From positions 1-64,000 of the forward strand of contig NZ_JAMHGA010000037.1 in assembly GCF_023660105.1 (NCBI RefSeq): a stretch of DNA of 64,000 nucleotides, given 5' to 3'. Made by a program: the position numbers and the translations under genes. The notes beneath the pieces are model-generated. The model had not been told where the DNA came from. It worked only from the letters and a program-made list of their open reading frames with translations, and did no database searches. Every line of letters starts with the position of its first letter. The first letter of the stretch is position 1. Positions 1 to 64,000 of this stretch are shown one piece after another. The stretch comes from Desulfovibrio aminophilus. GTDB lineage: Bacteria > Desulfobacterota > Desulfovibrionia > Desulfovibrionales > Desulfovibrionaceae.

Positions 1-154
1 TCCCTGTCAACCGTTTTTTCGCATCCGAGTCTCAAAGATCATTTCGCCACCGTTTTGCCCTCGCGGGCTCGTCCTCAGCGGCGAAGGGTGTTTCTAGGCA
101 AATCCGGCCCAAGGGTCAAGGGGAAAATAACAACGAAATGCAAAAAAGTTTTTC

Positions 155-182
155 TTGACGCTCAACGCACTGATGATATTCA
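155..182 (+). promoter_or_regulatory. Candidate sigma70-type promoter for the AlkD-like gene
   Basis: A TTGACG hexamer at 155-160 is followed after 16 bases by TATTCA at 177-182. It lies in the AT-richer part of the leading intergenic stretch (1-266), about 85 bases before the first gene. The -35 matches well and the -10 only partly. I see nothing else in 1-154. Confidence 0.35.
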
Positions 183-266
183 TTTTTTAAGACATGCAGC
201 GAGCCTATCCCCCCCGGAAGAGGCCTTTTTCCCGGGGCGCGCGCCCCGATCCACCAAGGAGCCTTC

Positions 267-980
267 ATGGCAGACCTCCCCGCCCTCATCCGCGCCCGTC
301 TCCTGGAGCAGGTGGACATCCCCTACCGGGATGGCTGCCGGGCCTTTTTCAAGGAGACCATCCACCCGCTGGGCGTGCGCTCGGCCCAGGTGAACCGGCT
401 GGCCGCCGAGGTCGCCCGCCTTGTCCGGGACTGGGACGCCCCGCGCGTCTGGGAGCTCTGCCGAGCTCTTTGGGCCACCGGCCTGATGGAGGAAGGCAGC
501 TTGGCCTGCAAGCTGGCGGCCCGGCCCGAGCGACGCCTCGGCCCGGAGGACTTCCCGGAACTTGAGGACTGGCTCGGCCGCCATGTATCCAACTGGGCCC
601 ACTGCGACGACCTCTGCACCCACGCCCTCGGATCCCTGCTCCTTCATTATAAGGAAGTACGCCCCCGCACCGAGGCCTGGGTCGGCTCGCCCAACCGCTG
701 GCTGCGCCGGGGCGCGGCCGTGGCCTTCATTCCCCTGGCCAAGGCCGAAGAGCTGCGCCCAGTCCTGGCCCGGGCCGACGCCCTGCTCCCGGACGCCGAC
801 GACCTGGTGCGCAAGGGTCTGGGCTGGCTGCTCAAGGAGGCCGGACGGCGCCGCCCCGGGCCGATGCGCGACTACCTGCTCTCCCGGCGGGAGCGGATGG
901 CGCGCGTGGCCCTGCGCATCGCCGTGGAAAAGCTGCCGGAGGCCGCGCGGCGCGAGGTCATGGGGAGGCGGGGAAAATGA
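267..980 (+). CDS. AlkD-like DNA alkylation repair protein
   Basis: This 237-residue, Arg/Leu-rich helical protein fits the AlkD-type DNA alkylation repair family (HEAT-like helical repeats that cradle DNA and remove bulky or cationic alkylated bases). The family pattern is visible in the centre, with W-x3-D-x-LCTH near residue 111 and a Trp-x-Ser-x-Asn-Arg-Trp-x-Arg-Arg stretch near 136-145. An ATG with AAGGAG ten bases upstream sets the start. It stands alone, followed after 46 bases by an AraC-family gene, which suggests but does not prove shared control. Catalytic identity is inferred from family resemblance only. Confidence 0.78.
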   Translation: MADLPALIRARLLEQVDIPYRDGCRAFFKETIHPLGVRSAQVNRLAAEVARLVRDWDAPRVWELCRALWATGLMEEGSLACKLAARPERRLGPEDFPELEDWLGRHVSNWAHCDDLCTHALGSLLLHYKEVRPRTEAWVGSPNRWLRRGAAVAFIPLAKAEELRPVLARADALLPDADDLVRKGLGWLLKEAGRRRPGPMRDYLLSRRERMARVALRIAVEKLPEAARREVMGRRGK

Positions 981-1026
981 GAAAAACAGTCAGGCGGGCC
1001 GCCTCCGATCCTGATAGGGTGGCCCC

Positions 1027-1926
1027 GTGATGCGACAGAACACCCGCGAATCCTACCACCAGCGCGTGCTGCGCGTCCTGGTCCACATCCAGGAGCACCT
1101 GGGCGAGCCCCTGGAACTGGTCGACTTGGCCGCGCTGGCCCATGTCTCGCCCTCGCATTTCCATCGCATCTTCAAGGGCATGCTCGGCGAGACCCTCATG
1201 GACCACGTGCGCCGCATCCGGCTGGAGCGGGCCTGCCACCATCTGACCCGCCATATGGCCTCGGTCACGAACTCGGCCCTGGACGCGGGTTACGAAAGCC
1301 CGGAGGCCTTCAGCCGAGCCTTTCGCCGCGCCTTCGGCAGTTCCCCCTCGGAGTGCCGCCGGACGCGGCGCGCCCCCCAGTTCCCCACCGCCCCGTCCGG
1401 AGTCCGCTACCATCCAGGCGGTCTGCCCCGGGGCTTCACCTTCATTCCCAAAGGAGAAATTCTCATGGACGTACGCATCGAAACCCTGCCCGAACGCCGC
1501 GTGGCCGGCGTGCGCCACACCGGCCCCTACAAGGACTGCGAACCCGCCTGGAACACGCTCTGCGCCTGGGCCGGTCCGCGCGGCCTGCTGACCCCGGCCA
1601 CCCTGTTCATCGGCATCTGCTACGACGACCCGCAGGCCACCGCGCCGGAGGCCATCCGCTACGACGCCGCCATCCCCGTGGGCCCGGAGGTCCAGTCCGA
1701 GGGAGCGATCACGGTCCAGACCATCCCGGGCGGGGACTACGCCGTGGCCATCCATCGGGGGCCCTATGAGAATCTGGAGAAGACCTACGCGGCGCTCATG
1801 GGCCGTTGGCTGCCCCAGAGCGGACGGATGCTGCGCGAGGCGCCCGGCTTCGAGATCTACCGCAGCGACCCCAAGACCACCGCGCCCGAGGACCTGATCA
1901 CGGAAATCTACATGCCCCTGGCTTGA
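1027..1926 (+). CDS. AraC-family regulator with GyrI-like effector domain
   Basis: The first ~110 residues form a typical AraC/XylS double helix-turn-helix (LVDLAALAHVSPSHFHRIFK, then a second helix pair ending in ESPEAFSRAFRRAFGSSPSE). Residues ~145-299 match the GyrI-like/SbmC small-molecule-binding domain (start MDVRIETLPERRVAGVRHTG, plus the Gly-Gly-Asp-Tyr-Ala segment). This DNA-binding-first order is common in the Rob-like subgroup, which usually senses drugs or amphipathic molecules. GTG at 1027 and ATG at 1030 are both possible starts. The ligand is unknown. Confidence 0.85.
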   Translation: MMRQNTRESYHQRVLRVLVHIQEHLGEPLELVDLAALAHVSPSHFHRIFKGMLGETLMDHVRRIRLERACHHLTRHMASVTNSALDAGYESPEAFSRAFRRAFGSSPSECRRTRRAPQFPTAPSGVRYHPGGLPRGFTFIPKGEILMDVRIETLPERRVAGVRHTGPYKDCEPAWNTLCAWAGPRGLLTPATLFIGICYDDPQATAPEAIRYDAAIPVGPEVQSEGAITVQTIPGGDYAVAIHRGPYENLEKTYAALMGRWLPQSGRMLREAPGFEIYRSDPKTTAPEDLITEIYMPLA

Positions 1927-1930
1927 GGGC

Positions 1931-3448
1931 TCAACGTTCGCCGATCCAGGGCCCGGCGAACCGGGCGAACCCCGAAGTCATCCGCTCCAGCCTGACGGCG
2001 TCCCGGGCCCATGCCGGGGCGCCCTCGGGTGGGGTGTCCTCCTCGGGCAGGAGAAGAACGCGGGCCAAGCCATACGGCGGCGAGCTCTCCAGCAGGGCCA
2101 GATCCTCGCTCCATATCCGCCTGGGGTCCGGCCCGCTGAAGAGCCAAAGCGACGGAACGGAGAGAGCGCGCAGGGCCGATTCGCTCAGCACGGCGGGCCG
2201 CGCCGCCGCGTCCTGGGACGCCACGGCCTGAACCAGGAAGTTCGGAGCCTTGCGCCCAGCCCGGCAGGCATCCAAGGCGGCGGACAGGCCTTCGTCCCGG
2301 CCGAACACGCCCACGCGCTTCGGATCAATCTTTTCTTGGCGGCGCAGGAAGGCCACGGCCGCCAGGGCGTCCTCGGCCAGGTCCACCTCGCCGCCGGGCT
2401 TTCCCTCCGACGCGCCGCAGCCGCGCGGGTCGAAGAGGAGCACGGCCACGTTCTGAGCCACCATTTGCCGGGCCAAACCCTCCGACAGCTTGCGCGGACG
2501 GCATTGACTCCCGGCCAGCCAGACCACGGCGGGAAACGGTCCCTCTCCCGGAGGCACGATGAGGGTGCCGGAGAAGTCCGTGAAGCCCCGGGAGAAGGTC
2601 ACGGCCCGCTCGTTGAAGAATATCTTGTTCGGGAACTGCGCGGTCTGCTTGCCCCCGTGCATCCAGATCACCCGGCTGATGTCGTCGCCGTTGGCCAGGA
2701 AGATGATCGTGCCCACCATGGGATCGTCTTCGTCGAAGCTCGGTCCGTAGGAATAGATGTACCTTCCGAACTGTTTGAGCTTCCTGAATATTCCAGACTT
2801 GGAGTCATAAAACAGGAGACTCTTGTAGGGGGTGTCTCGGGCGTCGATGATGGTCACGCTGCTCTGCCCGTCGTCGTAGACATACTGCCCCACGTACTGC
2901 TCGATGGTGTAGGTGTAGTAGCCGAGCACATGGCCGAAACGGCTCTCGGCCCCGTGCTTGAGATAGTCCGGGGCCTCCTGTTCGACGTAGCCGCCGCTCT
3001 GGGCGAACGCCTCCAGCTCCGGGTCCGCGTTGCGGGGCGCCTCGGCGGTCTTGTGCTCGCTGATGGGCTTGGGCGGGGCCGAAGCCCGGGCCGAGGCGGA
3101 CGGGACGGCCTTGACCGTCCGGGGCGGGGCGGACGGCGTGCGCCGAACCGGCGTTTCAGCCCGGGCCGCCGGGGCCGGAGGCGCGGGCCGGGCCTCGGGC
3201 GGAGCAGGAGTCGCCGGAGGCTTCCGGCGCACCTCCACGATGTTGGATTGCGGGGTCGGGACAGGTGGTTGGACTGGGATCGGGGCCGGTTCGGCCTTGA
3301 CCATCTCGTGTAGGTCCAGCTCCATCAGGGTGCGGGGCCGGGACAGCCACCAGGGCATGGACAGGGTAAGCCCCAAGGACAGGCACACCGCGCTATGCAG
3401 CGCCAGGGAAAGAAACCCGCTCAAAACGCGCGCGCCGGAAACCGTCAT
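1931..3448 (-). CDS. Membrane-anchored alpha/beta hydrolase with TonB-like proline-rich N-terminus
   Basis: About 505 residues. Residues 9-36 are one hydrophobic helix, followed by MELDLHEM and a long Pro/Ala-rich stretch (50-135) resembling the spacer of TonB/energy-transducer proteins. Residues ~290-500 read as an alpha/beta hydrolase of the dienelactone-hydrolase/peptidase type (oxyanion strand FPAVVWLAGS, then VLLFDPRGCGASEG, then DPKRVGVFGRDEG). At the nucleophile elbow the usual Ser or Cys is Asp (G-R-D-E-G, D385). That is either inactivating or a haloalkane-dehalogenase-like change. I chose the ATG at 3448; a TTG six codons upstream is possible. It is convergent with the AraC gene and ends five bases from it. 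The substrate is unknown. Confidence 0.6.
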   Translation of the reverse strand: MTVSGARVLSGFLSLALHSAVCLSLGLTLSMPWWLSRPRTLMELDLHEMVKAEPAPIPVQPPVPTPQSNIVEVRRKPPATPAPPEARPAPPAPAARAETPVRRTPSAPPRTVKAVPSASARASAPPKPISEHKTAEAPRNADPELEAFAQSGGYVEQEAPDYLKHGAESRFGHVLGYYTYTIEQYVGQYVYDDGQSSVTIIDARDTPYKSLLFYDSKSGIFRKLKQFGRYIYSYGPSFDEDDPMVGTIIFLANGDDISRVIWMHGGKQTAQFPNKIFFNERAVTFSRGFTDFSGTLIVPPGEGPFPAVVWLAGSQCRPRKLSEGLARQMVAQNVAVLLFDPRGCGASEGKPGGEVDLAEDALAAVAFLRRQEKIDPKRVGVFGRDEGLSAALDACRAGRKAPNFLVQAVASQDAAARPAVLSESALRALSVPSLWLFSGPDPRRIWSEDLALLESSPPYGLARVLLLPEEDTPPEGAPAWARDAVRLERMTSGFARFAGPWIGER

Positions 3449-3562
3449 GCTCGAAGCCGCCCCCAACCGGCCTTGCTCCCATCATGCGCACTCGCGGGCC
3501 CTGGGTCAAGGGGCCTCGGCCAATGAAATCAATGTCTTCCGTAATACTCGGATTTGCCGGAA

Positions 3563-4354
3563 TCAGGAAACGCCGAGCTTGATGCGCAGGAACCGCGCGA
3601 TCATGGCGTTGACCTGCTCCGGCACCTCCAGGGTCAGGAAATGCCCGCCACAGACCACCTGGGCCAGGACCACGCCGGGCACGAGGCGGCGCAGGGCGCG
3701 GGAGTCCACGCGGGGATGGTCGGAAAAGACGCAGAGCAGCGGGCAGCGCAGATCGCGGAGGGCCTGTTCGTAGCCCGGGTCGGCGTAGAGCTCGATCAGG
3801 GCCGGGAGCACATGGGGCGGCGTGGCCCGCACGCGGGACAGCACCCACTCCCGCAACGCGGGGTCGTCCTCGGGCGTGAACATGGCTTCGAAGAAGGCCC
3901 GGGCGGCCAGGGGCGCGGACTCGGCCCGCAGCCGGTCGCGCAGGCCCGGCAGCCAGAGATCCAGGTCCGGCGGGGACAGCAGCCGGGAGTCCAGGGCCAC
4001 GACCCCGGCCACGAGATCAGGCCGGAACGCGGCCAGCCGCACGGCCAGGGCCCCGCCCAGGGAATGGCCCACGACCACCAGCCCGCGCAGGTCCAGTTCG
4101 CGGCAGAGGAGCGAAAGGTCGCCCACCAGGGTCTTGAAGTCGTAGGGGCCTTCGGGCTTGTCGCTGCGGCCGTGGCCGCGCAGGTCCGGGACGATGACGC
4201 GGTGGCGGGGAGAAAAATGTTCGGCCAGGGGTTCCAGAAAGGCGGCGTCGCAGCTGTTGCCGTGCAGGAGGAGCAGCGGGGGATCGCCGTGTCCCAGGTC
4301 GTCCAGCACGAGCCGGACGCCGTCGCGCGCCCGGATCTCGCGCGCGGGGCTCAT
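3563..4354 (-). CDS. Alpha/beta hydrolase
   Basis: A 263-residue single-domain hydrolase: oxyanion motif LLLLHGNS near residue 30, VIVPDLRGHGRSDKPEG, nucleophile elbow GHSLGG with the catalytic Ser, and a late His in GGHFLTLEVPE. This is the standard Ser-Asp-His arrangement of esterases, lactonases and C-C hydrolases. The ATG at 4354 overlaps the stop of the upstream kinase gene as ATGA, so the two are translationally coupled. Substrate cannot be read from sequence. Linkage to a kinase may be only operonic convenience. Confidence 0.8.
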   Translation of the reverse strand: MSPAREIRARDGVRLVLDDLGHGDPPLLLLHGNSCDAAFLEPLAEHFSPRHRVIVPDLRGHGRSDKPEGPYDFKTLVGDLSLLCRELDLRGLVVVGHSLGGALAVRLAAFRPDLVAGVVALDSRLLSPPDLDLWLPGLRDRLRAESAPLAARAFFEAMFTPEDDPALREWVLSRVRATPPHVLPALIELYADPGYEQALRDLRCPLLCVFSDHPRVDSRALRRLVPGVVLAQVVCGGHFLTLEVPEQVNAMIARFLRIKLGVS

Positions 4355-6267
4355 GCGCATTCCGAAAGCGGCAGAAAGACGCGGAACACGGAGCCCTTGC
4401 CGGGCTCGGAGTCGGCTTCGATGTCTCCGCCGTGCTGATCCACGGCCTTGCGGACGATGAACAGCCCGAGCCCCGTGCCCTTGGAGCCCTTGGTGGAGAA
4501 AAAGACGCTGAACAGCTTTTCCAGGGTCTCGCGGTCCATGCCGATGCCGTTGTCCTCCACTTCCACCACCAGTTCCTCGGCCTCGCGGTAGGCGCGGAAC
4601 ACCACCCGGTGCGCGCTCTTGGCGGTATCCTGGACGCAGGCGTCCACGGCGTTCTCCAGGAGGTTGACCAGCGCCGGGGCCAGCACCGAGGGGTCGCCCA
4701 CCAAGCGGCCGAGGCCGTCCCGAAACTCGCGGACAAAGGCCACGCCGAGCTTCTCGGCCTTGGGTCCGGCGGAATCGGCCACGTTGTTCAAAAGCTCGGC
4801 CGCGTCCAGGTCCTGGATGTTCATATCCCGCTTGCGGGCCCAGAACAAGATGTCCATGACCATGCCCTTGATGCGGCCCACGAGCTGGGTCACGGCATCC
4901 CAGCCCTCGGCCAGGCGCGTCTGGTCGCCCTTGGCCAGGCCGGCGTTGACCTTGTACATGGCCCCGTCCAAGGCCGTGAGCAGTCCCTTGATGCCGTGGG
5001 AGAGCGAGGCGATGAGCATGCCCAGGGAGGTCAGGTGCTCCTGGAGGCGGCGGACCTCGGTGATGTCGGCGGCCAGCTCCAGGACCTGGACCACCCGGTC
5101 CTGGGCGTCGCGGATGGGCGCGGTCCAGACCAGGGCGTTGATGCGGCCGCCGCCCCGGGTCAGGAACTGGGTCTCCAGGCGGTGCGACTGGCCGTCCTTG
5201 AAGGTCAGCAGGGCCGGGCACTCCGGGCAGGGGTCGTTGCGGCCATGACAGGCGCGGTGGCAGAGCGCGCCCTCGTGCTCGCCGAACTCCTTGCGGAAAC
5301 GGCGGTTGGCGGCCGCGATGGTCAGGTCCGGGTTGACCAGGGCGATGGCGCAGGGCGTTTCATCGAAGAGCTGGCGGTAAAGCTGCTGGGTGTTGCGCAA
5401 CTCCTCCTGGAGGCGGCGCACCTCGCCCACGTCCCCGGATATCTCCAGGACCAGCTCCACCTCGCCGTTTGCCCCCCGGATGGGCACGGTGTGGACCATC
5501 ACCGGGTGGTCGTTGCCGTTGACGCAGACCACCACTTCGCGGGAATGCTGGCTCCGGCCCGTGGCCAGGGTGCGGGCCACCGGGGAGCCATCGGCCGCCT
5601 CGGCGCCGTTCTTGTAAACCTCCCAGCTGCCCCGGCCGACCTTGTCGCCGAGCCGTTCCTTGTAATAGCGGTTCACGGACAGCACATGCGCCTGGCGGTC
5701 ATGCAGGGAGACGAAGCTGGGAAGATCGTTGAAGAAACGGATGTCGCCGGCGAAGTCCCGGGAGAGCCCCTGCAGGGCCTGGGTCAGGCCCTCCATGACC
5801 TGTCCGGCGGCCTTCTGGCGTTCGTAGTCCACGATGCGCGCGGCCTGCTCCTGGACCAGGCGCTCCAGGTTCTCGGTGTACTCGCGCATCTTGGCGCGCA
5901 TCTCGATGCGCTCGGTGGCCCGGCGCAACGCGATCTCCAGGACCTCCGGGCTCACGGGCTTGTTGATGAAGTCCGCGGCCGAAAGCTTGAGGCTTTCGAT
6001 GGCCACGTCCAGGTCGCCGTGGCCGGTGATCATGATGACTTCGGTGTCCGGGGATTCCAGCTTGATGGCGCGCAGGAGCTCGATGCCCCCCATTCCGGGC
6101 ATGCGGATGTCGGTGATCACGATGGGCGGGCGATGCTCGCGGAAGACGCGCATGGCCTCCTCGCCGCTGGCCGCGGTGAAGACCTCATAGCCCATGTCGG
6201 CCAGGGTGATGGCCACCACGCGGCGGATGCCGTCTTCGTCGTCGACGAGCAGAAGGGAATCAACCAT
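4351..6267 (-). CDS. Hybrid REC-PAS-PAS-histidine kinase
   Basis: A soluble 638-residue protein with an N-terminal receiver (Asp-Asp pair near 9-10, phospho-acceptor D53, Lys103 in NKPV), a coiled stretch (~115-150), two PAS regions (~175-280 and ~295-405), a HisKA helix with H424 in SLSHGIKG, and a HATPase (DNGIGMD, KGTGLGLF). The second PAS carries C336, C340, C347 and C350 in a CHRACHGRNDPCPECP motif, also found in the membrane kinase at 9964-12273. No membrane segments are visible. It likely takes phosphate on its receiver and feeds or removes phosphate elsewhere. It is a paralogue of the protein at 8829-9992. Confidence 0.88.
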   Translation of the reverse strand: MVDSLLLVDDEDGIRRVVAITLADMGYEVFTAASGEEAMRVFREHRPPIVITDIRMPGMGGIELLRAIKLESPDTEVIMITGHGDLDVAIESLKLSAADFINKPVSPEVLEIALRRATERIEMRAKMREYTENLERLVQEQAARIVDYERQKAAGQVMEGLTQALQGLSRDFAGDIRFFNDLPSFVSLHDRQAHVLSVNRYYKERLGDKVGRGSWEVYKNGAEAADGSPVARTLATGRSQHSREVVVCVNGNDHPVMVHTVPIRGANGEVELVLEISGDVGEVRRLQEELRNTQQLYRQLFDETPCAIALVNPDLTIAAANRRFRKEFGEHEGALCHRACHGRNDPCPECPALLTFKDGQSHRLETQFLTRGGGRINALVWTAPIRDAQDRVVQVLELAADITEVRRLQEHLTSLGMLIASLSHGIKGLLTALDGAMYKVNAGLAKGDQTRLAEGWDAVTQLVGRIKGMVMDILFWARKRDMNIQDLDAAELLNNVADSAGPKAEKLGVAFVREFRDGLGRLVGDPSVLAPALVNLLENAVDACVQDTAKSAHRVVFRAYREAEELVVEVEDNGIGMDRETLEKLFSVFFSTKGSKGTGLGLFIVRKAVDQHGGDIEADSEPGKGSVFRVFLPLSECA

Positions 6268-6407
6268 GAATCGCGACTCCGCCCCGCGAAATCCGGTGGA
6301 ATCCGCCGCGCGCGGGGCAATGGCGCACGGCGGAATGCCTCATCGATCCGGTATGGTAAACGGCCGCCCCGGCCCCGGCGGACCGGGACGGCGCCCGGTC
6401 CCGTCGG

Positions 6408-6767
6408 TTACGGCTTGCCGATGGTCTGCTCGACGATCTTCAGCACTTCCTGGGGATCGAAGGGCTTGTTCACCGTGGCCACGGCCTTGCGGATGGCCAG
6501 ATGGATGCCCGCCAGACCGCTGATCACGATCACCGGGATGTCCTTGTACTCGTCCTTCTGGGTGTACTTGCGGTAGAACCGCGGACCCCACTCGTTGGGC
6601 ATCTCCAGGTCCAGGGTGATGAGCTGGGGCTTCTCCTTCTCCAGCACGCCCAGGGCGGCCTCGCCGTCCGAGGCGCTGCAGGTCTCGTAGCCGTTGTCCT
6701 TGAACACGGAGACGAGGTACTCCACGATGGCCGGGTCGTCGTCCACGACCATGATCTTCTTCGCCAT
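6408..6767 (-). CDS. Stand-alone response regulator receiver
   Basis: A 119-residue CheY-like receiver with no output domain. It starts MAKKIMVVDDDP, has the phospho-acceptor Asp in LITLDLEMPNEWG and the conserved Lys in VNKPFDP. GGGGGA lies six bases before the ATG at 6767. The ~140 bases between it and the downstream kinase start at 6267 hold no gene. Because the nearby kinases also lack DNA-binding outputs, it may act as a shuttle or through protein contact. Confidence 0.88.
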   Translation of the reverse strand: MAKKIMVVDDDPAIVEYLVSVFKDNGYETCSASDGEAALGVLEKEKPQLITLDLEMPNEWGPRFYRKYTQKDEYKDIPVIVISGLAGIHLAIRKAVATVNKPFDPQEVLKIVEQTIGKP

Positions 6768-6825
6768 GATGTCCCCCTTTTGGGTTGTGTCCTCAACGTC
6801 CGCCGACGGGCCGCCGCGCGGTCCG

Positions 6826-7230
6826 TCAGCCATGCATCTTGAGCAGCCGATCGGCGGCGGCCAGCAGGGCCTCCGGCTTCGGCGGCTTCTCCACGTACGC
6901 CTCGGGACCGGGCAGGGGGCCGCCGGTGGCGGCCCGCAGGGTCTCCAGGGCGTGCTCGAAGGTGGGTCCGCCCACCGCCGAGACGATCATCACCGGCACG
7001 CGGCTCAGGCCCGCGTCGGCCTTGAGCTCCCGGAACATGCGGATGCCGCCGTCGCCGGGCATCATGAGGTCCAGGCTGATGAGCGCCGGGGCCTCCTCGC
7101 GGGCCTTGCGCAGGCCCTCCTCGCCGTCGCGGGCCAGCACCGGCCGGAAGCCGGCGCTCTCGAACACCGCGCCGATGTAGATGCGCAGGTGCATCTCATC
7201 GTCCACGACGAGCACGGCGGGCCGCGTCAC
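6826..7230 (-). CDS. Stand-alone response regulator receiver
   Basis: A 134-residue single receiver. It has the acidic pair in VLVVDDEMH, the acceptor Asp in LISLDLMMPGDGG and the Lys in VEKPPKPE. It starts with GTG at 7230 preceded by a strong GGAGG. It lies about 60 bases upstream of the other single receiver and 20 bases after the universal stress gene, all on the minus strand, so the three are probably one transcript. It is clearly diverged from its neighbour, for example in the Gly/Pro-rich loop before the Lys. Confidence 0.85.
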   Translation of the reverse strand: MTRPAVLVVDDEMHLRIYIGAVFESAGFRPVLARDGEEGLRKAREEAPALISLDLMMPGDGGIRMFRELKADAGLSRVPVMIVSAVGGPTFEHALETLRAATGGPLPGPEAYVEKPPKPEALLAAADRLLKMHG

Positions 7231-7249
7231 GCAAACCTCCAGGTCCGGC

Positions 7250-8200
7250 CTAGTCCGACTCGGGACGGGCGCCGTAGGGCGTGACGTCCACCTTGTCGGG
7301 ATGGTTCACGCTGAGCACCGGACAGGCCGAGCGCAGGACCACCTGCTCCACGGTGCTGCCCAGCAGGGCCTTCTCCGGGTCCACCTCGCGGGTGTGGTGG
7401 GCCATGACCACGAGGTCGGCCTTGCTCTCGCGGGCGAACTTCAGGACCTCCACGTGGGGCGTGCCCTCGCGGATGGTGATGGTGTAGTTGTCGAACTCGC
7501 CCATGTTGGCCACGTACTTGCCCTGCATCTTCTCCTCGGCCTCGCGCACCTTGGCCTCGATGGCGGCCTGGTTGGAGGCGTGCAGCTCGTTCTCCGAGCT
7601 CAGGTCCACGCAGTGGAAGAGGTGCAGGGTGCAGCCGATGTCGGCGGCCACGTTGCGGGCGAACTGGAAGGCGTAGTCCGAGGCCTTGGAGAAGTCCGTG
7701 GCCACGACGATGTTGGCGAAGTAGGACCAGCAGGTCACGCAGGGGCGGCTGACGATGAGCACGGGGCAGCGGGCGGACTTGGCCACCTTCTGCATGGTGC
7801 TGCCCGCGATGGCCCGGTGCCGGGAGGCGCCGATGTCCTCGGGGCGGTTGTGCGCGCCCATGATGATCAAATTCACGTCGTCCTTGCGGGCCTTGCGCAG
7901 GATCTCGGTGTGCGGCTCGCCCACCAGGGCGTCGAAGGCCACGCCGGGGTGCTCCTTGGCCTGCTTTTCGTAGTACTGCTTCATCTCCTCCAGGACCAGG
8001 CCGACGAGGTTCTCGTCGCCCTCCACCCGGTCGCCGGTGCGCACGTCGCGGTATTCCAGGCCGAAGCCGCGCGTGGGCAGGCCGAAGACATGGAACACGG
8101 AAAGCCGCGAGTGGTTCTTGCGGGACAGCTCGAAGGCCACCTTGGCCGCGTCGTCGCAGGTCGGGGACGCCGTGGTGGCGAAGAGAATCTTCTCGAACAT
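7250..8200 (-). CDS. Tandem-domain universal stress protein (UspA family)
   Basis: A 316-residue protein with two UspA domains. The first (2-~160) begins FEKILFATTAS and ends IAGSTMQKVAKSARCPVLIV. The second (~168-305) begins FANIVVATDFSKASDYAFQF and ends LLGSTVEQVVLRSACPVLSV. The G-S-T segments are the usual end of the ATP-binding loop, so nucleotide binding is plausible. Such tandem proteins are linked to redox or energy stress. AGGAGG lies inside the end of the upstream gene, whose stop is only four bases before this ATG, so translation is probably coupled. Confidence 0.88.
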   Translation of the reverse strand: MFEKILFATTASPTCDDAAKVAFELSRKNHSRLSVFHVFGLPTRGFGLEYRDVRTGDRVEGDENLVGLVLEEMKQYYEKQAKEHPGVAFDALVGEPHTEILRKARKDDVNLIIMGAHNRPEDIGASRHRAIAGSTMQKVAKSARCPVLIVSRPCVTCWSYFANIVVATDFSKASDYAFQFARNVAADIGCTLHLFHCVDLSSENELHASNQAAIEAKVREAEEKMQGKYVANMGEFDNYTITIREGTPHVEVLKFARESKADLVVMAHHTREVDPEKALLGSTVEQVVLRSACPVLSVNHPDKVDVTPYGARPESD

Positions 8201-8204
8201 GAGG

Positions 8205-8741
8205 CTACCTCCTTAAGGAGCATTCGGTTGGTGTTCCATGAAACGCGAGCTGCCAGCCGATTCCTTCCAGCACGTCGAACAGGGTGTACGTCGTCTCGAA
8301 GACGAAGACATTGACCTTGTCGCCGAACACGACGTGCCGCAGGCCGCCCAGGCGGACCGGCACGTCCAGCAGGTGTTCCAGCTGATAGGACTTGATCTCC
8401 AAAGCCTCGCCGGCGGCCACGCCGTGGAACGCGTGGTAGATGTCCAGGCGCGGCTTGCCCGGAAACCCCACCATCTCCACGGTTCTGGTCAGCTGCAGCC
8501 AATCCAGGCCGGCGGGCCGGCAATCCCGTTCCGGCCAGGAGCCGTAACGTTCCAGCATGCCCGGGAAAAACCTATTGACGCGGGCCAATTCGGGATGGCG
8601 CCCGAGCAGGAGAAAAAAGCTGCGGAGCGTGAATCCCGGATTGAGTTGTACGGAATTGCTCAAGTACGGCAGCGGATCGTCCCCGATTGGCCTGCCGCGC
8701 TCCATCAAACGGCCGTCCGGCTGCAACTCAACCATGTCCAT
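8205..8741 (-). CDS. Conserved hypothetical protein upstream of the universal stress gene
   Basis: I do not recognise this protein. It is about 178 residues with no signal peptide or membrane segment, mixed alpha/beta composition, and a C-terminal half rich in Val/Phe/Leu (VRLGGLRHVVFGDKVNVFVF). The start is uncertain: ATG at 8741 or 8735, with an in-frame extension to 8807 that is less likely because it would run through the AT-rich promoter-like stretch. Its last codons contain the AGGAGG that should serve the universal stress gene, so it is probably cotranslated with it. A stress-related role is inferred from position only. Confidence 0.6.
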   Translation of the reverse strand: MDMVELQPDGRLMERGRPIGDDPLPYLSNSVQLNPGFTLRSFFLLLGRHPELARVNRFFPGMLERYGSWPERDCRPAGLDWLQLTRTVEMVGFPGKPRLDIYHAFHGVAAGEALEIKSYQLEHLLDVPVRLGGLRHVVFGDKVNVFVFETTYTLFDVLEGIGWQLAFHGTPTECSLRR

Positions 8742-8828
8742 CGGCAAAATCCTATAAAAAAGGTATACTTTTCCTGGCCCAATATTCCAAAACAAAAAAT
8801 GCGTCAAGGAGCCCCGGGGCGGCTTTTT

Positions 8829-9992
8829 TTATTCGTCCTTGGAGGCGCGTCCGGAAAGGATTTCCGGGCGGGGCAGCCGCGCGGTGAAGGTCGTTCCCCG
8901 CCCCGGGACGGACTCCACTTCCAGGATTCCCCCGTGCTGCTCGACGATTTTCCGGCTGGCCGCCAGACCCAGGCCCGTGCCCCGGCCGCCCTTGGTGCTG
9001 AAGAACACGGTGAAAAGCATGTCCACGGTGTCCGCGTCCATGCCCGGGCCGTTGTCCCGCACCACGTAGCGCACGCCGCCGCCCGCGTCCGGCTCCACCC
9101 GCAGCTCCACGCGGCACGGCTCCGGGCGCTCCGCCGCCTCGGCGCAGGCGTCCAGGGCGTTGACCACGAGATTGAGCAGGCAGCGGTGCATGGCCTCGGG
9201 GTCCAGCACGGCCGGGGGCAGGTCCGGAGCCGCGTCCAGGACCAGCTCGGCCCCCTGTTCCTCGGCCCGCGCGCGCATCAGGGCGCGGACCTCCTCCAGG
9301 GGCGCGGTCGGGTCCGTCGGGCGCGGGCGCAGTTCCTCGGGCCGGGAGTAGTCCAGCAGGGCCAGGGAGAGGTCCTTGATCTTCTCCACGTTGGCCTTGA
9401 GCATCTCCCAGCCCTGCTCCAGGTACACCCGGCGGTCCTGCTTGAGGCCCTGCTCCAGGAGGAAGATGCAGCCCTCCAGGCCCCCGGCGATGTTCTTGAT
9501 GGCGTGGGCCATGCCCGCGGCGGCCTGCCCGGCGGCGGCCAGGCGTTCGGAGCGCACGAGTTCGCGGGACTTCTCCTCCACCAGCCGCTCCAGGTTGGTG
9601 GTGTACTCCCGCAGCTTGCGCCGCAGAAGGCTTCGCTCGCGGGCCCGCCTGAGGGCGATCTCCAGGATCGCGTCGTTGACGGGCTTGGTCACGAAGTCCG
9701 TGGCCTCGCGCTGCATGCTCTGGATGGCCAGATCCATGTCCCCGTGGCCGGTGATCATGATCACCTCCACGTCCGGGTCGCGCTGCTTGAGCCGCTGCAG
9801 GAGCTCGATGCCGTCCATGCCGGGCATCTTGATGTCCGAGAGCACCACGCCCGGCCGGACGCGGTCGAACACGGCCAGGGCCTCCTCGCCGGTGCGGGCC
9901 GTGTGCACCACGTACCCGGCGTCGGCCAGGGACAGGGAGAGCACCGTGCGGATGCCTTCCTCGTCATCCACCAGCAGCAGATTTCGGTCCAT
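8829..9992 (-). CDS. REC-histidine kinase hybrid (no PAS)
   Basis: 387 residues: receiver with D53 in LSDIKMPGMDG and K103 in VTKPV, a coiled linker (~112-150), HisKA with H163 in MAHAIKNIAGG, and a HATPase (NALDAC, DNGPGMD, RGTGLGLA). The first ~140 residues align closely with the kinase at 4351-6267, including ITGHGD-like and REYT-NLERLV-like segments, so the two arose by duplication. The ATG overlaps the last 29 bases of the membrane kinase upstream, which makes that kinase the natural phosphate donor to this receiver. There is no DNA-binding domain. Confidence 0.88.
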   Translation of the reverse strand: MDRNLLLVDDEEGIRTVLSLSLADAGYVVHTARTGEEALAVFDRVRPGVVLSDIKMPGMDGIELLQRLKQRDPDVEVIMITGHGDMDLAIQSMQREATDFVTKPVNDAILEIALRRARERSLLRRKLREYTTNLERLVEEKSRELVRSERLAAAGQAAAGMAHAIKNIAGGLEGCIFLLEQGLKQDRRVYLEQGWEMLKANVEKIKDLSLALLDYSRPEELRPRPTDPTAPLEEVRALMRARAEEQGAELVLDAAPDLPPAVLDPEAMHRCLLNLVVNALDACAEAAERPEPCRVELRVEPDAGGGVRYVVRDNGPGMDADTVDMLFTVFFSTKGGRGTGLGLAASRKIVEQHGGILEVESVPGRGTTFTARLPRPEILSGRASKDE

Positions 9993-12273
9993 TCCTCTCC
10001 CCCTCGTTGCTCCATTCCGGGAAAGTCATCACGAAGCGGGTCCACTCCCCCTCCACGGATTCGGCGCGGATGGTCCCGCCGCAGTCCTTGATGATCCCGT
10101 AGCTGATGGACAGCCCCAGGCCCGTGCCCTTGCCGACCTTCTTGGTGGTGAAGAACGGCTCGAAGATCTTGTCCAGGATGCCCTTGGGAATGCCCCGGCC
10201 GGAGTCCTCCACCTCCACGCCCACGCCCCCGGCGAGCCGCCGCGTGGTCAGGGTGATCCGCTTCGCGCCCTGAGGGGCCGTGGGCCCGGCCCACTTCTCC
10301 TCGATGGCGTCGCGGGCGTTGATGAGCATGTTGATGAAGACCTGCTCCAGCCGCCCGGGGTCGGCCTTGATCGGCGGCAGACCCTCGTCCAGCCGCCAGT
10401 CCACGGCGATCTCCCGCAGCTTGAGCTGCTGGCTGAAGATGTCGAAGGCCCGCCGCAGGACCTCGTTGACCCGCACGGGCTCCAGGCTCATCTCCGGCTT
10501 GCGGCCGAACTCCCGCAGATGGTTGATGATCCGGGTGGCCCGGTCCACATGGCTGTCGATCTCCCGGGCCATGGTGCCCAGGATCTCGGCGTCGATGGGC
10601 TCCTGGCGGCCGATCTTGCGGGCGATGAAGCTGCTGGCGGTCTTGATCACCGAGAGCGGCTGGTTCAGCTCGTGGGCCACGCCGGTGGCCATCTCGCCGA
10701 GGGTGGCCATCTTCGAGGCCTGGATGAGCTGCTGCTCGGTCTCCAGACGCTTGGTGATGTCGCTGGTGGTCACGAGCAGGACCTTGCGGCCGGAATACTC
10801 CGAGGGCGAGACGCGCACGGTGACGTAGATGCTGCGGCCGTCCCGGATCACATGCTTGGTCCGGTCCAGGACGCGGGTCTGGCGCAGCAGGTCGGCCATG
10901 GTCTCGCGCTCTTCCGCGCGCCAGCGTTCGAGGAAGGAGGTGCCCACCAGCTCGGCCTTCTCGAAGCCGTAGATGGCCTGGGCCGACTCGTTGCAGTCCA
11001 GGACGTTCAGCGTCTCGGCGTCGAGCACGAACAACGGGTTGGGCGTATTCTTGAAGATGGCCAGGTACTTGCGCTCGGAGCGCTCGAGCTTCTGCTCCAG
11101 CTGCTTGCGCGAGGAGATGTCCAGGCTCATCTCCATGGCGGCCACGATCTCGCCCTCGGCGTTGCGCACCGGCGAGGTGGTCACCAGCCAGTGCCGCATG
11201 CGGCCGTCGGCGTCCGGCCCCGACTCCTCGCTGCAGTAGGAACGGCCGGTCTGGAAGGTCAGCTCCACGGGGCAATTGGGGCACTTTTCGTTGCGCCCCT
11301 TGTAGGCGTGGTAGCAGAAGTCCGCGTTCTTCGGCTTGAACTTCTCCTTGAATTCCAAATTGTAACGCAGCAGGCGGAAGTTGCGGTCCTGGACCGTGAT
11401 GATGCAGGGCACGTGCGAGAAGAGGTACTGGTACTCGTCCCGCTGGCGGTTCAGCTCGATCTGCTTGTTGCTGATGTCCCGGCCCATGTCCGTGATGGAC
11501 TTGGCCAGCTGGCCCATCTCGTCCTCGTGGTCGATGTCGATGCGCGAGCACTGCCCGCCCTGGGCGATGAGCTGGGTGCCCACGATGAGCCTGCGGATGG
11601 GCCGGATCACGAAGCGGAGCATGAAGATATAGATGACCGAGGCCAGGACGAGGAAGACCACGGCCGTGAAGCCGATGATCCGGTTCTTGAAGAGCGCCAC
11701 CTCGCGGTCCAGCTCGTCCAGGGAGACGACCACGTCGATGGCCCCGAGGATCTTCTTGTCCTTGGAGTGGTAGTGGCAGCCCTCGGTGCAGCCGGGCTCG
11801 TTGTAGACCGGGTCGAGAATGCCCATGAGCCTGGTCCCGTCCCAGTTTTCGAAGACCCGGATGCGCTCGTTCAAGGCCAGCGAGGAAAGCGGAGGAGAAA
11901 CGCGGTGGCAGACGTGGCAGGCCTCGGCCTCGATGTTCGTGCGGGTGTCGATCTCCCGCTCCACGTTGGAATACTTGATCTCCCCGGCCTTGTTGTAGAT
12001 GCGCAGGGCCAGGATGTCCTTCTGGCGTCCGATGTTGGCGATGATCTGCTGGATGTCCTCGCGGGAGTTCAGCATCATGGCGTAATGGGTGCCGAGCTTG
12101 ATGGTCGTGCCCAGGCGGTCGGCCTCGGCCACCATGTAGCCCATGAGCTGCTCCTCCTGATGCACGATGGCCATGTAGGACAGGCCGGCGATGCTCAGGA
12201 ACAGGCAAAGCCCCGTGGAGATGATGAGCTTGGCGGTGAGGCTCTGCCGCACCAGCTTCGGAATGCCCCGCAT
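9964..12273 (-). CDS. Membrane histidine kinase with periplasmic heme-c-like motif and PAS domains
   Basis: A 769-residue kinase from the ATG at 12273. TM1 is residues ~15-37. The periplasmic sensor (~38-198) holds a CxxCH (C119-H123, sequence CHVCH) and a CX3CH (C162-H167), suggesting covalent heme c. TM2 is ~199-220, then HAMP, PAS with the cysteine motif C320/C331/C334, a second PAS, HisKA ([13 protein letters not shown]) and HATPase ([17 protein letters not shown]). Heme-c periplasmic sensor domains are known in Geobacter chemoreceptors; here the heme is inferred from the motif. It reads divergently from tmc and overlaps the REC-kinase gene downstream, so it may sense periplasmic redox state. 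Confidence 0.88.
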
Positions 12274-12707
12274 GTTCCCAGCCCGCCTCCCCCGGCCTCT
12301 CGTTTTCAGGGAGAGCGCCTCGATCCGCCCGGGAACCGGGCCCCGGCGCATTGCCTACCGAAACGCTCTTGTATGCTATCGCATATCAATTTGCATTGTC
12401 ATTACTTTTTTGTCCAAGCAAAGTATACTCGTTTTGTCTGAATACTGCAAAGACGTACTAAATTAGTCGGGAATGAACCGTGACGGGCGATACTGTAGTA
12501 AAAAAATCCATGATTCCGACGCTGGCCTTTTTTTTGCCGAAACCCTCTTTCCAAAATACGAAAAAGATGTTAGTGTCGCAGTATTAAATAAGTATATCAA
12601 TATCTTGTATCATTCATGACACGTGGTAAGTTCTCTTTTTCGTGTGCCCGCGCCCCGGTCACCCGTTTCGATCGGTGCGCCAACCTCAATTGAGTTAAGG
12701 AGGCCCT
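12274..12707. other. Divergent AT-rich intergenic region between sensor kinase and tmc operon
   Basis: This 434-base region holds no gene. It is clearly more AT-rich than its surroundings from about 12360 to 12650. It contains a GG-N10-GC element read toward tmcD (12523-12538) and an 11-base perfect palindrome ACTAAATTAGT at 12457-12467 that could be an operator. A good ribosome site TAAGGAGG precedes tmcD. Both divergent transcripts must start here. Confidence 0.6.
12523..12538 (+). promoter_or_regulatory. Candidate sigma54 promoter of the tmc operon
   Basis: The sequence TGGC at 12523-12526 and TTGC at 12534-12537 places GG and GC exactly ten bases apart, as in -24/-12 promoters. The bases between are mostly T and do not match the usual AC after TGGC. 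The start would fall about 155 bases before tmcD. No sigma54 activator gene is present in this window, so support is sequence-only. Confidence 0.35.
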
Positions 12708-13970
12708 ATGCTGCACCCTGCTTCGTCATGGGACTGGCAGCCTGGTGAGCGAGTGGTGCTGGACTCCACCGCCTGTCCGGCGCCGCATGAATGGCAGGAG
12801 GAGCCCTACGTCTCGCCCGACGGCGAGAAACTCGGGGCGATCGTCCGCCTGGACGACGGCCTTTTCACCCTCTGCGTGAACGGAACTCCCTGGGAAGCCT
12901 CGTTCGACAAGATCTGGAGCCCCCGCTTCAGCCCGGACGGACGGCTGACCGCCATCGTGCAGCAGGATGGTGAATGGACCATGGCCGTGGAAGGCGAAAC
13001 CTGGCCCGAAAACTACGCCTACCTCTGGTCCACCATGTTTTCGGCCGACGGCTCCGTCATCGCCGCGGCCATCCAGCAGGACGGCGAATACGGCCTGTGC
13101 GTGGACGGCGCTCCCTGGGAGACCCTCTACGAGAACGCCAACCAGTTCACCCTGAGCCGTGACGGCCAGGCCACGGCCGCCGTGGTCCAGGTGCAGTCCA
13201 TGGCCGCCGCGGACCTCGCCGCCTTCCAGCGCGGCGTGTTCTCGGTGGCGGTCAACGGACAGGCCTGGGACCGCACCTTCGTCAACGTCTACACCCCGAC
13301 CTTCGATCCCTCGGGCAGCCGCGTGGCCGCCCAGGTCCGCCTCAACCTCTACGATTACAGCATCGTGGTGGACGGCGAGACCTGGAAGCAGACCTACGCC
13401 TGCGTCTGGGAACCCCGCTTCAACCCGACCTCCGGCGCGGTGGTCGCGCCGGTGCGCGTCGCCGGTTCCTGGGGCCTGGCCCAGGACGGCCAGATCATCT
13501 GGGAGCCGGTCTTCGCCCAGTGCTGGCAGCAGGCCTTCAGCCGCGACGGCAAGACCATCGCCGCCATCGTGGCCCCGGGCTACGGCAAGTTCACCGTGGC
13601 CGTGAACGCCAAGCCCTGGGCCGCCACCTTCCCGGTGGTGACCGACCTGGCCCTGGCGGCGGACGGCAAGCGCGCCGCGGCCCTGGGCAACGAATACAAC
13701 GCCAACTGGCAGGTGGTCGTGGACGGCCGCCCCTGGGACGGCGTCTTCGACATGGCCTGGAAGCCGGTCTTCAGCCCCGACGGCGCCCGCGTGGCCGCCA
13801 AGGTCGAGCGCGGGGGACGCCAGAACGTCCTGCTCGACGGCAAGCCCTACAAGCGGGACTTCGAACAGGTCTGGGAGCCGGTCTTCAGCCCCGACGGCTC
13901 CAAGGTGCTCATCCGCGCCCGCGACGGCGGCAAATACCTCCGAATCGTGGCTCAGGCCGCGGACTTCTAA
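12708..13970 (+). CDS. tmcD: TmcD, cytoplasmic beta-propeller-like subunit of the Tmc complex
   Basis: A 420-residue protein built of about eight ~45-residue repeats with the pattern W-x2-x-F-SPDG-x3-A-A-x-V, then VDG-x-PW. This is a TolB/PD40-type propeller signature. It has no signal peptide or membrane span, so it should sit on the cytoplasmic face. In Desulfovibrio the fourth gene of the tmc operon encodes such a Trp-rich protein of unclear role; here it comes first. TAAGGAGG ten bases before the ATG gives a confident start. It is followed by tmcC after 11 bases. Confidence 0.85.
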   Translation: MLHPASSWDWQPGERVVLDSTACPAPHEWQEEPYVSPDGEKLGAIVRLDDGLFTLCVNGTPWEASFDKIWSPRFSPDGRLTAIVQQDGEWTMAVEGETWPENYAYLWSTMFSADGSVIAAAIQQDGEYGLCVDGAPWETLYENANQFTLSRDGQATAAVVQVQSMAAADLAAFQRGVFSVAVNGQAWDRTFVNVYTPTFDPSGSRVAAQVRLNLYDYSIVVDGETWKQTYACVWEPRFNPTSGAVVAPVRVAGSWGLAQDGQIIWEPVFAQCWQQAFSRDGKTIAAIVAPGYGKFTVAVNAKPWAATFPVVTDLALAADGKRAAALGNEYNANWQVVVDGRPWDGVFDMAWKPVFSPDGARVAAKVERGGRQNVLLDGKPYKRDFEQVWEPVFSPDGSKVLIRARDGGKYLRIVAQAADF

Positions 13971-13981
13971 GGGAGGAAGCG

Positions 13982-14641
13982 ATGCACGACATCTACAACC
14001 TGGTCACCGGACCCCTGGCCTGGCTGGCCTGGGCCATCTTCATCGTGGGCTCCGTCTACCGCCTGGCCATCATGTACATCCTGGCCAAGAAGAAGGACGC
14101 CGCCTCCATGGCCTACATGAGCTGGGGCTTCTCCCTGCGCTCGATCATCAACTGGCTCATTCCGTTCAACGCCCTGGGATGGCGCAGGAACCCGGTCATG
14201 ACCGTGGCCACCTTCGCCTTCCACATCTGCCTGGTGCTGGCGCCGATCTTCCTCCTGGCCCACGTGGTCCTGTGGGATCAGTTCTTCGGCGTGGAGTACC
14301 CCGTGTTCCGCGAGAACGTCACCGACATCATGAGCATGATCGTGGTGGCGGGCGCGCTGGTGTTCGCCGGACGCCGCCTGTTCCAGAAGGAAGTCCGCTA
14401 CGTGACCACCTGCCAGGATTGGCTCATCCTGGTCATCGCGGTCCTGCCCTTCCTCACCGGCATCCTGGCCTATCACCAGATCTTCAACTATCAGACCATG
14501 GTCATCCTGCACATCCTGACCGGCGAGATCATGCTCGCGGCCATTCCGTTCACGCGGTTGTCGCACATGCTCTTCGCCGTGTTCACTCGCGCCTACATGG
14601 GCTCCGAGTTCGGCGGCGTGCGTCGGGTCAAGGACTGGTAA
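13982..14641 (+). CDS. tmcC: TmcC, membrane cytochrome b subunit of Tmc complex
   Basis: A 219-residue protein with about five hydrophobic helices (~10-33, ~73-95, ~110-127, ~140-162, ~168-190), as in NarI/DsrM-like cytochrome b subunits. Histidines within or next to helices (near residues 80, 91, 162, 173 and 186) could ligate heme b. It would take electrons from the periplasmic cytochrome and pass them to TmcB on the cytoplasmic side, or exchange with quinone. GGAGG precedes the ATG. The small size matches known TmcC. Confidence 0.88.
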   Translation: MHDIYNLVTGPLAWLAWAIFIVGSVYRLAIMYILAKKKDAASMAYMSWGFSLRSIINWLIPFNALGWRRNPVMTVATFAFHICLVLAPIFLLAHVVLWDQFFGVEYPVFRENVTDIMSMIVVAGALVFAGRRLFQKEVRYVTTCQDWLILVIAVLPFLTGILAYHQIFNYQTMVILHILTGEIMLAAIPFTRLSHMLFAVFTRAYMGSEFGGVRRVKDW

Positions 14642-14664
14642 GCCCCTGAAGGAGGAAGAAATAC

Positions 14665-15981
14665 ATGGGCATCCAAGACAGACTCATCGAGGACGTCGGC
14701 CTCCGCGAGGGGGTCAAGCGCCTCACCGAGGATAAAATCGAAAAGGTCGTGCAGGGCGTCCTCAAGGGCGAAACCGGCGCGCGCCTGGCGGCCTACAACG
14801 AGATCTGCATGCGCTGCGGTCTCTGTTCCGAGGCCTGCCACTTCTACCTCTCCCACGACGGCGATCCCAGCTACTCACCCGTGGGCAAGGTGCAGCAGAC
14901 CATGGCCCAGCTGATCAAGAAGAAGGGCCGGGTCAGCCCGGACGATATCTACGGCATGGCCCAGATCGCCTACACCGAATGCAACCTCTGCCGCCGCTGC
15001 GTGCACTTCTGCCCCGTGGGCATCGACACCGGCTACATCATGAGCACGGTGCGCCGCATCTGCCACAAGCTCGGAGTCACGCCGCAGTACATCCAGGACA
15101 CGGCCCACAGCCACTCGGCCACCTTCAACCAGATGTGGGTCAAGGACGACGAGTGGCCCGACTCCCTGCAGTGGCAGGAGGACGAGGCCCGCGAGGAGTT
15201 CCCCGGCCTGCGCATCCCGCTCGACAAGGAAGGCGCGGACATCTACTACTCGGTCATCGCGCCCGAGCCCAAGTTCCGCACCCAGCTCATCTACCAGGCC
15301 GCGGCCATCTTCAACGCCGCCGGCGTGGACTGGACCATGCCCTCCGAGCCAGGCTGGGACAACTCGGACATGTGCATGTTCACCGGCGACTTCGAGATGA
15401 TGGGACGCCTCAAGCGCCGCCACTTCGAGTCCGCCCAGAAGCTCAAGGTCAAGCGCATCGTCATGGGCGAGTGCGGCCACGCCTTCCGCTCGATCTACGA
15501 CATGGGCAACCGCTGGGTGGCCTGGAAGATGTACCCCGTGCCGGTCATCCACTCCATCGAGTTCTTCTGGGAACTCATGAAGCAGGGCAAGATCAAGTTG
15601 GCCAAGAAGTACCCCGGTCCGGTCACGGTGCATGACCCCTGCAACGTGGTCCGCGGCCGCGGCCATCATGAGAAACTCCGCGAGCTGGTCCGCTTCCTCA
15701 TCGACGGCGAGATCATCGAGACGGCCTCCAACCGCGAGCACAACATCTGCTGCACCGCGGGCGGCGGCGTGATCAACTGCGGCCCGCCGTTCAAGAACGT
15801 CCGTCTTGCCGGCAGCAAGGCCAAGGCCGACGAGCTGCGGGCCACCGGCGTGAAGACCATCGTGGCCCCCTGCCACAACTGCCACGGCGGTCTGGAAGAC
15901 ACGGTGAAGCGCTACGAGTTGGGCATGCACATCAAGTTCCTCGGCGACATCATCTACGAGTGCATGGAAAAGCCGAGCTAG
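14665..15981 (+). CDS. tmcB: TmcB, ferredoxin/CCG-domain iron-sulfur subunit of Tmc complex
   Basis: A 438-residue HdrD-like protein. Two ferredoxin-type clusters are seen: C48-x2-C51-x2-C54-x3-C58 and C106-x2-C109-x2-C112-x3-C116. A C-terminal CCG cysteine set (C327, C363-C364, C404-x2-C407) is the kind that binds the special 4Fe-4S site in heterodisulfide reductases. An earlier CCG copy is reduced to MGECGHAF near 268-275. This suggests thiol/disulfide or electron-transfer chemistry on the cytoplasmic side. It begins at an ATG after AAGGAGG, 23 bases past tmcC. Confidence 0.9.
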   Translation: MGIQDRLIEDVGLREGVKRLTEDKIEKVVQGVLKGETGARLAAYNEICMRCGLCSEACHFYLSHDGDPSYSPVGKVQQTMAQLIKKKGRVSPDDIYGMAQIAYTECNLCRRCVHFCPVGIDTGYIMSTVRRICHKLGVTPQYIQDTAHSHSATFNQMWVKDDEWPDSLQWQEDEAREEFPGLRIPLDKEGADIYYSVIAPEPKFRTQLIYQAAAIFNAAGVDWTMPSEPGWDNSDMCMFTGDFEMMGRLKRRHFESAQKLKVKRIVMGECGHAFRSIYDMGNRWVAWKMYPVPVIHSIEFFWELMKQGKIKLAKKYPGPVTVHDPCNVVRGRGHHEKLRELVRFLIDGEIIETASNREHNICCTAGGGVINCGPPFKNVRLAGSKAKADELRATGVKTIVAPCHNCHGGLEDTVKRYELGMHIKFLGDIIYECMEKPS

Positions 15982-15999
15982 GATCGCTGGAGGAAAACA

Positions 16000-16380
16000 A
16001 TGAAGAAAGCCACCATTGCCGTCCTGCTGGCCCTCTGGGTGCTGGTCCCGGCTTTGCGGGTCGCCGCCCAGGACGATCTCAAGGAGATCAAGTCGGAGGC
16101 CTTCGGCACGCTCCAGCGTCCGGCCGTGCCCTTCGACCACAACGTCCACAACGAGAAGGCCCAGATCGAGGACTGCCTGGCCTGTCACCACAGCGGCGAG
16201 AACGGCCGCCAGGACAAGACCACCGGCAGCGAGGGCACTCCCTGCTCCGAGTGCCACAAGGTCAAGCCCGCGGGCAAGACGACCTCGCTCATGCGCGCCT
16301 ACCACAAGCAGTGCATCGGTTGTCACACGGAAAAGAAGAAGGGCCCCGTCGCCTGCGGCGAGTGCCACATCCGCAAGTAG
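16000..16380 (+). CDS. tmcA: TmcA, tetraheme acidic (type II) cytochrome c3
   Basis: 126 residues with a Sec signal peptide (1-~23, cleavage near RVAAQ-DD). Four CxxCH heme sites are present: C59-H63, C82-H86, C105-H109 and C119-H123. Four other histidines (H47, H50, H64, H102) provide the distal ligands, so all four hemes can be bis-His as in cytochrome c3. All sites are CX2CH. It accepts electrons from periplasmic type I cytochrome c3/hydrogenase and passes them to TmcCB. It is last in the operon, followed by a strong terminator. Confidence 0.92.
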   Translation: MKKATIAVLLALWVLVPALRVAAQDDLKEIKSEAFGTLQRPAVPFDHNVHNEKAQIEDCLACHHSGENGRQDKTTGSEGTPCSECHKVKPAGKTTSLMRAYHKQCIGCHTEKKKGPVACGECHIRK

Positions 16381-16389
16381 TCTCCAACA

Positions 16390-16423
16390 CCGGGGGGCGG
16401 GGCCGTCCCGCCCCCCGGCTTTT
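16390..16423 (+). terminator. Rho-independent terminator of tmc operon
   Basis: A perfect 12-base stem (16390-16401 with 16407-16418) closes a 5-base loop and is followed by CTTTT. It sits ten bases after the tmcA stop. Confidence 0.9.
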
Positions 16424-16461
16424 CCCAGGACCCGCCACCCAGCGACAGGAGGCGACCAGCC

Positions 16462-16962
16462 ATGCACCTGTCCACGCGAAGCCGCTACGGCGTCCGCATC
16501 GTTCTGGACGTGGCCCTGCACCAGGCCGACGGCCCGGTGAAGGTTTCGGACATCGCCCTGCGCCAGAGCATCTCGCACAAGTATCTGGAGAAGATCATCA
16601 TCAGCCTGCGCCAGGCGAACATTCTCAGGAGCGTCCGGGGCTGCCGGGGAGGCATCCTCCTGGCCCGGCCCAAGGATGAGATCACGGCCGGAGAGCTGGT
16701 GCGCGTGCTGGAGGGCAAGAAGGCCCTCACGGACTGCGCCAACCCCGACACCCGCTGCGTGCCCTGCCAGCGCACCCAGGGCTGCCCGGCCCAGCGCCTC
16801 TGGTTCGAGGCCAGCCGCGCCCTGTTCGACACCCTGGACAACATCACCATGGCCGACGTCATCGCCTGGCAGGGCGAGATGCAAGAGGACTCGGCGGCCT
16901 TCTGCCGCCTGCCCCGCTGCCTGGATCAGGCGGGCGAACCGCGCGTCAGCCTTTCCTTCTGA
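16462..16962 (+). CDS. Rrf2/IscR-family transcriptional regulator
   Basis: 166 residues beginning MHLSTRSRYGVRIVLDVAL, with the winged-helix pattern and the Rrf2 wing RGCRGGILLARP. Cysteines in DCANPDTRCVPCQRTQGCP (near 93-111) resemble, but do not match exactly, the three-Cys Fe-S or redox site of IscR/NsrR; further cysteines lie at the C-terminus. It follows the tmc terminator with its own GGAGG, so it is expressed separately or by read-through. Position suggests it may control the redox genes nearby; targets are not known. Confidence 0.86.
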   Translation: MHLSTRSRYGVRIVLDVALHQADGPVKVSDIALRQSISHKYLEKIIISLRQANILRSVRGCRGGILLARPKDEITAGELVRVLEGKKALTDCANPDTRCVPCQRTQGCPAQRLWFEASRALFDTLDNITMADVIAWQGEMQEDSAAFCRLPRCLDQAGEPRVSLSF

Positions 16963-16979
16963 CTCCGCCCGGACGGACG

Positions 16980-17018
16980 AAAAACGCCGGCCTCCCATCC
17001 AGGGAGGCCGGCGTTTTT
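16980..17018. terminator. Bidirectional terminator between the Rrf2 gene and asnS
   Basis: A perfect 17-base stem (16980-16996 with 17002-17018) and 5-base loop, with A5 on the left and T5 on the right, serves the convergent genes on both strands. Confidence 0.92.
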
Positions 17019-17038
17019 CGTTGGCGCTGGGTTTCGGC

Positions 17039-18424
17039 CTAGAATTCCAGGTGACCCGGGGTGCGCGGGAAGGCGATCACGTCGCGGATGTTGGTGATGC
17101 CCGTGACGAGCATGAGCAGGCGCTCGAAGCCCAGGCCGAAGCCCGCGTGCGGGGCCGAGCCGAACCGCCGGATGTCGAGGTACCAGCTGTACTGCTCCGG
17201 GGTCATGCCCGTCTCCGTGATCCGGCGTTCCAGCACGTCCAGCCGCTCCTCGCGCTGGCTGCCGCCCACCAGCTCGCCGATGCGCGGCACGAGCAGGTCC
17301 ATGGCTCCCACGGTGCGGTCGTCGTCGTTGAGCCGCATGTAGAAGGCCTTGATCTCCTTGGGGTAGTCGTAGACGATGACCGGCCGTTTGAAATGCTCCT
17401 CGCAGAGGTAGCGCTCATGCTCGGTCTGGAGGTCCACGCCGTAGCCCACGGGGAACTCGAAGGCCTTGCCGGACTTGGCGAGGATATCCACGGCCTCGGC
17501 GTAGGGCAGGCGCACGAAGGGGTCCTTGAGGATGCCCTCCAGGGTCGGCCGCAGCTCCTTGTCCACGAAGTTGGCGAACAGGTCCAGATCGGCGGCGCAG
17601 CGCTCCACGGCCCAGCCCACCGTGGCCTTCACCATGTCCTCGGCCAGGTTCATGTCGTCGGTGAGGTCCGCGAAGGCCATCTCCGGCTCGATCATCCAGA
17701 ACTCGGCGCAGTGCTTGGGCGTGTTGGAATTCTCGGCCCGAAAGGTGGGGCCGAAGGTGTACACGTCGCCCAGGGCCAGGGCCAGGAGTTCGCCCTCCAA
17801 CTGACCGGAGACCGTGAGATGGGCCGGACGGCCGAAGAAGTCGGCCGCACCCAACTCGGCCGCGCTCTTGCCGCCCCACTGGGCCGGGTCCAGGCTGGTC
17901 ACGCGGAACATCTCGCCCGCGCCCTCGCAGTCCGAGCCGGTGAGGATGGGCGTATGCACGTAGAAGAAGCCCCGGTCGCGGAAGAACTGGTGCACCGCGA
18001 AGGACATCTCGGAGCGGATGCGCAGCATGGCCCCGTACTTGTTCGTGCGCGGCCGCAGGTGGGCGATGGTGCGCAGGAATTCGTCGGAGTGGCGCTTCTT
18101 CTGCAGCGGAAAGGTCTCCTGGTCGGCCGCGCCCAGGAGCTCCACGCTCCGGGCCTTGAGCTCCCACTTCTGCCCCTTGCCGGGCGAGGGCACGAGGTCG
18201 CCGCCCAGGGCCACGGCCGCGCCCGTGCCGATGCCCTCCAGGGCCCGCACGATCTCCGGGGTGTGGTCGATGACGGCCTGCAGATTCTTCAGGCAGGAGC
18301 CGTCGTTGACCTCCAGGAAGGAAAAGCCCTTGGAGTCGCGCTTGGTGCGCACCCAGCCCTTGACCACGATGTCCGTCAGGGGCGCCTCGGCGTTCAGCGC
18401 CGCGTTGATCTTGATCCGTTGCAT
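17039..18424 (-). CDS. asnS: Asparaginyl-tRNA synthetase
   Basis: 461 residues. An N-terminal OB-fold anticodon-binding domain (~15-110) is followed by a class II core: motif 1 near SFAVHQFFRDRGFFYVHTP, motif 2 around FRAENSNTPKHCAEFWMIEPE and motif 3 GFGLGFERLLMLVTG. The sequence TGSDCEGAGEMF is the AsnRS type rather than AspRS. It charges tRNA-Asn directly. The ATG at 18424 has GGATCGCC upstream. It lies 15 bases after the MBL gene and shares its strand. Confidence 0.95.
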   Translation of the reverse strand: MQRIKINAALNAEAPLTDIVVKGWVRTKRDSKGFSFLEVNDGSCLKNLQAVIDHTPEIVRALEGIGTGAAVALGGDLVPSPGKGQKWELKARSVELLGAADQETFPLQKKRHSDEFLRTIAHLRPRTNKYGAMLRIRSEMSFAVHQFFRDRGFFYVHTPILTGSDCEGAGEMFRVTSLDPAQWGGKSAAELGAADFFGRPAHLTVSGQLEGELLALALGDVYTFGPTFRAENSNTPKHCAEFWMIEPEMAFADLTDDMNLAEDMVKATVGWAVERCAADLDLFANFVDKELRPTLEGILKDPFVRLPYAEAVDILAKSGKAFEFPVGYGVDLQTEHERYLCEEHFKRPVIVYDYPKEIKAFYMRLNDDDRTVGAMDLLVPRIGELVGGSQREERLDVLERRITETGMTPEQYSWYLDIRRFGSAPHAGFGLGFERLLMLVTGITNIRDVIAFPRTPGHLEF

Positions 18425-18439
18425 GTGGCGATCCTTTGC

Positions 18440-19180
18440 TTATGAGGGATTTCCAGCCGGCTCCAGGTCCAGCTCCAGAACCTGGCCCGGCTTGTCGTAC
18501 AGGAACACGTCCGATCCTCCGGCAGCCAGCAGCGGCCGGACGTCCTTGAGCCAGGCCGTGCGGCCGAAGGCGTGCATGGGCACCAGCACCGTGGGCCGCA
18601 CCGTGTTCGCGAACTCGGGGCCTCCGGCGAGATTGGCCAGCCGCCGGTCCACGTTGGTGAAGGCGATGTCCACGGGCCGCCGGGCGATACGCTCCACCGC
18701 CTTGGTGAAGAACTCCGCGGTGAAGGCCTGCTCGGCCTCGGAGGCCGTCTCCCAGACCCAGGCCGCCAAGTCGCCGCCGAAGTAGATCCGCGCCCCGCCC
18801 ACCTCCACGAGATAGGCCACGCCCAGGTCGTTGGACATGAGCGTCTCGATGACCAGCCCCGAAAAGGAATACGTCTCGTCCGGCTCCACCACCAGCGCGC
18901 CCGGGGGCACGGCCGCCGGATACATCTCGGCCACGTCGTCGGAGATCACGAAGTCGGCCGAGGCCGCCCCGGCGCAGGCCGCGGCCAGGTCCCGGCGGAA
19001 ATGGTCGTCGTGGCTGTGGGAGGCGAAGGCCGTCACCTTGCGGCCCTCCAGCGCCAGCGACAGAGCCTCCGAGGCCCGGCGCTTGAGGTATTTGCTCTCC
19101 GGGCAATCGAAAAGGAGGGTCCGGCCGCCGATGTCCAGAAGAAAACAATTATGGAAGATGTACGTGAGCCTGACGCGCAT
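18440..19180 (-). CDS. Metallo-beta-lactamase-fold hydrolase
   Basis: About 246 residues. The metal-binding motif SHSHDDHF (near residue 62) and a later GGD (~142) fit the UlaG/UPF0173-like branch of the metallo-beta-lactamase fold. The N-terminal LTYIFHNCFLLDIGGRTLLF strands are typical. It would be a cytoplasmic, Zn- or Mn-dependent hydrolase; the substrate is unknown. Start uncertain: ATG at 19180 or 19195; neither has a clear ribosome site. It is divergent from ftsY and close to asnS on the same strand. Confidence 0.75.
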   Translation of the reverse strand: MRVRLTYIFHNCFLLDIGGRTLLFDCPESKYLKRRASEALSLALEGRKVTAFASHSHDDHFRRDLAAACAGAASADFVISDDVAEMYPAAVPPGALVVEPDETYSFSGLVIETLMSNDLGVAYLVEVGGARIYFGGDLAAWVWETASEAEQAFTAEFFTKAVERIARRPVDIAFTNVDRRLANLAGGPEFANTVRPTVLVPMHAFGRTAWLKDVRPLLAAGGSDVFLYDKPGQVLELDLEPAGNPS

Positions 19181-19278
19181 GCCCGGATGAATCATATCCC
19201 CGGGCAAAAGGCAAGGCGGCGGGTTGCCGGGCAGGTCGGCTTGGGCTACAACCGGGCCCTGAACGCTGCTTTCCGAGG

Positions 19279-20619
19279 ATGCCCATGGGATTCTTCTCCA
19301 AGCTGAAGACGCTCTGGGGCGGCGCGGCCCCCGCCGAAACCGCCCCCGCTCCCGAAACCGCCCAGGCGGCCCCCGCCCCGGCCCCGCAGGAGCGCCCCGC
19401 TCCCACCCCGGCCGCGCCGGAAGGCGAATGGCGGGACGCCCTGACCTTGGCCCTGCGCCAGTCCGAGCCCCGGCTCTCCGTCTGGCTCGGCCACGTGCTC
19501 TCCGGCGTCGCCGAGGCCGGGCCGCTCCTGCGCGAACGCCTGCTCTTCCTGTTCCAGGCCCTGGACGCCCCCGATGCCGAGGCCGAGTCCTTCGTGGCCG
19601 ACTTCGAGTCCTGGCTCGCGGCCATGGGCTATCGCGGGGTGGACGAATTCCGCTCCGAACTGCAGTACCGGCTGGCCCTGGCCCTGGACCTGGAGGACGA
19701 GGAGGACGAGCGCGACAGGCTCTTCCTCAAGCTCTCCGAGGGCCTGGCCAAGACCCGCGAGCAGATCACCAAGCGCATCGACACCCTGCTGGCCGGAAAC
19801 CGGGCCATCGACGAATCCTTCTGGGAGGAGTTCGAGGAAATCCTGATCATGGCCGACGTGGGCTTCGAGGCCGCCTCCAAGCTCATGGAGAGCCTGCGCG
19901 CCCGGGTGCGCAAGGCCGGAATCCGCGAGGCCGAGGGCTTCCGCGACCTGCTCAAGGAGGAGCTGGCCGACATCTTCAAGACGCCCAAGCGCATCCAGGC
20001 CGTGAACCCGCCCGAGGTGGTCATGATGGTCGGGGTCAACGGCGTGGGCAAGACCACGACCATCGCCAAGCTGGCCCACCGCGCGCGCATGCAGGGCCGC
20101 AAGGTGCTCATCGCCGCCGGCGACACCTTCCGGGCCGCGGCCATCGAGCAGCTGGAGATCTGGGCCACGCGGGTTGGCGCGGGCTTCTTCGCCAAGCAGG
20201 CCGGGGCCGATCCGGCGGCCGTGGCCTTCGAGGCCATGGACAAGGCCGTGGCCGAGGGCTACGACCTGCTCCTCCTGGACACGGCCGGACGCCTGCACAC
20301 CAAGGCCAACCTCATGGAAGAGCTGAAAAAAATCAAACGGGTGCTGGACAAGAAACACCCCGGCGCGCCGCACCGCAGCATCCTGGTCATCGACGCCACC
20401 ACGGGCCAGAACGCCCTGTCCCAGACCAAGCTCTTCCACGAGGCCGTGGGCGTGGACGAAATCGTGCTGACCAAGCTGGACGGCACGGCCAAGGGCGGAG
20501 TCGTGGTGGCCGTGACCCTGCAGTTCCGCATTCCCATCACCTTCGTGGGCCTGGGCGAAAAGATGGAGGACCTGCGGCCGTTCAACGGCGAGGACTTCGC
20601 CAAGGCCCTGCTCTGCTGA
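19279..20619 (+). CDS. ftsY: Signal recognition particle receptor FtsY
   Basis: 446 residues with an acidic, Ala/Pro-rich A region (~10-50), the helical N domain, and the SRP GTPase G domain: P-loop GVNGVGKTTTIAKLA, DTAGRLHTKANLMEEL and TKLDGTAKGG, ending in GLGEKMEDLRPFNGEDF, a standard FtsY C-terminus. It docks SRP-ribosome complexes at the inner membrane. The ATG at 19279 lies downstream of TCCGAGG. It is followed by a methyltransferase after 17 bases. Confidence 0.96.
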   Translation: MPMGFFSKLKTLWGGAAPAETAPAPETAQAAPAPAPQERPAPTPAAPEGEWRDALTLALRQSEPRLSVWLGHVLSGVAEAGPLLRERLLFLFQALDAPDAEAESFVADFESWLAAMGYRGVDEFRSELQYRLALALDLEDEEDERDRLFLKLSEGLAKTREQITKRIDTLLAGNRAIDESFWEEFEEILIMADVGFEAASKLMESLRARVRKAGIREAEGFRDLLKEELADIFKTPKRIQAVNPPEVVMMVGVNGVGKTTTIAKLAHRARMQGRKVLIAAGDTFRAAAIEQLEIWATRVGAGFFAKQAGADPAAVAFEAMDKAVAEGYDLLLLDTAGRLHTKANLMEELKKIKRVLDKKHPGAPHRSILVIDATTGQNALSQTKLFHEAVGVDEIVLTKLDGTAKGGVVVAVTLQFRIPITFVGLGEKMEDLRPFNGEDFAKALLC

Positions 20620-20636
20620 GGAGCGAGGAGCGCATC

Positions 20637-21371
20637 ATGCCCGCGGTCGAGGAACACTACTCCCGGCATCTGGCCGCCTTCTACGACTGGCTTTGCGGCG
20701 GCTTCGAGGCGGCCGTGGAGCGCAACCGGGGCCTGCTGCGCCGGTTCGTCCCGCCCGCCGGACCCGGGGCCTCGGCCCTGGACCTGGGCGCGGGCTCGGG
20801 CCACCAGTCCATCCCCCTGGCCGAGTCCGGCTACGCCGTGACCGCCGTGGACTCCTGCGCGGAGCTGCTGGCCGTGCTGGAGGAGAAAATGGGAGACCTG
20901 CCCATCCAGGCCGTGCGCGCGGACATCCTGGCGCACCTGGAGCGGGAGGCCGGGACCTTCGACCTGATCCTCTGCATGGGCGACACGCTCACGCACCTGC
21001 CGGACCAGGACGCCGCACACGCCCTGCTGGCCCGGTCCGCGCGCCTGCTCAAGCCCGGCGGCGTCCTGCTCCTGTCCTTCCGGGACTACGCCTCGTCCAC
21101 GCCGGAAGGCCTCTCGCGCTTCATTCCGGTGCGCGCCGACGACACCCGCGTGGCCACCTGCTTCCTGGAGTACGGGACGACCCACGTGCAGGTGCACGAC
21201 CTCCTGCACACCCGCCAAGAAGACGGCCAGTGGGCCTTTTCCGCCGGCGTCTATCCCAAGTGCCGCCTCGCGCCGGAGGCCGTGCGCGCCGCCCTGACCG
21301 GGCTCGGACTCCGGGACATCGGGATGGAGAGCGAGCGCGGCATGGTCTTCCTGCGCGCCGAAAAGGCCTAG
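20637..21371 (+). CDS. Class I SAM-dependent methyltransferase
   Basis: 244 residues. The SAM site is clear: motif I LDLGAGSGHQSIPLAESGY, an acidic end of strand 2 (TAVDS), then DLILCMGDTLTHL and LLKPGGVLLLSFRDY. This resembles small-molecule or glycine-type methyltransferases, but the acceptor is unknown. GAGGAG six bases before the ATG at 20637 sets the start; an in-frame extension upstream overlaps ftsY and is rejected. It probably belongs to the ftsY transcript. Confidence 0.85.
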   Translation: MPAVEEHYSRHLAAFYDWLCGGFEAAVERNRGLLRRFVPPAGPGASALDLGAGSGHQSIPLAESGYAVTAVDSCAELLAVLEEKMGDLPIQAVRADILAHLEREAGTFDLILCMGDTLTHLPDQDAAHALLARSARLLKPGGVLLLSFRDYASSTPEGLSRFIPVRADDTRVATCFLEYGTTHVQVHDLLHTRQEDGQWAFSAGVYPKCRLAPEAVRAALTGLGLRDIGMESERGMVFLRAEKA

Positions 21372-21384
21372 GCGGCAAAACGCC

Positions 21385-21906
21385 GTGGCCCGCAATATCG
21401 AGATCAAGGCCCGCGTCGCGGACATCGCCTCGGTCGAACCCCTGGCGGCCGCCCTGGCGGACCAGGGCCCGTTCGAGATCGACCAGGACGACACCTTCTT
21501 CGCCTGCCCCAACGGTCGGCTCAAGCTGCGCGTGCTGGCGGAAAACGACGGACAGCTCATCTTCTACCGCCGGGCCGACAGCGCCGGGCCCAAGGAATCC
21601 TTCTACGTCATCAGCGCCACCAGCGAACCGGACACGCTGCGCGAAACCCTGGCCCTGGCCTATGGGCCGGCGGGCCGGGTGCGCAAGCGCCGCACCCTGT
21701 ACCTGGCCGGGCGCACCCGCATCCACCTGGACCGGGTGGAGGGGTTGGGGGAGTTCCTGGAGCTGGAGGTGGTCCTGGCCGAGGGCGAGGCCCTGGAGAC
21801 GGGACTGGCCGAAGCCCACGGCCTCATGGCCCGGCTCGGCGTGGAGCCCGGGCAGCTGCTGGAAGGGGCCTACGTGGACCTGCTGGCGGGGGAAAAGAAC
21901 GGCTAG
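21385..21906 (+). CDS. CYTH-domain protein (class IV adenylate cyclase/thiamine-triphosphatase-like)
   Basis: 173 residues beginning MARNIEIKARV, the E-x-E-x-K-like signature of the CYTH fold. Internal KLRV, IFYRR, HLDRVEGLGEFLELEVV and a C-terminal LLEGAY fit the triphosphate-tunnel family (CyaB-like). Such enzymes act on ATP, thiamine triphosphate or polyphosphate with Mg2+. GTG start at 21385, 13 bases after the methyltransferase stop, so cotranscription with ftsY is likely. The AT-rich island begins 11 bases after its stop. Confidence 0.82.
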   Translation: MARNIEIKARVADIASVEPLAAALADQGPFEIDQDDTFFACPNGRLKLRVLAENDGQLIFYRRADSAGPKESFYVISATSEPDTLRETLALAYGPAGRVRKRRTLYLAGRTRIHLDRVEGLGEFLELEVVLAEGEALETGLAEAHGLMARLGVEPGQLLEGAYVDLLAGEKNG

Positions 21907-21917
21907 GCCGTTGATAT

Positions 21918-21926
21918 AACGCCACA
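21918..21926 (+). repeat. Left copy of 9-bp direct repeat flanking AT-rich island
   Basis: AACGCCACA, identical to 23391-23399. It lies 11 bases after the stop of the CYTH gene, where the G+C-rich sequence ends. Confidence 0.55.
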
Positions 21927-22000
21927 ACCAACAAGAAAAAAACGATCCCGGCCAGTCCTTAAGACTTTAATATTCACCATCTTGACTGGGCTCCATCATA

Positions 22001-23254
22001 ATGAAATCAGAAGAAGATAGATTATATCGCTTTCAAAAAGCCTGTGATTGTATTCAATCGCATCCTAGAAACAAAAATTTTGTGAGTCTAATTGAACCGA
22101 ACCGTGATATTTTTCGCGAATTTCGATTAATCTATTCCACCGATGATGACGAGTACAGATTAGGGAATATTAAGCTTAGTGAAATATACACTAAGTGCTC
22201 ATCACTGATAAAATTTTATTATGGAAATGGTCTTTTATTTTTTAGTGATCAAATTTACGATAGTATTATTAATAATAAAAATGCAGAAATATGTATTGAT
22301 TACTCTTTTATTTTTGATTCTAATGTTGCAATACAATTAAAAAATTTTATGTTCGGAAATATTCCTAGCCCAATAAATAGGTTTTTTGAACTAATAAATT
22401 ATATAAAATTGCACAAGATAAACTGTGATATAATTTTTTTTATTCTTGAATACATGCAATATGCAATGAACCCCAAAAAGCCATTAATATACGACACGAT
22501 ATTTGCGTTCAAACAATTTGATCAACTAAAATGCACCGAAATTACTTCTGACTTCAAACAATTGTTAATTAGAATTGACAAAAATATCGCCGCACAAAAT
22601 GCAAATTTAGCACTAAATATATTTAACAGAGACCATAACATACAACTATTATTGCACTATCATTCGATTTCATACATGCTATTGCTGAAAACAATAATTA
22701 TACAAAAAAACTCACCAGCAAACCATATTAACAAATTATCTGAGTTAATTAATTATTGCATAACCAAGACAGGAAGATTCTTAAAAACAGAGATGTATTT
22801 TGCATGGAAAATATTCAAATTTTGGAAAAAACATAAATATCTCCAGCAAATTGTAAATATAAACTCCGATCAAAAAGCAACCAATCGGATCAAAATGATC
22901 CGAAGAACTAGCTGGGATCTATTCTCTATCAGATTTCAAGAAATATACTCAACAACAAATGGCATTGGACACTTCTTCATCCCATTCTTTGTTTCATTTG
23001 AAAATAAATTAATAAACTTCTCAAAAAAATGCCCTGTAAAATGCCTTATTGTTGACGATAAGACAGGAATGGCAAATACGATATTCGAAGATGACAATGA
23101 GTTCAATGATGATATCACTAAAATAGATAAAAATATTCTACAGCAATTGACAAACAAAAAAAATATTAGAGCTAGACTAAAAAACAACTGCCACAACAAC
23201 GATATTGAGAATAATATCATGACGCTAGAAAGCGAATTTAATAAACTCTTTTAA
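22001..23254 (+). CDS. AT-rich orphan gene, hypothetical protein (possibly PIN-like)
   Basis: I do not recognise this 417-residue protein. It is rich in Ile, Asn, Lys and Phe, encoded mostly with A/T-ending codons, unlike every neighbour, which points to recent transfer. It has no signal peptide; hydrophobic stretches are short and helical rather than clear membrane spans. Two acidic patches, D100/D106 (IDYSFIFDSN) and D306/E314 (WDLFSIRFQEI) followed by FFVSFENKL, loosely recall the spacing of PIN-like nucleases. This is a weak inference. The start ATG has no good ribosome site. Confidence 0.8.
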   Translation: MKSEEDRLYRFQKACDCIQSHPRNKNFVSLIEPNRDIFREFRLIYSTDDDEYRLGNIKLSEIYTKCSSLIKFYYGNGLLFFSDQIYDSIINNKNAEICIDYSFIFDSNVAIQLKNFMFGNIPSPINRFFELINYIKLHKINCDIIFFILEYMQYAMNPKKPLIYDTIFAFKQFDQLKCTEITSDFKQLLIRIDKNIAAQNANLALNIFNRDHNIQLLLHYHSISYMLLLKTIIIQKNSPANHINKLSELINYCITKTGRFLKTEMYFAWKIFKFWKKHKYLQQIVNINSDQKATNRIKMIRRTSWDLFSIRFQEIYSTTNGIGHFFIPFFVSFENKLINFSKKCPVKCLIVDDKTGMANTIFEDDNEFNDDITKIDKNILQQLTNKKNIRARLKNNCHNNDIENNIMTLESEFNKLF

Positions 23255-23386
23255 TCTGATTACACAAAAACAAAAAAATGATGCACGAAAAGCCACTTGT
23301 AAATTTTTAAAACTTAACTCGGTAGAATACCTAGTCAAATTTGCCAATCACCGTCTGCGAACGGATTCGATTAATCAATCGTTACG

Positions 23387-23443
23387 TCAAAACGCCACAG
23401 CCAGCAGCAGGGCCGTGATCCATCCCCTCATTCCCCGTCCCAT
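23387..23443 (-). pseudogene. N-terminal remnant of a membrane/secreted protein gene, cut at the island border
   Basis: Thirteen bases after the DUF2157 stop, a perfect ribosome site GGAGG and ATG begin MGRGMRGWITALLLAVAF, then a stop where the AT-rich sequence starts. This looks like the start of a signal or membrane helix that has lost the rest of its protein. In many proteobacteria a DUF2157 gene is followed by a GDYXXLXY-domain gene with this sort of N-terminus; I infer that was the lost gene. Confidence 0.55.
23391..23399 (+). repeat. Right copy of 9-bp direct repeat flanking AT-rich island
   Basis: AACGCCACA, identical to 21918-21926, lying inside the truncated reading frame where host-like sequence resumes. 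Confidence 0.55.
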
Positions 23444-23453
23444 GACGCCTCCC

Positions 23454-24503
23454 TCAGTCCCCGGAACCGCGCCGGTACTGCGGCAAGCCGCGACGGAGCC
23501 GGTCCGGCAGCATCGCCAGCACCGCCCGTTCCAGGGCCGCGCCGTGGCGGCGGTACTGGACCCCGGCGGCGATGGCGAGCAGGCCGATGAGACTCAGGAC
23601 GAAGGGGAAGGCCAGGGAATCCTTGAACACGTCCCAGGCCAGGTGCCCGAGGTACCCGGCCACGCCCAGGGAGCCGAAGACCAGGAACACCCGCCGCTGC
23701 ACGAGGATGGAGACGAGGAGCAGGCCCACGTTGACGCCGCAGTACGCGAGCTTGCCGAGTTCACTGTGGCTCTCCATGACGCTCAGTCCGCCCCAGAAGG
23801 CCATCAAGCCGAAAAGATAGCCCCAGAAGGCGAAATCCTCCCGCGTCCGGCGGTCCACCACGTAGGTCGCGGCCAGGACGACCAGGCCGAAGCAGACCGA
23901 GACGAGCTTGCGCTCGTCCCAGGAGAAGTCCTCCCGACCCAGCAGGAGCGGGGTCAGGTCCATGGACATGTACCAGAGCGCGAAGGCCACGGGGAAGGTG
24001 AGAAAGGGGAAACGGAAGAAGCGCAGGGCCAGAAGCCCGGCCAGCACGGTTCCGGCTTCCATGAGCAGCCAGCCGCCGCGCACCAGGACGTGGTATTTGG
24101 CGAACGCGCCCGGAACATCCTGGGGCCAGATGCCGGTGAGCACTTCCAGGCCGTAGATCGCCAGCGGCGTCATCCACACGGCCAGGGTGACGAGCAGCCC
24201 GCCTGGCGCCCGGTACCCGGCCTTGGTCCAGAGCCACCAGCCCACGGAGGCGAAGGCCCCGGCGTAGGCCAGGGCGATGAGCAGCAGGCCGAGCCCGCCG
24301 AACCGCTCCCAGCTCTCGTTCATGAACCAGCCCATGGCGCCCATGACGAGCAGGGCCCCGAAATAGTAGAGCAGGTGCTGGAGGTCGAACTGGGGCCGCT
24401 GGGCGTTCCGCTGGAGCAGAAACTCCCACAGGCCCTCGGCCCGCGAGGCGTCGAGAACGCCCTGGTCCACGGCCAGATCCAGGTCCTTGCGCGTCAGCCG
24501 CAT
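23454..24503 (-). CDS. DUF2157-domain integral membrane protein
   Basis: 349 residues. A short soluble N-terminus (MRLTRKDLDLAVDQGVLDAS, to ~45) with the DUF2157 LLYYFGALLV entry is followed by about ten hydrophobic helices. Function of the family is unknown. AAGGAG six bases before the ATG at 24503 defines the start. The partner gene that normally follows appears to be truncated at 23387-23443. It is preceded by the RluA gene on the same strand, 69 bases away. Confidence 0.78.
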   Translation of the reverse strand: MRLTRKDLDLAVDQGVLDASRAEGLWEFLLQRNAQRPQFDLQHLLYYFGALLVMGAMGWFMNESWERFGGLGLLLIALAYAGAFASVGWWLWTKAGYRAPGGLLVTLAVWMTPLAIYGLEVLTGIWPQDVPGAFAKYHVLVRGGWLLMEAGTVLAGLLALRFFRFPFLTFPVAFALWYMSMDLTPLLLGREDFSWDERKLVSVCFGLVVLAATYVVDRRTREDFAFWGYLFGLMAFWGGLSVMESHSELGKLAYCGVNVGLLLVSILVQRRVFLVFGSLGVAGYLGHLAWDVFKDSLAFPFVLSLIGLLAIAAGVQYRRHGAALERAVLAMLPDRLRRGLPQYRRGSGD

Positions 24504-24572
24504 GCCCGCTCCTTCAGTTCGTTTCAGCGTCATTTGGACGGAGGATGATGAACACGGTTCCCGGGAACCAGC

Positions 24573-25421
24573 TCACGGCGCGCCCTCCCCGCCGCCTCCG
24601 GCGCGGGGAAAACCATCGGCCACGGCGGCCTCGAAGCCCTCGAACGACAGCCGCCCGTGGTGCAGGAAGAGCCGTTCCCCCTCCCCGTCGCCATAGAGCG
24701 GATCGCCCACGATGGGCAGGAGCACGTGCGCCAAGTGGGCCCGGATCTGATGCCGCGCGCCCTTGCGGATGACCACCTTGAGCAGGGTCCGGTCATGATC
24801 CTCGTCGTACTCCAGGGGCTCGGCCCGGGTCCAGCGCAGGGGGCTCTCGTCCTCATGCGCCAGCACCTTCGTCTTCTTCCGGTCGTCCGTGTCCAGGGCG
24901 TTCATCACGGTCACGGGCCATTCCAGGCAGCCGCGCACCAGGGCCTGATACTCCTTGGTCACCCCGCCCGCGTCCTCCAGCTCATGGTAGCGCGCGGCGG
25001 CCTCGGGCGTGAGCCCGGCCAGGACGATGCCGGAGGTGAGGAAGTCCAGGCGGTTCAGAAGCCGGGCCCCGCGCCCGGGCAGCAGCCCGGGCAGCAGCCG
25101 TTCGACGCTCGGGTTGTCGCGGCCCGCGATGGCCGCGCTGTGCATGCCGCCGGGCTTGAACAGCGCGGCGTAATCGCCCTGGATGGACAGGAGCCGCGCG
25201 GCGGCAGCCGGGGACGGCTCCTCCGGCTCCCGCGCCGCCAGGGCCAGGCGCTGCCCGGCGTTCACGCGGAAGCCCTTGGCCCGGGCCCGGCCGTCCACCA
25301 GCACGGCCCCGGTTTCCCAGGCCCGCCGCCGCTCCCGCAGGGAGCTGCCGGGCAGGAGGAGTTCCAGGGCCTGGTCCAGCCGCGCGCCGTCCATGTCCTC
25401 GGGGACCGTCACCTCGTTCAT
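24573..25421 (-). CDS. RluA-family RNA pseudouridine synthase
   Basis: About 282 residues. An S4-like N-terminal region (ARLDQALELLLPG, ~10-60) is followed by the catalytic fold, with the key LLNRLDFLTSGIVL segment carrying the catalytic Asp of the RLD motif, and IRKGARHQIRAHLAH near the C-terminus. It isomerises uridine in rRNA or tRNA; the site cannot be told from sequence. The ATG at 25421 is preceded by GGGAAGTGG. The C-terminus is Gly-rich. It is divergent from the ornithine cyclodeaminase-like gene. Confidence 0.85.
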   Translation of the reverse strand: MNEVTVPEDMDGARLDQALELLLPGSSLRERRRAWETGAVLVDGRARAKGFRVNAGQRLALAAREPEEPSPAAAARLLSIQGDYAALFKPGGMHSAAIAGRDNPSVERLLPGLLPGRGARLLNRLDFLTSGIVLAGLTPEAAARYHELEDAGGVTKEYQALVRGCLEWPVTVMNALDTDDRKKTKVLAHEDESPLRWTRAEPLEYDEDHDRTLLKVVIRKGARHQIRAHLAHVLLPIVGDPLYGDGEGERLFLHHGRLSFEGFEAAVADGFPRAGGGGEGAP

Positions 25422-25556
25422 CCACTTCCCATACGGCCGAAGCGGACACACGGCAAGCGAGTGCTCAGGCTTTGACGCCCGGGACGAAAGGCCCTACACA
25501 GAACCATTCGGCCGAATCCCGCGGCCGCATCCCGCAGCAAACCAAAGGAGCGTTCC

Positions 25557-26546
25557 ATGTCCTTCGACGTGCTCTGGCTCTCCCGCGCCGACCTGGATTC
25601 CCTTGGCCTCGGAATGCCCGCCATCATGGACGCCGTGGAGCAAGGCTTCGCCTGCCTCGGCCGGAACGAGGCCGAGATGCCCGCCAAGATCGGCATACAT
25701 CCCCGCCACGACTGCTTCATCCACGCCATGCCCTGCTGGATCGGCGGGGCCGTGGACCGCTGCGGCATCAAGTGCGTGTCCGGCTACCCGCCGAACCAGA
25801 AAAAGGGCCTGCCCTACATCACCGGGGTCATGGTGCTCATCGACCCGGAGACCGGCCTGACCCAGGCGGTCATGGACGCGGGCTGGGTCACGGCCTGGCG
25901 CACGGGCGCGGCCTCGGGCGTGTACGCCAAGCATTTCGGCGACCCGGATTCCGAGGTCGTCTCGGTCATCGGCCTGGGCGTGCAGGGCCGGGTCAACCTC
26001 CTGGCCTTCAAGGAGGTCTTCCCCAGGATCAAGCAGGTGCGCTGCTTCGACCCCGTGGCCGGACAGCCCGAGCGCTTCCTGAAGGACATGGGCCCGGCGC
26101 TGCCCAAGGCCGAGTTCGTGGTCTGCGGGGACGTGAAGTCCTGCGTGGCCGACGCCGACGTGGTCGTGACCTGCACGCCCATCGTGGAAAAGCCCGAACG
26201 CTTCCTGCCCCGCGCCTGGCTCAAGGAGAAGGTCCTGGCCGTATCCGTGGACTACGACTCGGCCTTCGCCGAGGACGTCATGGCCGCCACGCCCTGCTTC
26301 GTCTGCGACAACGCCAACCAGTACCTCTGGACCCGCGACCAGGGCGTCTATTTCCAGAACGGCTACCCGGACAAGGGCCGGGTCTACGCGGACATGGGCC
26401 AGATCTGCGCCGGGAAGAAGCCGGGCGTGCGCGACGGGCTGCGCGCGGCCGTGCTCATGGGCATCGCCAGCCACGACGTGATGACCGCCTCCCTGGCCTT
26501 CGACCTGGCCAGGGCCAAGGGGCTGGGCAGCGTGGTCCAGCTCTGA
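25557..26546 (+). CDS. Ornithine cyclodeaminase/mu-crystallin family protein
   Basis: 329 residues. The family pattern is visible: MPAKIGIHP near 41, GIKCVSGYPPNQKKGLPYITG, AWRTGAASG, and the NAD(P)-binding VIGLGVQGRVNL. Members include ornithine cyclodeaminase, alanine dehydrogenase, and enzymes making or breaking N-substituted amino acids. The substrate is not readable. AAAGGAG precedes the ATG. Its TGA overlaps the ATG of the EamA transporter (TGATG), suggesting that transporter handles the substrate or product. Confidence 0.85.
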   Translation: MSFDVLWLSRADLDSLGLGMPAIMDAVEQGFACLGRNEAEMPAKIGIHPRHDCFIHAMPCWIGGAVDRCGIKCVSGYPPNQKKGLPYITGVMVLIDPETGLTQAVMDAGWVTAWRTGAASGVYAKHFGDPDSEVVSVIGLGVQGRVNLLAFKEVFPRIKQVRCFDPVAGQPERFLKDMGPALPKAEFVVCGDVKSCVADADVVVTCTPIVEKPERFLPRAWLKEKVLAVSVDYDSAFAEDVMAATPCFVCDNANQYLWTRDQGVYFQNGYPDKGRVYADMGQICAGKKPGVRDGLRAAVLMGIASHDVMTASLAFDLARAKGLGSVVQL

Positions 26547-27418
26547 TGGCGGGCTATCTCCTGGTCCTCTGCGCGGCCGTGCTCTGGGCGCTCATCGGGC
26601 CGTTGTCCAAGTTCATCTTCGCCGAGGGCGTCACGCCGCTGGAGGTGGCCTTCTGGCGCTCCACCATCGGCTGGTGCCTGTTCGCGGCCCAGGCCCTGGC
26701 CCTGCGGTCGGGACAGCGGGCGCGGTCCAAGGACCTGCCCGCCCTGGCGGCCTTCGGCCTGGTCGGGGTGGCGCTCTTCTACGGCTCCTACCAGGTGGCC
26801 ATCGAGCACGTGGGCGCGGCCCTGGGCGGGGTGCTCCTCTACACCGCCCCGGCCTGGGTGGCCCTGCTCTCCCGGCTGATCTTGGGCGAACCCGCGACCC
26901 CGGCCAAGCTCTTCGCCGTGGCCGCCACGATCCTCGGCGTGGCCCTGGTGAGCCTCTCCGGCGGCGGCACGGTGACGCCCTCGGCCCTCGGTGTCCTGGC
27001 CGGGCTCACGGCCGGGTTCACCTACGCCCTTTACTACATCTTCGGAAAGAAGTTCCTCACCCGCTACGACACGGCCACCCTCTTCCTCTACGCCCTGCCC
27101 GTGGGTTCGCTCTGCCTCCTGCCCTTCGTGCACTTCACGCCCAAGTCCGCCTCGGCCTGGGCCCTGCTCGTGCTCCTCTCGGCCACCACCACCTGGGGCG
27201 GCTACTCGGTCTACTACGCGGGCCTCAAGCGCCTGGAGGCCACCCGGGCCGCAGTGGTGGCCACCCTGGAGCCGGTGATCACCGCCGGACTGGCCTGGTG
27301 GTGGTGGAACGAACGCTTCGGCGCGACCGGATACCTGGGCAGCGCCCTGGTCCTCTCGGCCGTGCTGCTCATGATCGCCGAGGGCGCGCGGCGGCGTCCG
27401 GGAGGGAGCCCGGCGTGA
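26546..27418 (+). CDS. EamA/DMT-family transporter
   Basis: 290 residues with ten hydrophobic helices arranged as two EamA repeats (WALIGPLSKFIFAEG in the first and YALYYIFGKKFLTRYD in the second), typical of drug/metabolite or amino-acid exporters. The second half contains the conserved ATRAAVVATLEPVITAGLAW segment. It overlaps the upstream ornithine cyclodeaminase-like gene by one base and the downstream helicase gene by GTGA. Likely substrate: an amino acid or derivative handled by that enzyme (inferred). Confidence 0.88.
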   Translation: MAGYLLVLCAAVLWALIGPLSKFIFAEGVTPLEVAFWRSTIGWCLFAAQALALRSGQRARSKDLPALAAFGLVGVALFYGSYQVAIEHVGAALGGVLLYTAPAWVALLSRLILGEPATPAKLFAVAATILGVALVSLSGGGTVTPSALGVLAGLTAGFTYALYYIFGKKFLTRYDTATLFLYALPVGSLCLLPFVHFTPKSASAWALLVLLSATTTWGGYSVYYAGLKRLEATRAAVVATLEPVITAGLAWWWWNERFGATGYLGSALVLSAVLLMIAEGARRRPGGSPA

Positions 27419-30400
27419 GCGGCTCGAGCATCCGCCAGGTCAAGGCCGCCGCTGGCTCGGGCAAGACCTTCGCGCTCACGGCCCGCTTCCTGGAACTCCT
27501 GGGCTCGGCCCAACGCGACGACCCGGGCCTGACCTGCCGGGGACTGCGGCCGGAGACCTACTCCTGGCCCGAGATCCTGGCCGTGACCTTCACCAACAAG
27601 GCCGCCGCCGAAATGAAGGAGCGCGTGCTCAAGGCCCTCAAGCGCTGCGCCCTGGACATCCGCGACGACGGCCAGCGGGCCGACTGGGACCATGCGCGGG
27701 CCGCCGGAGTGGTGGAGACCATCCTGCGCCGCTACCACCGCCTGAACATCCGCACCATCGACAGCCTGCTCGTGCTCCTGCTGCGCCTCTTCGCGCTGGA
27801 ATACGGCATCCGGCCGGACTTCGAGGTGGCCTTCGAGGAGAACGACGTCTTCGACTTGGCCTATGAGCGCTTCGTGGGCCGCTGCGAAGACCCCTCGGGA
27901 ACGGAGCGGGCCCTGCTGCTCACGGCCCTGGACACCTTCCTGCGCCACGAGAACCGCTCCGGCTTCCGGCCCGAGCGGGGCATCCGCGAACGGCTGCGGG
28001 AACTGGCCACCCTGCTCCAGGCCGAGGACGGGCCGCTGCTCACGGACCAGGACGAGCTGGCCGACCTGCTCACCGCCTGCCGGGAACGCTTTCTGGAGGC
28101 CGTGACGCTCATGCGCGGCTTCCTGGACGAATACGCCCTGGCCCCGGACAAGCGCTTCCTGGCCTTTCTCCAGAAGTGCCGGGCGGTCCAGGGCTTCGAC
28201 GAGCCGCCCAAGTCGGCCTACGCCGGAAAACCGCTCCTGGAGGACTGCCTGACCAAGGCGGGCAAGGCCCGGGTCACGGACCAGTGCGAGGCGGCCTACG
28301 ACCTGCTCAAGACCGCCGCGGCCGCCTACCGCCGGGAATGGGCGGCGGTGAGCGGGGCCTACGCCTTGGCCCCGGCCCTGACCATCGCCGGGCTGCTGGT
28401 GGAGGACATGCGGGCCGAGTCGCGGCTGCGCGGGGTGGTGCCCATCGCGGCCCTGACCCGGGCCGTGCGCGACCTCCTGGGCCAGGCCGAGGCCGTTCCC
28501 GAGGCTTACTGCCGACTGGGCTCGCGGCTCTTCCACCTGCTGGTGGACGAGTTCCAGGACACGAGCCGGGCCCAGTGGTCGGCCGTGTCGCCCCTGGCCG
28601 AGGAGTGCCTGTCCAAGGGCGGCAGCCTGTTCTGCGTGGGCGACGTGAAGCAGGCCATCTACGGCTGGCGCGGCGGCGACGCCTCGCTCTTCGACGAGGT
28701 GCCCCGCCGTCCCGGGCTGGCCGACCTGGCCGAGAGCGTCACGGCCGAGACCCTGCCGCGCAACTGGCGCAGCGCTCCGGCCGTGGTGGACTTCAACAAC
28801 GCCTTTTTCAGCCGTTTGGCCGAGCCGGACACCGCCGGAGAACTGGCCGGGGAAATCCTGGGCGAGGCCCCGGAGGAGGAGCGCGGCGCTCTCGCCGGGG
28901 AGCTGGCCCGGGTCTTCGCCGACGCGCGCCAGGACATGCCTGGGGAATACGACGGCCCCGAGGGCTTCGTGCGCCTGGCCCGCCTGCCCGGCGGCACGCG
29001 CGAGGAGTTCGAGGCCCGCACCCTGGAGGCGCTGCGCGGCCTGATCCAGGATCTCGCCGCGCGGCGGCCCTACCGGGACATCGCCGTGCTCGTGCGCGAC
29101 AACCGGCAGGCGGGCCTGGTCTGCGAACAGCTCGTGGCCCTGGAGATCCCGGTGGTCACGGAGAGCAGCCTGCTCCTGGCCCGGCACCCCGTGGTGCGCC
29201 AGCTGGCCGCGTTCCTGGAATTTCTCGACTTCCCGGCCGACGATCTGGCCTTCCTGGCCCTGGTCTCCGGGCCGGTGTTCCAGCGGGCCGCCGGGCTCGA
29301 TCCCCTCCGGGTGGCCGAATGGCTCGTGGACCGGGAGCGCGGCGGCCTGGGCCGCCGTTTCCGCCAGGACTTCCCGGAGGTATGGGAACGCGCGCTCAAG
29401 CCCTTCTTCGACAAGGCCGGGCTGCTCACGCCCTACGACCTGGCCCAGGCGGCCGTGGAGCGCTTCGGCGTGGCCGCCGCCGAGCCCGGGGCCGAGCTGT
29501 ACGTGCGCCGTTTCCTGGAGGTGGTCCACCTGGCCGAGGAGCGCGGCTGCCGTTCGCTCTCGGCCTTCCTGGACTTCTGGCGCGGCCAGGGCGCGGAGGA
29601 GAAGGTGCCCCTGCCCGAAAATCTGGACGCGGTCCAGGTGCTCACCGTGCACAAGTCCAAGGGACTGGAGTTCCCCGTGGCCGTCGTGCCGTTCCACGAC
29701 TGGTCCCTGCGACCCCAGGACGGGCTGCTGACCATCGAGCTGCACGGCGAACGCCTGCTCACCCCGGCCCGCGAGGCCCTGGGGCCGGAATACCGCGAGC
29801 GGGCGGGCCGCGAGGCGCGCGAGCAGCTCCATCTGCTCTACGTGGCCTGGACCCGGGCCCGAGAAGAACTGTACGGATTCTTCCCGGACGCGCGCGAGGA
29901 CAAGCGCCGTCCCCCGGCCCTGGCGGCCATGACCCGGCTCCTGGACATCCCGGAGGGAGAGACCGTGTTCGAACGCGGCCGCCCCGCCGAGGGCGGACCC
30001 CAGGATCGCGCCCGGCCCGAACCGCCGGAACCGCCCGCCCCGGCCGAGCCCGGCGAGGAGCTCACCGCCTGGCTGCCCCGGCTGCGGGTCTTCCGCCACT
30101 CCCTGGAAGACGTCTTCCTGGACCAGCGCCGCCGGGGCGAGATGGCCCACCGCGCCCTGGAACTGCTCCGGCCCACGGGCGACGACGCGGCCGACGCCCG
30201 CCGCGCGGCCCGGCTGGCCGTGCTGGATTTCCCCTTCGTGGGCGGCGGGGCCGACCTGGAGGACGAGCTGGCCGACCTGCTCCTCTGGGTCCTCTCCCGG
30301 CCGGAACTGAAGGACTGCCTGGGCCGGGGACTGGCCGAGGCCGAGGCCCTGGACGAAGAGGGCCGGACCCTGCGCTGCGACCGGCTCGTGCTGAGCGGGG

Positions 30401-30561
30401 ACGAGGCCCTGGTGCTGGAATACAAGACCGGCCGCCCGGACCCGGAGCACGAGACCCAGGTGCGCCGCTATCTCAAGCTGGCCCGGGCCCTGCGGCCCAC
30501 GGTCCGGGGCCTGCTCGTCTACCTGGATCGGCGCGAGGTGCGCGAGGTGGCCCATGCCTAG
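27415..30561 (+). CDS. addA: AddA-like helicase-nuclease (UvrD family with PD-D/EXK domain)
   Basis: 1048 residues from the GTG at 27415. SF1 helicase motifs in order: Walker A AAAGSGKTF (11-19), Ia VTFTNKAAAEMKERV, II LLVDEFQDTSRAQW, III VGDVKQAIYGWRGGD, V LTVHKSKGLEFPV, VI LLYVAWTRAREELY. A C-terminal PD-(D/E)XK nuclease is marked by MAHRALELL, CDRLVLSG and VLEYKTGRPD. It resects double-strand breaks with AddB, with Chi recognition. It overlaps addB by 8 bases. Such a helicase-nuclease gene coupled to a metabolite transporter is unusual but may be chance. Confidence 0.88.
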   Translation: MSGSSIRQVKAAAGSGKTFALTARFLELLGSAQRDDPGLTCRGLRPETYSWPEILAVTFTNKAAAEMKERVLKALKRCALDIRDDGQRADWDHARAAGVVETILRRYHRLNIRTIDSLLVLLLRLFALEYGIRPDFEVAFEENDVFDLAYERFVGRCEDPSGTERALLLTALDTFLRHENRSGFRPERGIRERLRELATLLQAEDGPLLTDQDELADLLTACRERFLEAVTLMRGFLDEYALAPDKRFLAFLQKCRAVQGFDEPPKSAYAGKPLLEDCLTKAGKARVTDQCEAAYDLLKTAAAAYRREWAAVSGAYALAPALTIAGLLVEDMRAESRLRGVVPIAALTRAVRDLLGQAEAVPEAYCRLGSRLFHLLVDEFQDTSRAQWSAVSPLAEECLSKGGSLFCVGDVKQAIYGWRGGDASLFDEVPRRPGLADLAESVTAETLPRNWRSAPAVVDFNNAFFSRLAEPDTAGELAGEILGEAPEEERGALAGELARVFADARQDMPGEYDGPEGFVRLARLPGGTREEFEARTLEALRGLIQDLAARRPYRDIAVLVRDNRQAGLVCEQLVALEIPVVTESSLLLARHPVVRQLAAFLEFLDFPADDLAFLALVSGPVFQRAAGLDPLRVAEWLVDRERGGLGRRFRQDFPEVWERALKPFFDKAGLLTPYDLAQAAVERFGVAAAEPGAELYVRRFLEVVHLAEERGCRSLSAFLDFWRGQGAEEKVPLPENLDAVQVLTVHKSKGLEFPVAVVPFHDWSLRPQDGLLTIELHGERLLTPAREALGPEYRERAGREAREQLHLLYVAWTRAREELYGFFPDAREDKRRPPALAAMTRLLDIPEGETVFERGRPAEGGPQDRARPEPPEPPAPAEPGEELTAWLPRLRVFRHSLEDVFLDQRRRGEMAHRALELLRPTGDDAADARRAARLAVLDFPFVGGGADLEDELADLLLWVLSRPELKDCLGRGLAEAEALDEEGRTLRCDRLVLSGDEALVLEYKTGRPDPEHETQVRRYLKLARALRPTVRGLLVYLDRREVREVAHA

Positions 30562-33448
30562 CCCCGTGCGCCTGGTTCCCTGGAACAATCCCTTCGTGCC
30601 CGCCCTGGCCCGCTTTCTGGCCGGGCTCTGGGACCGGGGGCCGGAAAACATCCTGGTGGTCTTCCCCCACGAGCGGCCGCGCCGCTATCTGCGCCGCGCC
30701 CTGGCCGAGTTGCCGGGCCTGCCCAGGCCCACGCTCATGCCCGTGGTCCAGGACGTGCCCGGCCTCTTCGCGACCCTGGCCCGCGACCTCCGCCCGGCCC
30801 CGTCCCGCCGGGCCCAGCGTCTGGACCTGGCGGGCCTGCTCCACGACATCGTGGAACGCCTGCGAGGCTCGGGCCAGGGCCTGCTGGCCAAGCTGCCCCT
30901 GGACCGCCTGAAGTTCTTCCCCTGGGGCCTGCGGCTGGCCGCGCTCCTGGAGGAGCTGCTGCGCCAGGACGTGGAGCCGCCGGATCTGGACCAGGCCCGG
31001 GACGCGGTGGAGCCCTTCGCCGCCGCCCTGCTGGAGCAGCTGGGCGGCATCTTCTCGGCCTACGTGGCCGAACTCGGAGCGCGGGGCTGGAGCACGCCGG
31101 GCCTGGACTGCCGCGAGGTGCGGCAGAACATGGAGCGGGTCCTGGCGGGCCTGGAGGACACGACCGTGGTCCTGGCCGGGCACTACGCCCTGTCCGGGGC
31201 CGAGGACGCCCTGTTCCGGGCCCTCTGGGAACGCGGGGCCGAGGTGCTCTGGCACGCGGATCCGGCCCTGGCCACGGGCGCGCCGGTCCACTGGTGCGAG
31301 GAGGAGCACGGCCGCCGGCTGTCTCGCTGGGGGGCGCGGGCCGAGCTCCTGGAGGAGCCCGGCCCGAGGCTCATGCCCGAACTGCGCTTCCACGAGGGCT
31401 TCGACCTGCATTCCCAGCTGGCGGCCCTGGAGCGGGAACTGGCCGGGGCCCCGGAGAACACGGCCGTGGTCCTGCCCGACGCCGGGGCGCTCATCCCGGT
31501 GCTCCACCACCTGCCCGAGCGGGACGTGAACATCAGCATGGGCTACCCCCTGGAGCGCACGGCCCTGTTCCAGCTCCTGGAGACCGTGCTCACGCTCCAG
31601 GAGAACCGCACGGACAAGGGCTATCTCTGGCGCGACGTCATCGCCCTCATCCGCCATCCCTATCTCAAGATGCTCCCCGTGGGCCAAGGCCAGCCCCTGC
31701 GCGGCCTGTTCCACGCCTGGGAGCAGGAAATCCGCTCCGGGCGGCGCTTCCTGGACCCCTTCGCGCTGCCGCGCCAGTTCGACCAGGAATTGCCCGAGGA
31801 GGAGCGCGAGGCGGCCGGGGTTCTGCTGGAGGCCGTGCTGGACCGCTGCCTGTCGGCCTTCGAGAATCCGGCCACCCTGGCGGACCTGGCCCGGGCCGTG
31901 GACGGTCTGGCCCGGCTCCTGCACGAACACGGCGGCGGACTCTGGAAGCGCCATCTCCTGGACGCGGAATGCCTCTTCCGGCTCTTCGGCAGCGTGGTGC
32001 CCCAGCTGGGCCAGAGCGCCATCAGCCGCGATCCCTATCCGCGCGGCCTGCTCTTCTCCATCCTGCGGCGGCTCTGCGCCGATGAGCGCGTCTCCTTCGA
32101 ACCCGAGCCGCTCACCGGGCTGCAGGTCATGGGCATGCTCGAAACCCGGCTCCTGCACTTCCGCCGCCTCTACGTCCTGGACGCGGTGGAGAGCCTGCTG
32201 CCCGGCCAGCCCGCCGCCGACCCGCTCCTGCCCGATTCCCTGCGCGTGCTCCTGGGCCTGCCCGACTCCCGCCGGCGCGACCACGTGGCGGGCTACACCC
32301 TGCACCGCCTCCTGCGCGGGGCCGAGGAGGCCGTGCTGCTTTACAAGAACGGCGTGACGCCCGGAGTGCTGGACGGCAAGAGCGTGCGCAGCCGCTTCGT
32401 GGAGGAGCTGCTCTGGGGCCTGGAGAAGGAGCGCGGCGCGCTCATCAAGGCCGGGGACGCCCCGCCCCTGCTGGCCGTCTCCTTCCGCGTCTCGGCCATT
32501 CCCGCCGGGGCCCCGGCCGTGCCCAAGGACGGCGCGGTGCGCGACCGGCTCCTGGCCCGGCTCACCTCGCGGGGTCTCTCGCCCTCGCGGCTGGACGACT
32601 ACCTGGCCTGTCCCAAACTTTTCTTCTACCGCGTGCTCACCGGGCTGCGCCCGCCCCAGGAAGTGGACGAGGACGGCGATCCCCAGGTGGTGGGCTCCCT
32701 GGTCCACTCCGTGCTGGAGACCTTCCTGCGACCGCACCTGAACCGGCCCGTGCGGCTGGCGGACCTGGACGCCGAGGCCCTGGGCGACGCCTTCGCCTCG
32801 GCCCTGGAAAACAGCCCGGAGCTGGCGGGCATCCCCCTGGACCGCCGCCTGGCCCTGGCCCTGGCCGGACGCCACCGCCTGGCCCGTTACCTGGAATCCC
32901 AGGACGGCGAGACGACCATCCTGGCCCTGGAGCAGCCCATGAACGTCGCCGTCGAGGCCGCCGGACTGCGCCTGTCCCTGACCGGGACGCTGGACCGAGT
33001 GGACCGGCGCGAGGACGGGGTGGTGGTCCTGGACTACAAGACCGGTTCGAGCCTGCCGCGGCCGCGCTCCGGAGTCTGGCACGAGGACGCGCTCTGGGAG
33101 GCCCTGGCCGCCTGCGATCCGGCCCTCGATCCCCGGCCCGACCTGCTGGACGAGCTGGGAGACAAGCTGCGCGGGGTGCAGCTGCCGCTCTATCTCCAGA
33201 TGGCGGCCCAGGCCCTGCCCGCGTCCCCGCCCCGCGACGCGGGCTGGGTGGAGCTGGCCCGCGAGGGCAAGGAAATCCTGCTCCTGGGCCGCGAGGCCGA
33301 CGACGAACTGCGCGGCCTGCTCCTGCGCAACCGTCTGCCGGTGTTGACAGACTTCCTCGTCCGGCACATTGTCGGGGCCCCGGAATTCTTCCCCAGGCCC
33401 GGACGGCGGTGCGCCCATTGCGACTTCCGCGAGGCCTGCGGGGCGTAA
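30554..33448 (+). CDS. addB: AddB-like nuclease subunit with Fe-S cluster
   Basis: 964 residues. The N-terminal half is a degenerate helicase-like fold (VVFPHERPRRYLRRAL where AddB has the P-loop remnant). The C-terminus is a PD-(D/E)XK nuclease (VLDYKTGSSLPR) framed by iron-sulfur cysteines: one in DDYLACPKLFFY and three in RRCAHCDFREACGA (C-x2-C-x5-C), the AddB/Cas4-like staple. It works with AddA in recombinational repair. The ATG overlaps the addA stop by 8 bases. Confidence 0.85.
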   Translation: MPSPVRLVPWNNPFVPALARFLAGLWDRGPENILVVFPHERPRRYLRRALAELPGLPRPTLMPVVQDVPGLFATLARDLRPAPSRRAQRLDLAGLLHDIVERLRGSGQGLLAKLPLDRLKFFPWGLRLAALLEELLRQDVEPPDLDQARDAVEPFAAALLEQLGGIFSAYVAELGARGWSTPGLDCREVRQNMERVLAGLEDTTVVLAGHYALSGAEDALFRALWERGAEVLWHADPALATGAPVHWCEEEHGRRLSRWGARAELLEEPGPRLMPELRFHEGFDLHSQLAALERELAGAPENTAVVLPDAGALIPVLHHLPERDVNISMGYPLERTALFQLLETVLTLQENRTDKGYLWRDVIALIRHPYLKMLPVGQGQPLRGLFHAWEQEIRSGRRFLDPFALPRQFDQELPEEEREAAGVLLEAVLDRCLSAFENPATLADLARAVDGLARLLHEHGGGLWKRHLLDAECLFRLFGSVVPQLGQSAISRDPYPRGLLFSILRRLCADERVSFEPEPLTGLQVMGMLETRLLHFRRLYVLDAVESLLPGQPAADPLLPDSLRVLLGLPDSRRRDHVAGYTLHRLLRGAEEAVLLYKNGVTPGVLDGKSVRSRFVEELLWGLEKERGALIKAGDAPPLLAVSFRVSAIPAGAPAVPKDGAVRDRLLARLTSRGLSPSRLDDYLACPKLFFYRVLTGLRPPQEVDEDGDPQVVGSLVHSVLETFLRPHLNRPVRLADLDAEALGDAFASALENSPELAGIPLDRRLALALAGRHRLARYLESQDGETTILALEQPMNVAVEAAGLRLSLTGTLDRVDRREDGVVVLDYKTGSSLPRPRSGVWHEDALWEALAACDPALDPRPDLLDELGDKLRGVQLPLYLQMAAQALPASPPRDAGWVELAREGKEILLLGREADDELRGLLLRNRLPVLTDFLVRHIVGAPEFFPRPGRRCAHCDFREACGA

Positions 33449-33459
33449 GGAGATATCTC

Positions 33460-33903
33460 ATGGAATATTCTCAGGGACGGACCGGCCGGGTCTTCGTGGT
33501 CAGGCTGGGCGACGGCGACCGCCTGCCGGACAGCGTCGAGGCCTTCGCGGCCGAACAGAACATCCACCGGGCCGTGTGCTGGCTCCTGGGCGGCGCCGGC
33601 GGCGGCAGGCTGGTGGTCGGCCCCAGGAACGCCTCGGTACTGCCGCCCGAGGTCCTGCTCCAGCCCATCGAGGACGCGCACGAGATGGCCGCCGTGGGCA
33701 CGATCTTCCCCGACTCCCAGGGCAGGCCGAAACTGCACATGCACGCGGCCCTGGGCCGCGAGGACCGGACCCGCACGGGCTGCGTGCGGCCCGGCGTGGA
33801 CGTCTGGCTGGTGGGCGAACTCGTCATCCTGGAACTGCTGGACGTGGCCATGTCCCGCAAAAAGGACGCCGCCAGCGGCCTGGAACTGCTGGCCGGGGAC
33901 TGA
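33460..33903 (+). CDS. PPC/DUF296-domain protein
   Basis: 147 residues. The KLHMHAALGR H-x-H motif (near residue 92) and WLVGELVILELL with the Gly-rich core fit the plant-and-prokaryote conserved (PPC, DUF296) domain, which binds metal and often DNA. AAGGAG eight bases before the ATG sets the start. It lies between addB (11 bases) and the L-2-hydroxyglutarate oxidase-like gene (1 base). Its role is unknown. Confidence 0.8.
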   Translation: MEYSQGRTGRVFVVRLGDGDRLPDSVEAFAAEQNIHRAVCWLLGGAGGGRLVVGPRNASVLPPEVLLQPIEDAHEMAAVGTIFPDSQGRPKLHMHAALGREDRTRTGCVRPGVDVWLVGELVILELLDVAMSRKKDAASGLELLAGD

Positions 33904-33904
33904 C

Positions 33905-35095
33905 ATGCGCAGCGCTGAAATCGTCATCTGCGGGGCGGGCATCGTGGGCCTGACCCTGGCCCGCGAATTGGTCCACCGGGGCCATTCGGACATCCTCATC
34001 CTGGACAAGGAGCCGGACATCGGCCGCCACGCCTCGGGCCGCAACAGCGGCGTGCTCCACTCCGGGGTCTACTACTCGCCGGGCACCCTGCGGGCGCGCT
34101 CCTGCCTGGAGGGCAACCGGCTCATGCGCGAGTACTGCCGGGAGCACGGCCTGCCGCTCAAGGAAAACGGCAAGGTCATCGTGGCGCGCACCGAGGCCGA
34201 GCTGCCCGGCCTGCGCGAACTGCACCGCCGGGCCACGGAGAACGGCGCGGACGTGAACCTCATCGACGAACAGACCCTGGCGGAGATCGAGCCCCTGGCC
34301 CGCACCGTGAGCCAGGCCCTGCACGTGCCCCAGACGGCCGTGGTGGACCCCAAGGCCATCCTGGCCCAACTGCGCCGGGAACTGAACGACTCCGGCAAGG
34401 TGCGCTTCCTGTTCATGGCCCGCTTCACGGGCCGCCCCGGGCCGCGCCAGGCCGAGACCACGGCGGGCCTGGTGAACTACGGCTTCTTCATCAACGCCTC
34501 CGGGGCCCACTGCGACCGCGTGGCCCACGCCTTCGGCATCGGGCGTAACTACTGTCTCGTGCCCTTCAAGGGCATCTACCGCAAGTTCGTTGGCCCGCGC
34601 GCCGACCTCGTGCGCGGCAGCATCTACCCCGTGCCGGACATCCGCAATCCCTTCCTGGGCGTGCATTTCACCCGGGGCGTGCACGACGACGTCTATCTCG
34701 GCCCCACGGCCATTCCGGCCTTCGGCCGCGAAAACTACGGCATCCTGGCCGGGGTGGACGGCGAGGCTCCCGCTATCCTCTGGCGCGACGCCGTGCTCTT
34801 CGCCACCAACCCCAAGTTCCGGGCCGTGGCCCTGGAAGAGCCGCGCAAGTATTTCTTCCGGCACTTCTTCAACGACGCCCGCAAGCTGGTCAAGGAACTG
34901 GACCCGGCAGACGTGGCGCCCACGCACAAGGCGGGCATCCGGCCCCAGCTGGTGGACCTGGGCACGCACGAGCTGGTCATGGACTTCCTGGTGGAGCGCG
35001 ACCAGGAGAGCCTGCACGTGCTCAACGCCATCTCCCCGGCCTTCACCAGCTCCCTGTTCTTCGCCAGGATGCTCGCCGACGAGCACCTGAACTGA
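33905..35095 (+). CDS. lhgO: L-2-hydroxyglutarate oxidase-like FAD protein
   Basis: 396 residues starting MRSAEIVICGAGIVGLTLAR, a Rossmann FAD site, then IGRHASGRNSGVLHSGVYY, the DAO-type motif of the LhgO family (L-2-hydroxyglutarate + acceptor to 2-oxoglutarate). Late elements INASGAHCDRVA and the C-terminal VLNAISPAFTSSLFFARM also fit. The ATG follows the previous stop by one base. It probably feeds electrons to the membrane quinone pool. The specific substrate is inferred from family. Confidence 0.82.
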   Translation: MRSAEIVICGAGIVGLTLARELVHRGHSDILILDKEPDIGRHASGRNSGVLHSGVYYSPGTLRARSCLEGNRLMREYCREHGLPLKENGKVIVARTEAELPGLRELHRRATENGADVNLIDEQTLAEIEPLARTVSQALHVPQTAVVDPKAILAQLRRELNDSGKVRFLFMARFTGRPGPRQAETTAGLVNYGFFINASGAHCDRVAHAFGIGRNYCLVPFKGIYRKFVGPRADLVRGSIYPVPDIRNPFLGVHFTRGVHDDVYLGPTAIPAFGRENYGILAGVDGEAPAILWRDAVLFATNPKFRAVALEEPRKYFFRHFFNDARKLVKELDPADVAPTHKAGIRPQLVDLGTHELVMDFLVERDQESLHVLNAISPAFTSSLFFARMLADEHLN

Positions 35096-35237
35096 CCGCG
35101 GGAGGAACTGAAAACGCGCCCTTTGACCCCGGACTTTTTGTCGTGTATGCGCAGCCGTTAGGGTGAATCTCGGCGGACGACGGCGACGGGGCAAGGGCTC
35201 CGTCCGACGCGCCCAACCGGATCGCCTTGGAGGACAG

Positions 35238-36344
35238 ATGAACCTGCTGAAATGCTTGAAGGACTTCCCACAGCTGACCATCGGCGACCTGACCGCCCGC
35301 CTGCCCATCATCCAGGGCGGCATGGGCGTGGGCATCTCGCTGTCCGGCTTGGCTTCGGCCGTGGCCAACGAAGGCGGCGTGGGGGTCATCTCGGCGGCCA
35401 TGATCGGCAACGCCGAGCCCGACATCGCCAAGGACCCCACCGGCGCGCACATCCGCGCCCTGACCCGCGAAATCCGCAAGGCCCGCGAACTGACCAAGGG
35501 CATCCTGGGCGTGAACGTCATGGTCGCCCTGTCCAACTTCGCGGACATGGTCAGCACCTCGGTGCGCGAGGGCGTGGACGTGCTCTTCTGCGGCGCGGGC
35601 CTGCCCCTGGACCTGCCCAAGTACGTCACCGAGGGGGCCAAGACCAAGCTCGTGCCCATCGTGTCCTCGGGCCGGGCCGCCGTGATCCTCTGCAAGAAAT
35701 GGCTCTCGCGCTTCAACGTCCTGCCCGACGCCTTCGTGGTCGAGGGCCCCAAGGCGGGCGGCCACCTGGGCTTCAAGCCCGAGCAGGTGGACGATCCGGC
35801 CTACTCCCTGGAGCGCATCGTGCCCGAGGTCATTGAGGCCGTGCGGCCCTTCGAGGAGCAGTCCGGCAAGCGCATCCCGACCATCGCGGCGGGCGGCGTC
35901 TACACCGGCGAGGACATCTGCCGCTTCCTGGAGATGGGCGCGGCCGGGGTCCAGATGGGCACCCGTTTCGTGGCCACGGTGGAATGCGACGCCGACGAGG
36001 AGTTCAAGCAGGCCTACGTGCGGGCCAAGAAAGAGGACATCGTCATCATCCAGAGCCCGGTGGGCATGCCCGGCCGGGCGGTAAAGGGCCCCTTCCTGGA
36101 GGACGTTGCCCAGGGCAACCGCAAGCCCCGCGCCTGCGCCTACAAGTGCATCGTCACCTGCGACCACACCAAGAGCCCCTACTGCATCGCCCAGGCCCTG
36201 GTGAACGCCATGAAGGGCAAGCTGAAGCACGGCTTCGCCTTCGCCGGGGCCAACGCCTGGCGGGTGGACTCCATCGTCACCGTGCGCGAGCTGGTGAACC
36301 AGCTGCGCGACGACTTCCTGCGCTTCTGCGGCAAGAAGGACTAG
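35238..36344 (+). CDS. Nitronate monooxygenase-like flavoprotein (NPD family)
   Basis: 368 residues, TIM-barrel FMN enzyme. It has PIIQGGMGVGISLSGLASAV at the N-terminus, LGVNVMVALSNF, VVEGPKAGGHLGF and a late AAGGVYTGEDICRFLEMGA, as in 2-nitropropane dioxygenase/enoyl-reductase II-like proteins. A C-terminal cysteine set C300-x3-C304-x3-C308-x7-C316 is not a usual part of the family and may bind an iron-sulfur cluster. GGAGG precedes the ATG at 35238. The substrate is unknown. Confidence 0.8.
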   Translation: MNLLKCLKDFPQLTIGDLTARLPIIQGGMGVGISLSGLASAVANEGGVGVISAAMIGNAEPDIAKDPTGAHIRALTREIRKARELTKGILGVNVMVALSNFADMVSTSVREGVDVLFCGAGLPLDLPKYVTEGAKTKLVPIVSSGRAAVILCKKWLSRFNVLPDAFVVEGPKAGGHLGFKPEQVDDPAYSLERIVPEVIEAVRPFEEQSGKRIPTIAAGGVYTGEDICRFLEMGAAGVQMGTRFVATVECDADEEFKQAYVRAKKEDIVIIQSPVGMPGRAVKGPFLEDVAQGNRKPRACAYKCIVTCDHTKSPYCIAQALVNAMKGKLKHGFAFAGANAWRVDSIVTVRELVNQLRDDFLRFCGKKD

Positions 36345-36361
36345 AAGCGAACTCCAGGACG

Positions 36362-36391
36362 AAAAAAAGGGGCCGCGAGGCCCCTTTTTCT
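36362..36391. terminator. Bidirectional terminator between the nitronate monooxygenase-like and cyclophilin genes
   Basis: Stem GGGGCC/GGCCCC with loop GCGA, flanked by A7 on the left and T5 on the right. It serves the convergent genes. Confidence 0.85.
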
Positions 36392-36410
36392 TTGTCCGAC
36401 CGGCTGTCGG

Positions 36411-36920
36411 CTAGAGCTCGAAGCGCTTGGCCGAGATGATCGTGATGGGGTCGCTCGGCACGTCGGCGTGGAAGCCGGCGGTCTTGGTGCGGACCTTGGC
36501 GATCTTCTCCACGGCGTCCATGCCCTCCATCACCTTGCCGAAGACGCAGTAGCCGAAGCCGTCCGGCGTCTCGTCGCGGTGGTTCAGGAACTGGTTGTCG
36601 GCCACGTTGATGAAGAACTGGGCCGTGGCGCTGTGGGGATCGGGGGTGCGGGCCATGGCGATGGTGCCGATCTGGTTGGGCGTGTCGGCCCTGGCCTCGT
36701 TCTTCACCGGGCCGCGCGTCTGCTTCTCGCGCATCATCATGTCCATGCCGCCGCCCTGGATCATGAAGCCCTTGATGACGCGGTGGAAGATTAGTCCGTC
36801 GTAGAACTCGTCGTCCACGTACTTGAGGAAGTTCTCCACCGTCTCCGGGGCCTTGTCGGGCCAGAGTTCCACCAGGATCTCGCCCATCGGCGTCTCGATC
36901 AGGACCATGGGATTGCTCAT
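36411..36920 (-). CDS. Peptidyl-prolyl cis-trans isomerase, cyclophilin type
   Basis: 169 residues with cyclophilin hallmarks: [16 protein letters not shown] (catalytic Arg), [18 protein letters not shown], and [15 protein letters not shown]. It has no signal peptide, so cytoplasmic. The ATG at 36920 overlaps the recombinase stop (TAATG), and AAGGAG lies just upstream. It accelerates proline isomerisation in folding proteins. Catalytic residues Arg, Phe and Gln are present. Confidence 0.93.
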
Positions 36921-37882
36921 TATTTCTCCTTTTCCCGAGGTTTTTTTTCGTCGGACGAGGCCCTGGGGTGGGCCTTGTCGTACACCGCCATGATCTGCTG
37001 CAGGTTGAGGTGCGTGTAGCGTTGCGTCGTGCTGATGCGCTCGTGCCCTAAAAGCTCCTGAATGTCACGCAGGTCCGCGCCCGCCTCAAGCATGTGGGTG
37101 GCGAAGCTGTGGCGCAGCATGTGCGGGTGCACGTGCTGGGGCAGCCCGGCCAGGGAGGCCAGGTGCTCCACGATGCGCGCGGCCTGGCGCCGGTTCAGGC
37201 GCTTGCCCTGGCGGCCCAGGAACAAGGCCTTTTCCAGGGGATCGGTGACGAAGGCGTGGCGCTGGGCCAGGTAGCGGTCCAGCCGCGTCCGGGCCGCGTC
37301 CGAAAGCGGGGCCAGACGCTCCTTGGAGCCCTTGCCCGTGACCCGGGCCACCCCCGAGGAGGTGTCCAGGTCGTTCACGTCGAGGCCCACGGCCTCGGAG
37401 ACCCGCAGCCCGGAGCCGTAGAGCAGCTCGGCCAGGGCCAGGTCGCGCAGGCCCTCGGGGTCCGGCGGCAGCTTGGCCTCCATCAGGCCGATGGCCTGGT
37501 CCACGTTGAGCGCGCGCGGATGGCGCTTCTCCTGCTTGGGGTTGGAGAGCCCGCGCACGGGATCGCTCTCCACCAGCCGCTGGCGCAGGAGGAAGCGGAA
37601 GAAGCTCCGCAGGGCCGAGAGCTTGCGGGCCACGCTGCTCTTCTTGAGCCCCCGCCGGTGCAGCTCGGCCAAAAAGCCGCGCACGTGCTCCTTGGTGACC
37701 GTCTCCGGCTCCTCCAGGGACACGCCGCGTCCGGCCAGATGCCCGGCGAACAGGCGCAGGTCGTTTTCGTAGGCCGACAATGTGGCGGCGGAAAAGCCCT
37801 TCTCGGCCGCGAGATGCGCCAGGAATCCCTGGCATATCTCGGCCAGGGGCGGCGGGCTAGCGCTCCCTCTGGTCGAGGACAT
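36920..37882 (-). CDS. Tyrosine recombinase XerC/XerD
   Basis: 320 residues. SAM-like N-terminal core-binding domain (~13-100), then the catalytic domain with R ([13 protein letters not shown]), K (TGKGSKER), H-x-x-R ([10 protein letters not shown]), H (LLGHERIS) and nucleophile Y (TQRYTHLN). All residues are present. The length and composition fit housekeeping XerC or XerD, which resolve chromosome dimers at dif. It overlaps the diguanylate cyclase gene by 26 bases at its start and the cyclophilin gene by one base at its end. It is not near the AT-rich island, so its role there is unlikely. Confidence 0.9.
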
Positions 37883-38810
37883 AGCAGCTCTTGGGGTTTT
37901 CCTTGGCCTTCTTCTTGAGTCCCATGGCGATGGAGGCGGCCTCGCCCGCGTGGCTCAGGCGGCGCTTCTCCGTGCTGAAGACCACGGCGATGGACACGGC
38001 CATGATGGGAAAGGTGCGCGTGACGCCCTGGCGGTCCACGGAGACGATGGAGCCCCTGGCTCGGTCTTCGGCGTCATAGAAGTGCGGCACGATGGAGTCG
38101 AAGCTCTGGACCACCCGGCGGCAGGCCTCCTCCACCAGGTCCGGGGGCATGATGAAGACGAAGTCGTCGCCGCCCACATGGCCCACGAAGGAGCGCACCC
38201 CGCCGAAGGCCCGGATGGTGTTGACGATGACCCGGGCGGTCATCATGAGCACCTCGTCGCCCCGGGAGAAGCCGTACTTGTCGTTGAAGGACTTGAAGTA
38301 ATCCAGGTCGCAGTAGGCCAGGGCGAAGTCCTCGCCGCTGTCCACGCACTGCTGGATGCGCTGGAGGATGGACGTGTTGCCCGGCAGCTTGCTGAGCGGA
38401 TTGGCGTCCAGGGCGCGCATGGCCCGCAGCATGGTCAAATTCACCCGGGCCCGGGTCTCCTTCGGGTCCAGGGGCCGGACCAGGAAGTCGTCCACCTCCA
38501 CCTGATCCCAGTCCCGGGGCTGGTCCAGGCCCTCGCGGTCCATGACCAGGACCACGGGCAGCTGGCGGTAGACGTTCTCGCTCTTGACCAGGGAGGCCAC
38601 CTCCGCCCCGCCGATGTCCGGCAGCCGCTCGTCCACCACCAGCAGGTCCGGCGGGTCGTTGAAGAGGTGCTCGATGGCCCGGCGGCCGCGCTCGAAAACC
38701 GTGAAGCGCATGCACTCCGGGGGCCAGAGCCCGGTGAGCAGCTCGGCCAGCTCCGTGTCCGGGGACAGGAGGAAGGCCTGCTGTCCGCGCAGCGGGCAGA
38801 TGTCGTCCAC
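37857..38810 (-). CDS. Receiver-GGDEF protein, probable diguanylate cyclase
   Basis: 317 residues. The receiver (1-~125) has D60 in LLVVDERLPD, but the Lys is Arg (LVRPL). The GGDEF domain (~140-310) has FALAYCDLDYFKSFNDKYG and the active-site loop GHVGGDDFVF (residues 213-217), Asp replacing the usual Glu. That change may lower or alter c-di-GMP synthesis. GTG start at 38810 after GGAGG. It follows the HDOD gene after 9 bases. Confidence 0.82.
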   Translation of the reverse strand: MDDICPLRGQQAFLLSPDTELAELLTGLWPPECMRFTVFERGRRAIEHLFNDPPDLLVVDERLPDIGGAEVASLVKSENVYRQLPVVLVMDREGLDQPRDWDQVEVDDFLVRPLDPKETRARVNLTMLRAMRALDANPLSKLPGNTSILQRIQQCVDSGEDFALAYCDLDYFKSFNDKYGFSRGDEVLMMTARVIVNTIRAFGGVRSFVGHVGGDDFVFIMPPDLVEEACRRVVQSFDSIVPHFYDAEDRARGSIVSVDRQGVTRTFPIMAVSIAVVFSTEKRRLSHAGEAASIAMGLKKKAKENPKSCYVLDQRER

Positions 38811-38819
38811 AAGCGCCTC

Positions 38820-39659
38820 CTAGGCCAGGTCCAGGTCCGAAACGTCCGCCAGCTGGACCGCGAACTCGTCCAGCACGCGGTCCAGATCGGACAGCTTGAG
38901 CTTGAGCATCTCCAGGGCCTTGCGCGACAGCGGCGCGGCCTGGTCGTCGCCGCCGGTGCCGAACTCGTACACCCGCACGATGAAGTCGGCCACGTGCACC
39001 ACGGCCGCGGTGTCGGGATAGAGTTGGGCCGTTTCCGGGGAATGGTGGTGGCTCATGCCCTCGCGGATGTTGCCGGGCAGGTTCCAGTGGCGGGCCAGCC
39101 AGGCGTTGACCCGGTCGTGGCCGAAGCCCATGACCGCGCGCTCGGCCTCGAACCAGCGCAGGTCCTTCTCGCGCACGGCGGCGGCCACGGCCTCGTGCAG
39201 CTCGGGCAGCTGCACCGCGCCGACCACCTTGCCCAGGTCGTGCAGGAGCCCGGCCACGGAAAACTCCTCGGGGTCGGGCAGCCCGGCGTGCTTGGCCACC
39301 ACGTTGGCGGCCAGGGCGCAGCCCAGGCTGTGTTCCCAGAGCCCCTCCATGGCCTTGACCATCATCTCGAACACCGAAGTGGAGATGATGATGCCCCGGA
39401 CCACGTTGAAGCCGAGCAGCACCAGGGCGTGCTGCACCGTGCCGATGCGGCCGGGAAAGCCGTAGACCGGGGAGTTGACCATCTTGAGGACCTTGGCCGA
39501 AAGCACCTGGTCCCGGGAGATGATCTTGGCGATCTCGTCGGTGTTGGCATTGGGGTCCTGCACGAGGCGGCTGACCTCGTCCAGCACCTTGGGCAGGGTC
39601 GGCAGGTCCTTGATGGACAGGATCTGCCCCTTCACCGAGGTCTTCAGGTCCTGTTCCAT
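38820..39659 (-). CDS. HDOD-domain signalling protein
   Basis: 279 residues with the HDOD pattern: LPTLPKVLDEVSRLVQDPNA, SRDQVLSAKVLKMVNS, and a later HD-like SVAGLLHDLGKVVGAV plus GHDRVNAWLARHWNLP. These domains are non-catalytic HD relatives that often serve signalling. It is cytoplasmic. The stop of the upstream small gene abuts this ATG (TAG immediately before ATG), so coupling is tight. Its pairing with a GGDEF gene suggests a common signalling pathway. Confidence 0.85.
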   Translation of the reverse strand: MEQDLKTSVKGQILSIKDLPTLPKVLDEVSRLVQDPNANTDEIAKIISRDQVLSAKVLKMVNSPVYGFPGRIGTVQHALVLLGFNVVRGIIISTSVFEMMVKAMEGLWEHSLGCALAANVVAKHAGLPDPEEFSVAGLLHDLGKVVGAVQLPELHEAVAAAVREKDLRWFEAERAVMGFGHDRVNAWLARHWNLPGNIREGMSHHHSPETAQLYPDTAAVVHVADFIVRVYEFGTGGDDQAAPLSRKALEMLKLKLSDLDRVLDEFAVQLADVSDLDLA

Positions 39660-40007
39660 CTATTTGCCCTCGGCGGCCGCGCGGGCGGCCTGCTCGGCGG
39701 CCTTGAGCCGGAAATATTCGTTCAGGTAGCCGCGCACCTGGTCCATCCAGGCGTCGCCGGAGAGCCGCCGGAAGAGGTGGTCCAGGCGCTCCAGACGCCG
39801 GGCCGCCGAGGTGTCCACACCGGCGCCGGCCCCCTCCACGGGGTTGCCCTCCACGGTGATCCGGTCCACCTCCATGCCGCGCAGCCGCTCCAGGTGCGTC
39901 TCGGTGAGCTCCATGCCCGCGCCCATGACCACCATGCCGTTGTCGCGGGTCACGGGCTTGGCCAGTTTCATGCCCGGTTTGGCCAATGCCAGGGGAATCT
40001 TCTGCAT
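39660..40007 (-). CDS. Small conserved protein coupled to the HDOD gene
   Basis: 115 residues: a short N-terminal beta domain (MQKIPLALAKPGMKLAKPV) and an Ala/Arg-rich helical tail. The start resembles the small regulatory domain that precedes many HD-GYP proteins (DUF3391-like). I cannot name a function. It lies 67 bases past the dprA stop, and its TAG abuts the HDOD ATG. Confidence 0.72.
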   Translation of the reverse strand: MQKIPLALAKPGMKLAKPVTRDNGMVVMGAGMELTETHLERLRGMEVDRITVEGNPVEGAGAGVDTSAARRLERLDHLFRRLSGDAWMDQVRGYLNEYFRLKAAEQAARAAAEGK

Positions 40008-40074
40008 GAGCGCTCCAGGGTTGTGCTGGCGGGATCATACCCCGCCTCGGCAGCGGGCTCAAGATCGAAAGCCT

Positions 40075-41331
40075 TCAGCTTCCGTAAGGCTCCTCGTCCT
40101 CGAACAGGGTGTAGTTCATGCCCGGCCACTGCCGGACGAGGCTCTTCATCTCCAGCAGGAGCAGGGCGCTCCCCACCTCGGCGCTGCCCAGCTCCAGCAG
40201 GCGGCACAATTCGTCGATGTGCGTCCGGCGCTCCCGCCTGAGCGTCTCCAGCAGGCGGCGCTCCAGTGGCGGCAGGTCGGCGGGCGGCTCGGGCGCGGGC
40301 CTGACCGCCGGGAGCGGAGGCCGAGGCCGCCCCGCCGCGCGCACGGGCCGCGGCACGGGACGGAGGGCCTCCGGGAACCGGGCCGGGGGCAGGTCCGGCG
40401 GCTCGAACTCCGCCGACGGCCCAGGCAGGTCGCCCAGGGCTTCCCTCAGCGGGCGGCGCAGGGCCTCCAGGATGTCCTCGGCCGTCTCCACCAGGATCGC
40501 GCCCTGCTTGAGCAGGTCGAGGCAGCCCACAAAGGTGGGCTGGCCCAGGGGTCCAGGCAGGGCGAAGACCTCGCGGCCCTGTTCCAGGGCTAGGCGGGCC
40601 GTGATGAGGCTGCCGCTTTTTGCGGCCGCCTCGGCCACCACCACGCCCAGGGACAGCCCGCTGATGAGCCGGTTGCGCACCGGAAAATGCCCTGGACGGG
40701 GCTCCACGCCCGGTCCGAACTCCGTGACCACCAGGCCGCGCTTGTTCAGCACCTCGCGCAGGTCGGCGTTGCGGGGCGGGTAGTCCTGATCCAGCCCGGC
40801 CCCGAGCACCGCGATGGACGAACCCGGGCCCGAAAGTCCGCCCAAATGGGCCTGGCGGTCGATGCCCTCGGCCAGGCCGGAGACCACGGTGACGCCCAGG
40901 CGGGACAGGCCGGTGCTGATGATCTCGGCCGCGCGCAGGCCCATGTTCGTGCAGGCCCGCGCGCCGACCACGGCCACGGCCGGACTGGCCAGCAGGCCCG
41001 CGTCGCCCTGGTAATAGAGCAGCGCGGGCGGGTCGGGCAGTTCACGCAGACGGGCGGGATAGCGCGGGTCGTCCCAGGTCAGCCGCTCCATGCGCGCGGC
41101 GCGGGCGGCGCGGTATTCCGCCTCGGCTCCGGGCCGCCAGGCCTCATGCCGAAAGGCGTGCGATATCTTGGGGCCCGCGAGCCCGCGAGCGTTCCAGGAC
41201 GCGGCCTCGCGCACGGCGGCGTAGGCCGTGCCGCAGGCCCGCAGCAGGGCCGCGATCCGATGCGGCCCCAGCCCGGGGCAATGCCGCAGGGCCAGGCTGG
41301 CGAAGAATTCCTGATCCGGGGTGGCGCTCAC
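40075..41331 (-). CDS. dprA: DNA-processing protein DprA
   Basis: 418 residues. An N-terminal helical part is followed by the DprA Rossmann fold: VAVVGARACTNMGLRAAEII, VTVVSGLAEGIDRQAHLGGL and a GSLITARLALEQGREVFALPG segment. A C-terminal winged helix (~350-410) follows a Pro-rich linker. It loads RecA on ssDNA during uptake or recombination. GTG start at 41331, with only a weak ribosome site; it is ten bases from the lipoprotein stop. Confidence 0.9.
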   Translation of the reverse strand: MSATPDQEFFASLALRHCPGLGPHRIAALLRACGTAYAAVREAASWNARGLAGPKISHAFRHEAWRPGAEAEYRAARAARMERLTWDDPRYPARLRELPDPPALLYYQGDAGLLASPAVAVVGARACTNMGLRAAEIISTGLSRLGVTVVSGLAEGIDRQAHLGGLSGPGSSIAVLGAGLDQDYPPRNADLREVLNKRGLVVTEFGPGVEPRPGHFPVRNRLISGLSLGVVVAEAAAKSGSLITARLALEQGREVFALPGPLGQPTFVGCLDLLKQGAILVETAEDILEALRRPLREALGDLPGPSAEFEPPDLPPARFPEALRPVPRPVRAAGRPRPPLPAVRPAPEPPADLPPLERRLLETLRRERRTHIDELCRLLELGSAEVGSALLLLEMKSLVRQWPGMNYTLFEDEEPYGS

Positions 41332-41340
41332 GACGGGACG

Positions 41341-42150
41341 TCATCCCCCCAGGGCCTTGAGCCTCGCCCGCGCCGGGGCGGCCTCCTCGGACCGGGGGTA
41401 CTCGTCCAGCAACGCCTTCAGGTAGAACACGGCGTTGGTCTTGTCGCCGGTGGCCTCGTAGGACAGGGCGCTCTTGTACAGGGCGGCCGAGGCCTTGGGG
41501 TGGCGGGGATACTTCTGGGTCACGTCCTTGAAGGTCAGGATGGCCTGGATGTAGTCCTTCTGGGCGTACCACGTCTCGCCGATCCAGTAGAGGGCGTTGG
41601 GAGCCAGGGAGTTGTCCGGGTAGCGGGCGAGGAATTCCTTCAGCGCGTCGCGGCCGGGGCCGGGCTTGTCCGCCAGGACGAGCTTGAGCCCGCGTTCGTA
41701 GGCGGCCTCGATCTCCTTGGCCGAGGGCGCGCGGGCCGGAACGATCTTGGCCGGAGCGGGCGCGGATTTGGCGGACTTGGACGCGGACGGGGGCGGGGCC
41801 TGGACAGTGGTGGGCGGCTGGGTCCAGGGCCGGGGCTCGGAACTGCGGGCCAACGGAGGCTCGGCCGGGGCCAGGCCAGCCGTGGCGGTCTGCTGGGCCT
41901 TGACCTCCTCCAGCTCCGTCTCCAGGCGTTTGAGGCGCTCCTCCAGGCGGGCCTCCAGATTCTTCAGGCGGTCTTCCTGGGAACGCTCGGCCTCCTGGAA
42001 CTGGAGAAAACTCTCCTCCAGGCTGCGCAGACGCCATTCGGCGCTGCCGTCCGCCGCCGGATCGGACTTGGCCGCGCAACCGGCCAGAAGCGTGACGGCC
42101 AGCGCGCAGAGGCCCAGGAGAACAGGTCGTGCCGCGAGCGGGTATCTCAT
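41341..42150 (-). CDS. cpoB: CpoB/YbgF-like TPR lipoprotein
   Basis: About 269 residues. A lipoprotein signal peptide ends in LLAGC (lipobox near residue 20). A coiled coil (~40-80) and a Pro-rich linker are followed by TPR repeats (~140-265) starting AYERGLKLVLADK, NALYWIGETWYAQKDY and ALYKSALSYEATGD. This is the YbgF/CpoB layout, which works with Tol-Pal in envelope constriction, although no tol genes are in the window. Start ATG at 42150, preceded by GGAG. Confidence 0.85.
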   Translation of the reverse strand: MRYPLAARPVLLGLCALAVTLLAGCAAKSDPAADGSAEWRLRSLEESFLQFQEAERSQEDRLKNLEARLEERLKRLETELEEVKAQQTATAGLAPAEPPLARSSEPRPWTQPPTTVQAPPPSASKSAKSAPAPAKIVPARAPSAKEIEAAYERGLKLVLADKPGPGRDALKEFLARYPDNSLAPNALYWIGETWYAQKDYIQAILTFKDVTQKYPRHPKASAALYKSALSYEATGDKTNAVFYLKALLDEYPRSEEAAPARARLKALGG

Positions 42151-42320
42151 CTTCCCTGCTCCATAGGCCATGCTTCGGCATTTTGCAAGGAAACCGACGG
42201 GGTTCCCGCCGTCATTGGCACGGATGCGGCCTTGCCTCGGGGCCTGTTTTGAGGCAAAACCCAGGCCAGCCGCACAGGCGGCCCCCCCGACGGGGGTACT
42301 CACGAGGGAGTCTCTTCGCG

Positions 42321-43256
42321 ATGGCGGAACTGCAAGGCACAGTGACCATTCTCTCCAGCGTTCTGGCCCCGGCGTTTTTCGATGTTCTGGGCCTGGCCGC
42401 CCTGGGCGCGCCCGCCCTGGCCGTGGCCGCGGAAATCCAGGGACGGGCCCAGCGCAAGGCCTTCCTGGACAAGTTCGCCCAGCACGTCTCGGTCATGGGC
42501 TTCGGCCTGCTGCTCCTGGTCCTGGTCGTGGGCGGGGGCGGAGCCGTCCTGGCGGGCATGCGTTTCCAGGAGATCATGTCCCGGCTCCACGCGCCGGGCT
42601 CTCCGCTCTACGCCTTCTACGCGGCCATGGGCCTGGCCCTGCTGACCCACGGCCTCTACCGCTGCACCTGGAAAATCGCCAAGGGCGCGCACTGCGGTCT
42701 GGGCGTCCTGGCCGCGCTCTCCTCCCTGGCCGCGATCCACGCCTCCCTGCCGGGACTGCGCGGCTTCGCCCCCCTGCTCTCCGCCGAGGGCCGGGACATG
42801 CGCCTCGCCGCCCTGCTCTTCCCCGGCCCGGGATCGCCGCTCTGGCCCTGCCTCATGCAGTACGCCGCGCTCTCTCTGGCCCTGGCCGGCGGCCTGGCCC
42901 TGCTCTTCCTCCTGCACCGCCGCGACCGCGACAACTACGGCCGCGACTACTACGCCTTCTCCATGCGCCGGGCCGCGAGCTGGGCCGCCTGGAGCCTCGT
43001 CCCGGCCCTGGCCGTGCAGCCCTGGATCCTGTTCAGCCTGGAGCCGGAGCTGCGCGCCCTGGTGCTGGTCTCCCCGGTGGCCATGCTCTGGGCCCTGGCC
43101 CTGGTGGTCATGCTGGCCTGCCTCCTGCTCTGGATGGCCGTGGCCCGCAGCGGCTCGCCCATGCGCCTCAAGGGCCTGATGGTCGTGGCGGGCTGCGGCA
43201 TCTGGGTCTTCCACAGCCTGCTCCTGGCCGTGGCCGTGAACCTCTTCTTCTCCTGA
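42321..43256 (+). CDS. Multi-pass membrane protein of unknown function
   Basis: 311 residues with about eight hydrophobic helices (~10-35, ~58-80, ~95-115, ~128-148, ~175-198, ~220-245, ~250-270, ~285-310). No metal or cofactor motif is convincing, although a few histidines occur (residues 47, 90 and 97). I do not recognise the family. GGGAG lies 11 bases before the ATG. It is divergent from cpoB and ends at a terminator shared with cheA. Confidence 0.7.
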   Translation: MAELQGTVTILSSVLAPAFFDVLGLAALGAPALAVAAEIQGRAQRKAFLDKFAQHVSVMGFGLLLLVLVVGGGGAVLAGMRFQEIMSRLHAPGSPLYAFYAAMGLALLTHGLYRCTWKIAKGAHCGLGVLAALSSLAAIHASLPGLRGFAPLLSAEGRDMRLAALLFPGPGSPLWPCLMQYAALSLALAGGLALLFLLHRRDRDNYGRDYYAFSMRRAASWAAWSLVPALAVQPWILFSLEPELRALVLVSPVAMLWALALVVMLACLLLWMAVARSGSPMRLKGLMVVAGCGIWVFHSLLLAVAVNLFFS

Positions 43257-43280
43257 CGCCGCCGCGAACGACGAAAAAAA

Positions 43281-43310
43281 GGCCCGCCCGGCAAACCGGA
43301 CGGGCCTTTT
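43281..43310. terminator. Bidirectional terminator between the membrane protein gene and cheA
   Basis: An 11-pair stem with one C-A mismatch (43281-43291 with 43296-43306) closes a CAAA loop. A7 precedes it and TTTT follows. Confidence 0.85.
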
Positions 43311-43323
43311 CGCTTACCGTCGC

Positions 43324-46194
43324 TCAGCGGGCCAGCAGGGTGGACAGGGCGTACACCTCGTGGGGGTCCAGGATGAGGACCACCGAGCCGTCGCCCATGA
43401 TGGTCGCCCCCGAGATGCCCTTGATGTCGAAGGCGTTCAGGTAATGGCCCAGGGGCTTGATGACGATCTCCTGGCGCTCCAGAAGGCGGTCCACCACGAT
43501 GCCCAGTCGGCGGTCGTTGTCGTGGATGACCACCACGGGCAGGATCTCGCGATTCTCCTCGTTGGAGGGCAGCTTGAGCAGTTCCGAGAGCTCCACGATG
43601 CCCAGGACCTCGCCGCGCAGGGTCACGGCCTTGCGCTTGTTCACGTCCGCCAGACGCTCGGTTTCGATCTTGGTGGTCTCCGAGACCGCGTCCAGGGGGA
43701 TGGCGTAGGTGTGCCCGTTCACCTGGACCATGAGGGCGTCGATGATGGCCAGGGTCAGGGGCAGGGTCAGGGTGATGCGCGTGCCCTTGCCCACCTCGGA
43801 ATGGGTCTGGACGTTGCCCTTGAGGTTCTTGATGTTGGTCTTGACCACGTCCATGCCCACGCCGCGGCCGGAGATGTCCGTGACCTTGTCCGCCGAGGAG
43901 AAGCCCGGGGCGAAGATGAGCTCGATGGCCTCGCGGTCGCCCAGGGCCTGGGCCTCCTCCTGGCTCATGAGCCCCTTCTTCACCGCCACCTTGCGCATCT
44001 TCTCGGGATCGATGCCCCGGCCGTCGTCCTCGACCTCGATGGCCACGGAGTTGCCCTTGTGGTAGGCGCGCAGCCAGACGTGGCCGGTGGCCTTCTTGCC
44101 CGTCTCCACGCGGTCCTGCTCGGACTCCAGGCCGTGGTCCACGGCGTTGCGCACGAGGTGCACCAGCGGGTCGCCGATCTCCTCCACCACGCTCTTGTCC
44201 AGCTCGGTCTCCTCGCCTTCCAGGATGAGCTCGACCTCCTTGCCGCTCTTGCGGGAGAGATCGCGCACCAGGCGCGGGAAGCGGGAGAAGACCGTCTGCA
44301 CCGGGACCATGCGGACCTTCATGATCGTGTCCTGCAGGTCGTCGGAGATGCGGGCCATGGCGTAGGTGGTCTCGGTGAGCTGCTGGGCCACCAGGTGCAC
44401 TTCCTGCTGTCCCTCCTCCAGGGCCCGGGCCAGCATGGAATAACGGTTGCGGTTGATGATCAGCTCGCCGATGAGATTCATGAGATGGTCGAGCTTCTGG
44501 TGGTCCACCCGGATGGTGGTGGAGACCTTCTGCTTGCCCGGTTCCGGCGCGGCTCCCCGCCCGTTGTCGGGCAGCGGGGGACCGGGATCGGGCCGGGGGG
44601 CCGGCTTGGGCGCGGCCTTGGGCGCGGGCTTGGGGGCCGCCGGCTTGGGCGCCGCGGCCGGGGCGGGCGCGGCCGCCGGGGCCTCGGCCTTGGGTTCGGG
44701 CTTGGGCTTGGCTTCGGGCTTCGGAGCCGCCGCCTTGGGCGCGGCGGACGGAGCGGGCGCGGCGGGCTGTCCGCCCTTGATCCGCTCCACTTCCTTGAGC
44801 ACCATGTCGCGCAGGATGGCGAACTCCTGCTCCAGGATGTCGAGCATCATGCCGAAGCCGATGCCGGATTTGCGGCCCTGGTCCACCAGCTTGGCCGTGC
44901 GCTCGGCGTAGTCGCGCAGCTCCCCGAGGCCCATGTAGCCGGAGGAGTTCTGGAAGGTGACCAGGCTGCGATACAGGCCGTCCACGTATTCGACTTGGCT
45001 GTCGTCCTTGCGCAGGGCCTCCAGGGCCAGATTCACGTTCTCGATCTGCTGCCGGACCGTGGACTCGAACACGGCCACGTCCTCGGGATCGTAGGCCGAG
45101 GCCTCGGCCGAGGGCGCGGCGGCCTCGGGAGCCGCCTCGGGAGCAGGCGCGGGTTCAGGTTCGGCGGCGGGCGCGGGCTCCTCCGTCGGGGCCTCGGCCT
45201 CGGCGCGCGGCGGCGCGGCGGCCTCGCCGCTCTCGGTGGCCTGGCGCAGCAGGGACACCAAACCCGAGGTGTCGGTGGGCGTCACCTGGCCGGACTTGGG
45301 GTCCACCTTGCCGATCATGGCCTCGATGGCGTCCACGGCGGCCAGAAGCAGGTCCACCAACCCCTGGCTCACGGGCATTTCGCCCTTGCGCGCGCGGTTG
45401 AGGAGCGTCTCGGCCTCGTGGGTCAGGGCGTTCAATTCGCGGAAACCGATGATCCCGCTGTTGCCCTTGAGGTTGTGGAAATAGCGGAAGGTGTCGTTGA
45501 CCAGCCCGGAGCGGTCGCCCGACTCGGACTCCAGGTCCACCAGGGACTGGTTCAGGTTGGCGATGATCTCTCCGGCCTCCTCCAGGAAGTCGGCCAAGTG
45601 CCCCTCGCCCACGGTGGTCAGTGCGTAGGGCGTGGCGTCGAAGTCCGGGTCGGCCTCCACCTGGATCGCGGCGCGGCGGGCGCCGGCCTGGGTCGCGGCG
45701 TCCTCGGAAACGGCCTCGGGTTCCGCCTCGGGTTCAGGCTCCGGCTCGGGCTCCGGCTCGGCCTCGGCCAGGGGTTCCGGCGCTTCGGCCGGGGCGGCTC
45801 CCCCCTCCAGGGCGGCCTCGATGCGGGCGATGATCGGCGCGGTGTCCACATCGCCCTCGGTGCCCGCGGTCTCCAGGTTTTCGACCATGGTGCGCAGGGC
45901 GTCCGTGGCGGCCAGGATGACGTCCATGATCTCGGTGGTCACGGCCATGCCGCCCTGGCGCAGCTCGTCGAGGATGTTCTCGGCCTTGTGGGCCAAGCCG
46001 TTGATCTTGTTCAGGCCGAGAAAGCCCGAGGCGCCCTTGAGCGAGTGCATGGGCCGGAAAATCTCGTTCAAGAGTCCCAGGTTGGTGGGATTCTTCTCCA
46101 GCTCCAGGAGGTTCGGCTCGATGGTTTCGAGATGCTCCTTGGCCTCTACGAAGAAATCCGCAAGTATTTCCGGATCCATGAATTCCTGACTCAT
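43324..46194 (-). CDS. cheA: CheA histidine kinase with three Hpt-like regions
   Basis: 956 residues. The first Hpt has H50 (MHSLKGASG) and the second H240 (FHNLKGNSG). A third, similar helical region (~405-445, TFQNSSGYMG) lacks the His. Ala/Pro/Glu-rich linkers separate them. Next come the dimerisation helix (TIRVDHQKLDHLMNLIGELI), the kinase core (HLVRNAVDHGLE, DDGRGID, GRGVGMDVV) and a CheW-like C-terminus. Start ATG 46194 with GGGGGAG just upstream. Last gene of the che operon. Confidence 0.92.
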   Translation of the reverse strand: MSQEFMDPEILADFFVEAKEHLETIEPNLLELEKNPTNLGLLNEIFRPMHSLKGASGFLGLNKINGLAHKAENILDELRQGGMAVTTEIMDVILAATDALRTMVENLETAGTEGDVDTAPIIARIEAALEGGAAPAEAPEPLAEAEPEPEPEPEPEAEPEAVSEDAATQAGARRAAIQVEADPDFDATPYALTTVGEGHLADFLEEAGEIIANLNQSLVDLESESGDRSGLVNDTFRYFHNLKGNSGIIGFRELNALTHEAETLLNRARKGEMPVSQGLVDLLLAAVDAIEAMIGKVDPKSGQVTPTDTSGLVSLLRQATESGEAAAPPRAEAEAPTEEPAPAAEPEPAPAPEAAPEAAAPSAEASAYDPEDVAVFESTVRQQIENVNLALEALRKDDSQVEYVDGLYRSLVTFQNSSGYMGLGELRDYAERTAKLVDQGRKSGIGFGMMLDILEQEFAILRDMVLKEVERIKGGQPAAPAPSAAPKAAAPKPEAKPKPEPKAEAPAAAPAPAAAPKPAAPKPAPKAAPKPAPRPDPGPPLPDNGRGAAPEPGKQKVSTTIRVDHQKLDHLMNLIGELIINRNRYSMLARALEEGQQEVHLVAQQLTETTYAMARISDDLQDTIMKVRMVPVQTVFSRFPRLVRDLSRKSGKEVELILEGEETELDKSVVEEIGDPLVHLVRNAVDHGLESEQDRVETGKKATGHVWLRAYHKGNSVAIEVEDDGRGIDPEKMRKVAVKKGLMSQEEAQALGDREAIELIFAPGFSSADKVTDISGRGVGMDVVKTNIKNLKGNVQTHSEVGKGTRITLTLPLTLAIIDALMVQVNGHTYAIPLDAVSETTKIETERLADVNKRKAVTLRGEVLGIVELSELLKLPSNEENREILPVVVIHDNDRRLGIVVDRLLERQEIVIKPLGHYLNAFDIKGISGATIMGDGSVVLILDPHEVYALSTLLAR

Positions 46195-46275
46195 CCGCTC
46201 CCCCATTCGGGTGCTTTTCGTCGGCTCCTGCCCGGGAACATCGGCGCCGGCGCGGCTCCGCGCCCCGACGCCGGT

Positions 46276-46644
46276 CTAGCCCAAGAGCATCTTCACGTTG
46301 CGGACCAGCTTTTCCGGCTGGGCCGGCTTGACCATGTAGAGATTCGCGCCGATGGCCAAGCCGATCTGGATGTCCTTTTCCTGGCCCTCGGTGGAGAGAA
46401 CCACGATGGGGATGTCCCGGTAGGCGTCCTGTTCACGGATGGTCTTGATGAAGCTCAGGCCGTCCATGCGCGGCATGTTCACGTCCGAGACGATGAGGTC
46501 CACCTGCTCGGAGGCGTAGAGCTTCTCCAGGCCGTCCAGGCCGTCCTCGGCCGTGCTCACCTTGAAACCCTCCTTCTTGAGGATGAAGGCCACGAGGTTC
46601 CGCACAGTCTTGGAATCGTCCACAATCAGAATATGTTTAGGCAT
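46276..46644 (-). CDS. cheY: CheY-type response regulator
   Basis: 122 residues. The acidic site ILIVDDSK, phospho-acceptor in LIVSDVNMPRMDG, and Lys in MVKPAQPEKL are CheY-like. There is no output domain. It overlaps cheW by 8 bases and precedes cheA, so it is the likely target of CheA. It may bind the flagellar motor or another partner; flagellar genes are not in this window. Confidence 0.9.
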   Translation of the reverse strand: MPKHILIVDDSKTVRNLVAFILKKEGFKVSTAEDGLDGLEKLYASEQVDLIVSDVNMPRMDGLSFIKTIREQDAYRDIPIVVLSTEGQEKDIQIGLAIGANLYMVKPAQPEKLVRNVKMLLG

Positions 46645-47338
46645 CGGGGCCTCCTTCGCGCCTCAGCACGCCTTCCACCAAACGGTCGATGGACAGGATG
46701 CTCACCAGTTTGTCCCCGTTCTTCAGCAACCCCATGAGAAACTCCGCGCTGTCGCCGAAATGGGCGGCCACGCCCCAGTCCACGTCCTCATGCCGGGCCC
46801 GGTACATCGTGGCCACGGACTGGATCATCAGGCCCACCTGCAACCCCCGGTGGCGGCAGACCACGATGAAGCGGTCGTCCGCGCCGCTCCCGGAGGGCAG
46901 GCCCATGAGGCTGCGCAACCGCAGCAGCGGCGTGACCTTGCCCCGGAGATTGATGATTCCGGCGATGAAGCTGGGCGCCGTGGGCAGCTTGGTGGGAGGC
47001 ACATACTTGATGACCTCCTGGATGACCATGATGGGCAGGGCGAACTCCCGGTTGTCCACGGCGAAACTCACCAGTTGGACCTCGCTCATCTCGCGGACCC
47101 GGGCCTCGAAGCCCGCGTCCGTGCCCTCGTCCTCGGACCAGGCCTCGGCCTTGGCCGCGAATCCGGGCATCACGGCGTCTCCGCGCGGGTCCACGCGCGG
47201 AGTCTTGGAGAGGAGCTTCTCCTGGTCCAGGCCCACGTACTTGTCCAGGAACGCCTGCTCGGCCTGCGACAGGGCCCCGCCGCGCTCCTCGCCCGGCAGC
47301 TTCACGTCCTCGATGAAATACGTCTCAGGTGTTTTCAT
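46637..47338 (-). CDS. cheW: CheW-domain coupling protein with N-terminal extension
   Basis: 233 residues. A non-conserved, charged N-terminus (~1-85, EERGGALSQAEQAFL onward) precedes the CheW fold: VQLVSFAVDNREFALPI, IKYVPPTKLP, GIINLRGKVTPLLRLR, and a C-terminal NGDKLVSILSIDRLV. It links chemoreceptors to CheA. The N-terminal extension is longer than standard CheW and may make an extra contact. It overlaps parA by 14 bases at the start and cheY at the end. Confidence 0.88.
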   Translation of the reverse strand: MKTPETYFIEDVKLPGEERGGALSQAEQAFLDKYVGLDQEKLLSKTPRVDPRGDAVMPGFAAKAEAWSEDEGTDAGFEARVREMSEVQLVSFAVDNREFALPIMVIQEVIKYVPPTKLPTAPSFIAGIINLRGKVTPLLRLRSLMGLPSGSGADDRFIVVCRHRGLQVGLMIQSVATMYRARHEDVDWGVAAHFGDSAEFLMGLLKNGDKLVSILSIDRLVEGVLRREGGPDA

Positions 47339-48107
47339 GGCTCACGATCTCTTTCGCAAGTTGAGTATACTCCAAAGCCCCCCGGGTGTCCGGGTCCAGT
47401 TCGAAGACCAGCCTCCCCTGGGCGCAGGCGTCACGGAACCGCGTGTCCAGGTTGATGACCGTCTCGAAGACCCGTTCTCCCAGCTTGTCCCGCATGAGCC
47501 GCAGAATCCTCCGGCAGGCCGAGGCCCGCCTGTCGTGCATGGTGGCCAGCGCCATGAAGCGCACCGGCCTGGGCAACACCTTGTTCAAGAGCCGGATCGT
47601 GTCGAACAGAAGCCTGATCCCGTAGAGCGCCAGAAAATCCGTCTGGATCGGGATGATCACCAGGTCCGAGGCCACCAATGCGTTCACCAGGAGCACGCCC
47701 ACGTGCGGCGGGCAGTCCAGGAGGATGAAGTCGTAGCGGTCGCGCACCCGGGCCAGCGCCTCGGTCAGAATCAGCCCCTTGTTCTTGCGGTCCTTGAGGT
47801 CCACCTCCAGTTCGGACAGCCGGATGTGCCCCGGCACGAAGTCGAACACCAGACCTTCGCGGCGTTTGACGATCCGTTCCCAGACCCCGGCGTCGTCCTC
47901 CTCGGCATGAAACAGGTCGTAGGCCGTGTAGTCCAGGTTCTCGGGATAGAATGTCAGGTGCACCGAGGCGTTGCCGTGGGGGTCCAGGTCCATGACCAGG
48001 ACCCTGCCGCCCTGCCGGGCCAGCGCCGCTCCCAGCGTGAGGGCCGTGGTGGTCTTGCCCACCCCGCCCTTCTGGTTGGCCACGGCCAGTATCCTCGCTC
48101 CCAACAT
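47325..48107 (-). CDS. ParA-family ATPase in chemotaxis operon
   Basis: 260 residues. A deviant Walker A KGGVGKTTTALTLGAAL (near 13-29), VMDLDPHGNAS, and ILLDCPPHVGVLLVNAL identify a Soj/ParA ATPase. In other bacteria a ParA-like protein (ParC or PpfA) encoded in che operons positions chemoreceptor arrays. I infer the same here. GGAGGACATG gives a clear start. Between cheR and cheW. Confidence 0.88.
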   Translation of the reverse strand: MLGARILAVANQKGGVGKTTTALTLGAALARQGGRVLVMDLDPHGNASVHLTFYPENLDYTAYDLFHAEEDDAGVWERIVKRREGLVFDFVPGHIRLSELEVDLKDRKNKGLILTEALARVRDRYDFILLDCPPHVGVLLVNALVASDLVIIPIQTDFLALYGIRLLFDTIRLLNKVLPRPVRFMALATMHDRRASACRRILRLMRDKLGERVFETVINLDTRFRDACAQGRLVFELDPDTRGALEYTQLAKEIVSHENT

Positions 48108-48140
48108 GTCCTCCCGGAGTTCGGCCCGATCAGACCGGAC

Positions 48141-49019
48141 TCATCCCTCCTTCTTGTAAATAATCGCTCCAGGATAGTGTATCGGCTTGAAGGCCCTGGA
48201 AATATTGTGCAGGGACTCCGAATGCCCGATGATGAGATACCCGCCGGGGAGCAGGTTGTCGTAGAAGGCTCCGATGACCTTCTTCTTCATCTCGTCGTCG
48301 AAGTAGATGATCACGTTGCGGCAGAAGACGATCTGGGACCGCTCCACGCGCTTGATCTGGGCCGCGTCGCTCAGGTTGATCTGGTGGTAGAGGATGAGCT
48401 TCTTCAGCTCCGGCCGCACGGCGTAGAAGGAGTCCTGCTTCACGAAATGCCGGGCCAGGACGTCCTTGGGCGTGCTGCGCAGGGTGTATTCGTTGTAGAC
48501 CCCGCGCCGGGCCGATTCGAGCACCCTCTCGGAGAGGTCGTTGGCCGTGATGCGCACGTCCCAGGTCGGCAATTCTCCCTTGAGCACGTCCGCGATGATC
48601 ATGGCCAGGGTGTAGGGCTCCTCGCCCGTGGAGCAGCCCGCCGACCAGATCCGCAGCTTCTTTTGGCCGGACTTGCGCAGGGAGTCCAGCACGTCCGTCA
48701 GAATCTGCTCCTGGAAGACCTGGAGCTGCGGCGGGTTGCGGTAGAAGCTCGTCTCGTTGGTGGTGATCACCTCGAACAGGCGGTTCAACTCCTCCCGCCG
48801 CCCGGCGTCATACTGCAAATAGTAGTAGTACTCTGAAAAATTCTTCAGGTTCAGCTGCTTCAGCCGGTTCGCCAGGCGGTTCTCCAGGAGATATTTCCGG
48901 TTGTCCGCCACGTAGATGCCGCACTGCGCGTAGATGAAGTCGCGCAGCTGGCCGAACTCCGCGTCCGTGACCTTGAGCTCCTTGCCCAAGGTGATGGTGC
49001 TCGAGAAAAGGGAGGACAT
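48141..49019 (-). CDS. cheR: CheR chemoreceptor methyltransferase
   Basis: 292 residues. An N-terminal helical domain (FGQLRDFIYAQCGIYV) and the SAM fold (LRIWSAGCSTGEEPYTLAMI, ITANDLSERVLESARRG, QIVFCRNVIIYFD) with the C-terminal GHSESLHNIS segment show the full CheR. It methylates Glu residues on chemoreceptors. It lacks the C-terminal receptor-binding pentapeptide-type extensions. The ATG lies only seven bases after the HEAT gene, and its ribosome site is GCCGCATG-like and weak, so coupling is likely. Confidence 0.93.
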   Translation of the reverse strand: MSSLFSSTITLGKELKVTDAEFGQLRDFIYAQCGIYVADNRKYLLENRLANRLKQLNLKNFSEYYYYLQYDAGRREELNRLFEVITTNETSFYRNPPQLQVFQEQILTDVLDSLRKSGQKKLRIWSAGCSTGEEPYTLAMIIADVLKGELPTWDVRITANDLSERVLESARRGVYNEYTLRSTPKDVLARHFVKQDSFYAVRPELKKLILYHQINLSDAAQIKRVERSQIVFCRNVIIYFDDEMKKKVIGAFYDNLLPGGYLIIGHSESLHNISRAFKPIHYPGAIIYKKEG

Positions 49020-49025
49020 GCGGCG

Positions 49026-50954
49026 CTACTCCCCGGTCTCGTGTTCTTCCTGAATCTTGGCGATGGAGGTCTCCACGGCCTGCTGCAACTCCGGCTCCTC
49101 GCTGGTGGAGACGTCCAGCAGCGCCCGGAAGGCGCTGGTGCCGCCGATGCTGCCCAGGGCCTCCACGGCCTTGAGCACCACCAACCGGTTCGGATTCACC
49201 AGCAGCGGCACGATGCTCGGCACGGCCTCGCGCTCCTTGTGGAAGCCCAGGGCGTCCAGTGCGCGGACCTTGACCCAGTCGTCCTCGTCGTCCAGCGCGC
49301 CGAGGAGGTAGGGGATGACCTCCGGGCGGTAGCAGCGGCCCATGAGGTCGATGGCCGTGAGCCGCACCTCGCGACTCTCGTCCTTCAGGCGGCCCTCCAG
49401 CAGGGGCAGCCAGGCGTCGGACTCCCAGCACATGCCCGCGATGGCCTCCAGGGCCACCTTGCGGATGTCCGGCACCTCGTCCTCCAGGGCGGCCTTGAGG
49501 GCCTCCCAATGCTCGGCCTGGCCCATGCGGCCGAAGGCGTAGACCGCCATGAGCCGCTTCACCGGGTCGTCGCTCTCGTAGAATTCGCGGAAGCGGGCGT
49601 TGATCCGGGGGCCGCCGATGGCGATGCAGGCCTCCAGGCCGGCCTCCTTCACGTCGTCGTATTTGTGCTCGAGCAGGGCGAAGAGGCGGTCGGCGGCCTC
49701 CTCCAGATGCAGCTTCTGTCCCAGGAAGTAGGCCACGGACTTGATGACCTTGCCGTCCTCGTGCCGGTCCAGCACGTCCAGGAAGAACTGCTTGGCCGAG
49801 GGCCCGGCGGTCTTGGAAAGCACGCCGAGAATCTGGCGCTGGAGATCGCGGCCGTGCTTCCAGAAGGCGTCCATGAGCACCTGGGGCACGCTGGCGTCGT
49901 CCATGAAGGCCAGGGCCATGACGGCCACCCGGGCCTCGTCCGCGTCGCCGGAGAGCAGGCCGGAGCGCAGGGCGCTGGTCAGCCCGATCTGGGCCAGGGC
50001 CCGCACGGTCTGCTGCAGGCGCTCCTGGTCCCGGTCCGGGTCCAGGTGGCTGGCGATCTTGAGCACGGCCTCGGAGGCCCGCTCGCCGCCCACGAAGGCC
50101 AATCCCTGGATGGCCGCGTCCTGGACCTCCAGGTCCTCGTCCTCCAGGGCCACGAGCATGTAGACCTTGAGGTTCTCGCGCTCGTCGCGGGAGAGCAGCT
50201 GCAACGACTTGCCGCCGAGGATGCGGACCACGGCCTTGACGATCTTGTTGCGCAGCGCCGTGGGGGACTCCTCCAGGCGCTTGAGGAGCATGGGCACGGC
50301 CTTGATGTTGCCCATCTCGCCCAGGGCGTCGATGATCATCGAGGTCACCAGGTCCGAGGTCCGGGCCATGGCCTTGACCAGGGCCCCCACGGAGCTGGAG
50401 TGCTTGATCTTGGACAGGGCCTCGATGACCGCGTACTGGACCCACTCCTCGTCCTCCATGGCCTTGTTCAGGCTCTCGGCGGCTTCGGGGCGGGCCAGGG
50501 TTCCCAGACTCACGGCGGCCTGGTAGCGCACGTTGACCTCGGGATCCTTGAGCAGGGCCTCGCCGAGCACCGGCACGGCCGCCGGATTGTCCGTGGCGCC
50601 CAGGATGTCGGCGGCGAAGATGCGGATGTCGGTGTCGGGGTCGCGGATGAGCGGAATGAGCGCGGCCACGTCCTGGGACGCCAGGGCCCGCAGGATGTCC
50701 ATGGCCAGGTTGCGCGCCGGGGCGTCGTCCACCCGCAGCAGCGGAATGGTCACCTGGATGACCTTCTGCCCGCCGATGGACCGCAGGGCCCTGTCGGCGG
50801 CCTCCTGGACTCCCAGGTTGCTGGACTGGAGCAGCTTGGCCAGATGCGGCACGGCCTCCTCGCAGCGGGCCTCGCCCGCCTCGAAGGCCGCCTCGCGCAA
50901 CACCTCGCTGTCGTCGCTCCCCAACCTTTCGATGATGCTTTTGCAGTCCAACAT
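49026..50954 (-). CDS. HEAT-repeat protein in chemotaxis operon
   Basis: 642 residues, nearly all HEAT/PBS-lyase-type repeats of ~31 residues, e.g. EEAVPHLAKLLQSSNLGVQ and PEVIPYLLGALDDEDDWVK, giving a solenoid of about 18-20 units. There is no catalytic motif. Such proteins act as scaffolds; here it is the second gene of the che operon, between cheB and cheR, suggesting a scaffold or adaptor of the chemotaxis system. The ATG at 50954 has GGAGGGGG upstream. Not previously assigned a role as far as I can tell. Confidence 0.82.
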   Translation of the reverse strand: MLDCKSIIERLGSDDSEVLREAAFEAGEARCEEAVPHLAKLLQSSNLGVQEAADRALRSIGGQKVIQVTIPLLRVDDAPARNLAMDILRALASQDVAALIPLIRDPDTDIRIFAADILGATDNPAAVPVLGEALLKDPEVNVRYQAAVSLGTLARPEAAESLNKAMEDEEWVQYAVIEALSKIKHSSSVGALVKAMARTSDLVTSMIIDALGEMGNIKAVPMLLKRLEESPTALRNKIVKAVVRILGGKSLQLLSRDERENLKVYMLVALEDEDLEVQDAAIQGLAFVGGERASEAVLKIASHLDPDRDQERLQQTVRALAQIGLTSALRSGLLSGDADEARVAVMALAFMDDASVPQVLMDAFWKHGRDLQRQILGVLSKTAGPSAKQFFLDVLDRHEDGKVIKSVAYFLGQKLHLEEAADRLFALLEHKYDDVKEAGLEACIAIGGPRINARFREFYESDDPVKRLMAVYAFGRMGQAEHWEALKAALEDEVPDIRKVALEAIAGMCWESDAWLPLLEGRLKDESREVRLTAIDLMGRCYRPEVIPYLLGALDDEDDWVKVRALDALGFHKEREAVPSIVPLLVNPNRLVVLKAVEALGSIGGTSAFRALLDVSTSEEPELQQAVETSIAKIQEEHETGE

Positions 50955-50982
50955 CGAACCCCCTCCGCCCCCCGTCGTCGGG

Positions 50983-52035
50983 CTACTTGTAGAGGTTGCC
51001 GAGAATGGCTCCGGCCATGTCGTCGATGTCCACGATCTCATCGGCAAGCCCGGCGTCCACAATGGCCTTGGGCATGCCGTAGACCACACAGGTGGCGTCG
51101 CTCTGGGCCAGGGCGCGGCCGCCCTTCTCCTTGAGCACCTTGACGCCTTCCATTCCATCGCTGCCCATGCCGGTGAGGATCACGCCCAGGGCCCGGCGTC
51201 CCACGGCGTTGGCCGTGGAGGCGACCAGCACGTTGGCCGAGGGCTTGTACAGGGCGTCGCGCGGCTCGGGCGTCACCACCAGATCGATGCGGCTGACCTT
51301 CTGGTCCAGGACCAGATGCTGGCCGCCGGGGGCCACGAAGGCCCATCCGGCCTGGAGCCGGTCGCCAGTCTCGGCCTCCTTGACGCGGATCTTGCAGACC
51401 CCGTCCAGGCGCTTGGCGAAGGGGCCGGTGAAGGCCGGAGGCATGTGCTGGGCGATGACGATGCCGGCCGGAAAATCCTCCGGCAGGGCCGAAAGGATCT
51501 TCTGCACCGCCGGCGGACCGCCGGTGGACACGCCGATGGCCACCACGTCGCGCAGCTGGGCGCCGCTGGGCCGGACCACGGCCGGACGCGGAGCCGCCGC
51601 GGCCGGACGCGCCGCCGCGCGGGGCGCGAAGTGGCGCATCTTGCGCTTGGCCACGGTCTTGACCTTGTTGATCAGGTCGGTCTCGATCTTGATGATGTCC
51701 AGGGAGACCTTGGACAACTGCTTGGGAATGAAGTCCACGGCCCCCAGTTCCAGGGCCTTGAGCGTGGATTCCGCGCCCTCGGTGGTCAGGGAGCTGACCA
51801 TGAGCACCGGCCGGGGCGACTCCATCATGATGTGGCGCAGGGCCGTGAGGCCGTCCATGCGCGGCATTTCGATGTCCATGGTGACGACATCCGGGTCGTG
51901 GCGCCGGACCATCTCCAGCCCCTCCTCGCCGTCCCGCGCCGTGGCGACCACCTCGATCTCGGGATCCTTCCCGAGCATGGTGCTGATGGCCTTGCGCATG
52001 AAGGCGGAGTCGTCACAAACCAGAACCTTGATCAC
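50983..52035 (-). CDS. cheB: CheB methylesterase/glutamine deamidase
   Basis: 350 residues. The receiver (D54 in VTMDIEMPRMDG, with the Lys in FIPKQLS) is linked by an Ala/Pro-rich segment to the esterase domain with the catalytic triad Ser in GVSTGGPP, His in AQHMPP and Asp in LTGMGSDG. It removes methyl groups from receptors after phosphorylation by CheA. GTG start at 52035 after AAGGAG. First gene of the operon; no promoter stands out upstream. Confidence 0.93.
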   Translation of the reverse strand: MIKVLVCDDSAFMRKAISTMLGKDPEIEVVATARDGEEGLEMVRRHDPDVVTMDIEMPRMDGLTALRHIMMESPRPVLMVSSLTTEGAESTLKALELGAVDFIPKQLSKVSLDIIKIETDLINKVKTVAKRKMRHFAPRAAARPAAAAPRPAVVRPSGAQLRDVVAIGVSTGGPPAVQKILSALPEDFPAGIVIAQHMPPAFTGPFAKRLDGVCKIRVKEAETGDRLQAGWAFVAPGGQHLVLDQKVSRIDLVVTPEPRDALYKPSANVLVASTANAVGRRALGVILTGMGSDGMEGVKVLKEKGGRALAQSDATCVVYGMPKAIVDAGLADEIVDIDDMAGAILGNLYK

Positions 52036-52307
52036 TCGTTGCTCCTTTCCTCGTTGATCCCGCGCCGCGTTCCGTTTCTCCCGGCGGTGCGTCGAACCCG
52101 CCGGGATCGTTGCCGATGCGGATTGAAAACCTTACGGAATGTTGGCACATTTACAGGCGCTTGTCCATCAAATCCCCGACGTTGCCCGCGCCCGTCGAGC
52201 CTTCCGAGACAATTTATAACACATCTTCCCCGGGCGGAGCCCCCTCTCGCCCCGCTTCCAACGCTTGCGTTTTGAAATCGATTCAGGTAAACACCCCTTC
52301 TTCGCTT

Positions 52308-52384
52308 CGGGATGTGGCTCAGCCTGGTAGAGCGCTGCGTTCGGGACGCAGAGACCGCGCGTTCAAATCGCGCCATCCCGACCA
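52308..52384 (+). tRNA. tRNA-Pro(CGG)
   Basis: A full cloverleaf: acceptor CGGGATG/CATCCCG, D arm with GGT, anticodon stem CTGCG/CGCAG around loop TTCGGGA (anticodon CGG), T arm with TTCAAAT, and encoded CCA end. It lies in the 270-base gap between cheB and the FadR-type gene and is transcribed away from cheB. Confidence 0.95.
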
Positions 52385-52393
52385 GGAAAAACA

Positions 52394-52428
52394 GGGGGTT
52401 GCGGGCAATCGCAACCCCCTTCATTTTT
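52394..52428 (+). terminator. Terminator of tRNA-Pro
   Basis: A 10-base perfect stem (GGGGGTTGCG with CGCAACCCCC) and 6-base loop, then TTCATTTTT, begins ten bases after the tRNA. Confidence 0.85.
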
Positions 52429-52541
52429 CGAGGGGAACAAGAAAGGGGAACAGCGGCTTTTTTTACCCCGCGCCCTTCATTTCTGTATCCTGCACGCGGG
52501 TGCGACGCCGTCCGACCACGTCCGCCACGCATTACAACTCG

Positions 52542-52570
52542 TTGACAGACATGAATATCATTAATATTAC
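52542..52570 (+). promoter_or_regulatory. Sigma70-type promoter and possible operator of the FadR-type gene
   Basis: TTGACA (52542-52547), 17-base spacer, TATTAC (52565-52570). The spacer starts with GACAT; the word ACAGACAT (52545-52552) also occurs in the inverted repeat upstream of dctP, suggesting autoregulation and a shared operator. Confidence 0.55.
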
Positions 52571-52636
52571 CATGCCAGTCAGCAACAGAGAAGGACTGCA
52601 CATGCGACACGTCCAGCCGAGCCCCTTCCGCGAGGC

Positions 52637-53368
52637 ATGCTTCTGATGGCCCTCCCGCGAAAGCACACCCAGCCCCTCGGCGACTCCCTGACCACGCCCC
52701 TCTTTCAGGGCTCCGTGGTCCTGCTGGTGATCGACCGGATCAAGCAGGCGCTGATCAACGACGAGCTGAAGCCGGGGGACTACCTCCCCTCGGAATCCGA
52801 GCTGACCCGCAATCTCGGCGTGGGAAAATCGAGCGTCCGCGAGGCCATCAAGATGCTCCAGGCCATGGGCATCCTCGAAGTCCGGCGCGGCCAGGGCACG
52901 AGAATCCGCGAGCACCCCAGCGAGGATGCGCTCAACTCCATGGTTTTCCAGATGATCCTGGCGAAGGGCATCACCAAGGACATGCTCGATCTGCGCAAGA
53001 TGTTCGAACCCGCCTACACGGTCATGGCCATGGCGCGGGCCACCGAGGAGGACATCCGCGAGATCCGGCAGGCGCTGGAGACGTTCGAGAAGGCCGTGAC
53101 GGAAAACAGGCAGAGCTCCAGCGACGACCTCGCCTTTCACATGGCGATCCTGCGGGCCACGCACAATCCCCTGGTCATCCGCGTGGGGGAGACCATGATG
53201 GAGCTGTTCGACGCCTCCATCGAAACGTCCATGCGGACGTTGCCCGAGGTGGCGCTGAAGGACCACAAGGCCATCTTCGAGGCCTTCATTGAGAAGGACG
53301 AGGCCGCGGTCCGCGAGGCCATCCGGGTCAGCTCCAAGAGCTGGGAGACCTCCCTGACCTACAAATAG
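52637..53368 (+). CDS. FadR-subfamily GntR transcriptional regulator (FCD domain)
   Basis: 243 residues. The N-terminal winged helix (~30-95, LPSESELTRNLGVGKSSVRE, ending in RRGQGTRI) is followed by an all-helical FCD domain with the usual Asp/His metal ligands (DLAFHMAILRATHNP, ALKDHKAIFEAF). FCD regulators sense carboxylates such as lactate, gluconate and dicarboxylates, fitting its convergence with a TRAP operon. Start ATG at 52637 or 52646. It ends at a shared terminator with the asparaginase gene. Confidence 0.9.
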   Translation: MLLMALPRKHTQPLGDSLTTPLFQGSVVLLVIDRIKQALINDELKPGDYLPSESELTRNLGVGKSSVREAIKMLQAMGILEVRRGQGTRIREHPSEDALNSMVFQMILAKGITKDMLDLRKMFEPAYTVMAMARATEEDIREIRQALETFEKAVTENRQSSSDDLAFHMAILRATHNPLVIRVGETMMELFDASIETSMRTLPEVALKDHKAIFEAFIEKDEAAVREAIRVSSKSWETSLTYK

Positions 53369-53398
53369 CCGCGCGCTTCGAGCCGGGAACGAAAAACG

Positions 53399-53434
53399 AA
53401 GCCCGCCCCGCCGATATGGCGGGGCGGGCTTTTT
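53399..53434. terminator. Bidirectional terminator between the FadR-type and asparaginase genes
   Basis: A perfect 12-base stem of GCCCGCCCCGCC with its complement (loop GATAT), extended by AA/TT and followed by TTTTT. It serves both convergent genes. Confidence 0.92.
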
Positions 53435-53456
53435 CACGCCGTCGGTTGAAAGCGGG

Positions 53457-54437
53457 TCAGACCGAGAAGGCCTCCCGCAGGGCCTCGGGGGAGTCCACCC
53501 CGGAGGCGAGGAGCACGCACAGCTTGATGCGGGCCTTGTGGCTGCTGTAGTCGTGGCCGGTGATCACGCCGCGCGACTGGAGGTCGCGCACGCCTCCCGG
53601 GAAATCGTAGACCGGATGCACCCGGCCCTGTTCGCAGGTCGTGGTGATGACCACCCGCACGCCCTGGTCCACGGCCCGCTGCACCGCGTCCATGACGAGC
53701 GGGGTCACGTGCCCCCGGCCCAGGCCTTCCAGCACGATGCCCGCGGCCCCGGAATCGACGAGGTAGTCGATGACGCCTCCGGTCGAGCCCAGGCTCGCCT
53801 TGACGATCTCCACCAGGGGAAAGGCCCCGGACGGAGTGTGGCTCCGCTCACGCCGCAGGGGCCGCTGGAACAGATAGCAGCGCCCCTTGTCCACGTAGCC
53901 GAGCTGGCCGTAGCCGAAGGCGGTGAAGGCGTGCATGTTGAAGGCGTGCATTTTTCTCACGTGCTTGGCACAGTAGACGCCCTCGTTGAAGACCACCAGC
54001 ACGCCCAGTCCGGCGCAATCGGGACAGGCGGCGGCCACCACCGCGTCCCGGATGTTGGTGTAGCAATCCGTGCCCTCGTCGCTGGGCGCGCGTTGCGCCC
54101 CCGTGAACACCACGGGACGGTCGCAATCAAGCACCAAATCCATGAAGTACGAGGACTCCTCCAAGGTGTCCGTGCCGTGGGTGACCACGATGCCGAGGAC
54201 ATTCCCGTCGGCCAGGCGCTCCAGAATCCTGGTGCGCAGTTCCAGCAGCTTGTCGAAGTCCATGGCGTTGCTCGGCACCTGGAACACGGACTCCGCCTCG
54301 ACCTCGATGTCCAAGTCCAGCCGGTTCCTGTCCACAAGCCGTTCGCCCGGCATGGCCCCGGAGGTGAACAGTCCCGTCGCCTCGTTCTTCACGCTGGCGA
54401 TGGTGCCTCCGGTGGTCAGGACAATGACTTTTCCCAT
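53457..54437 (-). CDS. L-asparaginase family protein
   Basis: 326 residues. Both catalytic threonine motifs are present: TTGGTIAS (near residues 8-15) and THGTDTLEES (near 87-96), and the C-terminal domain has the usual ITGHDYSSHKARIK. It has no signal peptide, so cytoplasmic (type I-like). It hydrolyses asparagine to aspartate and ammonia, or a related amide. It is last in the TRAP operon, 17 bases from dctM, hinting its substrate enters by that transporter. Confidence 0.9.
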   Translation of the reverse strand: MGKVIVLTTGGTIASVKNEATGLFTSGAMPGERLVDRNRLDLDIEVEAESVFQVPSNAMDFDKLLELRTRILERLADGNVLGIVVTHGTDTLEESSYFMDLVLDCDRPVVFTGAQRAPSDEGTDCYTNIRDAVVAAACPDCAGLGVLVVFNEGVYCAKHVRKMHAFNMHAFTAFGYGQLGYVDKGRCYLFQRPLRRERSHTPSGAFPLVEIVKASLGSTGGVIDYLVDSGAAGIVLEGLGRGHVTPLVMDAVQRAVDQGVRVVITTTCEQGRVHPVYDFPGGVRDLQSRGVITGHDYSSHKARIKLCVLLASGVDSPEALREAFSV

Positions 54438-54453
54438 ATCGTCTCCCTTGCGG

Positions 54454-55716
54454 CTAGAGGAACAAGGTGATCAGTTGCGGCACAAAGGCGAAGACCACCA
54501 GCAGGACGATGTACACCAGCAGGTAGGGCAGGATGTCCCTGACCACCACCTCCAGCTTTTCCTTCGCGATGTTGCAGGCGATGAAGAGGTTCAGGCCCAC
54601 CGGCGGAGTGAACTGCCCCACCGCCAGGGCGATGATGGTGTAGACGCCGAAATAGACCGGATCGATCTGCATGGCCTCGACCACGCCGATGATGGTCGGC
54701 ACGAACAGGACCAGGGCCGCCACGTTGTCCAGGAACGTGCCGATGATGAGCAGCATGAGCAGCACGATGAGCATCACGACGACCTTGCTGTCCGTGACGC
54801 CCATGAGCATGGCCGCGAAATGCTGCGGCACCTGCTCGGCGGTGATGATGTAGCCGAACAGGTTGGCCGTGCCCATGAGGAACATGATCAGGGCCGCGTT
54901 CTCGGCCGTGCTCTTGAATATCCGGTACAGGGACCGGAAGGTCAGGGTCCGGTAGACGAGGAAGCCCACGAGCACGCCGTAGAGACAGGCCACGGCGGCC
55001 GATTCCGTGGCCGTGAACATGCCGGAGTAGATGCCGCCGAGGATGATCAGGGGCATGAGCAGGGCCAGGGTGCTGTCCTTGATCACCCGCGCCATGTCCC
55101 GGCCGGACAGCACCTCCTCGCGCACGAAGCCCCGGCGTCTGGCGATGACGTAGTTCACCGCGATCAGGGCGATGGAGATCAGGATGCCCGGCACGATGCC
55201 GCAGAGGAACATGTTGCCGATGGAGACGCCCGCGATGACGCCGAAGACCACCATGGTCAGGCTCGGCGGGATGATCAGCCCCAGGGCTCCCGAGGCCGCG
55301 ACAACGGCGGCGGAATAGGAGCGGCTGTAACCCCGCTTGACCATCGAGGGGATCATGATCGAGCCGATGGCCGCCGTCGTGGCCGGAGCCGAGCCGGAGA
55401 TGGCGCCGAAAAAGGCCGAGGCCCCCGTGGTGATGTGCGCCAGCCCTCCGGGATAGCGTCCCACCAGCATCGCCGCCAGGGCCACGAGCTTGTCCGAGAT
55501 CTTGGCCTCGGCCATGATGTTGCCCGCCAGCAGGAAGAGCGGAATGGCCATGAAGGGGAAACTGTTGACCCCGTTGAAGACCTTCTGCGGCAGGATGAGG
55601 AACGGCAGATGGCTGCCGAAGTGGAGCGCCGCCAGCGAGGCGACGCCCAGGGATATGGCGATCGGGACGCCGATCACCAACAGGGCGAAGAAGGCGATGA
55701 ACAGAATCGAGACCAT
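54454..55716 (-). CDS. dctM: TRAP transporter large permease DctM
   Basis: 420 residues, about 12 membrane helices, with the DctM conserved features (FPFMAIPLFLLAGNIMAE, TGASAFFGAISGSAPATTAA, LGLIIPPSLTMVVFGV). It is the ion-coupled membrane channel that works with DctQ and the periplasmic DctP. ATG at 55716, after GGGGGAGAGTC. Substrate is set by DctP and is likely an organic acid. Confidence 0.95.
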   Translation of the reverse strand: MVSILFIAFFALLVIGVPIAISLGVASLAALHFGSHLPFLILPQKVFNGVNSFPFMAIPLFLLAGNIMAEAKISDKLVALAAMLVGRYPGGLAHITTGASAFFGAISGSAPATTAAIGSIMIPSMVKRGYSRSYSAAVVAASGALGLIIPPSLTMVVFGVIAGVSIGNMFLCGIVPGILISIALIAVNYVIARRRGFVREEVLSGRDMARVIKDSTLALLMPLIILGGIYSGMFTATESAAVACLYGVLVGFLVYRTLTFRSLYRIFKSTAENAALIMFLMGTANLFGYIITAEQVPQHFAAMLMGVTDSKVVVMLIVLLMLLIIGTFLDNVAALVLFVPTIIGVVEAMQIDPVYFGVYTIIALAVGQFTPPVGLNLFIACNIAKEKLEVVVRDILPYLLVYIVLLVVFAFVPQLITLFL

Positions 55717-55754
55717 GACTCTCCCCCGGTATTATGCGCGCACCGACGCCGCGT

Positions 55755-56213
55755 TCACTTCCTCAGGTCCCGGACCATGTGCTCGAGGACGTACAGGGTC
55801 GAAATCGCCGCGCAGAGCGGGATGGAGAAGACGACGTAGCCCAGCGGGATTCCCGACGCGGGAGACATCTGAAGCATGGAGCGCAGGGTCAGCTTCCAGC
55901 CTTCCTTGAGCAGGACGATGAAGAAAAAGAGCATGAAGCAGTAGCTGACCTGGCGCACGGCGCAGGCCAGGCGCGGCGGGAGGATGCCGACGAGCGCGTC
56001 CACCGCGATGTGCGTCTTGTTGCGCACGGCGATGGTGCAGCCGAGCATCACCACATAGACCATGCTGTAGATGGAGAGTTCCTGCGTCTCGGAGAGCGGA
56101 TGGTTCAGGACGTAGCGGAAGAAGACCTGGACCACCACGAGGACGGTCATGAACGCCAGCGAGATGGCCGACAGGTTCCTGATGAACTCGTTGAGCTTTT
56201 CGAGCATTCTCAT
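55755..56213 (-). CDS. dctQ: TRAP transporter small permease DctQ
   Basis: 152 residues with four hydrophobic helices and the DctQ motif VFFRYVLNHPLSETQELS. It associates with DctM. The ATG at 56213 has AAGGAG six bases upstream; an in-frame TTG two codons further upstream is possible. It lies 38 bases before dctM and about 50 bases after the dehydrogenase gene. Confidence 0.93.
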   Translation of the reverse strand: MRMLEKLNEFIRNLSAISLAFMTVLVVVQVFFRYVLNHPLSETQELSIYSMVYVVMLGCTIAVRNKTHIAVDALVGILPPRLACAVRQVSYCFMLFFFIVLLKEGWKLTLRSMLQMSPASGIPLGYVVFSIPLCAAISTLYVLEHMVRDLRK

Positions 56214-56264
56214 GATCAACTCCTTGCTCCGCCGGCGTCCCGGGACGCCGGCGGAACGCGCGGG

Positions 56265-57341
56265 TCAGTCCGCCAGAAGGGCCTGCAGAACGGCGTCGCC
56301 CATGGCGTCCGTGCCGTGGGAGCCGCCCATGTCCCGGGTGCGGACGACGCCCGCGGCGAGAACCGACCGGACAGCCGCGCCGATGCCCTCGGCGGCGTCC
56401 TTCTCTCCCAGGAAATCGAGCATCATGCGCACGGACTCGATGCTGGCGATGGGATTGACCACGCGCTTGCCCGTGTACTTCGGGGCCGAGCCGTGAATGG
56501 GCTCGAACATGGAGGGGAATTCCCGCTCCGGGTTGATGTTGCCGCCGGCGGCGAAGCCCATGCCGCCCTGGAGCATCGCCCCGAGGTCGGTGATGATGTC
56601 GCCGAAGAGGTTGGAGGCCACGACCACGTCGAACCACTCGGGCTTCTTGACCATCCACATGGTCATGGCGTCCACCAGGGCCTTGTCCGTGGCGATGTCG
56701 GGGTGCGCGGCCGCGACCTCCTGGTAGATCTTGTCCCAGAAGACCATGGAGTAGTTGAGCGCGTTGGACTTGGTGCAGTTGGTGACCATGCCCTTGTAGC
56801 CGGCCTGCCTGCGCTGCTCGGCGAGGTCGAAGGCGTAGCGCATCACGCGCTCGCAACCTCCGCGCGAGAAGATCCCGGTCTGCAGGGCGAAGCCCTCGGG
56901 CTCGTCGGCCTTGAAGAAGGCCCCGGCGCCGCTGTACTCGCCCTCGTTGTTCTCGCGCACCACGACGAAATCGACGGTCTCCGGCGTCGCCGTGCGCACC
57001 GGCGTGTCCACGCCGGGATAGAGCTTGATCGGCCGCAGGTTCACATACTGTTTGAAGCCCTTGCGGATTTCGAGCAGCATGGTCAGCGAGACGTGGTCCG
57101 GCACCTTGCTCTCGTCGCCCACGCAGCCCAGAAAGATGGCGTCGAAACCCTTGAGGATGTCCAGCGCGTGCTCCGGCATCATGCGGCCCTGCGCGAGGTA
57201 ATGGTCGCATCCCCAGTCGAACCGCTTGGAAGCGACGCCGAAGCCGTATTTTCCGGCCGCCGCGTTCAGGATCTTCTCGGCCTCATCCGAAATCTCCGCC
57301 CCGACCCCGTCTCCGGGAATGATCGCGATCTCGTACTGCAT
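56265..57341 (-). CDS. Tartrate/D-malate dehydrogenase-type beta-decarboxylating dehydrogenase
   Basis: 358 residues of the isopropylmalate/isocitrate dehydrogenase superfamily. The [29 protein letters not shown] and [13 protein letters not shown] stretches match the TtuC/DmlA (tartrate, D-malate, 3-isopropylmalate) branch. The metal-binding [14 protein letters not shown] and [11 protein letters not shown] motifs are present. It oxidises and decarboxylates a 2-hydroxy dicarboxylate with NAD+ and divalent metal. It sits between dctP and dctQ, so it likely uses the imported acid. Confidence 0.88.
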
Positions 57342-57467
57342 CTCCGAATCCTCTTGTTGTTCTCCGGCCTGAAAAGCAGGCATTCCGCTCCGATCCGGCA
57401 AGGCTGTTGTCCGGGAGCGCCGACGCGCCCCCGGACAAGCCCCTCGCGGAAAGCCGGTGAATGCGCC

Positions 57468-58451
57468 CTATTGCAGGGCCTTCTCGATATCCTCGATGAT
57501 GCCCGCGTCCAGCTTCTTCTTGTAGGCGGCGATCACCGGCTTGACCTTCTCACGGAACGGCTTCTTGTCCACGTCGATGACTTCCATCCCGTGAGCCTTC
57601 ACTTCCTTCCACTGCTCGTTCTCCAACTCCTCGACCATCTTCGTATGCACCGGGCCGAGCTCGCGGGCGGTCTCCAGAATGGCCGTCCGGTACTCCTGGG
57701 GCATGCCGTCCAGCAGCGCCTTGTTCATGATCAGCGGCGAGGACATGTGGATGTGCCCGGTGCGGGAGGCGTACTTCTGAACCTCATAGAACTTCTGGGT
57801 CAGGATGTGGGCCGGGGGATTCTCCTGGCCGTCCACGGTGCCCAGCTGAAGGGCGGAATAGAGTTCGCCGAAGGAGACGACCGTGGGACCGGCGCCCAGG
57901 GCCTTGAAAGTCTCCACGAAGACCTCGCCTTCGGGAACGCGGATCTTCATGCCCTTGAGATCATCAGGGGTCTTGATGGGGCGCTTGTTGTTCGTGATGT
58001 GGCGCATGCCGTTCTCCCACCAACCGATGACCACGGCCCCGTGCGGCTCCAGCTCCTTGGCCAGGCGGGCGCCGATGGGACCGTCGAGCACCTTGCGCAC
58101 GTCGGACAGGTCATTGAACAGGAACGGCAGGTTCAGGATGCCCATGTTCGGCACCCAGTTGGAAAGGACCGTATCCGACGCGAGCACCATGTCGTGGGTT
58201 CCGACCATGACGCCCTCCACGGACTCCAGCTGCTTGCCGAGCTGGTCCGCGGGAAACACGTCGATCTGCACCTTGCCGCCGGTCCGCTCCGCCACCTTCT
58301 TCGCGAAGAGGGTGCAGATGGTCTGGTAGTGGTGCGAGGGCGCGCCCGTGTGCCCCAACTTCAGGCGATACGTATCCGCGGCCCCGGCGACGCCGGAAAA
58401 AGCCAGACCGAGGAAGGCCACCGAAGCCCAAACGACAATCAGTTTCTTCAT
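57468..58451 (-). CDS. dctP: TRAP transporter periplasmic solute-binding protein DctP
   Basis: 327 residues with a Sec signal (MKKLIVVWASVAFLGLAFSG, cleavage near AGA-ADT). The mature protein has the DctP fold (LKLGHTGAPSHHYQTICTLF, then GKVQIDVFPADQLG and the conserved Arg in LKGMKIRVPEG). It binds a carboxylate in the periplasm and delivers it to DctQM. GAGGAG seven bases before the ATG at 58451. First gene of the operon. Confidence 0.93.
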   Translation of the reverse strand: MKKLIVVWASVAFLGLAFSGVAGAADTYRLKLGHTGAPSHHYQTICTLFAKKVAERTGGKVQIDVFPADQLGKQLESVEGVMVGTHDMVLASDTVLSNWVPNMGILNLPFLFNDLSDVRKVLDGPIGARLAKELEPHGAVVIGWWENGMRHITNNKRPIKTPDDLKGMKIRVPEGEVFVETFKALGAGPTVVSFGELYSALQLGTVDGQENPPAHILTQKFYEVQKYASRTGHIHMSSPLIMNKALLDGMPQEYRTAILETARELGPVHTKMVEELENEQWKEVKAHGMEVIDVDKKPFREKVKPVIAAYKKKLDAGIIEDIEKALQ

Positions 58452-58590
58452 GGGACATCTCCTCTTCGCCGAAGGTTGCTTTCTCCACTGCCGCCGCCCA
58501 GCCGTTTTCCGGCCTGGGCCGGGGCCGCCGGCCCGATCACGATGCGATTTTGGCAAAGCCTACGCCGCGAGACTTCCGACGTCAATATAT

Positions 58591-58604
58591 ATGTCAACAG
58601 ACAT
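58591..58604. promoter_or_regulatory. Candidate operator upstream of dctP (inverted repeat)
   Basis: ATGTC-AACA-GACAT is a perfect 5-base inverted repeat about 140 bases before dctP, in an AT-rich stretch between divergent dctP and modC. Its right half extends as ACAGACAT, also present in the FadR-type gene's promoter. A TTGACA (58592-58597, minus strand) overlaps it, so binding could block dctP transcription. Confidence 0.5.
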
Positions 58605-58752
58605 CATATGTTTCCCAAAATACCCGCACCCCCGAAATCGCGACCGTCACCAAAAATCTCCTTTCCGTGTGACGTTGGACTTCCCCCATGCGCCGTGCAA
58701 CATGGTTCAATCACGCATTTCCCCGGCCTCGCCGGGGCCGCGAGGGCCGCGC

Positions 58753-59544
58753 ATGTTCATGGACGCCGAGAAACAAACCGTCCCGGGATCGACCGGCCAG
58801 GGTCTGGCCGCTCGCCTGGTCAAGCGCCTGGAACGTTTCGTCATCGACGTGGACATCCGCTGCCCGGCCGGAAGGCTGCTGGCGGTGGTGGGCCCCTCGG
58901 GAGCGGGCAAGACCCGCCTGCTGCGCTGTCTGGCCGGACTGGAGCAGCCGGACGAGGGCCGCATCCTGGTGGACGGAGAGTGCTGGCTGGACACCGCCGC
59001 GCGCCGCCGTCTGCCGCCCCAGCGCCGCTCGGCCGGTCTGCTCTTCCAGGAATACGGCCTGTTCCCGCACATGACCGTGCGCGAAAACGTGGCCTTCGCG
59101 GCCCATCCGGCCTGCGACGTGGACGGGCTGCTGGCGACCTTCGGCATCGCGGAGTTGCGCGCCCGCAAGCCCGCCGCGCTCTCCGGCGGCGAACGCCAGC
59201 GGGCGGCGCTCTGCCAGGCCATCGCCCGCCGCCCCCGGCTTCTGCTCCTGGACGAACCCTTTTCGGCCCTGGACATGGAGAACCGCTTCGCCCTGCGGGC
59301 CGAACTCCTGCGCCTCAAGGAGGCCTGGGGCATGCCCATGCTCTACGTGACGCACGACCTGTCCGACGCCCTGGCCGTGGGCGACGAGGTCCTGGCCCTG
59401 CGCGAAGGCCGCGCCGATCCGTCCTGGCTCGAACGCCAGACCGGGCTGCTGCGGCGCGACCAGGACCGCCTCCGCCGACGGCTCGGACCCCGGCCCGAGG
59501 CATCTCCGCCCTCCCCTTCCCCGACAACAAGGAGCCATCCATGA
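58753..59544 (+). CDS. Molybdate/tungstate-type ABC transporter ATPase (ModC/TupC-like)
   Basis: About 263 residues. Walker A GPSGAGKTRLLRCLAG, Q-loop LLFQEYGLFPHMTV, signature LSGGERQRAALCQA, Walker B LLLLDEPFSALD, and H-loop YVTHDLSD are all present. It lacks the long C-terminal MOP domain typical of classic ModC. Start ATG at 58753 or 58759. The stop overlaps the next ATG as ATGA. It powers import with the next two genes; molybdate versus tungstate cannot be distinguished. Confidence 0.86.
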   Translation: MFMDAEKQTVPGSTGQGLAARLVKRLERFVIDVDIRCPAGRLLAVVGPSGAGKTRLLRCLAGLEQPDEGRILVDGECWLDTAARRRLPPQRRSAGLLFQEYGLFPHMTVRENVAFAAHPACDVDGLLATFGIAELRARKPAALSGGERQRAALCQAIARRPRLLLLDEPFSALDMENRFALRAELLRLKEAWGMPMLYVTHDLSDALAVGDEVLALREGRADPSWLERQTGLLRRDQDRLRRRLGPRPEASPPSPSPTTRSHP

Positions 59545-60266
59545 AACGCATCACGCTGCTGTTCTGCCTCTGCCTCGCCCTGGCCTGCGGCCCGGCCTTC
59601 GCCGCCGACACCCTGACCCTGGCGTCCGGGGCCGGATACAAGAAGATGGTCGAGGAGCTGGCCGCGACCTTCGAGAAGGAGACCGGAATCACGGTCGAAC
59701 GGCTGTACGGCAACATGGGCCAGGTCAGCGGCATGGCCCGGGAGAGCGGCAAGGTGGACATCGTGGCCGGGGACAAGCGCTACCTCGACGGCACGGACCT
59801 GGCCTTCGCCGGGGAGACGGTCATCGGCAAGGGCCGCCTCGTGCTGGCCGTGACCAAGGGCGCTCCGGTGGCGGCCCTCAAGGACTTGGCCAAGCCCGAG
59901 GTCAAGCGCGTGGCCATGCCCGACGCCCAGAAGGCGATCTACGGCCGGGCCGCCGACGAATACATGGAGTCCACGGGAAGCCGCGCCGCGCTCAAGGACA
60001 AGCTCATCGTGGTGGGGACCGTGCCCCAGGTCTCGGCCTACGTGCTCAGCGGCGAGGTGGATGCGGGCTTCATCAACCTCACCGACGCCCTGGCCATCAA
60101 GGACAAGGTGGAGCGCATCCTGACCGTGGACGAGTCGGCCTACAAGCCGATCCTCATCGTGGCCAAGCCCCTGGCCCAGGCCCCGCACGCCAAGGCCGTG
60201 GAGCGCTTCACGGCCTTCCTCGGCAGCAAGGCCGCCCGGGACATCGCGGCGCGGCACGGGCTCTAG
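59541..60266 (+). CDS. ModA/TupA-like oxyanion-binding protein
   Basis: 241 residues with a signal peptide (MKRITLLFCLCLALACGPAFA). The mature protein begins LTLASGAGYKKMVEELAATF, characteristic of molybdate/tungstate receptors, and contains KVDIVAGDKRYL and GEVDAGFINLTDA. It captures molybdate or tungstate (needed for formate dehydrogenases in this group). ATG overlaps modC's stop. The Cys in LACGPAFA could mark a lipoprotein instead; the AFA-AD cleavage is more likely. Confidence 0.87.
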   Translation: MKRITLLFCLCLALACGPAFAADTLTLASGAGYKKMVEELAATFEKETGITVERLYGNMGQVSGMARESGKVDIVAGDKRYLDGTDLAFAGETVIGKGRLVLAVTKGAPVAALKDLAKPEVKRVAMPDAQKAIYGRAADEYMESTGSRAALKDKLIVVGTVPQVSAYVLSGEVDAGFINLTDALAIKDKVERILTVDESAYKPILIVAKPLAQAPHAKAVERFTAFLGSKAARDIAARHGL

Positions 60267-60273
60267 CCGATAC

Positions 60274-60975
60274 ATGGCGATCTGGAGCGCGCTGGCCGGC
60301 GAGGGCGCACTCGGGCCGATCTGGCTCAGTCTGCGGGTGGCCCTCGTCAGTCTGCCGCTCTTCGCCGTCTCCGGCGTGGCCCTGGGCTGGCTGCTGGCCA
60401 GGCGGCGCAACCGGCTCACCGCCGCGCTGGACTTCCTGGTCTCCCTGCCGCTGGTCTTCCCGCCCATCGCCACGGGCTTCCTGCTGCTCCTGGCCCTGGG
60501 ACGCCGCAGCCCCGTGGGCCACGCGCTCGAATCCGTCTTCGGCCTGGAACTCATCTTCAGCTTCTGGGGCGTGACCCTGGCCTCTTTCGTGGCCGGGCTG
60601 CCCCTGGCGGTCAAGCCGGTGCAGACCGCGATCCGGGCCGAAACCCTGCAGCTCGTGGACGCGGCCTACGTGCTCGGAAAATCGCCGCTGACGACCTTCT
60701 TCCGGGTGGTCCTGCCGAACATCAGGAGCAGCGTGCTCGTGGCCGTATTCCTGGCCTTCGGCCGCTCCCTGGGCGAGGTGGGGGTGACGCTCATGCTCGG
60801 GGGCAACATCGTGGGCAAGACCAACACCGTCTCGCTGGAGATCTACAACGCGGTCTTCACCGGGGACTACGACCGGGCCCTGGCCCTGACCGCGCTGCTC
60901 GGCGGCTGCTCGCTGGGCATGCTCTGGCTGGTGCGGCGCGCGGGAGGGGTCGCGCGGGACGGAAACGGACGCTGA
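60274..60975 (+). CDS. ModB/TupB-like ABC permease
   Basis: 233 residues, five to six hydrophobic helices, with the BPD EAA loop segment QLVDAAYVLGKSPLTTFFR and the ModB-type GRSLGEVGVTLMLGGNI. It forms the membrane channel for the ATPase and binding protein encoded just upstream. It begins seven bases after the binding-protein stop with a weak ribosome site, consistent with coupling. Confidence 0.88.
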   Translation: MAIWSALAGEGALGPIWLSLRVALVSLPLFAVSGVALGWLLARRRNRLTAALDFLVSLPLVFPPIATGFLLLLALGRRSPVGHALESVFGLELIFSFWGVTLASFVAGLPLAVKPVQTAIRAETLQLVDAAYVLGKSPLTTFFRVVLPNIRSSVLVAVFLAFGRSLGEVGVTLMLGGNIVGKTNTVSLEIYNAVFTGDYDRALALTALLGGCSLGMLWLVRRAGGVARDGNGR

Positions 60976-61002
60976 CCTGTCGCCGGGGCCGGGGAACGGC
61001 TG

Positions 61003-61254
61003 CTACTCGGAGCAGGTTCCCTTGCCGCTGCAAAGCAGGCTCAGGCGCTGGAGCACGTCGGAACAGTGTCCGTTGAAGTCGCAGGAGAGGGAGTGAAAGC
61101 TCTCGATCTTCTGCAGAAGATCCTCGGGCGGCGGCTTGACCAGAGAGCAGAATTCCTCGAACTCCTCGTCCGAGATGTGCTCGATCCAGCCGAGCAGCTC
61201 GTAGACCACGTCCTTGATGCCCAGAAGCTTTTCGATGGCCTCGATGCGGTGCAT
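61003..61254 (-). CDS. Small cysteine-containing conserved hypothetical protein
   Basis: 83 residues, mostly helical, acidic in the middle (SDEEFEEFCSLVKP). Five Cys are seen: one in EEFCSLV and four near the end (SCDFNGHC, LLCSGKGTC), spaced C-x6-C-x10-C-x5-C, which could bind a metal. GGAGGAG precedes the ATG at 61254. It follows HU on the minus strand but a hairpin separates them. I do not recognise it. Confidence 0.7.
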   Translation of the reverse strand: MHRIEAIEKLLGIKDVVYELLGWIEHISDEEFEEFCSLVKPPPEDLLQKIESFHSLSCDFNGHCSDVLQRLSLLCSGKGTCSE

Positions 61255-61273
61255 GGGAGCTCCTCCACCGCCC

Positions 61274-61303
61274 AAAAGGAGGGCGGGTCCAGAAGGACCC
61301 GCC
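61274..61303 (-). terminator. Candidate terminator of HU gene
   Basis: A perfect 9-base stem GGCGGGTCC with GGACCCGCC around TTCT (minus strand), followed by CTCCTTTTGGG. The T-run is short, so this may be partial. Two further weak hairpins lie between it and the HU stop. Confidence 0.45.
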
Positions 61304-61366
61304 TCATGCCCCCGAAAGAGTGGCCCTTCGGGTGCCAGCCTTACCCCAAAAAAGGGGCTGGAGCAA

Positions 61367-61642
61367 CTAATTCACGGCCTTCTTCAGCTTTTTGCCCACG
61401 GTGAACTTCACGACCTTGCGGGCGGCGATCTTGATGGGCTTGCCGGTCTGCGGGTTGCGGCCGGTGCGCGCGGCCTGCTTCTTCACGGCGAACGTGCCGA
61501 AGCCGGCCAGCTTGATCTTGTCGCCCTTGGACAGGGCCTTGAACATGATGCCGATGATGCCGTTCAGGGCCCGCTCGGCGGCGGCCTTCGAGCTGAGGCC
61601 AGCCTTGGTTTTCAGCTTCGCGACCAGATCAGCCTTCGTCAT
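61367..61642 (-). CDS. hup: DNA-binding protein HU
   Basis: 91 residues: MTKADLVAKLKTKAGLSSKA at the N-terminus, GFGTFAVKKQAARTGRNPQTG forming the beta arm, and PIKIAARKVVKFTVGKKL. This is a standard HU, a bent-DNA-binding nucleoid protein. AAGGAGAAGGAAAC precedes the ATG at 61642. Its leader carries two overlapping alternative hairpins (61668-61701). Confidence 0.95.
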   Translation of the reverse strand: MTKADLVAKLKTKAGLSSKAAAERALNGIIGIMFKALSKGDKIKLAGFGTFAVKKQAARTGRNPQTGKPIKIAARKVVKFTVGKKLKKAVN

Positions 61643-61999
61643 GTTTCCTTCTCCTTTCCTAGAAGTCCCGTTCTCCCACCGGAGAACGGCCCCGGGCCGT
61701 TCCCCGTCTCGTCCGCGCTCCTGCCTTCCCATGCCGGGAAGCGCGGCGTCCTCTATGCGCCCGACCGGGGTTTCCGATCGAGCTCCGGTCCGGTTTCCGC
61801 CGGGCTGCGCCCGCGCGATTCCCGATCCATGCGACCCTGCCGGGCGCCCGGCCGGAAATCCTCTTGCTACAAGAGGTCCGAGCGGCCGGAGCCCGTTTGC
61901 CTTAGAACTACGGTGAAAACGGGAGTGTTGTCGATGGGGAGAGTTCCCAATTCACCTGGGGAAATCTCCCGGATCGCCGGCCCCGGAGGGCCGAAGGGA
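61643..61999. other. Intergenic leader region between HU and NarL-type gene
   Basis: About 350 bases without a gene. It holds the two alternative HU-leader hairpins and a 7-base dyad CCTCTTG-CTA-CAAGAGG (61860-61876) that could be an operator. A clear promoter for HU was not found. Confidence 0.5.
61668..61701 (-). promoter_or_regulatory. Mutually exclusive hairpins in the HU leader
   Basis: On the minus strand, AACGGCC-CGG-GGCCGTT (61701-61685) and CCGTTCTCC-GGTG-GGAGAACGG (61689-61668) are both perfect, and share the CCGTT bases. Only one can form. The second ends about 25 bases before the HU ATG, near its ribosome site. This could switch translation, but no T-run argues against termination. 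Confidence 0.45.
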
Positions 62000-62674
62000 T
62001 CAGCTGGACCAGGCGTCCAGGTCGATGAGACCGATGCGCGCCGCGTAGCGGATGAGCTCCACGGTGTTCTGGAGGCCCAGCTTGCGCATCAGGTTGGTGC
62101 GGTGGTTCTCCACGGTCTTGGGGCTGACGAAGAGGTGCTTGGCCACGTCCTTGGCCGAGAGCCCCTCGGCCAGCAGGCGCAGCACCTCCTGCTCGCGGGC
62201 CGTCAACGTCTGGTAGGGCTCCACGGCCGCCCGGGACTCGCCCTCGCGGGTCAGGAGCTTGGCCACCACCTCGCGCGAGAGGGCCCCGTCCAGAAAGACG
62301 TCGCCCCGGCACAGGGTCTCCAGGCCGAAGAGCAGACTCTCGGTGGCCGACTCCTTGATCATGTATCCCATGGCCCCGGCCTGGAAGGCCTCCACGATAT
62401 AGTCGGCCTTGGAATGCATGCTGATGACCAGGAAACGGGTCTGGCTCAGGTGCGGCCGCAGCTCGCGGATGACGCACAGGCCGCTCTTGTCGGGCATGGA
62501 GATGTCCACGAGCATGATGTCGGGGCGGAGCGCGCGGGCCAGATCCAGCCCCTCTCCGGCGCTGCCCGCCTCGCCGACCACCTCGAAGCGCGCGTCGCGG
62601 CCGATGATGGTCTTGAGCCCCTCGCGGAACAGGGGATGATCGTCAACAATGAGGATCCGCTTCCGTGTCTCCAT
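62000..62674 (-). CDS. NarL/FixJ-family response regulator
   Basis: 224 residues. Receiver with ILIVDDHPLFREGL, acceptor in IMLVDISMPDKSG and Lys in YMIKESAT. A LuxR-type HTH (~155-215) has TAREQEVLRLLAEGLSAKDV and HLFVSPKTVENHRTNL. It is a DNA-binding transcriptional regulator. Its start overlaps the upstream kinase gene by 32 bases, so the two form a pair. Confidence 0.93.
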   Translation of the reverse strand: METRKRILIVDDHPLFREGLKTIIGRDARFEVVGEAGSAGEGLDLARALRPDIMLVDISMPDKSGLCVIRELRPHLSQTRFLVISMHSKADYIVEAFQAGAMGYMIKESATESLLFGLETLCRGDVFLDGALSREVVAKLLTREGESRAAVEPYQTLTAREQEVLRLLAEGLSAKDVAKHLFVSPKTVENHRTNLMRKLGLQNTVELIRYAARIGLIDLDAWSS

Positions 62675-64000
62675 CTGCCCTCCTGGCGCATGGAATCTCC
62701 ACCACCAACCGCGAGCCCTTGCCCGGGCTGGACAATATCCGCAACCGCCCGCCCAGGATGTGGGCCCGCTCGGCCATGCCGCGCAGGCCCATGCGGCTCT
62801 CTCCCTCGGCCTCGGCCAGGACCGCGTCCGGGTCGAAGCCCACGCCGTCGTCCTCCACGCGCAGCAGGATGTGCGGATACGAGGACACCAGCCGCACCCG
62901 GGCGCTTCCGGCCCCCGAATGCCTGCCCACGTTGGTCAGTCCCTCCTGGACGATGCGGAAGAGGTTGACCTCGGCTCCGCTCTCCATTTCCACATTTTCC
63001 ATCCCGGCCGATGAGAAGTCAACCGCGACACCCGTTACGCCGCTGAAGTCTTCACAATATTGGGCCACGGCCCGCACCAGGCCGAGCTGGTCCAGGGACG
63101 GCGGCCGCAGGTCGTAGGCGATCTCGCGGACCGCGCCCACGGTGTCCTGCAGGGTCCGGCTGATCAGGGCGGCCCGCTCCCGGGCCTCGGGGCTGACCAG
63201 GCGCGGTCCGGCCAGCAGGGTCTCCAGGAGAATCTTGAGCGAGGTCAGGTTCTGGGCCACGTTGTCGTGCAGGTCGCGGGCGATGCGGCGGCGCTCGGAC
63301 TCCTGCACCTCCAGCAGCTGCCGCGTCAGGGTGCGGACCTGGGCGTTGGCCTCGCTCAGTTCGCTGGTCCGCTCGCCCACCCGCCGCTCCAGGTCTTCCT
63401 GGATGGACTCCAGGGCCATCTGGGCCAGCTTGATCTCCGTGATGTCCGAATGCGTGCCCACGATGCGCAGCGGGCGGCCGTCGCCGGTCCGCTCCACCAC
63501 GCTGCCGCGCGACAGCACCCAGCGCCAGCGCCCCCGGCTGTCGCGGATGCGGAACTCCACCCGGTAGGCCGGGGAGCGGCCTTCCAGATGGTCGCGCAAC
63601 GCCTCCAGGACCTGGGCCTTGTCCTCGGCGTGAATGAGGCTGCCCCAGAACACCTGGGAAGCGTCCACCTCGCCCGGCTCATAGCCCAGAAGGCGGTAGT
63701 AGCTGTCGCTGAAATAGGTCTCGCCGGTCTCCAGGTCGTGGTCGAACACGCCGTCGGAAGTGGCGTCCAGGACCATGCGCAGCCGCGCCTCGCTCTTGAG
63801 CAGGGCGTCACGCGCGCGCTGGTGCTCGGTGACGTCGTGGAACACCCCGACGTAGTGCGTGACGCGGCCGTCGGCGTCGCGCAGGGAGTCCACGGCGGTC
63901 CAGAGCGTGGCCGAGGAGCCGTCCCGGCGCTCGAAAAGGACCTCGCCCCGCCAATATCCCTCTTTCTCCAAGGTGGCGAAGACCACATCCCGCAGGAAGG
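62643..64000 (-). CDS. PAS-PAS sensor histidine kinase (NarX-type), partial
   Basis: The right window edge cuts the 5' end; at least 452 residues are seen and the frame stays open to 64000. Two PAS domains (one ending GVFHDVTEHQRARDAL, one with GVFDHDLETGETYFSD and an HSDITEIKLAQ C-cap), a coiled coil, HisKA_3 dimerisation (RRIARDLHDNVAQNLTSLK with the phospho-His) and HATPase (EDDGVGFDPDAV, MGLRGMAERAHILGG). No transmembrane segment is in the part seen. It is the likely partner of the NarL-type regulator downstream. Confidence 0.9.
   Translation of the reverse strand, partial: FLRDVVFATLEKEGYWRGEVLFERRDGSSATLWTAVDSLRDADGRVTHYVGVFHDVTEHQRARDALLKSEARLRMVLDATSDGVFDHDLETGETYFSDSYYRLLGYEPGEVDASQVFWGSLIHAEDKAQVLEALRDHLEGRSPAYRVEFRIRDSRGRWRWVLSRGSVVERTGDGRPLRIVGTHSDITEIKLAQMALESIQEDLERRVGERTSELSEANAQVRTLTRQLLEVQESERRRIARDLHDNVAQNLTSLKILLETLLAGPRLVSPEARERAALISRTLQDTVGAVREIAYDLRPPSLDQLGLVRAVAQYCEDFSGVTGVAVDFSSAGMENVEMESGAEVNLFRIVQEGLTNVGRHSGAGSARVRLVSSYPHILLRVEDDGVGFDPDAVLAEAEGESRMGLRGMAERAHILGGRLRILSSPGKGSRLVVEIPCARRADGDTEADPHC

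What the first reader, a model, noticed from the sequence alone, without database searches (positions are those of the whole stretch)
21918..23399. AT-rich island inserted between the CYTH and DUF2157 genes, bounded by a 9-bp direct repeat
Composition drops sharply to AT-rich exactly between two high-G+C neighbours, with a single gene inside. AACGCCACA occurs at 21918-21926 and 23391-23399, close to the two composition borders. The right copy lies within a truncated gene. There is no integrase or transposase, so the mechanism of entry is not obvious. A chance 9-base match within these short borders is possible but unlikely (a rough count gives a few percent).
Basis: partly seen in the sequence, partly recalled or inferred. 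Interest (0 to 1): 0.72.

Follow-up and report, generated by a model that had tools for sequence, protein, structure and literature searches.

The report
AT-rich single-gene island at turnover site
A GC-rich bacterium carries one foreign AT-rich gene, probably a phage-defence or toxin-like gene of an unnamed family, at a chromosomal spot where related species carry nothing or a different foreign gene; the short repeat at its edges does not explain how it got there.

Summary
In detail: window 21912-23451 is 31% G+C inside about 70% G+C DNA and holds one intact 417-codon gene. AACGCCACA occurs at 21918 and 23391, and the match extends imperfectly to 14 of 16 bases. Sister species G001 (91% identity) lacks exactly this stretch, 11 bp against 1,540 bp, so it is a real presence/absence island. 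The repeat is not its boundary: species-specific DNA runs 52 bp past the right copy, the sister's empty site keeps no copy, and three comparable islands lack such repeats. The 'truncated gene' is only an 18-codon frame. A third species, G002, has an unrelated AT-rich gene at the same ftsY-rluA spot. A 0.85-Mb sample of the genome holds two more 1.3-kb islands, both missing from the sisters; one left a footprint in G002, the other's site holds another AT-rich gene in G001. The gene belongs to a rare, scattered, unnamed family found on plasmids, phages, one integron cassette, and beside AbiEii, TIR, GmrSD and zeta-toxin genes. Its conserved acidic residues follow a PIN-nuclease order, but fold and profile searches were inconclusive. 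Best reading: integrase-less cargo at a gain-and-loss site, probably a defence or toxin effector. The site type is known; the family appears new.

The parts
21912..23451 (.). species-specific stretch (1,540 bp) absent from sister species G001
   Evidence: blastn of window 16001-30000 against G001 locus L013: matches end at window 21911 and resume at 23452, with 11 bp between them in G001
22001..23254 (+). single gene, 417 aa, rare unnamed family; invariant D106, E150, W305, D306, R311, E314; D/E at 334
21918..21933 (+). left copy of imperfect direct repeat, AACGCCACAACCAACA
23391..23406 (+). right copy of imperfect direct repeat, AACGCCACAGCCAGCA
23310..23342 (.). AT-rich inverted repeat 56-88 bp after the stop codon, possibly the gene's transcription end
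   Evidence: minus-strand fold of 23300-23400 z -2.39, 3 of 200 shuffles as good; plus strand z -1.46; the terminator scan does not list it
23387..23443 (-).
   Evidence: the stretch is absent from G001
21385..21906 (+). left neighbour, CYTH-domain gene (host)
   Evidence: Pfam CYTH E 4.1e-20; 91% identical in G001
23454..24533 (-). right neighbour, DUF2157-like membrane protein gene (host)
   Evidence: Pfam DUF2157 E 1.5e-07, 31.6 bits, just under the cut-off of 32.4; 91% identical in G001
19279..20619 (+). ftsY, left marker of the variable site
   Evidence: SRP54 GTPase E 8e-77; found near rluA in G001, G002 and three further genera
24573..25451 (-). rluA-type pseudouridine synthase, right marker of the variable site
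   Evidence: Pfam PseudoU_synth_2 E 2.9e-18

Best explanation
The island is a small piece of foreign cargo: one AT-rich gene with its own short flanks, carrying no mobility gene and no recognisable element ends, lodged in an intergenic spot of a GC-rich genome where foreign genes come and go. Shown: foreign composition, presence/absence against the sister, unrelated AT-rich cargo at the same spot in a third species, and two more islands of the same kind elsewhere in this genome. Inferred: it entered on DNA that recombined through conserved flanking genes (or was joined by illegitimate recombination, for which the 9-bp match may be a microhomology), not through its own recombinase. The protein most likely acts as a toxin-like or abortive anti-phage effector, perhaps a metal-dependent nuclease built like a PIN domain with a large helical insertion. 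The function is inferred only from sporadic distribution, neighbours of relatives, and the order of conserved acidic residues.
For: Composition, GC3 and codon usage. Absent from G001 with tight flanks at about 91% identity. G002 lacks island, CYTH and DUF2157 at the locus and has a 272-aa gene at 36% G+C (locus 66%) between ftsY and rluA. Three further genera with ftsY near rluA carry other, different genes between them. Of 849,563 bp sampled in this genome, three segments of 1.3-1.6 kb with flanks at or above 0.68 G+C were found, this one included. Islands B and C are absent from G001 and G002 apart from a footprint; site B in G001 holds a different AT-rich gene; G002 keeps 26 of 29 bases of the end of island C. 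Family members are sporadic: 4 of 297 order genomes including its own, four plasmids and one phage by tblastn, 21 of 27 motif loci confirmed by HMM. Neighbours of relatives include AbiEii, TIR, GmrSD, Mrr-like and zeta-toxin genes. Conserved acidic residues and secondary-structure order.
Against: Only one sister holds both flanking genes, so gain in this lineage and loss in G001 cannot be told apart; site C shows that losses happen. The neighbours of this copy that I tested are housekeeping types, not defence genes. Neighbour hits in relatives were chosen by eye, 7 of 12 loci tested, without a control. PADLOC, Pfam and PHROGs do not know the protein. Foldseek found nothing at E <= 0.001 for either model. 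P0001 itself has E where the consensus is D at column 334, so its activity could be altered. 6 of 22 family genes are not more than 5 points poorer in G+C than their surroundings. Recombination through the flanks was not tested, since three genomes are too few. The repeat extension (p 0.001-0.024) is not fully comfortable as chance.
Confidence: 0.62

Rival explanations
1. A site-specific or transposed mini-element: the 16-bp imperfect repeat is an att core or target duplication, and a recombinase acting in trans moved the single gene.
For: 9-bp exact, 14-of-16 imperfect repeat close to both composition borders (ungapped p 0.001-0.0055). Relatives occur beside recombinases and in phages, and one relative looks like an integron cassette.
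Against: The G001 empty site has no copy of the repeat (the one copy in the 13-kb G001 locus lies 3.5 kb away on the other strand). The species-specific stretch continues 52 bp past the right copy. Islands B, C and D lack comparable repeats. The two copies differ in spacing to the CGTT before them. No inverted repeat of 10 or more bp at the island's ends; the one found lies in host DNA. No attC by the R''/R' test that finds one in L060.
Confidence: 0.15
2. An ancestral accessory gene lost in G001 by deletion, not a recent arrival; the site is a shrinking remnant.
For: G002 keeps a footprint of island C, so deletions of such islands do occur in this genus. G001 also lacks the 52-bp GC-rich stretch right of the repeat.
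Against: No homologue in 58 other relatives by single-protein search; a profile finds three in 296 other genomes of the order, in other genera. The closest homologues are 31-33% identical. No footprint at the G001 site: similarity score 13.0, reached by 22 of 300 shuffles. GC3 of 0.29 shows little amelioration.
Confidence: 0.2
3. A decayed or single-cassette integron insertion (its attC lost).
For: Relative L060 looks like a textbook cassette: R'' TGCTAAC over the stop codon, complementary 7 of 7 to G+TTAGCA at the cassette start, 115 bp from R'' to R'. L027 has a weaker match (1 mismatch).
Against: No R''/R' pair at the island's ends; the single 1-mismatch hit lies in host DNA. The 3' flank folds no better than chance on the plus strand (z -0.58 and -1.46), but this says little, since the L060 attC does not either (z -0.21 and 0.53).
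Confidence: 0.07
4. Assembly chimera or contaminant sequence.
For: Extreme composition change; no reads available.
Against: The gene lies inside a 72,976-bp contig with host DNA on both sides. Two other, less extreme islands (0.37-0.38 G+C) sit in another contig, and one has a footprint in G002.
Confidence: 0.02

Closest known systems
[quoted passage not shown] 2017, PMC5635113; passages read)
   Same: Variable cargo between conserved genes, no mobility gene, unrelated contents in relatives.
   Different: Cargo here is a 0.8-1.5 kb unit of one or two genes per site. Comparison is between three species, not strains, and recombination in the flanks was not measured.
Core defence hotspots of Pseudomonas aeruginosa (2023, PMC10250203; passages read)
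   Same: Defined by constant flanking core genes, not by an element; the authors see potential for transfer by transduction and homologous recombination without scars.
   Different: Those regions are 1-224 kb (cDHS1) with named defence systems; here one gene of an unnamed family, defence role inferred.
PIN-domain nucleases (VapC-like toxins, Pfam PIN_3)
   Same: Order of acidic residues and of strands and helices (PIN order recalled); hhalign places D106 and E150 on the PIN catalytic D and E.
   Different: About 420 aa with an N-terminal extension and a helical insertion of about 120 aa; score not significant; no fold match; P0001 has E at the last acidic column.
Integron gene cassettes
   Same: One relative (L060) looks like an attC cassette inserted alone between chromosomal genes.
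   Different: The window island has no attC by the same test.

Membership tests
Horizontally acquired genomic island | Composition and codon usage unlike the host | tested here: met
   GC3 0.29 against 0.89-0.95; 2.35 bits per codon divergence
Horizontally acquired genomic island | Absent at the syntenic site of a close relative | tested here: met
   G001: 11 bp in place of 1,540 bp
Horizontally acquired genomic island | Gain in this lineage, not loss in the relative | tested here: inconclusive
   Only one sister keeps both flanking genes
Hotspot of gene turnover without mobility genes | Unrelated cargo between the same core genes in relatives | tested here: met
   G002 and three other genera carry different genes between ftsY and rluA; only G002's and, mildly, L090's are AT-rich
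Hotspot of gene turnover without mobility genes | Raised homologous recombination in flanking genes | not tested
   Needs many strains; three genomes held for the genus
Transposon or integrase element with target duplication | Empty site keeps one copy of the repeat | tested here: not met
   No AACGCCACA between CYTH and DUF2157 in G001; a later deletion in G001 cannot be excluded
Transposon or integrase element with target duplication | Encodes a recombinase, or has terminal inverted repeats | tested here: not met
   One gene, no family hit; no inverted repeat of 10 or more bp at the ends
Integron gene cassette | attC with R'' complementary to the cassette's own R' | tested here: not met
   No hit at the island ends; L060 found by the same test; the attC rule is recalled
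PIN-domain nuclease | Four conserved acidic residues in PIN order | tested here: inconclusive
   D106, E150, D306 invariant in 16 rows; column 334 is D in at least 90% of rows, E in P0001; order matches strands and helices of the models; PIN order itself is recalled
PIN-domain nuclease | PIN fold by structure or profile comparison | tested here: inconclusive
   Foldseek none at E <= 0.001; VIA Utp23 PIN Z 2.0, rmsd 4.4, 106 residues; hhalign P 0.08, score 15.3 against best of 40 shuffles 14.1, and 15.2 against 15.5 with a narrower core
Known anti-phage defence family | Match to a PADLOC model | tested here: not met
   0 families for P0001 and none for 4 of 5 relatives tested; the fifth, L049, has weak Csn2 hits (best E 0.0017)

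The most novel reading that the evidence does not exclude
The gene represents an undescribed family of solitary anti-phage effectors, a PIN-like nuclease with a large helical insertion, that travels as a one-gene unit through several vehicles (plasmids, phages, an integron cassette, and integrase-less chromosomal islands), and this genus keeps many such 0.8-1.5 kb cargo sites that are swapped between species without any element of their own.
Probability: 0.3. Interest if true: 0.62.

Novelty: new member of a known kind. Interest (0 to 1): 0.42.

Why it matters
If the reading is right, small islands with no element of their own are a steady route by which GC-rich bacteria sample AT-rich defence-like genes, and empty or refilled sites in sister species mark where to look. 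It also supplies an unnamed, testable effector family. The immediate benefit is a caution: a 9-bp repeat at the edges of a composition island looked like a target duplication, but the sister genome shows that it is not the boundary.

Tried and rejected
Target duplication or att core: rejected as the leading reading because the empty site lacks the 9-mer and islands B, C and D lack repeats. A shared left-end motif between this island and island C (ATAACG..CAC.ACCAAC): p 0.16, rejected. Integron cassette: no attC at this island; the fold test does not discriminate, as the L060 attC does not stand out in it. DUF2157 partner gene truncated by the island: looked at only by eye in one distant relative, G058, where I saw no such partner. 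RNA element: no credible Rfam match in 21300-23600; the two hits at E <= 0.5 are far below their gathering scores.

Fold: two AlphaFold2 models (mean pLDDT 85.4 and 85.5) gave no Foldseek match at E <= 0.001. None is trusted. PDB sequence searches found nothing useful. A first PIN profile made partly from wrongly oriented loci was discarded and redone.

Relatives: P0001 as single query found nothing in viral contigs, and the alignment query A4 nothing in genome or viral contigs. A hand-made degenerate motif worked: 25 genome and 2 viral loci, 21 of 27 confirmed by HMM; the six others (Flavobacteriales/Chryseobacterium) were dropped. Alignment A6 holds 15 of those 21 plus P0001; L045, L047, L048, L050, L052 and L062 were left out (cut, near-identical or fragment; L048 simply not taken). 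Of 22 family genes looked at, 16 are more than 5 points lower in G+C than their surroundings; 6 are not. A profile search in 395 phylum genomes found only the genome itself.

Papers: accession searches for five relatives found no paper. Searches on PIN-like/abortive infection, single-gene insertion, antiphage/integron cassettes and PIN/antiphage gave no description of the family in the listings seen.

Full report
What was checked. The AT-rich block is real: 300-bp windows are 0.23-0.32 between about 22000 and 23400 and 0.62-0.78 elsewhere in 18000-28000, apart from the windows that straddle the borders. It holds one gene, 22001-23254 (+), 417 aa. The frame is far longer than chance (422 codons; maximum 127 in 200 shuffles), and its codon use is foreign (GC3 0.29 against 0.89-0.95). 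The 9-mer AACGCCACA is at both cited places and extends to an imperfect 16-mer, 14 of 16 identical. Across border choices the exact match has p 0.0085-0.03 and the ungapped score p 0.001-0.0055; a gapped score gives 0.024. The genome has 14 copies of the 9-mer, against 9 of the reversed control.

Empty site. The genus has three genomes here. G001, about 91% identical, has the same order AsnRS, MBL-fold, FtsY, methyltransferase-like, CYTH, DUF2157, RluA, but only 18 bp lie between the stop codons of CYTH and DUF2157. The aligned parts stop at window 21911 and resume at 23452. So 1,540 bp are specific to G000, including 52 bp of GC-rich DNA right of the second repeat copy. G001 has no AACGCCACA at the site. 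A target duplication would have left one, unless G001 lost it later. The 'truncated gene' is an 18-codon frame that G001 lacks. Gain in G000 and loss in G001 cannot be separated, because G002 lacks CYTH and DUF2157.

A turnover site. G002 (82% identical) has, between ftsY and rluA, a different AT-rich gene (272 aa, 36% G+C in a 66% locus) with no Pfam or PADLOC match. Of 13 further rluA loci fetched from the order, three (L084, L090, L095) have ftsY within 2 kb, each with a different gene between; the other ten do not show ftsY in the stretch fetched, some because the contig ends. Of the three, only L090's insert is low in G+C (0.48).

More islands of the same kind. Of 17 segments holding 300-bp windows under 42%, three are 1.3-1.6 kb with flanks of at least 0.68 G+C: this island, B (C44, L135 5785-7042, one 328-aa gene without Pfam match) and C (C44, L137 14271-15572, HIT and HNH genes). 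Other low-G+C segments on C12 with poorer flanks were not examined. B and C are absent from G001 and G002 at conserved sites, with one exception: at site C, G002 keeps 26 of 29 bases of the island's 3' end (score 23, maximum 20 in 300 shuffles), a deletion footprint; G001 keeps none detectable (12.5, reached by 157 of 300 shuffles). At site B, G001 carries another AT-rich gene (757 bp between the aligned parts, 34% G+C), G002 131 bp of other sequence. So these units are gained and lost. B, C and G002's island D show no significant border repeats (7, 6 and 7 bp; p 0.23, 0.62, 0.25), which argues against one shared insertion mechanism marked by repeats. W, C and D lie between convergent frames; B lies between two minus-strand frames.

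The protein family. Homologues at about 20-30% identity were found on Enterobacter, Pantoea and Legionella plasmids and one Streptococcus phage. A profile found three more in 296 other genomes of the order and none in the other 394 of a phylum sample. A degenerate DNA motif found 25 loci in species genomes and 2 in viral contigs; 21 of 27 were confirmed by HMM, in Streptococcus, Enterococcus, Anaerococcus, Rhizobium, Kushneria, Thiomicrorhabdus, a Tatlockia MAG and others. The closest (31-33% identical: L060, L055, L066, L024) are also low-G+C genes in richer surroundings (0.32-0.36 against 0.49-0.59 for three; L024/L027 0.40 against 0.46). Of 22 family genes looked at, 16 are more than 5 points below context and 6 are not. 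Neighbours that I tested include AbiEii (L026), a TIR protein (L027), GmrSD (L028, L044), an Mrr/ZorD-like protein (L051), zeta toxin and DprA (L029) and a recombinase (L048); with L053, L054, L055, L057 and L061 giving no defence or recombinase hit this is 7 of 12 loci, chosen by eye, without a control. L060 looks like an integron cassette by the complementarity of R'' over its stop codon to its own R'.

Function. In 16 aligned members D106, E150, W305, D306, R311 and E314 are invariant, and column 334 is D in at least 90% of them, with E in P0001. Two models (mean pLDDT 85.4 and 85.5) place these after a strand, in a following helix, in a late helix, and after a late strand, which is the order of a PIN domain as I recall it, with a helical insertion of about residues 160-290. 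hhalign of the core to 17 PIN_3 sequences puts D106 and E150 on the PIN D and E, but the score is not significant (15.3; best of 40 shuffles 14.1; a narrower core gave 15.2 against 15.5). Fold searches were inconclusive. PIN-like nuclease is therefore a lead, not membership.

Mechanism. [quoted passage not shown] transfer through conserved flanks was also suggested for P. aeruginosa defence hotspots (PMC10250203, passages). I did not measure recombination here. The first entry of such DNA into the lineage remains unexplained; a microhomology join using the 9-mer is possible. I rate the site as a new member of a known kind, and the family as apparently undescribed in the libraries and searches used.

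Noticed in passing
L060:5538-6940 (Gammaproteobacteria bacterium Ga0077554): A relative of the island gene looks like a single integron cassette between chromosomal genes: R'' TGCTAAC over the stop codon, cassette start G/TTAGCA, 115 bp from R'' to R'.
   Followed up: partly
   Followed up: partly
L137:14271-15572 and L169 (site C): Island with HIT and HNH genes in G000; G002 keeps a 29-bp footprint of its end, a case of island loss.
   Followed up: yes
   Followed up: partly
   Followed up: no
window 45091-45174: ARAGORN calls a tRNA-Pro here, but the sequence is a GC-rich stretch unlike the tRNA-Pro at 52308; probably a false call.
   Followed up: partly
window 12332-12709: The only other AT-richer segment of the window (44% G+C, about 380 bp).
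   Followed up: no
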